The translations under genes were made by a program, and so were the position numbers. Of a stretch of 39,723 nucleotides of DNA, positions 1 through 39,723 are shown piece by piece. Positions within the stretch are counted from its first letter, which is position 1. Every line of letters begins with the position of its first letter. Below the pieces are notes generated by a model, which was not told the DNA's origin, ran no database searches, and was given only the letters and a program-made list of their open reading frames with translations. Source of the stretch: a virus; the IMG/VR virus record IMGVR_UViG_3300034072_001830, positions 1 to 39,723 of that record; one strand, written 5' to 3'.

Positions 1-1204
1 TGAAAACAAAAGGCTGCGCTTCTGCGCCAGCGCCGACATCCGTTTCTTCGGTCTCCGTTTCCGCCGCTACCTCCTCATGCGCCGCAGGAGCAGCTTCTGA
101 GGGCGCGGTTTCGACGATTTCATCGTCCGCGACTGCGTTTTCTTCGGCTTGAGCCTCTTCGGCAGGGGCATCGGCGATTGCCCGCTCGGTTAAGGGCGCT
201 TCTGCTTCATCCTCATCGAGTTCGAAAAGATCGGCGATGTCGTCCGTCATCGCCACATTCGCAGCGGTGTCGGCGTCCTGCGCGGAAAGCGCCGCCGGGG
301 TTTCCGTTTCGTCTTCCGGCAGGGACAGGACGCTGCCGTCATCCTGCTGCGCTGGCGCTTCTTCTTCGGGATCGACCGGCAGTTCCTGTACCTCTTCCAC
401 ATCCTCGATGCCGGCAACAGCGTCGAGCACGGAATCGAAGGAGGTTGCAGCGGCAACAGTCTTGGCCTCCGCAACCGGCAGGGCTGGCGCTTCCTGCGGC
501 CTGTCTTCGAAAAAACCATTGACGGGATCGAGTGTTCCCAGCGCGGTTTCGACCACGAACATCAGGTTCAGTTCGGGCGATGTCGCGATCTGGCCGGTGG
601 CCGCGGGCAGATAACCCTTGCCGGTCGGCACCGGCCGCTTGACGAGATGGCCGGGCTGTCCGGCCGCCATCTTCACCAGCGTCCGCGCTGTGTGGGGCGT
701 AATACCGAGAGAAGAAAAGCCGGGGGAAGCAGCGACAATCTCGTTCTCGCCGTTCAGAACCGCCATATGGATATCGGGGTCGTCGAACCCTTCGATCATG
801 CGCCGGGCGCATTCCGCCGTGTCGGGTGCGGCCTGATCGGTGAGGGCGGAAAACAGGATGGCGGGCTGGCCGGGTTCGGCCTCGATGACTTCCGCGCGCG
901 CGGTAACGGCAAGGCTGCGGAAACCCGAGGTGATGCGAATGGTAAACGGCAGGCTGTCGCCCGCTTTGGAAAGCCGCGCCGCCGCGGCCGCCAGTTGCCG
1001 GAAGGTCACGTCCTGCGGTTTCGGGCCCTGTTCCAGAAAATCATAGACCATCGGCGTGCCAAACAGCGCCGCACCCCGGCCATTGGCCCAAAGGGCGTTT
1101 TTAAGGTCGAGCGAGAACAACGCCATGGCCTCGCCGCGCCCGAAACCGTCACGCACCCGTTCATGCACTGCGATATCGATAAAGGGATACTGGACGGCGG
1201 GCAT
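1..1204 (-). CDS. N-terminal part of a large PdhS/CbrA-like sensor histidine kinase (partial, runs off the left edge)
   Basis: An uninterrupted minus-strand frame of 401 codons starts at ATG 1204 and is still open at base 1. The protein begins MPAVQYPFIDIAVHERV. Residues about 1-240 look globular and sensory-like; from about residue 240 it becomes a long acidic, Ala/Glu/Asp-rich linker. This layout (N-terminal sensor region, acidic low-complexity linker, then PAS and kinase domains) fits large cytoplasmic cell-cycle kinases of Rhizobiales such as PdhS and CbrA, which act on DivK and feed the CckA-CtrA phosphorelay. The PAS, HisKA and ATPase domains would lie outside the window, so the family is inferred from the N-terminus only. 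A CtrA-type box lies 87-101 bases upstream of the start, which fits the role. It is a host gene, not part of the prophage. Confidence 0.6.
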   Translation of the reverse strand, partial: MPAVQYPFIDIAVHERVRDGFGRGEAMALFSLDLKNALWANGRGAALFGTPMVYDFLEQGPKPQDVTFRQLAAAAARLSKAGDSLPFTIRITSGFRSLAVTARAEVIEAEPGQPAILFSALTDQAAPDTAECARRMIEGFDDPDIHMAVLNGENEIVAASPGFSSLGITPHTARTLVKMAAGQPGHLVKRPVPTGKGYLPAATGQIATSPELNLMFVVETALGTLDPVNGFFEDRPQEAPALPVAEAKTVAAATSFDSVLDAVAGIEDVEEVQELPVDPEEEAPAQQDDGSVLSLPEDETETPAALSAQDADTAANVAMTDDIADLFELDEDEAEAPLTERAIADAPAEEAQAEENAVADDEIVETAPSEAAPAAHEEVAAETETEETDVGAGAEAQPFVF

Positions 1205-1290
1205 GTCGAAACCTATTCTGGCACTACCGGACCTCGCGGGCTTTCGGCTTCCTCATGAAGCTCTAAACGTAAACCCGCCGAGGCATCACG

Positions 1291-1305
1291 TTAACAGAAT
1301 TTTAA
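1291..1305 (-). promoter_or_regulatory. CtrA-type binding site upstream of the kinase gene
   Basis: On the minus strand the sequence reads TTAA-AATTCTG-TTAAC, an exact match to the full CtrA site TTAA-N7-TTAAC known in alphaproteobacteria. It lies 87-101 bases before the kinase start at 1204. A further TTAA half-site lies at 1361-1364, and a 15-bp palindrome (AGGCCGC-C-GCGGCCT) at 1372-1386. The match is seen directly; control by CtrA is inferred. Confidence 0.55.
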
Positions 1306-1458
1306 ATAACTTCACAGGGCGATCCGGTCCACCATCCGCCGGATGAATCGCCAAATAGAGTTAACGTCAACAGGCCGCCGCGGCCTCTTAGTGACAATCC
1401 GGCCCATTGAAAAGAGCTTGCCTTTCTTCGCCTTTTTTCGCAAAATTCGAACAGGCAC

Positions 1459-1487
1459 TTGCAAATGGGCAAAACACCTTTTATGTC
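1459..1487 (+). promoter_or_regulatory. Possible promoter of the tRNA-His gene
   Basis: TTGCAA at 1459-1464 and TATGTC at 1482-1487 are separated by 17 bases, placing a start site near 1494, about 26 bases before the mature tRNA. The match to the consensus is moderate. Confidence 0.4.
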
Positions 1488-1519
1488 ACCCCCCGTGACG
1501 CCGCTTCGGCGTTTCATGT

Positions 1520-1596
1520 GCGGTTGTAGCTCAGTTGGTTAGAGCGCAGGTTTGTGGCACCTGAGGTCGGTGGTTCGACCCCACTCAACCGTACCA
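1520..1596 (+). tRNA. tRNA-His (anticodon GTG)
   Basis: The 77-base sequence folds as a cloverleaf: acceptor GCGGTTG/CAACCGT, D arm GCTC...GAGC, anticodon loop with GTG inside TTTGTGGC, T arm with GGTTCGACC, and encoded CCA at 1594-1596. Position 1 pairs as G1-U72, the discriminator is A73, and no extra G-1 is encoded in the pairing. This is the special tRNA-His type of many alphaproteobacteria, whose histidyl-tRNA synthetase does not use G-1. tRNA genes are common phage integration sites, and foreign-looking genes start right after this one, so it may be attL. No second copy of its 3' end is present in the window. Confidence 0.93.
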
Positions 1597-1598
1597 TT

Positions 1599-1647
1599 CC
1601 CCTCTCCCAGTAAGTTCATATGTCACAAGGACTTACCGGGAGAGGGG
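1599..1647. repeat. Long inverted repeat directly after tRNA-His
   Basis: CCCCTCTCCC (1599-1608) pairs with GGGAGAGGGG (1638-1647), and GTAAGT (1610-1615) with ACTTAC (1631-1636), with one mismatch between the two blocks and a 15-base loop. It begins two bases after the tRNA CCA. There is no T-run after it on either strand, so it does not look like a normal intrinsic terminator. It could be a processing hairpin, a terminator that needs a factor, or part of an attachment site. Confidence 0.6.
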
Positions 1648-1685
1648 AAAAATTCTCCCGACCCTTTCATCTCCGAAAATCGACG

Positions 1686-1704
1686 TGTTATGAAATTCAT
1701 AACA
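1686..1704. promoter_or_regulatory. 19-bp perfect palindrome, possible operator of the HEPN gene
   Basis: TGTTATGAA-A-TTCATAACA is a perfect palindrome with 9-base arms. A second small inverted repeat, CGTTGT-GTTG-ACAACG, lies at 1720-1735, and the motif ATAACA recurs at 1710-1715. They lie between tRNA-His and the HEPN gene. They could bind a repressor of that gene or be integrase arm sites; nothing in the sequence decides between these. Confidence 0.5.
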
Positions 1705-1890
1705 TCCCCATAACATTTTCGTTGTGTTGACAACGCAGAACGGGAAGTGAACTTTCGGCACGAATACGGTCCCGGCGCTCTGTTTCTGTCGTCCGAAAGT
1801 CCTGCAATCCCAAGATTTCGACTGGCATTCACACCTCCGGCTGTATTTGATTGGCGCTGTAAAACCAATCCTTGTCTCGTGAGTCGCGCG

Positions 1891-2847
1891 ATGTCTGATG
1901 AACCCTACATTGCCTATCGGTGTCCCGCCTGTGACCAGTTGGTCACGCAGGATTGCGATTTCCCCTATTTCGACGAAACAGCCGATTATCGGCACGAGGC
2001 TGTTGATCAGACCGATTGTGTGGCGCAGTGCTCTTGCGGCGAGCAGCACATTTTCACGATCACGGCATTTGGGGCGAACTATTGTGAAGTGGTCGCGCAA
2101 GGTGACCTACACATCAGGGTGATGTTGTATCGGCCCCCCTCGATCGAGGATGAAGAGCAATATGAGATGTTTCTCGACTCTCCCGAACTCGACGATCCAT
2201 ATCGAATTTTTCTCAGGTCGTCGTCCGGGCTGTCCAGCCTCGCTAGAGTGGAAGTGCCGGTGGAGCGCTTGGAGCAGGCCCAGTACCGGATGCTCTACGC
2301 AAATAACATCGCCATCCTGGAGGCGTACCTTTGCGATCGACTGATCGACCTTGTCTCATACGACGACGAAGTGCTTCGAAAGTTCGTGCTCAGACACAAG
2401 CCGCTGAAGTCAATGACGGTGTCGATCCATTCCGTCCTTGGTCACCCGGGCATGGCAAGGAAGCAGGCAGTCAAATATCTCCGAGACTTCCTTTTCCACA
2501 AGCTGGACGCCGTGCAGGCTATTTACAGGGACGCGTTCGACATCGACGTGTTTGCAAATACCGCTCGGAAAGACGCACTTGCCGAGATGGTGAAGATTCG
2601 GCACGACCTTGTTCATCGCAACGGCCGGGACAAAGAGACTGGCCGCCTTCATGTGTTCGAACCGATAGACCTTAGCCGTGTCAGTCAGGCAGTCGGCGGC
2701 TTAGTTCACGAAGTTGAGGACAAGCTGGCTTCTCATGTTCGCTTAAAGCGCTTTCGCACCTTCGAAAATCCTCCACCCGCAACGCCGGAGCCGATAAATT
2801 TCGGCGAGCTGAGTGATGAGGAAGCTGAGGCAGCGGTGGGCCGATAG
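1891..2847 (+). CDS. HEPN-domain protein with N-terminal cysteine cluster
   Basis: The 318-residue product from ATG 1891 has a likely zinc ribbon at its N-terminus (C11, C14, C22, C43, C47, C49). Its C-terminal helical half carries the HEPN signature R-X4-H (R237 to H242, in IRHDLVHRNG). HEPN proteins are often metal-independent RNases, many of them toxins or abortive-infection effectors; that activity here is inferred. The frame is open upstream to 1747, but those 48 codons are low-quality and the MSDEPY start gives a clean domain. The gene stands alone on the plus strand next to tRNA-His, with the neighbouring genes on the other strand. No antitoxin-like small partner is visible. Palindromes at 1686-1704 and 1720-1735 may control it. 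Confidence 0.7.
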   Translation: MSDEPYIAYRCPACDQLVTQDCDFPYFDETADYRHEAVDQTDCVAQCSCGEQHIFTITAFGANYCEVVAQGDLHIRVMLYRPPSIEDEEQYEMFLDSPELDDPYRIFLRSSSGLSSLARVEVPVERLEQAQYRMLYANNIAILEAYLCDRLIDLVSYDDEVLRKFVLRHKPLKSMTVSIHSVLGHPGMARKQAVKYLRDFLFHKLDAVQAIYRDAFDIDVFANTARKDALAEMVKIRHDLVHRNGRDKETGRLHVFEPIDLSRVSQAVGGLVHEVEDKLASHVRLKRFRTFENPPPATPEPINFGELSDEEAEAAVGR

Positions 2848-2862
2848 CGCCACTACTGGACC

Positions 2863-3405
2863 TCAGTTCTGATTTTTAACTACGTTCGGCCCGAGGTCGG
2901 GTGACGCTCCGCCGCTATGGTGCCGAATGCGCCCAGCGACAATGTGCGCCATCATCATGGTGGCAGCCGCGGACTTCGCATGGACCTGGTAAGTCGATCC
3001 ATCGACCGAGAACGTCGCACGGTGTGGGCCGAACTCTAGCCGCAACGACTGCCAGACGTCAGGGTGTGAGACCATCATAAGTTTCGACACACCTGGCACG
3101 GACGTTGACCAGGCATTATCTTCGCCGCTGGCGGCTACGCGAAGGTATGACGTGTCCATTGATGTCGGTGGCCACTCCTCAACGGATAGATAGGCTTGGA
3201 CCTTCCTGTCGAGAAAGGTGCTGGGAGGAGCGTCTGACAGGACCTGCATGATCTCTTCGTAGGTCAATCTTCGGGGACGCTGGAACTCGGGCTTTCGGTG
3301 CTCTTCGCGAAGCAAGCGACCCTCTTCTGCGTCCGCATCGGCTCGGTTCGCTCGGATATTTGCACCGAAGGACCTGTAGAAATTTCCAATAAATGACCGC
3401 TTCAC
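2863..3405 (-). CDS. Hypothetical protein, 180 residues, downstream of the GIY-YIG gene
   Basis: A complete 180-codon frame starts MKRSFIGNFYRSFG. I do not recognise a family. The N-terminal 45 residues are basic and charged (RANRADADAEEGR), and the C-terminal part alternates hydrophobic and polar residues with a stretch AKSAAATMMMAHI that could be a helix. It starts 12 bases after the stop of the GIY-YIG gene on the same strand, so the two probably form a small operon. Its stop is tail-to-tail with the HEPN gene, only 15 bases away. It may be a partner or regulator of the nuclease, but nothing in the sequence proves this. Confidence 0.55.
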   Translation of the reverse strand: MKRSFIGNFYRSFGANIRANRADADAEEGRLLREEHRKPEFQRPRRLTYEEIMQVLSDAPPSTFLDRKVQAYLSVEEWPPTSMDTSYLRVAASGEDNAWSTSVPGVSKLMMVSHPDVWQSLRLEFGPHRATFSVDGSTYQVHAKSAAATMMMAHIVAGRIRHHSGGASPDLGPNVVKNQN

Positions 3406-3417
3406 CGTTGTGTCCTC

Positions 3418-4071
3418 CTACTGACCTGAAACGCCGAGGATGTTCCAGGCCGGCTGTATCTTGGCGATAAGACCAGCTTCCAAGCCCGCCGCGGTGTTAA
3501 CCGGTAACCCATTCCACTCACTTGCCGCAGGCGTCGCGACCAGAACCTTCACCCGTTTACCTGCAGCCAAGGCGTCCTGTATCAGCGCCTTCACACGCGC
3601 GTTGGTCCGTTGCCTCTCGTATCCCCGACGATAGCCGTCCAGACGAGCCCGCAGGCCGCGCTGTGTCAGGCCGACGTACATGACGACGTCGTCCACCACA
3701 AAAGAGTATACTCCTGCGTCGGCTGGGGCCTTGGCATCGATCAGGAAGTCCTCGTTTTCGACTTTCCACTCCCCGAGAAAGTGGAAGCCAGCCCGCAGCA
3801 GCACCTCCCATGAAGTTCCCGTGGATGCTTCATCGGTGTCGTCATCACCGACCTCGACGATGACAGGCTCGCGTTCGAGGCTGACTTCTTCTCTCGGTTG
3901 GAGGCCCTCGGTTATCCCGGCGTCTACGAGGACCTTCCGGACATGCTGGTAGCGGATGCCGAGGAGAGAGGCGATTTCGGTTCTCATGTACCCGGCACGG
4001 GCTAGCGCCCTGATCATGTCTGATTTCGTCGGGAGGCCTGTAGTCACTTCGTTGAATGTTGGTCTCGTCAT
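3418..4071 (-). CDS. HTH + GIY-YIG nuclease
   Basis: The 217-residue product has an N-terminal helix-turn-helix-like segment (about 18-52) with the core TEIASLLGIRYQHVRKVL. An acidic linker (60-85) follows, then a GIY-YIG domain from about 95. Visible nuclease motifs are G120-V-Y122, M131-Y-V-G134, R141, the glutamate E198 in GLEAGLIAKIQPAWN and the closing N210. GIY-YIG enzymes cut DNA with one metal ion and include homing nucleases and type II restriction enzymes such as the Eco29kI and Hpy188I families. The gene is divergent from the MT-A70 methyltransferase, with a 300-base control region between them, so it may be a second nuclease of that modification system or a solitary HTH-guided nuclease. 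The product call is firm at the domain level; the role is inferred. Confidence 0.7.
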   Translation of the reverse strand: MTRPTFNEVTTGLPTKSDMIRALARAGYMRTEIASLLGIRYQHVRKVLVDAGITEGLQPREEVSLEREPVIVEVGDDDTDEASTGTSWEVLLRAGFHFLGEWKVENEDFLIDAKAPADAGVYSFVVDDVVMYVGLTQRGLRARLDGYRRGYERQRTNARVKALIQDALAAGKRVKVLVATPAASEWNGLPVNTAAGLEAGLIAKIQPAWNILGVSGQ

Positions 4072-4169
4072 CGCTGTCTACTCGTCGGTCTCTTAGTTCC
4101 AAATCGTTTCGCGACTATTCTACGACGAACTTTAACGTCAGGTTGCGGAGCAATACTTGACGCGAATCG

Positions 4170-4229
4170 AATTAAGAACAAATTAAGAACACGAGATAAG
4201 CACGGTGTGAGTCTGCGATTGCAGACTCA
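4170..4229. promoter_or_regulatory. Control region between the GIY-YIG and methyltransferase genes
   Basis: Two perfect tandem copies of the 11-mer AATTAAGAACA lie at 4170-4180 and 4181-4191. They are followed by a perfect inverted repeat TGAGTCTGC-GATT-GCAGACTCA at 4208-4229. Both lie in the 300-base divergent gap (4072-4370), where a regulator of a restriction-modification locus would bind. No C-protein gene is visible; the HTH of the GIY-YIG protein or the methyltransferase itself could act here. The repeats are seen directly, the role is inferred. Confidence 0.5.
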
Positions 4230-4370
4230 ATCTGGGGACCGCTGAACAAAGGAATGTCCGGCGCAAGCCTGATGTGGTAGGCCAAGGGCAACTGTCAGCA
4301 CATTTTGGCTCGATCGAACACCGCATTTCCGGTAAGCAGATTGGTACAGCCACGGAATAAGGAGATATCA

Positions 4371-5030
4371 TTGCTCAAGCGCACCGACGACGCACCGTCT
4401 CCTTCACAGGACTTTCTCGACTTCACGGCTGGCCGCCGGTTCAAAACCATCATGGCGGACCCACCATGGCAGTTCATCAACCGAACCGGTAAGGTAGCGC
4501 CTGAACACAAGCGCCTGTCGCGCTATGGAACCATGGCACTTCCCGAAATCATGGCTCTGCCTGTTGAACAGGCATGCGCTTCGACTGCCCATCTGTATCT
4601 TTGGGTGCCGAATGCGCTCTTGCCCGAGGGCCTTGAGGTCATGAAGGCATGGGGATTCCAATACAAGTCGAACTTGGTCTGGCACAAAGTCCGTAAGGAC
4701 GGTGGCTCCGATGGCCGCGGCGTAGGCTTCTACTTCCGGAACGTGACTGAGCTGATCCTGTTCGGCGTTCGGGGCAAGAACGCACGGACACTCGATCCCG
4801 GTCGTTCTCAGGTCAACTACCTGTCATCTCGTAAACGCGAACACTCCCGCAAGCCCGATGAGCAGTATCCGCTGATCGAGGCCTGCTCTCCCGGCCCATA
4901 CCTCGAAATGTTCGGCCGTGGCGTGCGCAAGGGATGGACCACGTGGGGCAATCAGGCCGATGAGGCATATGAGCCCGATTGGAAGACCTACGGATTCAAT
5001 TCTGCCACTGATCGCGTCGCGGCCGAGTAA
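4371..5030 (+). CDS. MT-A70 family DNA adenine methyltransferase
   Basis: The start is taken as TTG 4371, because AAGGAG lies at 4359-4364 with a 6-base spacer; a TTG at 4305 has no such site. This gives 219 residues. The catalytic motif DPPW is at residues 30-33, in KTIMADPPWQF, and the SAM-binding fold continues through LYLWVPNALLPEG and later MFGRGVRKGWTTWG. MT-A70 enzymes transfer methyl to the N6 of adenine using SAM; in bacteria they are mostly phage or restriction-modification DNA methylases. Its stop touches that of the BglII/BstYI-like endonuclease gene on the other strand (tail to tail, no gap), the usual layout of a type II pair. It would protect host DNA from that enzyme. Confidence 0.8.
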   Translation: MLKRTDDAPSPSQDFLDFTAGRRFKTIMADPPWQFINRTGKVAPEHKRLSRYGTMALPEIMALPVEQACASTAHLYLWVPNALLPEGLEVMKAWGFQYKSNLVWHKVRKDGGSDGRGVGFYFRNVTELILFGVRGKNARTLDPGRSQVNYLSSRKREHSRKPDEQYPLIEACSPGPYLEMFGRGVRKGWTTWGNQADEAYEPDWKTYGFNSATDRVAAE

Positions 5031-5939
5031 TCACTCGGTCGGGGCGACTATGCCTTCCTGTTCCTGAGCTTCGTCTTCTCTTTCGATGTCGACAAGCTCA
5101 AGTCCTTCGTCGAAGGTGACGATGCTGGACGGCAGCCCCACGAGGACGAGTGGGCACGGATTTCCCACGCCGCGGTGGACCCGATCCTCAAGTTTTGACC
5201 AGTGTGTTGTGGCCTGGCCATATTTGTCTGATACGAACTGGCTAGCCCAAGCTTCCTCGTACGACATGCCTGCACGCATCCGTCGTTCGACCTCTCTGTT
5301 CTGTCGCGCCGTACGGCTCATGCCGAACCCGGTAACGGCTTCGTGGGAGTTCAATCCGCGTTCGACAGCGAAGCGCTGCACCATCGGCTTCAACTCGTCC
5401 TGCATCGACGTGCCACGAGTGACGATCACACCGACCGAAATCGCTCCGTCCGCATGTAGGCGTTTGAAGTTTTCTAGGTCGCGATCGAAGAACGGGTCCT
5501 TGTTGTTCCATTCGATTTCGCAAGCGACGACGCCGGGCTCAAATGCCTTAACGTGGTCGATCTCGTGAGAGATTGCTTCCCTTGCGACCCCGTTGATGGT
5601 CTTCTCGACGATGAAATTCATCTTGGTCCAGCCAAGCTCGGCGAGCGATCGGCGCAGACGCTGCGTGCCCTGAGACTCGCCGCCGCCTGAGCCCACGATC
5701 TCCTCGATCGGTATTGAAAGACCTCCAATCGCGGCCTCAAGCTCGGCGACGGCGTCAGGGAAATCGACGCTGAGGATAGCGCGAGCATGGGAATGGACTT
5801 CGACTTGGAAGCCGCGTTCTATCAGGGCGTCAAACATGATTTCATTCGCAGAGTGATTCGTTGCCTGATGGTACCACAACCTTGGAATGAAGACGCGGTG
5901 GCTATTCTTTTGCGGCCTCGATCTGACCGGTTGCGCCAA
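5031..5939 (-). CDS. BglII/BstYI-like type II restriction endonuclease
   Basis: This protein of up to 302 residues matches the BstYI/BglII pattern. Early it has VEVHSHARAILSVDFPDAV; at the core EIDHVK followed by ACEIEWNNKDPFFDRDL, giving the PD-(D/E)XK-type residues D128, E141 and E143; and later the conserved PLVLVGLPSS. Family members cut GATC-centred sites, but the site cut here cannot be read from sequence. The outermost start is a TTG at 5939, inside the end of the PIN gene (38-base overlap) and without a clear ribosome site, so translation may be coupled to PIN and the first residues are uncertain. It faces the MT-A70 methylase gene tail to tail, the expected partner. Expressing it from the PIN operon while its methylase has its own promoter is unusual. 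Confidence 0.75.
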   Translation of the reverse strand: MAQPVRSRPQKNSHRVFIPRLWYHQATNHSANEIMFDALIERGFQVEVHSHARAILSVDFPDAVAELEAAIGGLSIPIEEIVGSGGGESQGTQRLRRSLAELGWTKMNFIVEKTINGVAREAISHEIDHVKAFEPGVVACEIEWNNKDPFFDRDLENFKRLHADGAISVGVIVTRGTSMQDELKPMVQRFAVERGLNSHEAVTGFGMSRTARQNREVERRMRAGMSYEEAWASQFVSDKYGQATTHWSKLEDRVHRGVGNPCPLVLVGLPSSIVTFDEGLELVDIEREDEAQEQEGIVAPTE

Positions 5940-6384
5940 AGGCGGGCAGGGTGGCCGATGCTGTGACTGTTACGGACTTCGGCGGGACGATCAGTTCCAG
6001 ATCAGGGAAGTACTTCACGAAGTCTTTCTGGTTGTTCGTCATCAGGGGCGCGTTCTCCTGCATCGCCTCAGCTCCGATGAAGAAGTCTGGCAAGAGGCTG
6101 TTTTTGGGACCTTTATTGACGGTCTTGTATTTCTGGTAAGCGCGTCCAGCTCCCAAAAGGGCGTCATCGCTTCCCGGATATCTTTCGACGCCCAACTCGC
6201 CGAGAACGTGGTTCACTTCGGCAACATCTTTAAACGTGACGCTGACCTCAGAATAGACAACGTCCGATATGATAATTGGCCCCTGCTGCTTGCGGGCGTT
6301 GAACTGATCGAGGGCCCACTGGTGGTTCGTCTCGGTGGCCTTGATCAGGGAGATGAGGATGCTCGAGTCTAAAAACGTAGTCAT
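5902..6384 (-). CDS. PIN-domain nuclease (VapC-like)
   Basis: The 160-residue product shows the PIN fold acidic set: D6 in TTFLDSSILISL, E46 in VVYSEVSV, D100 in LPDFFIGAEA, and the NNQKDF segment with D121. PIN domains are metal-dependent RNases, typically toxins of VapBC pairs. The length is slightly above a normal VapC because of a C-terminal tail of about 20 residues. Its ATG shares four bases (ATGA) with the stop of the 363-residue gene upstream, showing tight coupling, and its end overlaps the restriction endonuclease start. The upstream partner is far too large for a VapB antitoxin and has no visible ribbon-helix-helix or AbrB motif, so this is not an ordinary toxin-antitoxin pair. Confidence 0.75.
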   Translation of the reverse strand: MTTFLDSSILISLIKATETNHQWALDQFNARKQQGPIIISDVVYSEVSVTFKDVAEVNHVLGELGVERYPGSDDALLGAGRAYQKYKTVNKGPKNSLLPDFFIGAEAMQENAPLMTNNQKDFVKYFPDLELIVPPKSVTVTASATLPAFGATGQIEAAKE

Positions 6385-7472
6385 TCGCCCCTCATCAGCT
6401 TCATCAGTTCATCTGCGGTCATGCTCGGCTCGATGTTTTCCGCCTTGAGCTTTTCAAGCGCTGCCTGTGTCCTTCGTTTCACGAAATCCTCAAGATCGAA
6501 CTCCTCAAGGTCATCGGGAGACATGTCTTCGAAGCCCGCGTATTTCGCGAGCATTGCGCAGGCTGGCGGAATGCTTTTGAGAACACGTGGGTTTGTTCTG
6601 TGAACCGCTCCACGAGGCCGGGGATCATTAACGAAGAGCTGCACGTCTGGTATGAGCGTCGTCGTCCGCTCCTTCGTGGCTTCCTCGGAGAAGCGTTGCC
6701 GTCCGCCGCAGGCGTCGTAGAGTGTCACGAGATGTTTGATCGCGAGCCTCTTCTCGAGTGTCGGCTTCCCGGTCAGCTCCATGAACCCGTAATCATCGAG
6801 AAGGCTCGCGTACTGCGAAGGGGCCGTCGGCTTCCGATCCAACAAGCGCTCCTCGATAATACGGTCCAACGCGAGGAACAGGCAGTCCACCCACCAACGC
6901 TCTATTCTCGGGGTGTTCATCTCCTTGAGGCGACCACCCTGAAATAGGTAATTGAGGTTCGTGGCGAGCTTCCGCGTGGTTTCGGCTCGATAGCGTGGAT
7001 CGGACTTGACGAAACGTTCGATGTCGTCGGCGCTGACGGACTTGGTCTCCCAATTGAGCTTCCCGGCAACGCGTTCCCGGACATAGGCATTCGCCCACAA
7101 GGCAGGTCTACGCTGCTCCTTTCGTGCTCCAGCCCAGCGGCCCGCAAGGCTCAGGTCAAAGGCGAAAAGCGCGAGCTTGTCGAAGCGTGGCGAGTGGTCC
7201 CAATTGATGGCCTGGAATACAAGCTCGTCGGCACAGAGGTGGTCGACCCCTCTTACCGTCTTGTTGAACAAGAAGAAGTTGATGGGAATGTAGTCTGGTC
7301 GGCCGGTCTGCCGCACGCGACTGCGGAACTCGTCGCGCCTAACGTCTTGCATCTCGCCGCGGAAACCCAGGCGGATGATTTCATGCAGCTCTGACAACCC
7401 AGCGGACGGACGGCCCCAACTGAAGTTTTTGGTAAAGCTACCAGGTTTCCATATGTCGGTTTCGTCGGCCAT
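6381..7472 (-). CDS. Unrecognised 363-residue protein, first gene of the PIN/restriction operon
   Basis: A complete frame of 363 codons starts MADETDIWKPGSFTKNFSW. I do not recognise the family. The N-terminus (about 10-60) has the pattern SFTKNFSWG...GLSELHEIIRLGF...RRDEFRSR, which looks like a conserved winged-helix-like start. The middle is helical and rich in charged and aromatic residues (FDKLALFAFDLSLAGRW, WWVDCLFLALDRII), and the C-terminus is acidic (DDLEEFDLEDFVKRR). There is no signal peptide or membrane segment. Its stop overlaps the start of the PIN nuclease gene (ATGA), which in turn overlaps the restriction endonuclease. It may regulate, neutralise or target the PIN nuclease; this rests on gene order only. 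It is the best candidate here for part of an undescribed defence module. Confidence 0.6.
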   Translation of the reverse strand: MADETDIWKPGSFTKNFSWGRPSAGLSELHEIIRLGFRGEMQDVRRDEFRSRVRQTGRPDYIPINFFLFNKTVRGVDHLCADELVFQAINWDHSPRFDKLALFAFDLSLAGRWAGARKEQRRPALWANAYVRERVAGKLNWETKSVSADDIERFVKSDPRYRAETTRKLATNLNYLFQGGRLKEMNTPRIERWWVDCLFLALDRIIEERLLDRKPTAPSQYASLLDDYGFMELTGKPTLEKRLAIKHLVTLYDACGGRQRFSEEATKERTTTLIPDVQLFVNDPRPRGAVHRTNPRVLKSIPPACAMLAKYAGFEDMSPDDLEEFDLEDFVKRRTQAALEKLKAENIEPSMTADELMKLMRGE

Positions 7473-7529
7473 AGCTGCTCGTCAATGAGAATCCGACACG
7501 ATCCTATATCGGCGTGGTAAACATTCAAC

Positions 7530-7790
7530 TCATAATAGAGCGGAATTCTGGAGGACACCGAACGAAGTCAGGGCATACCAGCCGGCGGCGGCCACAGCGG
7601 TGACGACGATGATACTGAGCACGGCGATCTCGACATACGATTGCCAATAAGACGGAAGAGTTGACTGCCGCTCGGCTTCCCGCTTGGCTTCGGTTATCGC
7701 CACTTTTTCCCATCGCGCATCAGGGGCTGGCCATCGCTGCACCGGATGGTGAAGCCGTCGCCAAGCCTCCACGAATTTGGGATGTCTCAT
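7530..7790 (-). CDS. Small single-pass membrane protein, 86 residues
   Basis: The start at ATG 7790 is chosen because AAGGAGAT precedes it with a 6-base spacer; longer upstream forms lack this. The protein begins MRHPKFVEAWRRLHHPV, has a charged amphipathic segment (RWEKVAITEAKREAERQ), and a membrane helix at about 54-78 (VEIAVLSIIVVTAVAAAGWYAL), ending shortly after. I cannot assign a function. It ends 57 bases before the 363-residue gene on the same strand, so it could be the first gene of that operon, or an unrelated phage moron. Head-to-head with it is the small plus-strand gene pair at 7931-8400. Confidence 0.55.
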   Translation of the reverse strand: MRHPKFVEAWRRLHHPVQRWPAPDARWEKVAITEAKREAERQSTLPSYWQSYVEIAVLSIIVVTAVAAAGWYALTSFGVLQNSALL

Positions 7791-7930
7791 CTCTCTATCT
7801 CCTTCTCGGAAGCTAACGTGCCGCTCCATTAACAATCCGATCGTCATATTCGATTCGTTCGGTTTGGGTCGACTTGCCGGAGTCCGAAGTGCCCGGCATA
7901 CACGACGGGCAACAGGCAGGGAGACGCGAC

Positions 7931-8239
7931 ATGGCAAGCTTTGGAAACCCAGCATATTCGGCGGCAATGGGCAATGCCGGTGGCATGATGGTCCTCGCAG
8001 CAGCGGGCGTCGGCCTTGCGTCGGCTATCGGCGACGGGATCGCCGCCGCGCGCGAAGCTCGCTACAACCAGCGCTATGACGACGCCCTGACGACCGCGAT
8101 CGGCCATGCGGAGCAGATGGAAGCCATGGCACGCGCCGCGATGGAAATGCTCGCCGAACTCGAAGCGGAGAACGGCCGTCTCCGCGCCGCATGCCAGCAG
8201 CGCCAAGCCTACATCGACCGTCTCAAGGCGCGTGCATAA
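7931..8239 (+). CDS. Small hydrophobic/coiled-coil protein, 102 residues
   Basis: The start at ATG 7931 follows AGGGAGA with a 6-base spacer. Residues about 15-37 (NAGGMMVLAAAGVGLASAIG) form a hydrophobic, glycine-rich segment that could enter a membrane. The rest is helical, with a likely coiled coil from about 58 (HAEQMEAMARAAMEMLAELEAENGRL). No family is recognised. Its stop shares one base with the next start (TAATG), so the two plus-strand genes are co-translated. They are the only plus-strand genes between the cargo block and the end of the prophage late operon, and read against it. Confidence 0.6.
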   Translation: MASFGNPAYSAAMGNAGGMMVLAAAGVGLASAIGDGIAAAREARYNQRYDDALTTAIGHAEQMEAMARAAMEMLAELEAENGRLRAACQQRQAYIDRLKARA

Positions 8240-8400
8240 TGTCGGATATCTCGAAGGAAGACTGGGAGCGCGTTCGGCAGCACTTCGGCGATCTCGCGTA
8301 CGAGCATCCAGAGCTGCACGCGGTTATGCTCGAGCTGCTCGATGCGAACGACCTCGATGGGGCGCTTGAGAAAGCAACGCGCTCCAGACGTCCCGCCTGA
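8239..8400 (+). CDS. Very small protein, 53 residues, coupled to the gene before it
   Basis: ATG 8239 overlaps the stop of the previous gene (TAATG), and the frame ends at 8400. The product, beginning MSDISKEDWERVRQHFGDL, is acidic and predicted helical (ELHAVMLELLDANDLDGALEKA), with a short basic tail. I do not recognise it. It is followed after 25 bases by an intrinsic-type hairpin. Its short length and overlap suggest a phage or cargo accessory protein, for example a partner of the 102-residue protein. Confidence 0.5.
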   Translation: MSDISKEDWERVRQHFGDLAYEHPELHAVMLELLDANDLDGALEKATRSRRPA

Positions 8401-8420
8401 TCCAGGCGACGAGTGGAGTG

Positions 8421-8446
8421 AAAAAAGCCCGCCGAGATGGCGGGCT
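8421..8446 (-). terminator. Intrinsic terminator, end of the late operon
   Basis: AGCCCGCC (8426-8433) and GGCGGGCT (8439-8446) form an 8-bp stem with a 5-base loop. On the minus strand the stem is followed by six T (8421-8426). It lies just after the stop of the minus-strand gene at 8458-9033. On the plus strand it has only a weak T-tract, so it may also slow transcription of the 7931-8400 pair. Confidence 0.75.
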
Positions 8447-8457
8447 TTACGTTTGCG

Positions 8458-9033
8458 TTATCCTGGCATCTTGAACTGGTTGCCGGTCTTGTCGGCCCGG
8501 CTCTTAACACGCCAGAACATGTGTTTGTGGACGGTCATCGGCTTCCTCGGTTCGAGAACTGACACTTTGACCGGCTCTCCCGGAACGAACGTCCTGACAC
8601 CGAAAACCCCGTGGTCACGGCCCTCGACGAACTTGCGGATAGCGGAGAGACCAGCTCGACCGAGCGCGTCGAGTTCGAGGTCGCTCATGTCGAGCAGCGT
8701 TGTTCGCAAGTCTTCCTTGACGAGGCTCAGGTCAAACGTCGCGCGTGCCGCTTCGGAGGACTTGGCGTACTTCATCACCGTTGTAACACCGTCCCTATCA
8801 AGATCGTGGACAGCCGCTTGGCGCTGCCTCGACGCCTCGAATTCGTCGAGGAGCTGTGACCCCGAAACATCGGGTTTGTATTCCGGCCTCGGCATAGCGC
8901 CGCCCCCGCCATTCCCGAAGATGAGCGAAAACGGCCACCGAACAACCTGTTCGCACCAATTTACGACGCCAAGCGTATTTTTCCAGAGGCCGCTCAAGGC
9001 CGACATCAAAGCTCTTCCGATTGCTCTCAACAT
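8458..9033 (-). CDS. Phage late protein of unknown function, 191 residues, amphipathic N-terminus
   Basis: The start at ATG 9033 follows GGGAGAAA; longer upstream forms begin inside the preceding terminator. The N-terminal 45 residues (MLRAIGRALMSALSGLWKN, then CEQVVRWPFSLIFGNGGGG) form an amphipathic to hydrophobic helix followed by a glycine hinge. After this comes a helical middle with DLDRDGVTTVMKYAK and a C-terminal strand-rich part. I do not recognise it. It is the last gene of the late strand, after the lysis cassette, with its own upstream terminator (9090-9116) and a downstream one (8421-8446), so it is probably transcribed separately, like a moron. A membrane-associated role is possible from the N-terminus. 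Confidence 0.55.
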   Translation of the reverse strand: MLRAIGRALMSALSGLWKNTLGVVNWCEQVVRWPFSLIFGNGGGGAMPRPEYKPDVSGSQLLDEFEASRQRQAAVHDLDRDGVTTVMKYAKSSEAARATFDLSLVKEDLRTTLLDMSDLELDALGRAGLSAIRKFVEGRDHGVFGVRTFVPGEPVKVSVLEPRKPMTVHKHMFWRVKSRADKTGNQFKMPG

Positions 9034-9089
9034 ATGATTTCTCCCTCGCTGTTTGCCTGCCGATCTTTCGGCGGCCGAACGCAAGGCAC

Positions 9090-9116
9090 AAAAAAAGGCC
9101 GAGGCGAACCTCGGCC
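9090..9116 (-). terminator. Intrinsic terminator after the spanin genes
   Basis: GGCCGAGG (9097-9104) and CCTCGGCC (9109-9116) form a perfect 8-bp stem with loop CGAA. On the minus strand a run of seven T follows (9090-9096). It lies 109 bases after the spanin gene stop at 9225 and before the separate gene at 9033. Confidence 0.8.
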
Positions 9117-9224
9117 CAGTCTCTCGATGTTTCAGCAAATCAGCGCGCTCTGAAGGGACAGGTGCCGCTCGCCTGATTCATGATGTGCCGGCCGCTAGCG
9201 AGGGGCAAGACGGCCGGTAGAAAA

Positions 9225-9431
9225 TCATGGCTTCCAGCATCCACGTTCCTCGCCAAGAAGATTGTTCGTCAGAACCCTGCGTTTCGTATCTTCGGTCATA
9301 CCGGCCATCTCTTGCGCTGTGGGGTGGATAACCTCGAACCCGGCGCACCTAGAGGCGTCAATTGTCGTGACGCACCCAACGGGCAAGCTCGCGATCAAGG
9401 TCGCTGCTGCCCATTTTCTGAACTCTGGCAT
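9225..9431 (-). CDS. Outer-membrane spanin subunit (Rz1-like lipoprotein)
   Basis: ATG 9431 follows AAAGGAACG and gives 68 residues. A short signal peptide (MPEFRKWAAATLIASLPVGC) ends at Cys20, a plausible lipobox despite proline at -3. The mature chain is short and hydrophilic. The gene begins inside the i-spanin gene in another frame (overlap 9358-9431), the classic Rz/Rz1 arrangement. It would form the outer-membrane lipoprotein half of the spanin complex that fuses inner and outer membranes in the last lysis step. Function is inferred from position, overlap and lipobox, since spanins are poorly conserved. Confidence 0.65.
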   Translation of the reverse strand: MPEFRKWAAATLIASLPVGCVTTIDASRCAGFEVIHPTAQEMAGMTEDTKRRVLTNNLLGEERGCWKP

Positions 9432-9612
9432 GGACACGTTCCTTTTCCTTGAGGGCATTGAGTTCGTCGGCAACACGATCTGCCTCGGCGGCCGCCTTGC
9501 CGGAGGCGTAGATGCGCCAGTAGCCGGCGGCGACGATGGCGGCGATCCCGGTCCATTTGAGAAGGGTATTGCCGATGGACGTCGAGGTTAGCCAAGCGAC
9601 GACGGTCGTCAT
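9358..9612 (-). CDS. Inner-membrane spanin subunit (Rz-like)
   Basis: The 84-residue product has an N-terminal membrane helix (about 15-35, in LLKWTGIAAIVAAGYWRIY). A charged helical periplasmic part follows, with coiled-coil character (AEADRVADELNALKEKERV). This is the i-spanin layout. Its ATG overlaps the holin stop (ATGA), and its 3' part contains the start of the lipoprotein gene in another frame. The order endolysin, holin, i-spanin, o-spanin is a standard phage lysis cassette. Confidence 0.7.
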   Translation of the reverse strand: MTTVVAWLTSTSIGNTLLKWTGIAAIVAAGYWRIYASGKAAAEADRVADELNALKEKERVHARVQKMGSSDLDRELARWVRHDN

Positions 9613-9791
9613 TTCGGCTCTCCATGATGACGGCGCTTGTCATAGAGCGACCAAGCAACACCGAGGACTGCGACGGCAGCGCCCGCTAGGGTTTCGATGT
9701 CATCAGGGGACAGGTCGCTGGTCGCCAGCAGAGCGCCACCGGCGACGGTCAGAAAATGGCGAAGTAGTGCAAGGAAGGCGGCTTTAGGCAT
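9609..9791 (-). CDS. Small holin (Pam3-gp28-like)
   Basis: The start ATG 9791 follows AAGGAG and gives 60 residues; longer frames overlap the endolysin without a ribosome site. Two hydrophobic segments (about 3-21 and 30-50) flank a short acidic turn (SDLSPDDIETLAG), and the end is basic (LYDKRRHHGEPK). The pattern LLRHFLTVAGGALLATS...AGAAVAVLGVAWSLYDKR fits the Pam3-gp28 family of small putative phage holins. It would form lesions in the inner membrane that release the endolysin. Its start overlaps the endolysin stop by 8 bases. Confidence 0.7.
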   Translation of the reverse strand: MPKAAFLALLRHFLTVAGGALLATSDLSPDDIETLAGAAVAVLGVAWSLYDKRRHHGEPK

Positions 9792-10596
9792 TGGTGGCTC
9801 CTTCGGCTGCGACGGCCTCGTAGGCGTCAGCGCGGGCGCGGTTGATTTGGGATTTCCGGAACAGGTAGACGGCGAATCCAATGAGGCCGACGGCGACGAC
9901 GATCAGGGCGATGGTGCCAATACTGTCGAGGTTCGTCAGATCGACGCCAACGGTCGATCCCGCGCCCGAGGCGGCAGACGTCGTCGCCGTGGCTGTGTTC
10001 GCATTGGCGGCCGTGCGGGCGGACTTGGCCTCGGCGGTCAGATGCGCAGCCACGCCACGATCCGATCCGCCGCGGACCGCGAGTGACATCTTGGTCGCGT
10101 TGGCTTCGACACCCGCGATCCGACGGCTCCATCCCCTACCGAATGTCGACCAGGTCTTGAGGCCCTGAACGAAGGACAGGCGACGAGCGCAGATGGACTT
10201 AATCGTCTTCAGGGGATCAGCGGCGGCCGCCTTGGCGACAGTCTGGTTCCCCACGACACCGTCGGCAGATGCTCCGACGGATAGCTGGAGCCATTTGGCA
10301 CCACGAGAGACGCCCGAATTCACCGCTGCGTCGAGCGTGGCGTAATCCACGCCTGCCGGCAGCGCGTCGTAGCGGACCTTGTCGGCATACTGAGTCTGAT
10401 AAATGGACGAGACCTCGACCTCGGCGATCTCACGGACCGACCGGGTCTTGAGGCCGATGCGCTTGCGGTAGCTGTCATAAACGGCCTGAGTAATGCCGAA
10501 GTTCGTGGCACCGCCGGGGTCAAGTCTATGATGGACGAAGCCGCCTTCGTCACGGCGCAGGTGCGCCATGGCGGATTTGTATGTGGATGCTGCCAT
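9784..10596 (-). CDS. GH108 endolysin with C-terminal membrane anchor
   Basis: The 270-residue product opens with the glycosyl hydrolase 108 signature: DEGG at 16-19 (catalytic E17), DPGGATNFGIT at 26-36, then a putative peptidoglycan-binding part (GASADGVVGNQTV). These enzymes cut the glycan strand of peptidoglycan. After residue 190 comes a low-complexity Ala/Thr linker (TAANANTATATTSAASGAG), then a membrane helix at about 226-247 (GTIALIVVAVGLIGFAVYLF) and a basic tail. A C-terminal anchor is unusual, since most endolysins have none or an N-terminal SAR signal. It may hold the enzyme at the membrane until the holin acts. It is the first gene of the lysis cassette. Confidence 0.85.
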   Translation of the reverse strand: MAASTYKSAMAHLRRDEGGFVHHRLDPGGATNFGITQAVYDSYRKRIGLKTRSVREIAEVEVSSIYQTQYADKVRYDALPAGVDYATLDAAVNSGVSRGAKWLQLSVGASADGVVGNQTVAKAAAADPLKTIKSICARRLSFVQGLKTWSTFGRGWSRRIAGVEANATKMSLAVRGGSDRGVAAHLTAEAKSARTAANANTATATTSAASGAGSTVGVDLTNLDSIGTIALIVVAVGLIGFAVYLFRKSQINRARADAYEAVAAEGATNA

Positions 10597-10616
10597 GAGG
10601 GTGGTCTCTGTGAATT

Positions 10617-12284
10617 CTATGATTCTGCGTCGACCGGCGGCGAGAGGCCAGCGGCCCGATATCGCCCATCCGCAACCATCGGGATCATAGCCCTGGTGCC
10701 GAAGGGATAGAGGGCGACGTGAGCGTGCGCCCAGGTCGTGGGGCCGACGTTGTATCCCTGGAAGAGCTTGGCCGAGACGCCGGCGACATACGAGCCGTCC
10801 GAAATCTTGGGGCTGTGCGTATGTCCAGACGTCACCTTGCGGCCGAAGCGCCGGAACTGAAGTGGGGAGCCGCGACTGCCCCCGATCCCGAGATCGCCGT
10901 GCAGTCCGTTCTCGACGTCACATACGATGAAACTTTCACCGGCACGGACGAACGTGACGTCGTCAGCAAGCCCGAGCATTCGGAACGCATACTCGGTGGC
11001 ATTGAAGTTACTGCTTCCCGCGCGGATCGCGTCATGCCAGGCAGCATTGAAACGGTGCCACAGATAGGCGTTGTCGGGGTCGTAGCGGCCGTCGTCTGCC
11101 TTGACCCATTTGACGATTGCGGAGTCGTGGTTGGATTCGACAACGACAACCTCGCACCACTCCCGGCGCAGACCGTTGGCAAAGGCGACGGCCTCCGAAA
11201 TCTCCCGTTCCACCGACACAGTGCCGCGGGCGGTCATGGTGGCCATCGCGTGCGGATCGCGGATGTTGTGATGGTTCCTCCACCGAAAATCGAGCGTGTC
11301 CTCGGCGAACACGTGGATCGGCTTCAATCGGTCAAAGAGATTCGGACAGTCAACGAACTGACGACTGGCGACATCGTAACCGACCGACGCCATCGCGATA
11401 TGGGGATCGAGCTGATCATGGTGCCAGTCGCCGAATGTGAGAGCGGCGGCACGGTATCCATGCTTGACCTCTCCACCCTCTACGAGAATGTCGAGGTCCT
11501 GAAAGTCGCCGTTCGCGTTGGCGATGAGCTGGCCGAAGAAGACCTCGCCGTCGCTGTCGATCTCGACGAGCAAAGCCCCGATCGTGTGGTGGAAGATAGC
11601 CTTCCTGCCCGCTGCCCTCGGAGCGTACGACGGCAGCGTGCAGCAGCCGGTCGTATAAGCGTAGCGGGGTGGCTGCTCGAGCATTCGGGGAATGCTCTCC
11701 ATCGCGATCCTGGCATGAGGAATTACGACATGATGTCCGTGGTTGACGGTGGTCCATCCGTTCAACGGATTAGCCGCGGTCGGCAGGATATTGGCATCCG
11801 CCACGAAGAGAAGGTCGTTGGAGAACCGCACCCGATCATAGAACATGTAGTCGTGCAGCTCGGGCGCAAAGACCGCCGTGGCGGCCGCGTGATCCTCAAA
11901 CAAGCCCTTCTGGTATGTGAACCCGGCGACGATCAACGCCGCATTGAGGTGTTCGGCGTAGGCGTGAAGATTGGTGAGGAAGGGCTGGTGGACAGGGGTA
12001 TCGTCCTGTGCGGCGGTCAAAATGAACCGGTGGACAATACCCGCTTCGAGATCGGGCCTGATCTCCGGGATGGTGGAAAGCCTGACGGGCTTCGGCTTTT
12101 CCTTCTTCTCGGGTTCGGGTGCTGGAGCTTCTGGTAGTTTTTTGGCCCTCAGCCACTCCAGCGCCGAGCGCGCCTCCCGTTCCGACCACCCCAAGGCCTT
12201 GGCCAGGCTACGTCTCCCAAGCCCCTGAAAACCGCGTTCTACTACAATCGCGGCTCTTCCGGCCGCCGTTTTCATTTCCTGCAT
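10617..12284 (-). CDS. Calcineurin-like metallophosphoesterase, T5 A1-like
   Basis: ATG 12284 follows GAGGGGA; the product is 555 residues. An N-terminal HTH-like segment (RRSLAKALGWSEREARSAL, about 24-42) and a Pro/Glu/Lys linker precede the main domain. That domain carries calcineurin-like motifs in order: GDWHHD (285-290), SNHD (384-387) and GHTHSP (487-492), a full metal-site set. Phage T5 pre-early protein A1 is of about this length and is thought to be a phosphoesterase of this type, involved in host DNA degradation and in stopping host synthesis; I recall this relation and have not searched it. Here it sits just upstream of the lysis cassette in the late strand, not in an early region. 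The enzyme class is well supported; the role is inferred. Confidence 0.65.
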   Translation of the reverse strand: MQEMKTAAGRAAIVVERGFQGLGRRSLAKALGWSEREARSALEWLRAKKLPEAPAPEPEKKEKPKPVRLSTIPEIRPDLEAGIVHRFILTAAQDDTPVHQPFLTNLHAYAEHLNAALIVAGFTYQKGLFEDHAAATAVFAPELHDYMFYDRVRFSNDLLFVADANILPTAANPLNGWTTVNHGHHVVIPHARIAMESIPRMLEQPPRYAYTTGCCTLPSYAPRAAGRKAIFHHTIGALLVEIDSDGEVFFGQLIANANGDFQDLDILVEGGEVKHGYRAAALTFGDWHHDQLDPHIAMASVGYDVASRQFVDCPNLFDRLKPIHVFAEDTLDFRWRNHHNIRDPHAMATMTARGTVSVEREISEAVAFANGLRREWCEVVVVESNHDSAIVKWVKADDGRYDPDNAYLWHRFNAAWHDAIRAGSSNFNATEYAFRMLGLADDVTFVRAGESFIVCDVENGLHGDLGIGGSRGSPLQFRRFGRKVTSGHTHSPKISDGSYVAGVSAKLFQGYNVGPTTWAHAHVALYPFGTRAMIPMVADGRYRAAGLSPPVDAES

Positions 12285-12361
12285 GCGTGTCCCCTCAGAC
12301 ATTGTGTTGCAAGGGGACGTTTTGTTGACGCCCGAGGCATTGCAAGTTTCGCCGGCAGGAA

Positions 12362-12631
12362 TCACCGATGAAAGAAGTCCTGAAGGCCGAGGTAGAGTAT
12401 GGCGGCGGCACCGGAGGCGGCCGCCGTAAAGAATCCGACCATGGCCTTGAAGCTGATCTTTTCAGCTGCCTGGCGCTGACGACGGAGGTAACGAAGGTCG
12501 TCGCCGTAGGCAGTCACGCTATCGATGTCGGTGGGATCGACGCGCATCAAATTGAAGACTTCCTTGATCGCTTCCTTGGCAGCGGCTTCGGCGGCGGTAG
12601 TTACGAGTGTCCTGATTTCGAGTTCGGTCAT
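12362..12631 (-). CDS. Small phage protein with C-terminal membrane helix, 89 residues
   Basis: The product starts MTELEIRTLVTTAAEAAAK and has a conserved-looking core DLRYLRRQRQAAEKISFKAM, followed by a membrane helix near the C-terminus (about 64-84, VGFFTAAASGAAAILYLGL). Small proteins of this layout (helical N-terminus, RxLR core, C-terminal anchor) are common next to tail fibre or lysis genes of alphaproteobacterial phages and are often named DUF6127; I cannot confirm that family. It lies between the fibre and phosphoesterase genes. It might be an extra holin-like or membrane protein. Confidence 0.6.
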   Translation of the reverse strand: MTELEIRTLVTTAAEAAAKEAIKEVFNLMRVDPTDIDSVTAYGDDLRYLRRQRQAAEKISFKAMVGFFTAAASGAAAILYLGLQDFFHR

Positions 12632-12695
12632 GCGATGGGGCTTTCAGTGCGGGATTGTAAATATTGAGCCTGTCGGCGCGGCGAGAGACAACAAA

Positions 12696-13874
12696 TTATG
12701 GAGCGGCAGCTGCTTCGAGAGCGGCGATGCGTGCCTCAAAGGCCGCGAGCTGGTTCAGGGCCGCCTGGAGGCTGTTGCTGGTGAAGAACGGGTCCATGAA
12801 GCCGAGGTCGAGTTCCACCTGTGCGGCCGGGAAGTGGTAATACTGGTTGTCGAAGGTCTGGAGGAATTCCCCGACGGCCACGAGCGCTTCCTGAACGTTT
12901 GAGCCACCGATGCCCCATGCTCCACCGGAATAGGAGACATCGACCGTCGTGATCGGTCCGCCACCTGGCTCAAGTGTCAGGACATGGGCGACGACGTCCT
13001 CGATCGCACCCTGCACGTCGGTTGCGGAGGTGACCGTGCCGACCGCAGATGGATCGAACGATGTCGTGGCGGCCGATCCGCCGCCTTCGCCGGGAGCGAC
13101 TGCGTCGATTTGTGACTTGAGGTCTTCCAATACTTCCTGCGCCGTCGCGCCGTTTACACCCGCGATGGCATCAACGGAGACGTCCGCAGCTGCGACGGCA
13201 ATGGGTGTGTCGATCTTGGCAACGATCTGCGCCACCGCCATCTGCATGTCGGTGGCGCTGACCGATCCGACGGGGTCGACCGACACGTCTGCTGCGCTGA
13301 TGTCCGCCGACCGCGCCGCCAGCTCGTTAATGGCAGCCTGCACGTTGGTGCCGGTCAGCCCCGATGCGGCGTTGTCGAAGTGTACCCTGTCGGCAGTCAG
13401 CTCATCACCGAGCATCGCCGCCAGCTCGCTGATGGCGTCCTGCGTGGTAACCGCGTCCAGACCCGTACCAGTGGGATCGTAAGCGATCGACTGGGCGGCG
13501 TTCGAACCGAGCAGCGCCCATTTTCCCTCGAGAAGATCAATGTCGAAATCCTCGGCGGTATGAGCCACACGGCAGAGGTAGGTGCCGCCCTGGTGGGTGA
13601 CGATGTGCCTGGTCGTGTAGTCGGTCAGGGTCTCCCAATCGCCCGTCGTCGCCAGCATGGCCGGGAACGGGATCGAGGCGATTGGATCGCCACCGTCGTC
13701 GAGGAAGCGGAGATACTGGCCGGTCTCATCATCGACGAGGATGATGCCCGAGACCGGGAGGATACCCGATAGCGCGTCATTGATCGCACCGGAAATTGTG
13801 TCCCAGTTCTCATCTACCTCTTCCTTCGTCAGGGGGCGGCCGAGAGTGTCGTATTTATTGAGGCTGATGGTCAT
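12696..13874 (-). CDS. Tail fibre-like protein with repeats and a carbohydrate-binding-like module
   Basis: The 392-residue product begins MTISLNKYDTLGRPLTKEEVDENWD, a pattern typical of phage fibre N-termini. Residues about 79-121 (DYTTRHIVTHQGGTYLCRV...WALLG) resemble a chitin/carbohydrate-binding type 5/12 module. The middle has repeated (T/S)(G/A)TNVQAAI-type units (TTQDAISELAA, GTNVQAAINELAA, GATAQEVLEDL, SATDVQGAIEDVV, GGSNVQEALVAVG), which are trimeric fibre-like repeats. It ends in a helix, ARIAALEAAAAP. It would bind the host surface at the tail tip. It starts 18 bases after the proline-rich 163-residue gene. Confidence 0.7.
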   Translation of the reverse strand: MTISLNKYDTLGRPLTKEEVDENWDTISGAINDALSGILPVSGIILVDDETGQYLRFLDDGGDPIASIPFPAMLATTGDWETLTDYTTRHIVTHQGGTYLCRVAHTAEDFDIDLLEGKWALLGSNAAQSIAYDPTGTGLDAVTTQDAISELAAMLGDELTADRVHFDNAASGLTGTNVQAAINELAARSADISAADVSVDPVGSVSATDMQMAVAQIVAKIDTPIAVAAADVSVDAIAGVNGATAQEVLEDLKSQIDAVAPGEGGGSAATTSFDPSAVGTVTSATDVQGAIEDVVAHVLTLEPGGGPITTVDVSYSGGAWGIGGSNVQEALVAVGEFLQTFDNQYYHFPAAQVELDLGFMDPFFTSNSLQAALNQLAAFEARIAALEAAAAP

Positions 13875-13891
13875 AGTGCGGATTCCCCGTT

Positions 13892-14383
13892 CTATTCTTC
13901 GTCGTCGTCATCGTCAGAGGGTTCATTGAAGTTCGGATAACCGGGATCGGTCCATGGGCCGGGAGTGCCATCCCAAAGGTTGCCTTCTTCCATCACGACA
14001 GTGGTGAACTTCCACCAGTCGTCGCCAGGATATCCGGGGTATCCGGGAGGAGGGCCACCCGGATACCACCAGTTGGTATTCGTACCGATCTGGGCGGGCC
14101 GGGTTCCAACCCCCTCCCGTTCGGCCGTTCCCGTGTTCGTGCCGCCGGTGGTGAACAGTTTGCCCGTGGAGCGCGGATGTCGGTTTTTGACCTGGTGTGC
14201 CGTCTCCCGAAGTCGGGCGATGATGTCCTGAACCTGAAACTTCGACCCTTTGATCGGGGAATTGTCCACGACCTTGGGCTTGTCCTTCTTTGGACCGGAA
14301 CCGACGAAGGCGAACCACTTGTCGATCTCGTAATTGTGGTTCATCGGCGGCGCGGTGGGCGTCGTCTTTTTCTTCGCTGCCAT
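13892..14383 (-). CDS. Proline/tryptophan-rich phage tail-region protein, 163 residues
   Basis: ATG 14383 follows GGAGG. The protein starts basic (MAAKKKTTPTAPP). It has a helical part (VQDIIARLRETAHQVKNR), then a Pro/Gly/Trp-rich stretch (GTNTNWWYPGGPPPGYPGY), and ends with a run of Asp/Glu. I do not recognise a family. Its place between the tail hub and the fibre gene suggests a fibre attachment or tail-tip accessory role. The tyrosine/proline repeats (PGYPGYPG) are low-complexity and might mediate assembly contacts. Confidence 0.6.
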   Translation of the reverse strand: MAAKKKTTPTAPPMNHNYEIDKWFAFVGSGPKKDKPKVVDNSPIKGSKFQVQDIIARLRETAHQVKNRHPRSTGKLFTTGGTNTGTAEREGVGTRPAQIGTNTNWWYPGGPPPGYPGYPGDDWWKFTTVVMEEGNLWDGTPGPWTDPGYPNFNEPSDDDDDEE

Positions 14384-14395
14384 GGAAACCTCCGA

Positions 14396-16357
14396 TCAGC
14401 CTGCAAAGGCGAGGTCGATATCTTTGCGGGCGGTCACGGTCGCGCCGGTCGCAGTCAACTCGCGTTCGATCACATCCTTGGCGGTGAGCTGGCGCATGAT
14501 GAGCTGATAGGCCGTCGGCACGGCGGAGACGGCGGCAACAGCATTGCCGAAGCCGACCTGGGAGGCGGCCGCCACACGCAGCTGGTCGGCATAAACGTTC
14601 TTCCAGCGGACGGCCTTACAGGCATATGAGGCCTGCTTGAGCAGGTACGGATTGACGGGTTTCTGGATGCGCTCGCCGTTAATCGTGTACTGCATGTCGC
14701 CGACCTGATAGCCGACACCCTCGTTGTCCGCCCAGGCATATCCCTTGGCAAACGCCTCGGAATACGGTGTTCCTCCGTCGGGCACGGTGCCGGACACGCC
14801 GTTCGCGACCGAGACGCCGAGGGTGACGTCTACGTAGCGGACCATGCCCTCGGCCGTCCAAACCTTGCTGTAGGAGATGACCTTGCCGCGAACCCACCCG
14901 GCCGGGAAGAAGTGGTGCTCTATGCGGACACCGTCGCGCAGCGTGATGTCGTAGAGGTCTTCCCACCGTCCCCGGAAGGTGACGGTCAGCGCGCGGAGAC
15001 GGCGGCGGAGATATGCGCGAACACGGAGGAGTCCATGCTCTGCAACCTGGCGGCCGCGATCCGTCTCGAAGAAGCTGAACGCCATTTCGTCATGCAGCGC
15101 GATGTCCTTCCTGGTGCGGACCCAGCGGTACATGTACGGCTTGATCAGGCTTTCCGGGTGGTCCAACCACTCGGCAAGGAGGTCCTGGAAGTCGTCACCG
15201 GAGTTGTGCGCCACCTGACACACCCATGCCTGATCGTAGAAGATGACCTTGTCGCCCACGAGATAGTCTGTGTCCTCTTCCCACATCGGCGTGGTGCTGT
15301 CCTCGGTGAGCGAGTTCAGGCCGATATCGTCGAGTTCCTCCTCTTCGTAGCCGAATGCCCGAACATCCTGCACATCGGCGGTCGCGGTGATCTTGAGGAT
15401 TTCACGACGGGGCTGCCGATAGTCATAAGACATCTCGAACTTGGTGGCCTTGTAGCGCCACATCGCCAGCGGCATGACGCCGTAGCGGGTCCTGACATAG
15501 CTTTCGTATTGGTCGACGCCATGTTCGTTCTTTCCCTTCCAGCGCTGATGAAGCACGACCTGATAGCGGCCGTCGAAATATTTGCGGCTCGTTTCCGTGG
15601 CATCGGGGAAGGCCTGCTGGGTTTCCTTGACCTGCCAGCCGGAATTCACGAGTTCCCCGACCTCGCCGATGCTGGAGACGTCGGTCAGGGTCGGACGGCC
15701 ATTGACGCCGCCGCCCTCGTTGACCTTACCAGAAATATCTACAGCGCCGGAAGCCGACTGAGCCCATTCCCCGACGATGTTGAGGCTGGCCTCGCGGATC
15801 GGGGGAGCGCCGAGCGCCGGGACCATACTGTCGCGGACATAGTGCGGGCCTAGATCGACGAGGCGATCATAGTCGATGATGTCGGACAGGGTGATCTCGT
15901 GGGTGACGGGATCAATGTGGAACAGCTCAGAACGGGCCTCGAGAACAACGGCGGGATCGCTGATGTTCGTTCCGGAGATCAATTCGTCAACATAGGGACG
16001 GGTCGCAAGCGTGCGGGCAAAGGCGAGCAGCAGATCGTCGAACTCGTCGGGCTGGCCGAGGAATTCGAGACTAATCAAGTTCTCCGCAAGGTTGGCGGGC
16101 ATGGAGTTGGCAACGCCGCGGAAGATGAGTTTGGGCGTCTCGCCGTCGTTGGAGACGCTGACGAGGATGTACTGGTCACGGCCGGGTGCCATGATGCCGA
16201 TCCCGAGGTTTTTGCAGGTGATCGTCAGCCGAGCAACGCCACCTTCCTCGTGGTCGAGCTTATAGGTGGTGGCCACCAGCTCGGTGCGGGCGTGAAGGAC
16301 GGGATCGAACACGGTGTCGATAGTCGGCACCCAAGCGTTATAGATGCGTGCTGCCAT
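14396..16357 (-). CDS. Tail hub / tip protein, 653 residues
   Basis: ATG 16357 follows GGAGAAG. The N-terminal 150 residues (ARLTITCKNLGIGIM..., DQYILVSVSNDGETPKLIFRG) look like a gp27/hub-type beta fold. The central part carries YRQPRREILKITATADVQ and a module DTDYLVGDKVIFYDQAWVCQ resembling a carbohydrate-binding type 5/12 insert. Residues further on (AEHGLLRVRAYLRRRLRALTV, EDLYDITLRDGVRIEHHFFP) are typical of hub proteins of alphaproteobacterial siphophages. It would sit at the tail tip under the tape measure and distal tail protein and guide DNA release. Its order after distal tail and before fibre supports the call. Confidence 0.7.
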   Translation of the reverse strand: MAARIYNAWVPTIDTVFDPVLHARTELVATTYKLDHEEGGVARLTITCKNLGIGIMAPGRDQYILVSVSNDGETPKLIFRGVANSMPANLAENLISLEFLGQPDEFDDLLLAFARTLATRPYVDELISGTNISDPAVVLEARSELFHIDPVTHEITLSDIIDYDRLVDLGPHYVRDSMVPALGAPPIREASLNIVGEWAQSASGAVDISGKVNEGGGVNGRPTLTDVSSIGEVGELVNSGWQVKETQQAFPDATETSRKYFDGRYQVVLHQRWKGKNEHGVDQYESYVRTRYGVMPLAMWRYKATKFEMSYDYRQPRREILKITATADVQDVRAFGYEEEELDDIGLNSLTEDSTTPMWEEDTDYLVGDKVIFYDQAWVCQVAHNSGDDFQDLLAEWLDHPESLIKPYMYRWVRTRKDIALHDEMAFSFFETDRGRQVAEHGLLRVRAYLRRRLRALTVTFRGRWEDLYDITLRDGVRIEHHFFPAGWVRGKVISYSKVWTAEGMVRYVDVTLGVSVANGVSGTVPDGGTPYSEAFAKGYAWADNEGVGYQVGDMQYTINGERIQKPVNPYLLKQASYACKAVRWKNVYADQLRVAAASQVGFGNAVAAVSAVPTAYQLIMRQLTAKDVIERELTATGATVTARKDIDLAFAG

Positions 16358-16360
16358 CGG

Positions 16361-16891
16361 TCACTTCTCCACAAGACCCACGGTCCAGTTAACCTTGCCC
16401 GACCATTCGCCGCGATCTTTGGGCTTCTGGATCAGGAAAGCTGTGATCTTGGGCCTGAACTCGACGAAGCCGGATTTCGGCTGCGCCGTGATGCTGACGA
16501 TCTTGGGGCCAGCCCAGCTCCATGATGCTCGCGGCAGGATCGCCTTGTCGTCGAGAAAGACGACCATGTCCTCGTCCGACCATGCCGCGCGAGGAAGGAT
16601 GATGGATGTCTGGCCCGCTTCGAACGGAATCTGCCATGCGTCGATGAGCACGACTTCCATTTCCGTGAGGAGCGGCACGTGCATGAGAGCAGGTGCCGCC
16701 CAGTCGCCCGAACCGGTATAGGTGATGAGCAGCTTGTCCTCGCCGGGAATAGTGATGACAAAGCCCGTGCCGTTGGCGTCACGGTGAAACTCGCCATGCT
16801 CCTCCCATTCGAGACTCTCGGAGATGCCCCTGCCGGAACCCGGCAGGAACTTGGCGGCGGACAGGTTGAGCCTGGTGTTCTTGATCAACAT
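16361..16891 (-). CDS. Distal tail-type minor tail protein, 176 residues
   Basis: The product begins MLIKNTRLNLSAAKFLPGS and is rich in beta strands (DKLLITYTGSGDWAAPALMHV, EMEVVLIDAWQIPF). I do not recognise specific residues. It lies directly after the tape measure gene (1 base gap), where siphophages encode the distal tail protein that joins tail tube and tip. It ends 3 bases before the hub gene. The assignment comes from position and size. Confidence 0.5.
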   Translation of the reverse strand: MLIKNTRLNLSAAKFLPGSGRGISESLEWEEHGEFHRDANGTGFVITIPGEDKLLITYTGSGDWAAPALMHVPLLTEMEVVLIDAWQIPFEAGQTSIILPRAAWSDEDMVVFLDDKAILPRASWSWAGPKIVSITAQPKSGFVEFRPKITAFLIQKPKDRGEWSGKVNWTVGLVEK

Positions 16892-16892
16892 G

Positions 16893-19800
16893 TCAGCGGT
16901 TCCATCCTGGCGATGCCGCCGCCTGCGTTCTCGAGTACGAGGACAAGCGTTCGGCGACGTTTTCCTCGGGCGTCATCATGATGATCGTGTCGCCGTTGGA
17001 GAGGTTGACGTTCACGGGTGTCATGTGTGCCGGAGCGGCATCCAGTGGCAGCTGCGTCGCGGCCGACACGGGGGACTGTGGCGAGGCCCTTTCCGTAAGC
17101 GCCTTGATGCGCTCCGCTCCACCGAAGATCGGGTGACCACCCATGTTCCGATCAAGGGCGGTGGTGCCGACCTTCGCCTTGTAGGCGTCGTATTCCTCCC
17201 GGCTCATCTTGAGCTCACCGCTCATGTCCCCGTTTTCCTGAAGGGTTTCCTTCGAAGAAGTCAGGAACCAGGAGATGGAATTCAGGATCGTGGCGAGGGA
17301 CTGGAGGGTGTTCTGGACGAAGTAGTCGAGGATCGGCGCAAGCGTTTCCAGAGAATCGACCAGGTTACGCAGCAGGTACATGCCGAGATCGGAAATGCCG
17401 TCAAATACGAGACCCCAGTTGAAGCTCTTGATCGAGTCCCAGAGGGTATCGAGAGATGCCCTCGTATCCTCGAACAGCTTGACGATGCCCGGGAACTTCT
17501 TCTGGAACTCGGCGAGGGTATCGCCTGTGAAACTCTTCACCTTGGCGAGAGCGTCACCGAAGGTGTCTTCGAGGAAAGCGGCCGTCGTGGGGAAGGTCTG
17601 TTTGAAGGCGTTCCACGCCGACGTGAAAATCCGCTCGACCTCATCCCAATAAAGGATGACGCCACCAATGCCCGCTGCTAACAGGACCGGCCACCCGATG
17701 ATACCGGCGACCGTGCCGAGGACCATGCGAGCTATCGGCAGCAGCATCGTGCGTATCGCGTTGGTCACGATCCGCACGGCAGCGAGGCCTACGTTGGCCA
17801 CTGAAAAGAACAGCTTCGAGATGCCGAGCAGCTGCCCGGCGAGGAAGGTCAGCGCCACCTCGAGTGGTCCTGACATGCCGAGATAGTCGGACAACTGTGT
17901 CAGGGCGGGTTTGGCGAACTCGTAGCCCGTAGCCACCGCGTTCCACACCCGCTTGAACCCCTTGATGATCTGCTCACAGGCATACCAGAATGTCGCCGTC
18001 CACTTGATCGTGACGTCGGCGGACGAACCCTGGTTCCAGAGCGCCCAGAAATCCTTGGTCACCTGGATCAGGTAGTCGAAGGCTCCAACGAGCTTGCTGT
18101 TGATGACGTCCGCGTTGTCGAGCATCCAGGCGTTGATGGCCTTCAGCACCGGGAGGAGGGACGGCATGATTTCCCGGGCAAGCTTGTAGGAAAGCCCGAT
18201 GAGAATCTGCCACATGTCGTAAATCTGGGCCTTGAGAGGCTCGATCTCGGCAACCTGTTCCTTCGTCAGCACGACACCGAGCTTGATCGCCCGCATGCCG
18301 GATTCGTCGAGAGCCTCGGCACCTTCCTTCAGCATCGGAAGGAGCTTCACCAAGGCAGCGCTTCCCCCGCCGAGGTTGGTCAGGAACTCGATACGGACGT
18401 TGTCGTTCGGCAGCGCTTTGACGATCTGGGCCATGCGCCGCAGGACATGGTACTGTGATGCCAAGTCCTTGCCGTCGGCACTACGGAGAGGAATCTGGAG
18501 CTTCTTGAACAGCTCGGCCGCGCCAGCAAAGTTCTCGTCTTCCTTCATGATGCCGACCATCGCGGCACGCAGGGTCTGCATTCCTTCGACATATTCGTCG
18601 AAGCCGACGCCCTGGCTGCCGGCGGCGTATTTCATCGCCGTGAAGACCTCCAAGGATTGGCCGACGGCGTCGGCAGCATTCTGGAGCTTCTGAGCATTGA
18701 ACGACGCCAACACGGCAATTGCCGAAATACCTGCAAGCGCAGCTGCGCCACCAAGGGCGGCAAGGCCTGCGCCGATGACACCGAGGAGAGCGCCGACGCC
18801 AGCGCGGAGCGCGGTGTTGCTGACCGCATACTCGAGCTGTGTGAGGGCAGTGCCGAAGCGGCCGACGTCACGGGCGGCGGTGCTGAAGGCACGACCGATC
18901 CCGGCGGCCGATCGGCCCAGACCGGGAGCAGCGCCTGCGAAACCACGACCGGTTCTCGTGAGGCCAGCCATTGCACGGCGCAGCGCGTTGACGTCGTTGG
19001 TCAGCGTGGTGATGCGGGCGCGGTCGGCGGCGATCGTGCGAGAGAATGCTGCACGTTCCGCCGCGAGGGTGCGGGTGAACGCCGCGCGTTCCGACGCAAG
19101 GTTCGTCGCATGAGCGCGGCGCTCGGCGGAAAGTCGCGTGAGGTTCGCAGATCGCTCCGCCGCGAGAGTGCGGGCAGCCGCAGCACGCTCACTGGCAAGG
19201 GTCGAGTGGAACGTGGCACGTTCACGCCCCATGGCGGCGGCATGTGTTGCCCGCTCGTTGGCGAGGTCCGTCGAGAACGTTGCACGTTCACGGCCGAGCT
19301 GGGCGCGGAACCGGGTGCGTTCTGCCGCGAGAGTCCGCAGGAAACCAGCACGATTGCGAGCTAGGTCAGCAGCATGGGCGGTGCGAAGACGGCCGAGTTC
19401 ATCGATATGGTCACGCTGGAGGCGTGCCATATCGGCAGAATGCCGGGACCGCTCAGCTGCTAGATCAGCCGTATGGCGTGACCGCTCACGGCCAAGTTCG
19501 GTGCGGTGGTTGGCCTGTTCCGTGGAAATCTGGGAACGGGCGGCCGACACCTCACGAGCCATGGCGGCTCGCTGCCTGCCCAGTTCGGCATCGAAGTTGT
19601 CGCGGTGACGTCTGAGTTCGCTGTCGAGGCGAGCGCGCTCGCGGGCGATATGATCGCGGTAGTCCTGGTCGCGCTTGGCGTCGTTGGCCGCAGCCGTCTT
19701 ACGGCGTTCCTCCTCGTCACGAAGACGATCAAGGCGCGCCTTTTCGCGCTTCTCCTCAGCCTCACGTCGAGCGGCGGCACGATCGACGTCGTCGTCCGCG

Positions 19801-20444
19801 GTTGAATTGGCCCTCGGGTTCGGTCTGGGGTTTGCGTCCCGATCCGCCCGAGCCTTTTCCCGATCCTTCTCGGCCTGGTCCGCCGCGGCGATGCGGCTCT
19901 CCATGTCGTCGAAGAACCGGTCGTTCTCCGACCGGATGCGCTCCGACGCTGCAAGGATGCGATCCAGGTCTTCGCCGGGAATGATGTCGCCGAACAGACC
20001 ATCGCGGCGGCCATTGGTGATCAGATCGTCGAGACCGCGCGTGGTATCGCGGATCGTCAGAAGGTCGTTATCCCCCTGCGATCCAAGGATACGTACGCCG
20101 TCGCCACGCGTCAGCGCGGCAACGTCGTCGAGGGCGTCGATCTGACGCCGGATGGCGGAGGTGCGACGATCGAGGTCGTTGGCAAGGTCGAGCGCGGCCG
20201 CCTGATGCGGGGTCGGGGTCTTGCCCTTGTCGATCTTGATCTTGGCCCGGATATTGCGGGCAATACGGTCGAGAGCCTTCAGCTCACGCTCGAGCTTCTT
20301 GACCTCTTTGGTCGCCTGCTCGGCTTCGCGGTCGACCTTGTCGAAACCCTTCTTCGCAGAGTCACCGATCTTGTCGAAGAGTTCGATGAGTTCTTTGCCG
20401 CCGAGAACCTCAAGGCGGGCGCGCAGCGTGTTCGAAATCGCCAT
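16893..20444 (-). CDS. Tape measure protein, 1183 residues
   Basis: This is the longest gene of the window. Residues 1-260 are charged helices. Residues 277-475 form a run of 11-residue coiled-coil repeats (separate entry). Hydrophobic segments follow at about 548-580 (GVIGAGLAALGGAAALAGIS) and later (MVLGTVAGIIGWPVLLAAGI), typical of tape measure proteins, which fill the tail tube, set its length and enter the host membrane on infection. Tail length scales with the chain; at about 1.5 A per residue this gives roughly 170-180 nm, an inference. It follows a DUF6441-like gene and the tail-assembly chaperones and precedes the distal tail gene, the standard order. No lysozyme or peptidase motif was noticed. 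Confidence 0.92.
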   Translation of the reverse strand: MAISNTLRARLEVLGGKELIELFDKIGDSAKKGFDKVDREAEQATKEVKKLERELKALDRIARNIRAKIKIDKGKTPTPHQAAALDLANDLDRRTSAIRRQIDALDDVAALTRGDGVRILGSQGDNDLLTIRDTTRGLDDLITNGRRDGLFGDIIPGEDLDRILAASERIRSENDRFFDDMESRIAAADQAEKDREKARADRDANPRPNPRANSTADDDVDRAAARREAEEKREKARLDRLRDEEERRKTAAANDAKRDQDYRDHIARERARLDSELRRHRDNFDAELGRQRAAMAREVSAARSQISTEQANHRTELGRERSRHTADLAAERSRHSADMARLQRDHIDELGRLRTAHAADLARNRAGFLRTLAAERTRFRAQLGRERATFSTDLANERATHAAAMGRERATFHSTLASERAAAARTLAAERSANLTRLSAERRAHATNLASERAAFTRTLAAERAAFSRTIAADRARITTLTNDVNALRRAMAGLTRTGRGFAGAAPGLGRSAAGIGRAFSTAARDVGRFGTALTQLEYAVSNTALRAGVGALLGVIGAGLAALGGAAALAGISAIAVLASFNAQKLQNAADAVGQSLEVFTAMKYAAGSQGVGFDEYVEGMQTLRAAMVGIMKEDENFAGAAELFKKLQIPLRSADGKDLASQYHVLRRMAQIVKALPNDNVRIEFLTNLGGGSAALVKLLPMLKEGAEALDESGMRAIKLGVVLTKEQVAEIEPLKAQIYDMWQILIGLSYKLAREIMPSLLPVLKAINAWMLDNADVINSKLVGAFDYLIQVTKDFWALWNQGSSADVTIKWTATFWYACEQIIKGFKRVWNAVATGYEFAKPALTQLSDYLGMSGPLEVALTFLAGQLLGISKLFFSVANVGLAAVRIVTNAIRTMLLPIARMVLGTVAGIIGWPVLLAAGIGGVILYWDEVERIFTSAWNAFKQTFPTTAAFLEDTFGDALAKVKSFTGDTLAEFQKKFPGIVKLFEDTRASLDTLWDSIKSFNWGLVFDGISDLGMYLLRNLVDSLETLAPILDYFVQNTLQSLATILNSISWFLTSSKETLQENGDMSGELKMSREEYDAYKAKVGTTALDRNMGGHPIFGGAERIKALTERASPQSPVSAATQLPLDAAPAHMTPVNVNLSNGDTIIMMTPEENVAERLSSYSRTQAAASPGWNR
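19020..19616 (-). repeat. Coding hendecad repeat inside the tape measure gene
   Basis: Residues 277-475 of the tape measure protein repeat with period 11 and consensus L-A-x-E-R-A-x-F-x-x-x. The leading hydrophobic residue falls at 277, 288, 299 and then every 11 residues without a break from 317 to 471 (317, 328, 339, 350, ... 460, 471). Only one 18-residue (11+7) step interrupts it. At DNA level this is a 33-base imperfect repeat array. It predicts a long right-handed or near-straight coiled coil. Confidence 0.85.
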
Positions 20445-20453
20445 GGGTCAGCC

Positions 20454-21098
20454 TCAGGTCTTGGGGAAGTGCTGTCGGAATTTCGCAGGGAGAAGCCGGA
20501 AGGCCTCCCGGGAGCGGCGCTCGATGGAGATGCGCTTCTTCTCGCGGGTCCATGCACGGAGATTGAAGAGGAAGATCGTTTCCTCGTTCTCCTTGGCCGC
20601 GAGGTAGGTTTCCTCGTCGTGTTCGACGACGAAGAGTTCGCCGAATAGCCGGCGGGCTTTGTCGGTCTGCGAGAGACGGCGGGCTTGGCGACGCCCGGAG
20701 GCGACTTCGTGTAGACCGCGCTTCTCGGCTTCTTTAGTCGGGATCGCGAGGAACGCTGCCTGAACCGGATCGATGCGACCGCCTTCTTCGAAGATGTCGG
20801 CCCATGACGGGTTTGCCTGGATCGTGGCCGCCGGCGAATACGAGAATCTGCCCGGATTGCGCTTCTCGTTCGGGAAGTCGAAGACCCGAAAGGAGTTCTC
20901 GAACTTCGAGTTGCCCTTCATGCGGTTCCGAAACTTGCGCCGGACGTCGTCACGCACAAGCTGCTTGGCGGCTTCCGAGACGTCGCGTATGGCGTCGGTG
21001 ACGGCCCTGCCGATCGGGTGCTTCAGTTCCTCGAAATATTCCTGCGGATCGACGAGCTCTTTGAAGTCGATCTTGAAGCCGAGGTTCTTCTTCGCCAT
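20454..21098 (-). CDS. Phage protein of the tail region, DUF6441-like, 214 residues
   Basis: The product starts MAKKNLGFKIDFKELVD, has a helical N-terminus with basic residues (DDVRRKFRNRMKGNSKF), and a central part TIQANPSWADIFEEGGRIDP...AAFLAIPTKEAEKRG. That resembles the DUF6441 pattern (A...W...IF..GG...WLAIPT) seen upstream of tape measure genes in alphaproteobacterial phages. Its molecular role is unknown; gene position suggests tail assembly or tail completion. It lies 7 bases after the end of the frameshifted chaperone extension and 9 bases before the tape measure gene. Confidence 0.6.
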   Translation of the reverse strand: MAKKNLGFKIDFKELVDPQEYFEELKHPIGRAVTDAIRDVSEAAKQLVRDDVRRKFRNRMKGNSKFENSFRVFDFPNEKRNPGRFSYSPAATIQANPSWADIFEEGGRIDPVQAAFLAIPTKEAEKRGLHEVASGRRQARRLSQTDKARRLFGELFVVEHDEETYLAAKENEETIFLFNLRAWTREKKRISIERRSREAFRLLPAKFRQHFPKT

Positions 21099-21105
21099 GG
21101 GAACC

Positions 21106-21336
21106 TCACTTCGTCATGCTGTCGATGTATTTCTTGAATCCGTCCTTATCGCCGTGGTGAGCGACCCGGATGGCCGATGCCATGGCAGCGAAGTACTCTT
21201 CGGATTCCCAGTGTGCCAAACGCTCAAAGGCGCTGAGTTGCCTCGGCGTCATCTGCCAGACGTTGTCGAGGCCGAGCATTGGGGCGAGTTTCGCGACGAC
21301 GCGACCGAGCCAGTGTTCTAGCTCGTCGCGCTTTCC
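21106..21336 (-). CDS. C-terminal extension of the tail-assembly chaperone, made by probable -1 frameshift
   Basis: In the -1 frame relative to the chaperone gene, an open frame runs past that gene's stop (21318-21320) to TGA 21106-21108. It encodes about 75 residues, including DELEHWLGRVVAKLAPMLG and ESEEYFAAMASAIRVAHHG. The only ATG in it (21279) has no ribosome site, so a fusion like lambda gpGT is more likely. The shift would occur in the overlap, around GAG-GAA-AGC (21330-21338) or at the upstream TTTT; neither is a textbook X-XXY-YYZ heptamer, so the exact site is open. Such extensions are normal in siphophages just before the tape measure gene. The frame is too short from its ATG to be called by simple gene finders. 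Confidence 0.65.
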   Translation of the reverse strand, partial: GKRDELEHWLGRVVAKLAPMLGLDNVWQMTPRQLSAFERLAHWESEEYFAAMASAIRVAHHGDKDGFKKYIDSMTK

Positions 21337-21764
21337 TCGCCTGCCTCGGCCACCAGACCCAGCGCCGTCAGAAAATCCGAGACACCGAGGGGGAAGGTCA
21401 GATCGTAGGCGGTCTTGAGGAACAGGAGCTGCGTGGTGAAAGGAAGATCGCGGACAACGGCCTCGGCTGCGATGATGTCCTTTACCTTGTCACGAGGCAT
21501 GCGCGCTGCCCACACGATGGCCGTCGGGATGACCGTATGGCTGATCGCGTCGAGGATCGTGGCGTCGGCCGTGGTGATGATCTCGGCAATGGATTGACCG
21601 GCATCGACCTTCTGCTTCACCTCGCGAGCGACGTCGCGGATTTCCTTGGGGTAGTTCCCGAGCAGATCGGCGATGGCTTGGGCGCTCCAGCCGTAGGTCT
21701 TGATTTTGGCGTCTCCGACGGGGACTTCGCGGCTCTGCGGGGAGATTTCGAGAAGCGTAGACAT
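21318..21764 (-). CDS. Tail-assembly chaperone (gpG-like), 148 residues
   Basis: The product begins MSTLLEISPQSREVPVGDA and is mostly helical (AQAIADLLGNYPKEIRDVA, DAGQSIAEIITTADATIL). It ends TALGLVAEAGEESATS. Size, helical content and position between the major tail protein and the tape measure gene match the lambda gpG class, which coats the tape measure protein before tube assembly. A -1 frame continues beyond its stop (separate entry), giving a probable gpGT-type longer form. It starts after an intrinsic terminator that follows the major tail gene, which would lower its transcription relative to that gene. Confidence 0.75.
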   Translation of the reverse strand: MSTLLEISPQSREVPVGDAKIKTYGWSAQAIADLLGNYPKEIRDVAREVKQKVDAGQSIAEIITTADATILDAISHTVIPTAIVWAARMPRDKVKDIIAAEAVVRDLPFTTQLLFLKTAYDLTFPLGVSDFLTALGLVAEAGEESATS

Positions 21765-21797
21765 GTTAGGTTCCTAACTGAGGTATGGCCACAAACG

Positions 21798-21823
21798 AAA
21801 AGCGCCCCCGGAGGAGCGCCTTT
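21798..21823 (-). terminator. Intrinsic-type terminator after the major tail gene
   Basis: On the minus strand AAAGGCGCTCC pairs through a short loop with GGGGGCGCTTTT (one or two G-U pairs), followed by TTTTCGTTT. It lies 22 bases after the stop of the major tail protein gene and 34 bases before the chaperone start, inside the late operon, so it must be leaky or be read through by antitermination. Confidence 0.65.
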
Positions 21824-21845
21824 CGAAATGAGGGATGGGGTTGGA

Positions 21846-22619
21846 TCAGGCTGCGAGCGTCTGCTCGACGCCGAACGCGAACTCTTCGGAGTTGCCCTCG
21901 GTCAGCGCCTTGACGGCGTCTGCGAGAGCCTCGCCTTCGATTTCCAGACCGGAGCGTTCCGTGCCGATGTAGCCACGGCCGGACGACGGCGTCAGACGGA
22001 CCTTCCAGAGACGGACGTGGGTCTTGGCACCCTTGAGGTTGTTGCCGACCACGAGCAGCTCGGCTTCCAGGTCTGGGTTTCCACCGATACCGGTCTTGAG
22101 GCGGTTCTGGGCGGGCAGGATCGCGGCACGGTCGAAGGTGATGTACAGGGGGCCGTCGGCAAGAGGCTGGATAACGCCGGACTTTGCGTCGAGCGTGTAG
22201 CCAGTGCCGATCGCGAGAACGTCCGCGCCTTCCTCGTCCGAGGACACGACGACGTTGGTGACGTCGAATGCGCCGAGGTCGTAGAGCTGGTTCGCCTTGG
22301 CGGCCGCGATGACCTTGGTGACGCCCGTGGCGGCCGTCTGGTTCATCGTGCCGAGCGAACCCATAACGCCGAGGGCGCGGTTGCGGTTCGTGTGCTGCAT
22401 CAGCGTCATGGAGACGCCAACGGAGATGTCGGTCACCTGGCTGTCGGAGGTACGGGCAACGCCGAAGCGGTTATCTTTGCGCTCGTCGCGCTCGACTTCG
22501 ACGGTGATCTCGAAGGCGTCGGTGTCGCCGAGTTCCTCGAAATAGTCGTTACCGGTGAACTTGGCGAGCACGAAGCCCTTGGGGATCACGTAGTTACCGG
22601 CGATGGGATTGATGTTCAT
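21846..22619 (-). CDS. Major tail (tube) protein, 257 residues
   Basis: The product starts MNINPIAGNYVIPKGFVLA and is rich in beta strands, with the pattern DTDAFEITVEVERDERKDNRFGVARTSDSQVTDI found in alphaproteobacterial siphophage tube proteins. Near the end are HVRLWKVRLTPSSGRGYIGTE and LEIEGEALADA, also typical. It would polymerise into the long tail tube. Gene order (tail terminator before, chaperone after) agrees. It is followed by an intrinsic terminator, so it should be among the most abundant late messages. Confidence 0.8.
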   Translation of the reverse strand: MNINPIAGNYVIPKGFVLAKFTGNDYFEELGDTDAFEITVEVERDERKDNRFGVARTSDSQVTDISVGVSMTLMQHTNRNRALGVMGSLGTMNQTAATGVTKVIAAAKANQLYDLGAFDVTNVVVSSDEEGADVLAIGTGYTLDAKSGVIQPLADGPLYITFDRAAILPAQNRLKTGIGGNPDLEAELLVVGNNLKGAKTHVRLWKVRLTPSSGRGYIGTERSGLEIEGEALADAVKALTEGNSEEFAFGVEQTLAA

Positions 22620-22637
22620 GGAAAGCTCCTTGGAGTG

Positions 22638-23093
22638 TTAGTGGAAGGGGGCGAAGGTGAACGGCAGGCTCACCTCGAGCATGAAGACCCCGATTGCAGG
22701 GGACGTGGCCTTGGACGGCGCTGGGAAGGCTGCGCCGTCGATCCCGACGCCGCCGTCGTGGCTCGCAAGAACCCGGAGGAACTCGACGTCGCCGAACAGC
22801 GCCGCAACGACCTTCTCGTAGAGTTCGTTGACCTTGGTGCCGATGGTTTCGGACGATCCTTCCACGTAACCCCAGATCGTTGGCGTCAGGGTCTGTGGGG
22901 AAACCGGGGTTCTCCCCGCCGGGATCGCGAATTTTCGGTCCGTTTCTCCGACGATATCGCCGTCGTGGAGGACGATGGCGGCTGGAGTGTTGTCATCGAT
23001 CGGATGCACCCGATTCCGCTCACACAGGGCAATGCCGTCGATCCGGCCGAGGGCGGCGAAAAGGGCGGAGATGATTTCCTCTCTTGCTCCCAT
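22638..23093 (-). CDS. Tail terminator / tail completion-like protein, 151 residues
   Basis: ATG 23093 lies in TGATG with the stop of the preceding gene and follows GGAGG, so it is preferred over an upstream ATG. The protein begins MGAREEIISALFAALGRI. It has the pattern DNTPAAIVLHDGDIVGETDR...TPTIWGYVEGSSETIGTKVN seen in minor tail proteins of the gpU/terminator type (small domain capping the tube). Such proteins stop tail tube growth and join it to the head. Position directly before the major tail gene agrees. Confidence 0.55.
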   Translation of the reverse strand: MGAREEIISALFAALGRIDGIALCERNRVHPIDDNTPAAIVLHDGDIVGETDRKFAIPAGRTPVSPQTLTPTIWGYVEGSSETIGTKVNELYEKVVAALFGDVEFLRVLASHDGGVGIDGAAFPAPSKATSPAIGVFMLEVSLPFTFAPFH

Positions 23094-23434
23094 CACCTGA
23101 CCTCCTCGAGTTCGAGCTGCCATTCGCCGACAACCGGACGACCCTTCTGTTTCGAAGTTTTGATCCGGTAGCTGACCGGCTCATTGTTGAGGACGATGGT
23201 GCCGCCCGTCGGTTTGTCGGGGCATTGTGAGCAGCGGACGAGAACGATAGCTGCTTGTGCGGAAGTGCCGGGAACGAGGATGGACTGGCCGCCTCGGGCC
23301 GTGACGACGTCAATGCCGTCACGGTGATCGAGGACGGAGCAGGCAATGGTGTCGCCAGCCTTGGTGGTGATGACGGCTGGAACGCCCCAGACCGAATATG
23401 TTGGGTCAAGGAGGAGGGTTTGGGTGTCGATCAT
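23093..23434 (-). CDS. Head-tail adaptor-like protein, 113 residues
   Basis: The product begins MIDTQTLLLDPTYSVWGVPAV, with strands TIACSVLDHRDGID and a C-terminal part VSYRIKTSKQKGRPVVGEWQ. The size, position and beta-rich pattern (WGVPAVI...GEWQLELEEV) are like gpFII-type or head-completion proteins that bridge head and tail. I cannot name specific residues. Its ATG overlaps the stop of the 69-residue gene, and its stop overlaps the tail terminator start; the three genes form a coupled run. Confidence 0.5.
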   Translation of the reverse strand: MIDTQTLLLDPTYSVWGVPAVITTKAGDTIACSVLDHRDGIDVVTARGGQSILVPGTSAQAAIVLVRCSQCPDKPTGGTIVLNNEPVSYRIKTSKQKGRPVVGEWQLELEEVR

Positions 23435-23640
23435 GGGGTTTCCCCGGTCGGCTCTGGGGGAGGTGCGAACGTCTCACCGACATACAACCAACCGATCGAG
23501 ACCTCGGCCGTTTGGTCGTTGGCTTCTATGATCACAGCTTCCGGAACGGCTACCCGCAGGGGCAGCTCCGAATGGGAAACCGCGATGTTGGAGACTATGG
23601 AATCGGTGATGATGAAATACCGTTTAAGGGTGTCGTCCAT
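23431..23640 (-). CDS. Small neck-region protein, 69 residues
   Basis: A 69-codon frame begins MDDTLKRYFIITDSIVSNI, predicted to be beta-rich with a proline-rich end (FAPPPEPTGETP). No family is recognised. Its ATG overlaps the stop of the glycine-rich gene (TGATG), and its stop overlaps the next start (ATGA). It may be an assembly factor of the neck or a partner of the glycine-rich protein. Confidence 0.5.
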   Translation of the reverse strand: MDDTLKRYFIITDSIVSNIAVSHSELPLRVAVPEAVIIEANDQTAEVSIGWLYVGETFAPPPEPTGETP

Positions 23641-24464
23641 CAGGCGGCCTCCGTCACAGTGAATTGAAGGTAGATGCCGCCGCGTGCGCCATATCCGGTC
23701 GATGGGAATGAGCTTTGCGACGTCGCTCCGCCGCCGCCGCCGGGTTTTCCACCGTTGCCACCACCGACGGTGCTGCTGTTTCCAGCTCCGCCCGTTCCGA
23801 ACGAATCAAAGCCACGGTCATTGGCATCGCTTGCATCGAAGCCTACGGCTCCATTGGCAGTCGGTCCAATTACCCTTGCATTGGGCAGTGCACTGGAGGA
23901 ACTTCCTCCATTTCGCTTCGCCGGGATACTGCTAGAGTTGTATCCTCCGCCTCCGGGGCCAAACGGCGAACTGGGCGCAGCGTTTGACAGGGATCGCCGT
24001 CCCATGCGCATCAACGAGTTCGATTCCATAAATGAGTGGTTGTTGTCCTCTGCGGTGCCAGTCGAACCGCTCTTACCGCCGATGGCAACGACATCCCAAA
24101 ATGTTGTGCTTCCGCCGTCTCCAGCGGGAGCGCCGCCTGCGCCGACGACGAAGCTAATGGAATCTGGAAGATCATCGAGAGAGAAACTCTCGGTGTTAAC
24201 CGCGGCGGGGAAACCACCATAAAACACGGACGCACCGTAGCCACCGCCACCGCCACCGCCGATGCACCTGATCTTGATGTCAACCTGGTTGGCCTTGATG
24301 AAGGCATACGTGGGATCGGCATTCCGAACGAGCTGCAAGAGGGCGGCTTTCGTGATCGTCCCCGACGAGGTAAATTCATGGTAGAGCTTCCCGGAGCCGA
24401 GGCGAATAACCTTTTTCCTGAACCAACGGGCAGCGCGTGACGGTGGGTTAGACGGCATCTGCAT
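23640..24464 (-). CDS. Glycine-rich phage protein (adhesin-tip-like), 274 residues, in the head-neck block
   Basis: The N-terminal 60 residues are charged and ordinary (MQMPSNPPSRAARWFRKK, TITKAALLQLVRN). From residue about 68 come glycine-rich blocks: CIGGGGGGGYGASVFYGGF, VVGAGGAPAGDGGS, FGPGGGGYNSSS, FGTGGAGNSSTVGGGNGGK, PGGGGGATSQSS. This resembles the polyglycine sandwich tips of phage adhesins, such as T4-like gp38, and glycine-rich domains of fibre proteins. Such genes normally sit beside fibre genes; here it lies between the decoration gene and the neck genes, so it may decorate the capsid or neck. The domain likeness is seen directly; the location-based role is inferred. Confidence 0.65.
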   Translation of the reverse strand: MQMPSNPPSRAARWFRKKVIRLGSGKLYHEFTSSGTITKAALLQLVRNADPTYAFIKANQVDIKIRCIGGGGGGGYGASVFYGGFPAAVNTESFSLDDLPDSISFVVGAGGAPAGDGGSTTFWDVVAIGGKSGSTGTAEDNNHSFMESNSLMRMGRRSLSNAAPSSPFGPGGGGYNSSSIPAKRNGGSSSSALPNARVIGPTANGAVGFDASDANDRGFDSFGTGGAGNSSTVGGGNGGKPGGGGGATSQSSFPSTGYGARGGIYLQFTVTEAA

Positions 24465-24467
24465 GTG

Positions 24468-24797
24468 TCAGAATTCCCATATTTTGACGGAAGCACTGCC
24501 GGTCGCGTTCAACCCCATGGGAAGAAGCTGATCAGGCTCGGTAAGGCTGATCGGCCATCGCGCTCCGGACTCTAGTGGCCAGGTGCCCAATCCGCCGGCA
24601 GTGGGGAGCATGAGTTCGTCACCAGCATTGTCTGAAACGAGCTGAACCCAAACGAGAGGCGTATCTGGCAGGAGAGAATGGGTGATTGCCCCGGCTGAAA
24701 AATCGACTTCCGTGTATTTCGTGAAACGCATGGGAAGCGGCGCAACGCCTACGCCGTCGCCATTGTGATCCTCGGCCATACGTATACTTCTGACCAT
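24468..24797 (-). CDS. Small beta-rich protein, 109 residues, paired with the glycine-rich gene
   Basis: ATG 24797 follows AGGAGG with a good spacer. The product (MVRSIRMAEDHNGDGVGVA..., TPLVWVQLVSDNAGDELML, GSASVKIWEF) is strand-rich with many glycine and aromatic residues. No family is recognised. It ends 3 bases before the glycine-rich gene, so both are probably translated together. It is probably an accessory capsid or neck component, or the base of the glycine-rich protein. Confidence 0.5.
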   Translation of the reverse strand: MVRSIRMAEDHNGDGVGVAPLPMRFTKYTEVDFSAGAITHSLLPDTPLVWVQLVSDNAGDELMLPTAGGLGTWPLESGARWPISLTEPDQLLPMGLNATGSASVKIWEF

Positions 24798-24876
24798 GTC
24801 GGCCTCCTGCGGGTCGGCAGCGGGAAGCGATGCCCGCCGCTGTTGTCGAAATGGATGGATTTACGGACCGGAAGCG

Positions 24877-25206
24877 TCAGGCTTCGGCGACGACGTCCGT
24901 TCCGTTAAGACGGACTTCGACGGTGTCAGTGCCGGACCCGACGATGACGCCGATCTTGTAAAGGCCAGTGGTCTCGGTATCGGTAACGTCGCCAGTATCG
25001 GCGTCGAAGTAGGCCGCCTTGAACAGGTCGCCTTCACCGGGGAACGAATAAACGCCCGACGTGTACAGCTCGTTCTTCTCGCCCTCGACGGTGGTCTTGA
25101 TGGCGACGCCGAAAAGGTTCTCGACGACATAGCCCTTACCGGACTGGTATCCGCCTGCGGGCGTCACCACGGTGATGGCGTTGCCCTCTGCGATGTAGTT
25201 TCTCAT
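24877..25206 (-). CDS. Capsid decoration protein, DUF2190-like
   Basis: ATG 25206 follows CAGGAGA. The 109-residue product begins MRNYIAEGNAITVVTPAGG, with the typical DUF2190 pattern: an opening strand (NAITVVTPAGGYQSGKGYVV), a conserved GVAIKTTVEGEKNELYTSGVY, and DADTGDVTDTETTGLYKIG. DUF2190 proteins are small capsid cement or decoration proteins found beside the major capsid gene in many phages. The gene follows the capsid gene after an intrinsic terminator, fitting a lower but related dose. Confidence 0.75.
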   Translation of the reverse strand: MRNYIAEGNAITVVTPAGGYQSGKGYVVENLFGVAIKTTVEGEKNELYTSGVYSFPGEGDLFKAAYFDADTGDVTDTETTGLYKIGVIVGSGTDTVEVRLNGTDVVAEA

Positions 25207-25252
25207 GAATGATCTCCTGTGATCTGGGGTGTTGGGGGATGGTCAGGGCAAC

Positions 25253-25273
25253 AAAAAAGGGGCCGTAGCCCCT
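25253..25273 (-). terminator. Intrinsic terminator after the protease/capsid gene
   Basis: On the minus strand AGGGGC-TAC-GGCCCCT forms a short GC stem (25259-25273) followed by six T (25253-25258). It lies 26 bases after the capsid stop at 25299 and before the decoration gene, inside the late operon. Confidence 0.7.
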
Positions 25274-25298
25274 CGTTTTGCCGGGTCTGGAGAAGCCG

Positions 25299-27269
25299 TT
25301 AGGACTTCTTGACCTTGTAGATTCCCTTGTCGCCGATGACGCCGAAGCCGAAATCGTGGACGACGCGGAGTTCAGCGCCGAGCGTGGACCAGCCTTCCTT
25401 CGTGGAGACCTGCGGACCGCTGTTGCCGGACAGGTAGCCGTAGGTGATGACCGGAGCGTCGGCCTTGTCGGTCGCGCCGTACCAGGCGTTGTGGGTGTCG
25501 AGGTTCGCTTCGACGACGATGCGGAACTTGCCCGAGAACGGGTTCACTTCACCGAGCGCCGTCGCCAGGAGCGCCGTCGCCAGCTTCTCGGCGTCCGTCT
25601 CGAGTGTCGGATCGACGAACAGCGTCTTGAGGCTGAAGTTCAGCGGGATGCCTTCGGACTTGTGGGCGCGCAGCGCTGCACGGATGAGCGACATGATGGC
25701 GACATCCGGCGATGCAACCGGGGTGGCGTGCAGGTTGCCGTGGTCAGCGTGGAAGACGGCCTTATTGTCGTACTGCATCTTGGGGTTCGACGCGATGTAG
25801 TCCCAGACGGCCTTGTTCTCCTGAGCGGCGACACGGCGACCGAGCTTGCCGAAGTGGTTCTGCAGGTAGCTGATGCTGTCGTTGATGAACAGCTCGCGGG
25901 TGAAGGGGATGATGACCGCCTTCGTGTTGATACGGCTCTTCTCGAGGCGACCGTCGCCGATCGTGGCGCGCTTGATCTCGCCACCTTCACCGAGGTCCTG
26001 AAGCGGCGGGAACTCGGTTCCGCGCATATGCTCGTGGTCACGGAAGTCGACATAGTCGGACTGGCTCGCGATTTCCTTGTAGGTCGTCGGAGCAGCGGCG
26101 TAGTCGGCGTCCATCACGCGGTGCATGGCGTTGCCGAGGGCGACCGGCAGGTCGGACGTGCTCATGAAGGCGCGCTCGGCGAGCTTGATCTTGTTGAAGA
26201 CCGGACGTTCGCCGCGAGCAACCAAGATTTCCTGGAAGCCTTCCATGATGCCGCGGCCCATGAATTCGAGAGCCTTGCCCTCGGGCTTCACGCGGTCGGA
26301 TACCCTGGCAGCCAGCGCGTCTTCGAAGGCACGGAGAAGGACAGCCGGGTCATCGTAGGAATGGCCTACGACAGCGGTCTGCGTGTTCGTCGGTGTTGCG
26401 GCGGCGCGTGCGGCCAGCGCTTCGAGGATGGAGGCACCAGCTTCCTGTACGGAGCGGCCCTGAAGGACAAGCGCCTCGGTGAAGGTCGCGTCCATGGCGT
26501 GGCGGGTGCAGAGGTTGCGGATTTCGCTCGAGCGCTGACGCTCGGCCTCGATCGCCGCCTGAATGGCAGCGGTGGGATCGACCGGCGTAGGCGTCACTGC
26601 GGCACGGGTCTCGATCGGAGCCGGAACGACTTCGGAAGCGGGGGTCGGGTTTGCCTGTGTGGCAGTGGTCATGGATGGTTCTCCTGTGGTGTTTCTGGTG
26701 AGGATGATTTCGCAGGGATAAGCTGCTGCATCCCCCTCCGAACGGACTGTTGCCCCGGCGTCGCGGGGAATGGGGGTGAGAGAGATTTCCCAAGGTTCCC
26801 AATCGATCGCACGCAGGGTGCGGACTTTGTCCTTGGCTCCTTTGGCCGTCACCTCGGTCATCTTGTGGACGCGATATCCGACGGATACGGTCTTGATGAT
26901 GCCCTGACGGAGCTTGTTGACGATGGCGTCGGCCTCGGGTGTGCCGGTCTCCATCTTGAAGCGGACGAAAGCCTCGCCGCCCGCGATCCAGTCCTCGACA
27001 GCGTTGCCAACGGTGTTGCGCACAGTGGGAACATGGTCGAGGAGGATGGGGACGATGCCCGCGCTCAACCGATCCCGACGGATATGGTTGGGGTCGATCG
27101 ACAGCTCCTCGTTGTACGGACCGATTTCCCAGTCGTAGCGGCGAGTGGCTGCGCCGGTGGAATAGACGGCTTCAAAGAGGACCTCGGAACCGTCGCCGCT
27201 GACGTCCGCAGCGCGGATCATGGCCTCGCGGAAGATGGTGCCAAGATGCTGGATCGTCGGTGTGGTCAT
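25299..27269 (-). CDS. Prohead protease / major capsid fusion protein, 656 residues
   Basis: Residues 1-185 form an HK97-type (S78) prohead protease: EELSIDPNHIRRDRL, the catalytic His79 in ILLDHVP, Ser129 in IKTVSVGYRV, and WEPWEISLTPIPRD. After residue 200 comes an Ala/Pro linker and helical scaffold-like part, and from about 330 a major capsid fold (FMGRGIMEGFQEILV, KAVIIPFTRELFINDSISY, NPFSGKFRIVVEANL). Protease-capsid fusions are known in alphaproteobacterial phages; the protease would cut itself and the linker from the shell. An ATG at codon 200 (26670-26672) has its own AGGAGA, so capsid alone may also be made. The gene start shares a base with the portal stop (TGATG). Confidence 0.88.
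   Translation of the reverse strand: MTTPTIQHLGTIFREAMIRAADVSGDGSEVLFEAVYSTGAATRRYDWEIGPYNEELSIDPNHIRRDRLSAGIVPILLDHVPTVRNTVGNAVEDWIAGGEAFVRFKMETGTPEADAIVNKLRQGIIKTVSVGYRVHKMTEVTAKGAKDKVRTLRAIDWEPWEISLTPIPRDAGATVRSEGDAAAYPCEIILTRNTTGEPSMTTATQANPTPASEVVPAPIETRAAVTPTPVDPTAAIQAAIEAERQRSSEIRNLCTRHAMDATFTEALVLQGRSVQEAGASILEALAARAAATPTNTQTAVVGHSYDDPAVLLRAFEDALAARVSDRVKPEGKALEFMGRGIMEGFQEILVARGERPVFNKIKLAERAFMSTSDLPVALGNAMHRVMDADYAAAPTTYKEIASQSDYVDFRDHEHMRGTEFPPLQDLGEGGEIKRATIGDGRLEKSRINTKAVIIPFTRELFINDSISYLQNHFGKLGRRVAAQENKAVWDYIASNPKMQYDNKAVFHADHGNLHATPVASPDVAIMSLIRAALRAHKSEGIPLNFSLKTLFVDPTLETDAEKLATALLATALGEVNPFSGKFRIVVEANLDTHNAWYGATDKADAPVITYGYLSGNSGPQVSTKEGWSTLGAELRVVHDFGFGVIGDKGIYKVKKS
26670..26685 (-). 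promoter_or_regulatory. Internal ribosome site and ATG inside the protease/capsid gene
   Basis: On the minus strand AGGAGA (26680-26685) precedes, with a 7-base spacer, an in-frame ATG (26670-26672) that is codon 200 of the fusion. Starting here would give a 457-residue scaffold-capsid chain without the protease. The protease domain ends just before, so this is the point where separate genes would normally begin. Confidence 0.55.
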
Positions 27270-28840
27270 CAGGCTGCTTCTTTCTTGTCGTCTTCGTCCT
27301 CAGTCTCGTCAGGCTTCTCCGACGTGTCCGACGGAGGCTTGCCGAGCTGCGCCATGGCCTTCTTGAAGGGGTGTTCGATGCCGAGGACGTTCTCGAAGAG
27401 ATCGAATTCGGCGAGCAAGGTCTCCGCATGGCGCTGCGGGTTCTTGCCACGGCGGTTCAGAAGCTCGCCCCAGGCGGTCAGGCCGTTCCCGAGTTCCTGA
27501 ATTTCGGCATCGCCGTCCTTCTTGGGATCGACGAAATCCGACGGTGCAGGCGTGCAAACGGCCAGAAACCTGTTGGTCGGCCAGAGGTCGGCGAGATGAC
27601 CGGCATCGACGAACCACTCGCAGACGGGCTGCTGACCCATCTGCTCATAGGTCCACTGTTTCTTCGACTTCGAGCGGTTGAATTCGAGGTTCCCGGCTCT
27701 CAGGGACGAGTAGTTCGCCCCCGTGAGGTCGGAATAGACCTGGTGATATGTCAAACCCGATCCGATGGAGATCATGCGGATGAAGGTCTGCAAAAGAGCC
27801 GAATGGCCCGTAGAACTGCCAGGGTCGAAAGCCTTGGCGTCCTCGCCTGGCTTCAGCCTGCGGATCAGGCCGGGTTCAATCTCTTCCAAAGCGTCATCGA
27901 CATGACCGGGGGTGCTGCCAGGAGGAGCCTGGTAGCCGGCGGCCTGGTGGATCATCACCGTGAAGCAGGCTTCGATCTTGGCCTTCATCTTGAGGGCTGC
28001 AAGGTAGTCGCCGAGATCACGGAGATAGTCGAGGACCGCATGCAGGACGGTGACGCCGCGGATGTTGTTGCGGGTTTTCGTGAAAATGTGTGCAATCTGG
28101 TCGGCCGGGATACGCTGACTGACTATGTTGTAGCGCGTGAGCTTGGGGCTTTCTCCCGGGTGTTCGGGATACATCCAGTAGGCAACGCGAACGTCTGGGA
28201 ACCGCTTGTTGAACTCGATCCCCATGACGATGGGATTGCCGAAGCCGGGACCGGGTTCGGTGTTGGTGCCGTTCCTCGTGGTGTCGAGGAACTCCGGTTC
28301 CAGCACCTTGAGCTGGAGCGGAACCTTGAGCTTGCCCGACAGGCGCAGCGGATGGTCGGCAGGGACGATCATCCGACGGATGAAAGCTTCGCCCTTTTCG
28401 TGCCATATCCAGGCTGCGTTCGACTGGATGCCGTAGAGATTGGACACCCCCTCGGCATCGCAAAGGGTGGACTCGGCCCATTCCTCGAACAGCTTGTTCT
28501 GGCGCTTCACGACGGACTTGGAAACGCCGTCTGACGGCATGAACTCGACCTTCATGCCGTCGCCGATGATGTGCATCGTCCAGAGGTCGATGATGCGGAG
28601 CGCAAGCGGGTTGTCGCGGACTTCCTGCGTGGCGGCTGCGCGAAGGCGGACCATGCGGCTCGCCAACATGGCGTTTTCGCCGATATTGGTCGGGTTCCAG
28701 TCGTCACGGCCCCTGTTCGGTGCAGCCGCAGAATAACGGTGCTGCACATGGTTCATGGCGTCGATGCCAATACGCGCCTGGATACGGCGCATGCCTGCCG
28801 ACGGAGAGACGAAGGTGACGAGCTTGTCGATCAGGTTCAT
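27269..28840 (-). CDS. Portal protein (lambda gpB-like), 523 residues
   Basis: The start is taken as ATG 28840, which shares ATGA with the stop of the gpW-like gene; the frame is open far upstream but that part is not protein-like. The product begins MNLIDKLVTFVSPSAGMRRI and has lambda-type portal features: the N-terminal SAAAPNRGRDDWNPTN, FEEWAESTLCDAEGVSNLYG, VLEPEFLDT, and GLTYHQVYSDLTGANYSSLRAGN. It would form the dodecameric ring at one capsid vertex through which DNA is packaged and released. It sits between the connector and protease/capsid genes, as in lambda. Confidence 0.88.
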   Translation of the reverse strand: MNLIDKLVTFVSPSAGMRRIQARIGIDAMNHVQHRYSAAAPNRGRDDWNPTNIGENAMLASRMVRLRAAATQEVRDNPLALRIIDLWTMHIIGDGMKVEFMPSDGVSKSVVKRQNKLFEEWAESTLCDAEGVSNLYGIQSNAAWIWHEKGEAFIRRMIVPADHPLRLSGKLKVPLQLKVLEPEFLDTTRNGTNTEPGPGFGNPIVMGIEFNKRFPDVRVAYWMYPEHPGESPKLTRYNIVSQRIPADQIAHIFTKTRNNIRGVTVLHAVLDYLRDLGDYLAALKMKAKIEACFTVMIHQAAGYQAPPGSTPGHVDDALEEIEPGLIRRLKPGEDAKAFDPGSSTGHSALLQTFIRMISIGSGLTYHQVYSDLTGANYSSLRAGNLEFNRSKSKKQWTYEQMGQQPVCEWFVDAGHLADLWPTNRFLAVCTPAPSDFVDPKKDGDAEIQELGNGLTAWGELLNRRGKNPQRHAETLLAEFDLFENVLGIEHPFKKAMAQLGKPPSDTSEKPDETEDEDDKKEAA

Positions 28841-29055
28841 CGGCTGCCACCTCTGCTGAATACGGCCTTGGTGTTCTGGCTGCCCTGTCCACCCGGCAGC
28901 ATGGAGCCGAGCCACTGGTATCGTTCGACCAGGCCCTTGAACTCGTCGAAGGTGACCTGACGGCCACCCTCGGCGTTCTGTTTGAGGCCGGAGGCGATCA
29001 CCTTCCGGAGGGAGGCAATCTCGGCCTCGATCTGGGCGCGTTCGGCTTCGGTCAT
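28837..29055 (-). CDS. gpW-like head-tail connector protein, 72 residues
   Basis: The product begins MTEAERAQIEAEIASLRKV and is helical with a loop around GRQVTFDEFKGL. Its size and its place between large terminase and portal match lambda gpW, which is added to the filled head before the tail joins. Overlaps with neighbours (ATGA with the portal) are as in lambda. The sequence likeness alone is modest. Confidence 0.6.
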   Translation of the reverse strand: MTEAERAQIEAEIASLRKVIASGLKQNAEGGRQVTFDEFKGLVERYQWLGSMLPGGQGSQNTKAVFSRGGSR

Positions 29056-29063
29056 GGCGTCTC

Positions 29064-31187
29064 CTAGCCCCGAAGCCAGCTCTTCCGCCGTGGCGGGATG
29101 TACTGGCTCTTGGGTCTCTCGACGGTTTCGGGTTCTGGATCGGGATCGCGACGGACCTCGGCGACCGGCTGCTCGCGGGCCTGCGTGATCTTCGGCGGCT
29201 CGGGTTCGATGGGCTCGACGAACTCGGGATGACCGTAGATCGCCTCAAGGGCGGTCCATTCGGCCTCGGACCACTTCTCGGCACCGCGGGCGATTGCCAT
29301 GGCCTTGTTGTAGCACCAGCCGTCGAGCAGCTCGTTCGCGCCCGTCTGCACCCACTCGGCCTTTTCCTCGTGCCAGTATTCGGCGACGAGTTCCTTGAGG
29401 GTCCCGATATCCAGCCACTTGGGCAGATGGACGTAACCGAGAGGATATGGCTGACCGGGTTCGGAAGGCTTGTCGAGCCGCAGCAGGCCATAGAGCTCCT
29501 GCTTGAGCATATGGCCGCCGATCATGTGGACGCGGATTTCCGAGGTCTTAGCCTTCGATCCGCGCTTGTTTTGCAGCTCCATAGTCGTGGACGCCGCGAT
29601 GGCCGGTGCGGTTAGGTTCTGCGAGCCCCTGATGGGCATCGCGAAATCCAGCCCCATCTTCCGGCACCAGTTGTATGCAGGCCGGGTCGCGTAACCGACG
29701 TCAACGCCGATCCTCTCGAGCGCCATCATGGAGGTGCCGTTTTCGTGCGGCCACTTCCGTCGGGCGAATTCCGTCAGTTGGTCCCAGACCTTGGTCTCGT
29801 ACGGCGATCCCATGAACTCTGCATGCTCGACCAACCAGGTGGAGCCGCCGCGGCCGTGGGCAACGACGAAAACCTCGAGACGACCGCCGCCACCAGCCTG
29901 CACGTCAACGGCAGCAGTGAGGAAGCAGCCCCCGTAAGGGACGATGCCCGCCTTCCAGTCGTCACGACGGTCGGCAAGGCGCTGCCAGTCGGGCATATCG
30001 CCCGAAACCTTCCAGGTCTCGCCGAGGGTGGTGTTGACGAAGGTCTTGAACTTCGACGGCGTCTTGTATGAACCGAGGAACTTCTCGACCAGGTTCGGCC
30101 ACTTGGCGTTAGGCTGGAGGGAATACAGAGCGTTGATGTGGAACCCGGCATGGCCGGTGCGCTCGTACACCTCGGGTCGTTCTGCCTTCCAGAACCCGTG
30201 TTCGAGCATCCAGAGCTTCTTCGATTCTGGGATACGGCAACCGTTGATGCACTGGTACCAGAACTCGGTGGGCTCGTGGAAAGGCTCCCAACGGAGACCT
30301 GGCTCGTCCTTCTTGCCCTGACCCCAGACGAGACGCTGGTGTGTCTCACAAATAGGACATTGAACGTGGTAATGTCGCTGATCTGACGCTTCGAACCGTT
30401 TAGCGATCTTTGAGATCGCTTCCTCGGTCGGCGTCGATCCCGCGATGTCCTTCGGGTCGTAGGCCTGCGCCAGACGCTCGGCGATCAGGTTCATCTGGTC
30501 GCCTTCGACGCCCGCCGTCACCGGCCAGCCGTCGATTTCGTCCGAGATCACCGCGTCGGCGTCGTGGTCACGGAAGCCGCCAGGTGAGTTTGCGCCGATG
30601 CCCTTGAGGGAGCCGCCCGGGAAGTACTTCTCGGTGACGGTGTCCTGAGCTGTCGGAGCCGAGAAGCGACCGAGCCTCTTCATGACCGGCCACCGCAGGA
30701 CGGCGGCCACATGCTCTTTCGTGAACTTCTTGACGTCGTCGATCGTCGGACGCGCCATCAAGAGGTTGCCGGGATCGTGGGCGATCCGGTAGCCGAGGTA
30801 GGCCAGCAGAATCTGCGTGTAGCCGACGCGAGTCGACTTCATGAACGAGAGCTTGCGGGTGCGAGGGTCTCCCATGACGTCGAGGATTTCGACCTGGAAC
30901 GGCCATGGCCGATAACGGCTGCCGTCCTTCAGGCGGGCGTTGCTGGCCCACTCGGAAACCCGCATCCGCTTCGGTGGCCTGATGACCTCGAACGAGCTGC
31001 GGAGGTCGGCGGCAACCTTCCGGCATCCGACGAACAGCGCGGCGATGTCACTCTTCGATGTCGTCGTCGGCTTCGAGCTCGTTCGGGTCGGTTTCCTCGC
31101 CGATGCTTTCGACCGGGGTGGACGCGAGTTCCTCGAGAGCTTCGTGGATGAGGTCATCGAGATGCTCCCGGATCGCGATCTCGTCAT
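29064..31187 (-). CDS. Large terminase subunit (GpA-like), start uncertain
   Basis: The conserved protein begins near residue 47 of the open frame (DIAALFVGCRKVAADLR, then MRVSEWASNARL). The ATPase part has a Walker A-like loop (FMKSTRVGYTQILL, about 116-129) and Walker B (DAVISDEID, about 211-219). A zinc-like pair (CPICETHQRL ... CINGCR) and the nuclease part (LTAAVDVQAGGGG, IGVDVGYATRP, LLDGWCYNKA) follow. It cuts concatemers and drives DNA into the prohead, as lambda gpA does. The coordinates give the outermost start; residues 1-46 lie inside the small terminase gene in another frame and look spurious. No good start codon with a ribosome site is seen near residue 47, so a rare start is possible. 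Confidence 0.88.
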   Translation of the reverse strand: MTRSRSGSISMTSSTKLSRNSRPPRSKASARKPTRTSSKPTTTSKSDIAALFVGCRKVAADLRSSFEVIRPPKRMRVSEWASNARLKDGSRYRPWPFQVEILDVMGDPRTRKLSFMKSTRVGYTQILLAYLGYRIAHDPGNLLMARPTIDDVKKFTKEHVAAVLRWPVMKRLGRFSAPTAQDTVTEKYFPGGSLKGIGANSPGGFRDHDADAVISDEIDGWPVTAGVEGDQMNLIAERLAQAYDPKDIAGSTPTEEAISKIAKRFEASDQRHYHVQCPICETHQRLVWGQGKKDEPGLRWEPFHEPTEFWYQCINGCRIPESKKLWMLEHGFWKAERPEVYERTGHAGFHINALYSLQPNAKWPNLVEKFLGSYKTPSKFKTFVNTTLGETWKVSGDMPDWQRLADRRDDWKAGIVPYGGCFLTAAVDVQAGGGGRLEVFVVAHGRGGSTWLVEHAEFMGSPYETKVWDQLTEFARRKWPHENGTSMMALERIGVDVGYATRPAYNWCRKMGLDFAMPIRGSQNLTAPAIAASTTMELQNKRGSKAKTSEIRVHMIGGHMLKQELYGLLRLDKPSEPGQPYPLGYVHLPKWLDIGTLKELVAEYWHEEKAEWVQTGANELLDGWCYNKAMAIARGAEKWSEAEWTALEAIYGHPEFVEPIEPEPPKITQAREQPVAEVRRDPDPEPETVERPKSQYIPPRRKSWLRG

Positions 31188-31626
31188 CCATGCCGGCTAG
31201 CCTGCCTGCCTCCTTCTTCGGTATCTTCAGAAGGACGCTCTTGACCCGAGCGAATGCGCCGGAGACGGCGAGACGAAGAGCCGAGCGCTCCACGAGTTCG
31301 CCCATGATCTTGCGGCGCTTGATCCGCGTCAGTGCGATCTGCTCACCGCGAAGGTGTGCAAGCTGAATTTCGGGATCGTCGCTGTCGGGGACGGTGTCGA
31401 TCTCCTTCGTGCGGCCGGCTGCCTGGTCACGGAGATGCTGGATGTAGGCGACGCGGCAGACGTCGAGGTCGGCATCGGTCAGCGCCTTGCTGTTCACGGT
31501 CGTCGGGAAGACGCCCTTGCCGAACAGCTCGCGGACCGAACGCTCGGAAAGGTCCAGATGTCGGCCTAGAGCAGCCTGCGTGAGTTTCTTGGGTTTCGGA
31601 GCGTTTGGCGTGGTTTTCGGTGCCAT
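31048..31626 (-). CDS. Small terminase subunit (Nu1-like), 192 residues
   Basis: ATG 31626 follows GGAG with a 7-base spacer. The product starts MAPKTTPNAPKPKKLTQAA and has an N-terminal HTH (ALGRHLDLSERSVRELFGKGV). A helical middle (DPEIQLAHLRGEQIALTRIKRRKI) and acidic C-terminus follow, which is the Nu1 layout. It recognises the phage packaging site and brings the large subunit to it. It is the first gene of the late structural block and its stop overlaps the large subunit. Confidence 0.85.
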   Translation of the reverse strand: MAPKTTPNAPKPKKLTQAALGRHLDLSERSVRELFGKGVFPTTVNSKALTDADLDVCRVAYIQHLRDQAAGRTKEIDTVPDSDDPEIQLAHLRGEQIALTRIKRRKIMGELVERSALRLAVSGAFARVKSVLLKIPKKEAGRLAGMDDEIAIREHLDDLIHEALEELASTPVESIGEETDPNELEADDDIEE

Positions 31627-32065
31627 ACGACGCTCCAGACGCGATTTCAGGGGGATTTACAGACCTTGTCGACGCCGTACGTCGCTGCTTTTTGGCGGAG
31701 GTGCCGGGTATCTGACCTTCCCCAACACCCAAGGCGCGCCCATTTTTCCAGCCTCATCGTCATGGCGACGCGGCGGCGGAGCCCCCTATGCGAAAAATTT
31801 TCAAATCAGTGGACCCCCGCGCCTCCGGGCCCCGTGATGCAAAATGCCGACCGGAAGGACCCACTCTGTTGACAAGCAATGACTACGCTCACGTTGTCAG
31901 CAAAGTTGGGTTTCCGATGACCTGACAAGGCATTCACGGGAGGGGCAGGGACGGCCGCCAGATGGGGTCAACGGCATGCCGATGATGTTAGGTATGGCCG
32001 ACGTCAAGGCGAAAACGAGGGAACGGTAGCGCCGACGCCGGCCTCTGGCATGACGCCAGAAACAG

Positions 32066-32094
32066 AAAACCCGGCGCTCTTGTGGAGGCCGGGT
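32066..32094 (-). terminator. Weak intrinsic terminator
   Basis: On the minus strand ACCCGGC pairs with GCCGGGT (stem arms 32088-32094 and 32069-32075) with a 12-base loop, followed by TTTTCTGTTT. It lies downstream of the stronger terminator at 32213-32237 and before the small terminase gene. Confidence 0.5.
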
Positions 32095-32212
32095 CGCAAT
32101 TCCTGCTGTTATCAAAAAAGGTGCCCTGGTGGCTCCCATGCGTCAAGCCTGTCGTTTTCGCCGGCAGGAATATTGAAGACGTCACACCTGGGTGAAGATA
32201 TCCCCGGACAGC

Positions 32213-32237
32213 AAAAAGCCCCCGGTCAAGGGGGCTT
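32213..32237 (-). terminator. Intrinsic terminator after the 32264-32740 gene
   Basis: AAGCCCCC and GGGGGCTT form an 8-bp stem (32216-32223 with 32230-32237), loop of 6, and a T-run of five follows on the minus strand. It lies 27 bases after the stop of the upstream early gene. Confidence 0.75.
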
Positions 32238-32263
32238 CGGTGGGCTGCGTGGGGTGACGTCGG

Positions 32264-32740
32264 TCAGGCGAGTTCTGGTTCCTTCAGCTCTTCGACGACG
32301 GCTTTGAGCAACTGGAAAGCCTCGAAATATACGTTGCGATAGTCCTCGTCGAGCCGGTCAGCAGCAGTCTTCAGAACGTCAGGGTTGATGTCGAGATGGC
32401 AGTCATCGCGGACCAGATCGTGGTCTTCATCGAGCCATTCCAGTGTGCTGCCGACGATTTCGCCGTCAACGGCGACGTCGAACGCGACGTGCCGCGGCAG
32501 GTCGTCGGACGCCTCTACGAATTTGGCGTTAACGATGCTGAGGCGGTTTGAGATAGAGGCCTCGATCTCCATGCCATCCATGAATTCATCAACCGTCTTT
32601 TCAAGGGCCTCGGCCGCCTGCTCGATCGACGCGTATCCAGCGTCCTTCACATATGCGAGCGCTGCGTCCGCTTCTGTCGCGCCATTGTATGCTCCGAACG
32701 GGGTGCCGTTTGCGGAGATGTTCCAGGTCTTCGTTGTCAT
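32264..32740 (-). CDS. Early phage protein A, 158 residues, under operator 32821-32839
   Basis: ATG 32740 follows AAAGGAAAG; longer forms run into the operator region. The protein starts MTTKTWNISANGTPFGAYNG and has the segment KDAGYASIEQAAEALEKTV. This resembles ADAGYESLEDAAEKHISGQ in the 33270-33815 protein, so the two share a short domain. The C-terminal part is acidic with EWLDEDHDLVRDDCHLDINPD. No known family is recognised. The gene has a leader and operator very like those of the 33930-34475 gene and ends at a terminator, so it is its own transcription unit. Confidence 0.6.
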   Translation of the reverse strand: MTTKTWNISANGTPFGAYNGATEADAALAYVKDAGYASIEQAAEALEKTVDEFMDGMEIEASISNRLSIVNAKFVEASDDLPRHVAFDVAVDGEIVGSTLEWLDEDHDLVRDDCHLDINPDVLKTAADRLDEDYRNVYFEAFQLLKAVVEELKEPELA

Positions 32741-32820
32741 GTTCTTTCCTTTCGTGTTCGCCGGGTTCCAGTCGGCGGTGTCAGACGGACCGTTCCGCTG
32801 CTCACAATTCAATAGTGCTC

Positions 32821-32839
32821 TGTATCCCTGACGGATACA
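32821..32839. promoter_or_regulatory. Operator copy 1: TGTATCC-N5-GGATACA
   Basis: Perfect inverted repeat TGTATCC-CTGAC-GGATACA, 81 bases upstream of the gene start at 32740. An identical pair of arms with a different 5-base centre lies at 34558-34576 before the 34475 gene. Upstream of both is a similar block containing GGGTTAT (32873-32879 and 34621-34627, plus-strand reading). It is probably the site of a phage repressor. Confidence 0.7.
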
Positions 32840-32997
32840 AGCGCCGGAAGAAAAAAAGTGAGTGTTGACAATGGGTTATAAAAATAACTGTTGCAAATCC
32901 TCAGCCTGTCAACGAACTTTTTTCGTGGTGAAGGGCGGATGCGGCTCAATATCCGCCAGCGGGAAAACCACCGGCGGATAGAATGCAGCATCGGGTG

Positions 32998-33273
32998 TCA
33001 GGCAGCGGGTTGGACGTCATATCCGGCGGCTGCGACGATGGTTGTCAGCCTCGTGATAACGTAGCGCTCGATAGGCGACAGGATCGCGTCCGGGACGTTT
33101 CGGACTGACGATGGCTTGCGGTAGGACTTGATGGTCAAGGGGGCCACGCCTGCGATGATTGCGGCTGCCTTGTAGTCAAGGCAGCCGACGTCGAGCAGGA
33201 ATGCTAGACGTTCTTGCGACGTCATCTCCGAGCCGTCTGGGCGACGATAGAGGGTGTTGCGGTTCAATATCAT
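32998..33273 (-). CDS. Small HTH-like protein, 91 residues
   Basis: ATG 33273 overlaps the stop of the preceding gene (ATGA) and is preceded by a purine-rich AAAGGGG. The protein begins MILNRNTLYRRPDGSEMTS. Residues about 34-54 (YKAAAIIAGVAPLTIKSYRK) look like an HTH: helix, turn, recognition helix, basic end. It may be a small DNA-binding regulator of the early region, possibly a reader of the TGTATCC operators, but no family is recognised and the operator link is a guess. Confidence 0.5.
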   Translation of the reverse strand: MILNRNTLYRRPDGSEMTSQERLAFLLDVGCLDYKAAAIIAGVAPLTIKSYRKPSSVRNVPDAILSPIERYVITRLTTIVAAAGYDVQPAA

Positions 33274-33815
33274 TGGCCACCCCTTTCGTAAACGATGAGA
33301 GCTTCCACAATCGTGTCCGCCTTCACCCACGCAACGCTGCCGTTCTCGCAGAGACCGACCCGGCCATGTTCGGGAACGACGACGGCGAACAGTTCTCCAG
33401 CACGAAGTCCATCCTCACCATATACGGGTACGAGGCGCGGCTCGATGCCGGGTACATCCTCGACGTCGAGGACTTCGACGAAGCTGGGGATCACGCCGTC
33501 ACGAGAAAGATCACTGAGCAGGGCTTCTCCGACGGCCCAGAGCGGCACTGGTTTCGGCGCGCCGTATTTCCAGGCTACGTCGCCGACGACGCCCAACGGC
33601 CTGCAGTCCACACCCTTTACGAATTGCCAGATCGATTGTCCGGAGATGTGCTTCTCCGCAGCGTCTTCCAGGCTTTCGTAACCGGCGTCTGCGCAGCACT
33701 GCTCAATCGCGTCAATCTTGTCGCTGGCGATGTATACGACCCCCGCCTCGTCAGGGCACCTGATGACGAATGCACGGTTCCTGATGCCAACGGTTTCCAC
33801 GGTTTTCTGAAGCAT
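33270..33815 (-). CDS. Early phage protein B, 181 residues
   Basis: ATG 33815 follows AAGGAAAG; the earlier ATG of the long frame lacks this. The protein starts MLQKTVETVGIRNRAFVIR, has the short motif ADAGYESLEDAAEKHISGQ shared with protein A, and ends with strand-rich parts (LRAGELFAVVVPEHGRVGL). No function is recognised. It is coupled to the small HTH gene that follows. Its leader contains a TGGAACC element also present before neighbouring early genes. Confidence 0.55.
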   Translation of the reverse strand: MLQKTVETVGIRNRAFVIRCPDEAGVVYIASDKIDAIEQCCADAGYESLEDAAEKHISGQSIWQFVKGVDCRPLGVVGDVAWKYGAPKPVPLWAVGEALLSDLSRDGVIPSFVEVLDVEDVPGIEPRLVPVYGEDGLRAGELFAVVVPEHGRVGLCENGSVAWVKADTIVEALIVYERGGQ

Positions 33816-33929
33816 GTCTTCTTTCCTTATGATGCCCCTCGGGGCGCTGCTATTGTGGGGACCAGGTTCCAGATGCTCCCCAATGTCGCCACCGAAGCCG
33901 GTGACGACAGAATGAAGCATCGACGTCGA

Positions 33930-34475
33930 TCACATCATCCAGCGGACAATCTCGACGCCGAGGTCGTCTTCGTAGGTCAGCCAGTCGGTCGCCCAGGACA
34001 TCTCGTCGCCTTCTGCCGTCGTCACCGTGACGAGCAGCGGCCGAAGGACCTGACCGACGGTATCGTGGGTGGCCGGGAGGTTGAATGCGGTTGCCACGAC
34101 GTCAACATGCTGGAAGCCACGGATCGTCTGACCCTCGTGGATCGTCAGCTCGTTCGTATTGATCTTGACGACACCGCTGTTCGTCATCTGCCAGCCCGCA
34201 TTGAACTCGCTGCGGAAGATGTCGAGGACTTCTTCGATACCGTCAGCGCCGACGGCAGCCGATGCGCTCAGGAGTTCGATGACGGCAAATTCGAGGGCTT
34301 CGACGCACATGTGCATCGGGTGGGTCTTGATCAGGCCGACCAGTTCGTCGCGGGCGTCGTCGAAAGCGATCTGGCGATCGATGGCGGCTTCGCGCTCGGC
34401 GGCGGCGATCTCGTCGGCTGCGGTGACCGGGATGTAGAGGTAGGTGGCTTCGGTGGCTACATTCAGCTGGTACAT
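33930..34475 (-). CDS. Early phage protein C, 181 residues, under operator 34558-34576
   Basis: ATG 34475 follows CAGGAAG. The protein begins MYQLNVATEATYLYIPVTA, has helical charged parts (ADEIAAAEREAAIDRQIAF) and ends WATDWLTYEDDLGVEIVRW. It has no recognised family. The upstream region shares with protein A's gene the operator, the GGGTTAT block and a leader GATTGGAACCCGACGCAC (protein A: GACTGGAACCCGGCGAAC). The two genes therefore carry a duplicated control unit although their products differ. Confidence 0.55.
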   Translation of the reverse strand: MYQLNVATEATYLYIPVTAADEIAAAEREAAIDRQIAFDDARDELVGLIKTHPMHMCVEALEFAVIELLSASAAVGADGIEEVLDIFRSEFNAGWQMTNSGVVKINTNELTIHEGQTIRGFQHVDVVATAFNLPATHDTVGQVLRPLLVTVTTAEGDEMSWATDWLTYEDDLGVEIVRWMM

Positions 34476-34557
34476 GTCTTCATCTTCCTGAGTGCGTCGG
34501 GTTCCAATCGACGATGGCCGGGGTGGGTTTGTTGCCGTCCATATGAAGATGATTGTA

Positions 34558-34576
34558 TGTATCCTTGGGGGATACA
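34558..34576. promoter_or_regulatory. Operator copy 2: TGTATCC-N5-GGATACA
   Basis: Perfect inverted repeat TGTATCC-TTGGG-GGATACA, 83 bases before the start at 34475. The arms are identical to copy 1 at 32821-32839, and the distance to the gene is nearly the same (81 there). Confidence 0.7.
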
Positions 34577-34687
34577 AGTAGTTTTTCATGAAAAACAGGA
34601 GGAAAAATAAGTATTGTTTTGGGTTATGTTATTCGGAGCGGAAATGTAAACAAGATTTTTATCTGGAATCCTTCGATTACTTGCAGT

Positions 34688-34963
34688 CTACCGGCGGTAT
34701 TCGGGCATGCAGAAGGGGGCATTCCGCTGATCCTTGGCATCAATCAGCTTTGACAAGGCGTCGCCAAACTCATTCAGGGTGGTGGCCTCAATGGTCACGT
34801 GGTTTTGGCGGTCGCATGAAGCCCATTCTGCGATGAACTCAGCGATCTCGGTCACGGTCACGGGGCCGCCCGATCCGACATCCCAGGCTCCGCGATCGTG
34901 CAGGTAACCGGTCAGGTCGGCGGCAAGCTGGGTGACGTCGATCGGAGCGAGGTGTCGGATCAT
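34688..34963 (-). CDS. Early phage protein, 91 residues, last gene of the overlapping chain
   Basis: ATG 34963 overlaps the stop of the gene upstream (ATGA). The product begins MIRHLAPIDVTQLAADLTG, predicted mostly helical, with TEIAEFIAEWASCDR and TLNEFGDALSKLID. No family is recognised. It is the last of seven early genes read as one message from 37731 and is followed by an AT-rich gap with operator copy 2. Confidence 0.55.
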   Translation of the reverse strand: MIRHLAPIDVTQLAADLTGYLHDRGAWDVGSGGPVTVTEIAEFIAEWASCDRQNHVTIEATTLNEFGDALSKLIDAKDQRNAPFCMPEYRR

Positions 34964-35367
34964 GCCGCCTCGCTTTCCTTGTTTTCGCACTTCGGCACCC
35001 GCTCACCCGACCGAACCTTCTTTACCAGCTCTACGAGGACATCCTCGCGTCGCAGACGGTATTCGCTGCCGTTGACGACATATGTCTGGTGGTCGCGCAG
35101 GAACGCTTTGATGCCGAGCCGGATGGCCTCGAAATCGGCAAGCGAATGGTTCTTCGAGAGACAGAGCTTTTTGATGTCATCTTCAACTACGGAGACCGAG
35201 AGCAATTCGGACCCGAGAACGGCGTTGGTGCTGCCGTAAGCCGAGATCGGCAGCGAGAACGAATCTGGCAGCGCCCCGAACGTGAAGTGGACGCGCATGG
35301 TCTCGTAATCGACTGTGAGATCGTTGGGCTGGCGGTTGGTGCTGATTTTGGTGTCGATGTCGGTCAT
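34960..35367 (-). CDS. Early phage protein, 135 residues
   Basis: The product begins MTDIDTKISTNRQPNDLTV and contains LSVSVVEDDIKKLCLSKNH and a charged helical C-terminal half (DFEAIRLGIKAFLRDHQ, LVELVKKVRSGERV). No family is recognised. Both ends overlap neighbours by ATGA, so it is translated together with them. Confidence 0.55.
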   Translation of the reverse strand: MTDIDTKISTNRQPNDLTVDYETMRVHFTFGALPDSFSLPISAYGSTNAVLGSELLSVSVVEDDIKKLCLSKNHSLADFEAIRLGIKAFLRDHQTYVVNGSEYRLRREDVLVELVKKVRSGERVPKCENKESEAA

Positions 35368-35561
35368 AGGTGCTCACTTTCGGATGGCAGCTCATGGTGC
35401 CAGGGGGATTGGATGATCGCCGGAGCGATGTAGGTGCGCTCCTCGGTGGGCAGCGGAAGCAAGGCAACAGCCGCGGACAACCGCTCTGCTTTCTCACGCG
35501 CCGCCGCCAAGGTCGCCTTGCCGCGCTCAGTGTCGAAGAACGGTGCGGTCCTGAAGCTCAT
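35364..35561 (-). CDS. Very small early protein, 65 residues
   Basis: ATG 35561 follows AGGAGG, and also overlaps the previous stop (ATGA). The product, MSFRTAPFFDTERGKATLA..., is amphipathic helical in its middle (AAREKAERLSAAVALL). It has no recognised family and is part of the coupled early operon. Confidence 0.5.
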   Translation of the reverse strand: MSFRTAPFFDTERGKATLAAAREKAERLSAAVALLPLPTEERTYIAPAIIQSPWHHELPSESEHL

Positions 35562-35800
35562 GGCTGCCTCCTGACCCAGACGTCGCATTTCTTCGTCACC
35601 AGGATCGCCGTGGAGGAGAACCGGGGGATCGAACGCTCGGACGCGCAGGCCCATTCTGTTCTGTTGAGGGTGAAGGTGTCGCCGTCGCCGAGGAGACGAC
35701 GGTATTCGGGAACGGGCATGCCCATTGCGATCCAGGCAATGAACCCGATGGCGATGATGGTGGCAGCGCCTGCAAGATCGGATTTGGGGAAGAGGGTCAT
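35558..35800 (-). CDS. Small membrane protein, 80 residues
   Basis: ATG 35800 follows GGAGGAGA. Residues about 9-28 (LAGAATIIAIGFIAWIAMGM) form a membrane helix, followed by a hydrophilic domain with TFTLNRTEWACASER and a C-terminal CDVWVRRQ. Short proteins with this pattern occur in rhizobial phages without a known role. It is coupled at both ends by ATGA overlaps. Confidence 0.55.
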   Translation of the reverse strand: MTLFPKSDLAGAATIIAIGFIAWIAMGMPVPEYRRLLGDGDTFTLNRTEWACASERSIPRFSSTAILVTKKCDVWVRRQP

Positions 35801-36171
35801 GTACGTCTCCTCCCTACCGGCCACATGGGAGACCATCTTTCGATCACGGTGACGCTACCGTCGGCATGCACCTCCGTGGTCACTTCCGGGTCGAACTTGG
35901 GGCGCTCGTAGACGAGGCCGACGTCGGCGGCCGTTGGACCTGCCGCGGCAATCTCGCAATCCGCCCACTGGATTTCGAACTCGGCTTCGTAGGCAGCATC
36001 CTTGTCGAAGCCCACGGGACCGGCGGCGTCACGGCGGCCGACATATCCGGCGCGGTATTCCCGAAGGTCGTTGAGGTAACGCTGGGCGCACACATAGCAA
36101 CCGCCTTCGTAGCCGTCGCATCCGCCATATTCGTAGCTATCGGGATCGGGACGTCGGAGAGCAGTCGTCAT
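35797..36171 (-). CDS. Early phage protein with N-terminal cysteines, 124 residues
   Basis: The product starts MTTALRRPDPDSYEYGGCD, with cysteines C18, C25 and C28 (GCDGYEGGCYVCAQRY) that may bind a metal. It continues with acidic helical parts (DKDAAYEAEFEIQWADCE) and strands (EVHADGSVTVIERW). No family is recognised. Starts and stops overlap its neighbours (ATGA). Confidence 0.55.
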   Translation of the reverse strand: MTTALRRPDPDSYEYGGCDGYEGGCYVCAQRYLNDLREYRAGYVGRRDAAGPVGFDKDAAYEAEFEIQWADCEIAAAGPTAADVGLVYERPKFDPEVTTEVHADGSVTVIERWSPMWPVGRRRT

Positions 36172-37124
36172 GCCACCCTCCTTCCCATGACCTCAGACAG
36201 CGTCTCCACCGTCTTCTGAAATGCCGACTTCGCCCGGAGGTCGAGACGACGGCCGGCGGCGTTCAGTTCGTCCAGCGCCTTCCTGAAGCGATCCTCGGAC
36301 AGCACCGCAAGCGCTGAGCGGCCATGGCGCTCGACGAGGTCGGCGTCGGTCAGCTTGACGGAGCCGCGGCCGAACAGACCTGGCTTGGTTCCCTTGCGGG
36401 CGTCGTGGGAGACCTTGCGACGGATGGCGCGGCTGCCGTGCTCGTGGGCGCTCTCGGCGACGAGATCGATGCCAAGCATCTCGTTCGTGTTGGCGCGCTT
36501 CATCAGAATGTTGTCGCGCCGAACGATATTCGACGGGTGTCGCTTGATGATCGCCTGCGACGTCACGTATTTCTTGAGGTCTTCCTCGGTCGTGTTCGAG
36601 AAGTTGAACGCGTAGTAGGCGGCGATGGCAGCGCTACGTTCCTCACGACGCTTCTGGCGGGCGGTAAGCTTCCTTACCCTCGGCTCGATGACGAAGCTCT
36701 CGAGGTCTCCGAGGCTGTGGTTATCCGGGCCGATAGTCAGCAGTTCAGCTTTCTGGATTACGTATTCACGCACCCGATCCATCGACAACTTCACGCCTTC
36801 GCCCCACGACGACGGGGCGTCTACAGGATCGACTTCGTCGGCGAGGAACCGCTTGGCAAACTCGTCGTAGTCCGCCGGATCAACAGCGGCCGATACTGAC
36901 GTGACGGCATCTGTATACAACGATGCCCGATCAATTCCGATATCGGTAGTGTTAAGAGTGATCGTCGCGGGCGCGACGTCACCAAACGATTCCCAGCTAT
37001 CGACCTCATCGTTCACCAAGTTGCTGATCAGGCGCTCGGTGCGCCCGCCCTCAATCTTGAGGTCTTCGGCGAACTCCCGGTAATTCTGATCCCAGTTCGA
37101 CGCTTCGTTGTTTTCAATGTTCAT
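36168..37124 (-). CDS. Early phage protein, 318 residues
   Basis: ATG 37124 follows GAGGGA; the longer frame upstream overlaps the 205-residue gene in another frame. The product starts MNIENNEASNWDQNYREFA and is acidic at first, then basic and helical (VRKLTARQKRREERSAAIA, HGSRAIRRKVSHDARKG), with an end LSEDRFRKALDELNAAGRR. It is the largest product of the early operon. No family is recognised; the basic helical region would suit nucleic-acid binding. Confidence 0.55.
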   Translation of the reverse strand: MNIENNEASNWDQNYREFAEDLKIEGGRTERLISNLVNDEVDSWESFGDVAPATITLNTTDIGIDRASLYTDAVTSVSAAVDPADYDEFAKRFLADEVDPVDAPSSWGEGVKLSMDRVREYVIQKAELLTIGPDNHSLGDLESFVIEPRVRKLTARQKRREERSAAIAAYYAFNFSNTTEEDLKKYVTSQAIIKRHPSNIVRRDNILMKRANTNEMLGIDLVAESAHEHGSRAIRRKVSHDARKGTKPGLFGRGSVKLTDADLVERHGRSALAVLSEDRFRKALDELNAAGRRLDLRAKSAFQKTVETLSEVMGRRVA

Positions 37125-37731
37125 AGTGTTCCCTCGTTTTGTTGTCGTTTCGGATTGCCCGGTTCCGGAGGCGTGATTTCGCCGGCATGGCGAAGATCGG
37201 TGTCTCGGGATCGGGAATGGGGGTGCCGTCGGCCGGCGCTTCCCAGACGGCCATCCTCGCGCCAAGGCGGGGGCTGCGTCGGTAGCCGCGCATGTCGGCG
37301 TAGAGGTCGAGGCCATGGTCTACGATCTCGGCGCAGCGCGTGCGGCGGAGATGGACGTGGGCGGCGATCTGACGGAGCGAGATGCCCGTCGCCCAGAGTT
37401 CGACGATGTGATGTTCGATGTCGGCCGACTTGCAGGCGAGACGCCAGCGTTCCAGGCATGTGCGGTGTTCGATGTTGTGCGGCGTCGTCGGGATGAAGTC
37501 GCGTTCCCCGGATGATGCGCCGCCGCCCATGCCGATGCGGACCATGTCGAGGGCGCGAGCGCCAAGACCGTCCTCGAGCGCAGCGCGGATCGCGAGTGCT
37601 GACTGAAGCCGGTGAGGATCGATGTTTGCGGAGAGCAGTGGATCGGCCGTCACGCGACGGCGTGTCTCGGGAGTTCCGAGATCAATGTCGGGTCGCTTTA
37701 CGACCTTCTTGCTTTTGTTCTTGCGTGCCAC
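37114..37731 (-). CDS. HTH protein at the head of the early operon, 205 residues
   Basis: Start GTG 37731 after GGGGAACG. The N-terminus is basic (MARKNKSKKVVKRPDIDLG). Residues about 116-135 (LWATGISLRQIAAHVHLRR) form a clear HTH, and the C-terminus is basic and low-complexity. It may be a transcription factor of the phage, such as a late activator of the RinA/ArpU kind; only the HTH is seen. It is the first gene after the 37.9 kb leader/attenuator unit and overlaps the next start by 11 bases. Confidence 0.55.
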   Translation of the reverse strand: MARKNKSKKVVKRPDIDLGTPETRRRVTADPLLSANIDPHRLQSALAIRAALEDGLGARALDMVRIGMGGGASSGERDFIPTTPHNIEHRTCLERWRLACKSADIEHHIVELWATGISLRQIAAHVHLRRTRCAEIVDHGLDLYADMRGYRRSPRLGARMAVWEAPADGTPIPDPETPIFAMPAKSRLRNRAIRNDNKTREHYEH

Positions 37732-37869
37732 AGCCGTTCCCCAACATCTGTATTTAACAGAGTCAGGCGACCGGCGGCATTAAGCAAGTATAAAGTGAAA
37801 ATACTAACGATAGTTAACCAATATATACTTAGATAATACGCGATATATAGTTCGGTAATTCTTGAAGCG

Positions 37870-37944
37870 AAAAGGCGCACGGTTATTTTTGGAACCCCCG
37901 TGCGCCTCCAGGAAAGGAATACATGCTCGACGAGCCGCATCCGT
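37870..37944 (-). ncRNA. Predicted short leader RNA ending in a terminator-type hairpin
   Basis: The RNA would start near 37944, downstream of the promoter at 37951-37979. It would end at the hairpin GGCGCACGG/CCGTGCGCC (37898-37906 with 37874-37882, 15-base loop) followed by TTTT (37870-37873). Inside it is a 13-codon frame (ATG 37924 to TAA 37883-37885, M-Y-S-F-P-G-G-A-R-G-F-Q-K) whose stop lies in the hairpin loop. This is the layout of a transcription attenuator or of a small RNA before the early operon. No ribosome site of quality is seen for the small frame. Confidence 0.45.
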
Positions 37945-37950
37945 CTGAGT

Positions 37951-37979
37951 TTTATCCGTCGACGGGGTGCGAGTGTCAA
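37951..37979 (-). promoter_or_regulatory. Predicted sigma70-type promoter for the leader RNA / early operon
   Basis: On the minus strand TTGACA (37974-37979) and GATAAA (37951-37956) are separated by exactly 17 bases. It lies just after the strong terminator of the 38027-38518 gene (37981-38015) and points to the early operon. Confidence 0.6.
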
Positions 37980-37980
37980 G

Positions 37981-38015
37981 AAAAAGCCCCCGGCATCGGA
38001 TGGATGCCGGGGGCT
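37981..38015 (-). terminator. Strong intrinsic terminator
   Basis: AGCCCCCGGCATC pairs with GATGCCGGGGGCT (arms 38003-38015 and 37985-37997), a 13-bp perfect stem with a 5-base loop, followed by five T on the minus strand (37981-37985). It ends the transcript of the 38027-38518 gene. Confidence 0.88.
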
Positions 38016-38026
38016 GATTTAGAGAC

Positions 38027-38518
38027 TTAGAGACCATGGTCTTCGAGATAAGTCTCGAAGACAGGACCGAGGCGCTTGCTCGCCCATGGTGCAAGACGAA
38101 GCACATAGCGCTTCAACTTGCGGACCTCGGCGTCCTCGTCGGGCGTCGAGATCGGGATCGTCACCACGACGCCGCGTTCCGGCTCAGCCACGCCCGCGAG
38201 CTTCTTGGCAGTGCGCGAGTTCATCGCTACTTTCGCTTCCACCGTCAGCTTGTCGTTGACGAGGAGGAGGCGCAAGGTCCAGACGCGCGACACATTGAGC
38301 TGCGACGCACGCGGACCGGACTGCCAGTCGAGCAGCCCGTAGACGTAGTACTCGCAGATCACGCCGCGAGCACGCAGATGCGGTTCGGGTGCACCCGGAA
38401 AGCGCCAGACGCGAAACTTTTCCTCACCTGGCGTGTAGCCGTCGGGATACGACTTTACTACGGGCGTAGGCTTGGGATGCGCCGGACCGGCCGGATGTTG
38501 GGTGTAGGGCTTCGACAT
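38027..38518 (-). CDS. Early phage protein, 163 residues
   Basis: ATG 38518 follows AAGGAG. The product starts MSKPYTQHPAGPAHPKPTP, a proline-rich tail, followed by a beta-rich domain (YYVYGLLDWQSGP, RVWTLRLLLVNDKLTVEAKV, ERGVVVTIPISTPDED) and a helical end (LKRYVLRLAPWASKR). No family is recognised. A TTGACA (38577-38582) upstream may be its -35, but no clear -10 is seen. It forms a single-gene unit with a strong terminator behind it. Confidence 0.55.
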   Translation of the reverse strand: MSKPYTQHPAGPAHPKPTPVVKSYPDGYTPGEEKFRVWRFPGAPEPHLRARGVICEYYVYGLLDWQSGPRASQLNVSRVWTLRLLLVNDKLTVEAKVAMNSRTAKKLAGVAEPERGVVVTIPISTPDEDAEVRKLKRYVLRLAPWASKRLGPVFETYLEDHGL

Positions 38519-38723
38519 CGTCGAACTCCTTTCGCAACCGGCAGGCGGTGAGCCGGTGACCCGTATTGAACGGAAGTGTCAATATGAGTTGTTAGCGCCG
38601 TTCTTTGCGATCGGGGTTCTGCCGTTGCCTTCCTTGTTCCTCCTTCTCCTTGTCTCTGACAGCCTGTTTAAGGCGCTGGTCTGAAAACTCCCTCTACGAG
38701 ATGACCGGCATTTTATCGTTCTG

Positions 38724-38775
38724 GTGGTTTTGGGATGGATGGTCCACAGCCCGCCCAAAACCACGGGCTGTGGAC
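38724..38775 (-). repeat. Two interlocked inverted repeats (pseudoknot-like) after the 38783-39127 gene
   Basis: GTCCACAGCCCG (38742-38753) and CGGGCTGTGGAC (38764-38775) form a perfect 12-bp stem. The 11-base CCCAAAACCAC (38754-38764), filling its 10-base loop, is itself perfectly complementary to GTGGTTTTGGG at 38724-38734. The two pairings overlap, giving an H-type pseudoknot or two alternative hairpins. It starts 7 bases after the stop of the early gene on the minus strand and has no T-run, so it is not a standard terminator. Confidence 0.75.
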
Positions 38776-38782
38776 GCGAAGG

Positions 38783-39127
38783 CTAGGCCGCGATGTCGGC
38801 GACAAACTCATCGACGAGGCGCTGCGCTTCCGCGCGGGAGGCTACCATGGCTTCCTTCGCGGCGACCATGACCTCGACGGCCTGTTCGAGCTTGGGGTTC
38901 GCGAACGGGAACCCGAGCGCGTCGATGACCTCTTTCGAAGCGACGCCCGCGGGGAAGCTGGCCTTCACGGCGAACGGGCCAGGCTCACGGGAGGCCTCGG
39001 CGGGTTGTACGCAGAGGCAGTCGTCCAGGATGATGGTGCTGCCGCCGAGATCGCCCGCCGTGCGGTGCAGGTGGATCGCGAACTGGAGGAGAGCCGATGC
39101 TACGGCAAAGTTGACCGGTTCGGGCAT
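38783..39127 (-). CDS. Early phage protein, 114 residues, next to the IS110 element
   Basis: ATG 39127 follows GAAAGGA and is preferred over the longer frame from GTG 39241, which has no ribosome site. The product starts MPEPVNFAVASALLQFAIH and is mostly hydrophobic/helical, with GSTIILDDCLCVQPAE in the middle and a helical end (VMVAAKEAMVASRAEAQRL). No family is recognised. The IS110 transposase starts 164 bases upstream, so the insertion may have separated this gene from its promoter. Confidence 0.5.
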   Translation of the reverse strand: MPEPVNFAVASALLQFAIHLHRTAGDLGGSTIILDDCLCVQPAEASREPGPFAVKASFPAGVASKEVIDALGFPFANPKLEQAVEVMVAAKEAMVASRAEAQRLVDEFVADIAA

Positions 39128-39290
39128 GGGGTCCTTTCGAAGGATGAAACGGCATCCGAAACCAACGGGCGGAAAGCGCCTCGTATAAGGTTCCAGGTGT
39201 TCCTTTTCTTCGACATAGATGCCGTAATGGGCCTGCACCACCGCGGCGCGACACGCTAACCTGCAGACGACAACGAAGAGGAGCTAGACC

Positions 39291-39723
39291 ATGGAATACT
39301 ACGCTGGAATTGATGTGTCGCTCGATCTGAGCAGCGTGTGCGTTGTTGATGGCACGGGTAAGATTGTCTCCGAAAGCAAGGTATCAAGCGACCCTGATGC
39401 ACTGGCCAAGCATTGCGCCGACATTGGTTTACCAATCGCGCGGATCGGCTTGGAGGCGGGTCCAATGTCCCAATGGCTGCGCGAGGGTTTGATCCAGGCT
39501 GGCTTCGATGTGGTGCTTCTGGAGACCCGGCATGTGAAAGCAGCATTGTCAGCGATGACAATCAAAACCGACCGGAAGGATGCTCGTGGCATAGCACATA
39601 TGCTGCGGATGGGCTGGTATCGGCCGGTGCATGCGAAGTCGGGAGATGCACAGGCCTTGAGGACATTGCTAGCTGGCCGCAAACAGCTGCAATCCAAGCT
39701 CATCGAACTAGAACACAGTATCC
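39291..39723 (+). CDS. IS110-family transposase, N-terminal part (runs off the right edge)
   Basis: The 144 residues visible start MEYYAGIDVSLDLSSVCVV, with the RuvC-like DEDD residues D8 (GIDVS), the glutamate in GLEAGPMS, and the aspartates in KTDRKDARGIAHML, all typical of IS110-family transposases. ATG 39291 follows GAAGAGGAGC. These elements move without terminal inverted repeats, cutting via a RuvC-like domain and a serine in the missing C-terminal half, guided by a bridge RNA from a non-coding end. It marks an insertion in or beside the prophage. Confidence 0.9.
   Translation, partial: MEYYAGIDVSLDLSSVCVVDGTGKIVSESKVSSDPDALAKHCADIGLPIARIGLEAGPMSQWLREGLIQAGFDVVLLETRHVKAALSAMTIKTDRKDARGIAHMLRMGWYRPVHAKSGDAQALRTLLAGRKQLQSKLIELEHSI

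Follow-up and report, generated by a model that had tools for sequence, protein, structure and literature searches.

A prophage restriction–modification cassette with a possible built-in VapBC-type guard

Introduction

Toxins of type II systems are commonly silenced by an antitoxin segment that wraps over them (PMC4803016). The VapB antitoxins of this class are usually also DNA-binding autorepressors (PMC4803016). A ribonuclease can also stand guard within a restriction–modification (RM) system: in the PrrC/EcoprrI case, the RNase guard sits inside an RM locus of type Ic (PMC12707154). VapBC modules and RM guards are both known kinds of system, and the cassette described here is not a new category. 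A literature search found no publication that combines MT-A70, PIN domain, restriction, defence and antitoxin.

The cassette was found in a prophage and comprises a large 363-aa protein, a PIN nuclease, a type II endonuclease and an MT-A70 methyltransferase. The reading preferred here, in which we place about even confidence, is that of a type II RM cassette with a built-in VapBC-type guard, where a giant sensor antitoxin holds the PIN toxin. Three alternatives are weighed below, each beside the evidence that bears on it.

Organization of the cassette

The window, meaning the whole stretch of DNA that was analysed, is 39,723 bases long. The tRNA-His gene at 1520-1596 is consistent with a prophage end. 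The features discussed are as follows.

1..39723, no strand assigned: the whole window, an IMG/VR virus record of 39,723 bases, prophage
6381..7472, minus strand: 363-aa protein, with a ~240-aa N-terminal domain (domain X), a middle region and a VapB-like tail at residues ~350-363
6384..6425, minus strand: VapB-like tail SMTADELMKLMRGE, the last 14 residues of the 363-aa protein, predicted clasp on the PIN toxin
5902..6384, minus strand: PIN-domain (VapC-like) nuclease, 160 aa (Pfam PIN, E 3.8e-8)
5031..5837, minus strand: BglII/BstYI-family type II endonuclease (R), 268 aa from the probable ATG at 5837 (Pfam PF09195, E 2.3e-22)
4305..5030, plus strand: MT-A70 family N6-adenine methyltransferase (M) with a DPPW motif, convergent to the other genes (Pfam PF05063, E 1.7e-29)

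The open reading frames of the 363-aa protein, the PIN nuclease and the endonuclease are present where an initial annotation had placed them, as judged from ORF calls and, for the latter two, from Pfam. The ATGA common to the stop of the 363-aa gene and the start of the PIN gene is real as well, and is kept in many relatives (for example L010, L012, L014, L060 and L061). The 38-base overlap that had been reported between the PIN and endonuclease genes is probably a start-codon artefact: it depends on a TTG start at 5939, where the longest form of the endonuclease ORF (5031-5939, minus strand) opens. In L002, L010 and L011, homologues of 268 aa begin MFDALI.. and are preceded by in-frame stop codons. 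Their start is equivalent to the ATG at 5837, so that a 64-base gap after the PIN gene is likelier than an overlap. Even with this gap, the two genes remain close and in the same orientation. The start of the methyltransferase gene at 4305 is uncertain, as its homologues begin further in.

Two other genes of the window deserve mention. A 366-aa protein encoded beside the tRNA-His gene (1747-2847) has a solid match to PHROG 29321, a family of unknown function, and a sub-threshold match to RiboL-PSP HEPN (E 0.022); it may be another defence gene. At 3418-4071, a 217-aa protein combines an N-terminal HTH-like segment with a GIY-YIG/UvrC-like endonuclease part (PHROG 1111, E 1.4e-12).

Recurrence and gene order

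The 363-aa and PIN genes are found together in at least 14 loci, on pRi and roseobacter plasmids, in prophages and on chromosomes of Alphaproteobacteria. Recurrence of the pair with restriction genes had been set as a test of a joint system, and the same gene set is indeed present in many unrelated replicons. The linkage is more than chance, and the joint-system idea is strengthened by it; the objection that the pairing occurs only here fails, because both the pair and its restriction link recur widely. Relatives of the 363-aa protein at 45-82% identity are encoded on pRi/Agrobacterium–Rhizobium plasmids, on roseobacter plasmids, on an Agaricicola chromosome and in an Allorhizobium prophage, and all of those loci have the order 363 > PIN > R with M convergent. 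Profile searches revealed further arrangements. L013 has M > 363 > PIN with R convergent, L060 has 363 > PIN divergent from R with M convergent to R, and six loci consist of M, 363 and PIN with no endonuclease gene (L012, L014, L015, L025, L058 and L061). Neither a PF09195 protein nor a relative of R is present anywhere in the whole R-less virus records G003, G005, G006 and G391.

An MT-A70 methyltransferase lies beside domain X in every locus, and a BglII/BstYI-type endonuclease in about half. Since M is found in all loci and R is missing from six, the methyltransferase is the constant partner of the 363/PIN pair and the endonuclease is optional. The proposed link to restriction recurs, then, but with the methyltransferase and not the endonuclease as obligatory neighbour. 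The description of the methyltransferase as a separate unit suits the window, where the gene is convergent, but not several other loci, in which it is co-oriented and directly upstream of the 363-aa gene.

These arrangements bear on the possibility of plain addiction, in which a VapBC-like pair keeps its mobile element stable and travels along with an RM cassette to which it has no functional coupling. RM and TA systems are both known stabilizers of mobile elements, and the 363/PIN pair is located on plasmids and prophages. Against this, M accompanies X-PIN everywhere and in varied gene orders, a simple antitoxin needs no domain of ~330 aa, and domain X recurs beside R and M with an HNH nuclease instead of PIN (described below). 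Simple addiction is made less likely by the constant presence of M, and we consider it a rather unlikely explanation.

The family is rare, with matches in 1 of 385 class, 3 of 395 family, 3 of 397 order and 1 of 398 phylum genomes, each count taking in the centre genome, which was a carrier known beforehand. A single 363-aa sequence used as query had no match among viral contigs, and profiles were needed to recover relatives. A DNA pattern scan for the tail plus ATGA returned only chance matches in terminase genes.

Several loci show decay or additional neighbours. Remnants of the 363-aa gene persist on Sphingomonas plasmids (L007:6001-6384 and L008:6001-6252) and in a faecal phage contig (L009:3194-3685), the last of which retains M and R; no PIN gene was found there. 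The methyltransferase of one R-less record (L015:7397-7930) has lost DPPW (to RPPW) and a conserved central block, with 363 and PIN intact. On pRi-type plasmids, a divergent operon encoding DGQHR-domain and hypothetical proteins lies upstream of the cassette (L002:5681-7777, L003:5575-7777).

Restriction genes and loss of RGATCY sites

The endonuclease scores 79.9 bits against Pfam PF09195 (cut-off 26). The methyltransferase matches PADLOC MTase_II at 2.5e-93, and its DPPW motif is seen in alignment A5; on this basis the adjacent MT-A70 protein is the putative cognate methyltransferase of R.

RGATCY sites are absent from the window prophage: none was observed, against 37.5 expected from a flank-independent estimate or 47.4 from a third-order Markov model (range 32-60). 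All four RGATCY hexamers are missing, and GATC itself is normal at 300 sites. An Allorhizobium prophage with the same cassette (contig C3 of G002, ~98-148 kb) also lacks RGATCY, the sole exception being a site within R; the DNA to the right of that region and a control stretch have normal RGATCY. Sequence that blastn detects as common to both prophages amounts to only about 4.7 kb, so that most of the loss is not simply a matter of shared sequence. This pattern fits a BstYI-like R with activity on phage DNA, its putative RGATCY specificity being read from the absence of sites. Temperate phages are reported to have lost every copy of a site less often than non-temperate ones (PMC6286503). Lacking every RGATCY, the prophage illustrates how a restriction weapon could travel with a temperate phage whose own genome it is unable to cut.

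Site counts were also obtained for other carriers of the cassette; a related phage free of the cassette, to act as a control, was looked for and not found. RGATCY is the lowest of ~32 site classes in two R-less records with intact M, at ratios of 0.39 (G005) and 0.32 (G391). It is mildly low in the R-less G003 (0.74), unremarkable in the R-less G006 (0.79, rank 9), whose methyltransferase has RPPW instead of DPPW, and not depleted in the R-bearing G004 (0.95). Low counts in R-less records hint at RGATCY being read by M/X/PIN too, although RM systems of the host, or earlier ones, could be responsible.

A different site, YAGCTR, stands at 0.21-0.22 of expectation in L094 (the Allorhizobium C1 control) and L093, which suggests a separate host RM system recognizing an AGCT core.

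The PIN nuclease and its VapB-tailed partner

In the PIN protein, the catalytic residues D6, E46 and D100 do not vary across an alignment of 22 PIN/VapC proteins. Its PIN match is above the Pfam cut-off and VapC structures are matched by profile; the NCBIfam VapC match (E 7e-8, 32.6 bits) is under the equivalog cut-off of 80. Relatives carry the NCBI annotation 'VapC family toxin'; beyond the family itself, the proteins from IMG/VR viral contigs that come closest to PIN are VapC toxins adjoining ~81-aa AbrB-type VapBs. Domains of the PrrC type (ATPase and anticodon nuclease) are absent: with Pfam, PADLOC and NCBIfam, the toxin shows PIN only and its partner no family.

That partner had been described as no classic VapB antitoxin and of no known family. 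Database comparison agrees, as searches of the 363-aa protein against Pfam, PADLOC, NCBIfam, PHROGs and PDB sequences gave nothing credible (one NCBIfam match lies far below its cut-off), and no AbrB, RHH, HTH or Phd DNA-binding domain was detected with Pfam, NCBIfam, PADLOC or PHROG. The description does not extend to the C-terminus, which looks like the toxin-binding tail of a VapB. The last ~13 residues of the 363-aa family (MTADELMKLMRGE) resemble the tail of AbrB-type VapB antitoxins (MTTEEIMALTRGE); the ~81-aa AbrB-type VapBs beside related VapCs end SAGMTTEEIMALTRGEE, and the corresponding stretch of the 363-aa protein is EPSMTADELMKLMRGE. When C-termini were scored with an end-anchored motif, each of the 14 family members gave 18.6-39.3 (36.1 for the window protein), and none of 1,396 background ORF C-termini exceeded 17.4. 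Among the best-scoring rows from 2,100 ORFs, only true VapBs and the 363-aa family matched the end of a VapB-tail HMM at their own C-terminus. Within alignment A7, which has 11 sequences, R361 never varies. At 13 residues the tail is a short motif, and HMM scores of single sequences are modest. The tail match, the VapC-like relatives of the PIN protein and the wrapping mode of type II antitoxins together lead us to regard the 363-aa protein as probably a VapB-like chimeric antitoxin with a giant replacement domain; the reading is put no higher than probable because its basis is a single short motif.

Domain X

Conserved positions of the 363-aa family fall mostly within residues 1-240. This ~240-aa N-terminal domain X has no detectable relative. 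AlphaFold models built with 7 and 8 sequences reached pLDDT 59 and 65 (pTM 0.70 for the better model), and these moderate-confidence models gave no credible fold match for domain X with Foldseek or VIA-align. Two likenesses to DNA-binding proteins, seen by eye, were not supported by profile similarity. The hhalign score for a relationship to BrxA (DUF1819) was reached by 23 of 200 column-shuffled decoys, and that for DUF4007/SspB by 135 of 200.

Weak winged-helix-like matches to residues 190-262 (Z 4-6) were obtained with model 1 and were not reproduced with the better model 2. They would suit a role for X in C-protein-like transcriptional control of the RM cassette, combined with its antitoxin role, where methylation of the operator by M would set the levels of R and PIN. 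The autorepressor habit of VapB antitoxins points the same way (PMC4803016). This reading is opposed by the failure of the fold matches to recur, by the lack of a conserved GATC-containing operator upstream of the 363-aa gene (by eye) and by promoter regions in the window that contain no RGATCY. It is the least probable of the alternatives considered.

One locus shows domain X with a different effector. In L059, from a genome of the order that includes Agaricicola, an HNH_2 nuclease (E 4.3e-11) is joined to domain X (E 1.4e-40) in one protein and stands in place of the tail and the PIN gene (L059:7233-8507). The fusion gene is followed by R (PF09195, 2.2e-44) and M in an operon without a PIN gene, and relatives of the HNH domain include an SRA-HNH restriction protein (H30). 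Domain X is thus predicted to work with exchangeable effectors, PIN in trans and HNH in cis, which argues for a role in sensing or targeting.

The same fusion makes plausible the main rival to the guard reading, a DNA-directed nuclease made of X and PIN. Here X would be the DNA-reading subunit and PIN a tail-docked catalytic partner, and the two would jointly nick or cut unmodified RGATCY DNA or its transcripts; M, X and PIN would make up the restriction system, with R optional. The six loci with M, X and PIN and no R agree with it, as do the attachment of X to an HNH DNase with an SRA-HNH relative and the depletion of RGATCY in the R-less G005 and G391. PIN domains are mostly RNases, however, the tail resembles the inhibitory tail of a VapB and not a generic docking motif, and several elements already carry R for the same site. 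On balance this rival is unlikely, though it is the one to be taken most seriously.

Proposed mechanism

The guard reading, in which the antitoxin-like protein restrains the PIN toxin, rests on gene linkage, tail similarity, intact catalytic residues, the recombination of X with HNH in one locus and the elimination of RGATCY. The ATGA coupling, the constancy of M and the low RGATCY of the R-less G005 and G391 also speak for it. Weighing against it are the brevity of the tail, the lack of a credible fold match for X, and the RGATCY counts of G004 and G003, undepleted in the one and only mildly low in the other. The steps would be the following. (i) R would cut unmodified RGATCY in incoming DNA, as its family and the missing sites suggest. 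(ii) Meanwhile the 363-aa protein would use its VapB-like tail to keep PIN, presumably a VapC-type RNase that cuts RNA, from acting. (iii) Domain X, which takes the place of the usual AbrB domain, may sense DNA or the methylation state set by M. (iv) X would free or redirect PIN once modification is disturbed, be it by persisting foreign DNA, by loss or inhibition of M or by a block on RM. (v) The freed nuclease would then stop growth. DNA cutting would thereby come first and growth arrest second, in the order originally proposed.

A stronger form can be entertained tentatively at best. X may be a new domain that reads both sequence and methylation, through which a VapB-type antitoxin directly senses unmodified RGATCY DNA and gates an RNase toxin, or a DNase in the HNH fusion, by the mark that M leaves. 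The R-less versions would then be methylation-gated suicide systems.

If the guard reading is true, a compact TA pair is joined both physically and evolutionarily to restriction–modification through a chimeric antitoxin with swappable effectors. The cassette would offer a simple system for testing how restriction failure becomes growth arrest, and X could be named as a new sensor domain.

Comparison with known systems

DS-5, reported with DefensePredictor (PMC13092281), also pairs a PIN nuclease with a second required protein. Its partner has DUF5830/AcrIF4-like domains, in contrast to the one described here, and the available part of that report considers it likely not a TA system and mentions no RM genes. 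The L059 protein is built like SRA-HNH and other reader-HNH restriction enzymes, with a large domain at the N-terminus and an HNH_2 nuclease behind it, whereas domain X matches neither SRA nor any Pfam family. With the BglII/BstYI type II RM systems the cassette shares an endonuclease in PF09195 and, to judge from site elimination, a putative RGATCY specificity; it differs in its MT-A70-type methyltransferase and in two extra genes, the X-tail and PIN genes.

PrrC/EcoprrI offers a parallel in action, a presumed RNA-cutting toxin in an RM locus that is proposed to fire when restriction fails (PMC12707154). The parts are unlike: a PIN toxin with a VapB-tailed partner in a type II RM setting here, and an ATPase-anticodon nuclease in PrrC, so that the likeness would be one of mode of action only. 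VapBC systems with an AbrB/SpoVT-type VapB share the D/E/D PIN toxin, the antitoxin gene directly upstream with an ATGA overlap, and the C-terminal tail motif, and VapCs of this kind are the PIN protein's nearest relatives outside the family. The cassette departs from them in the size of the putative antitoxin (354-380 aa as against ~80), in the replacement of the AbrB domain by a large unrelated one, and in standing always beside an MT-A70 methyltransferase.
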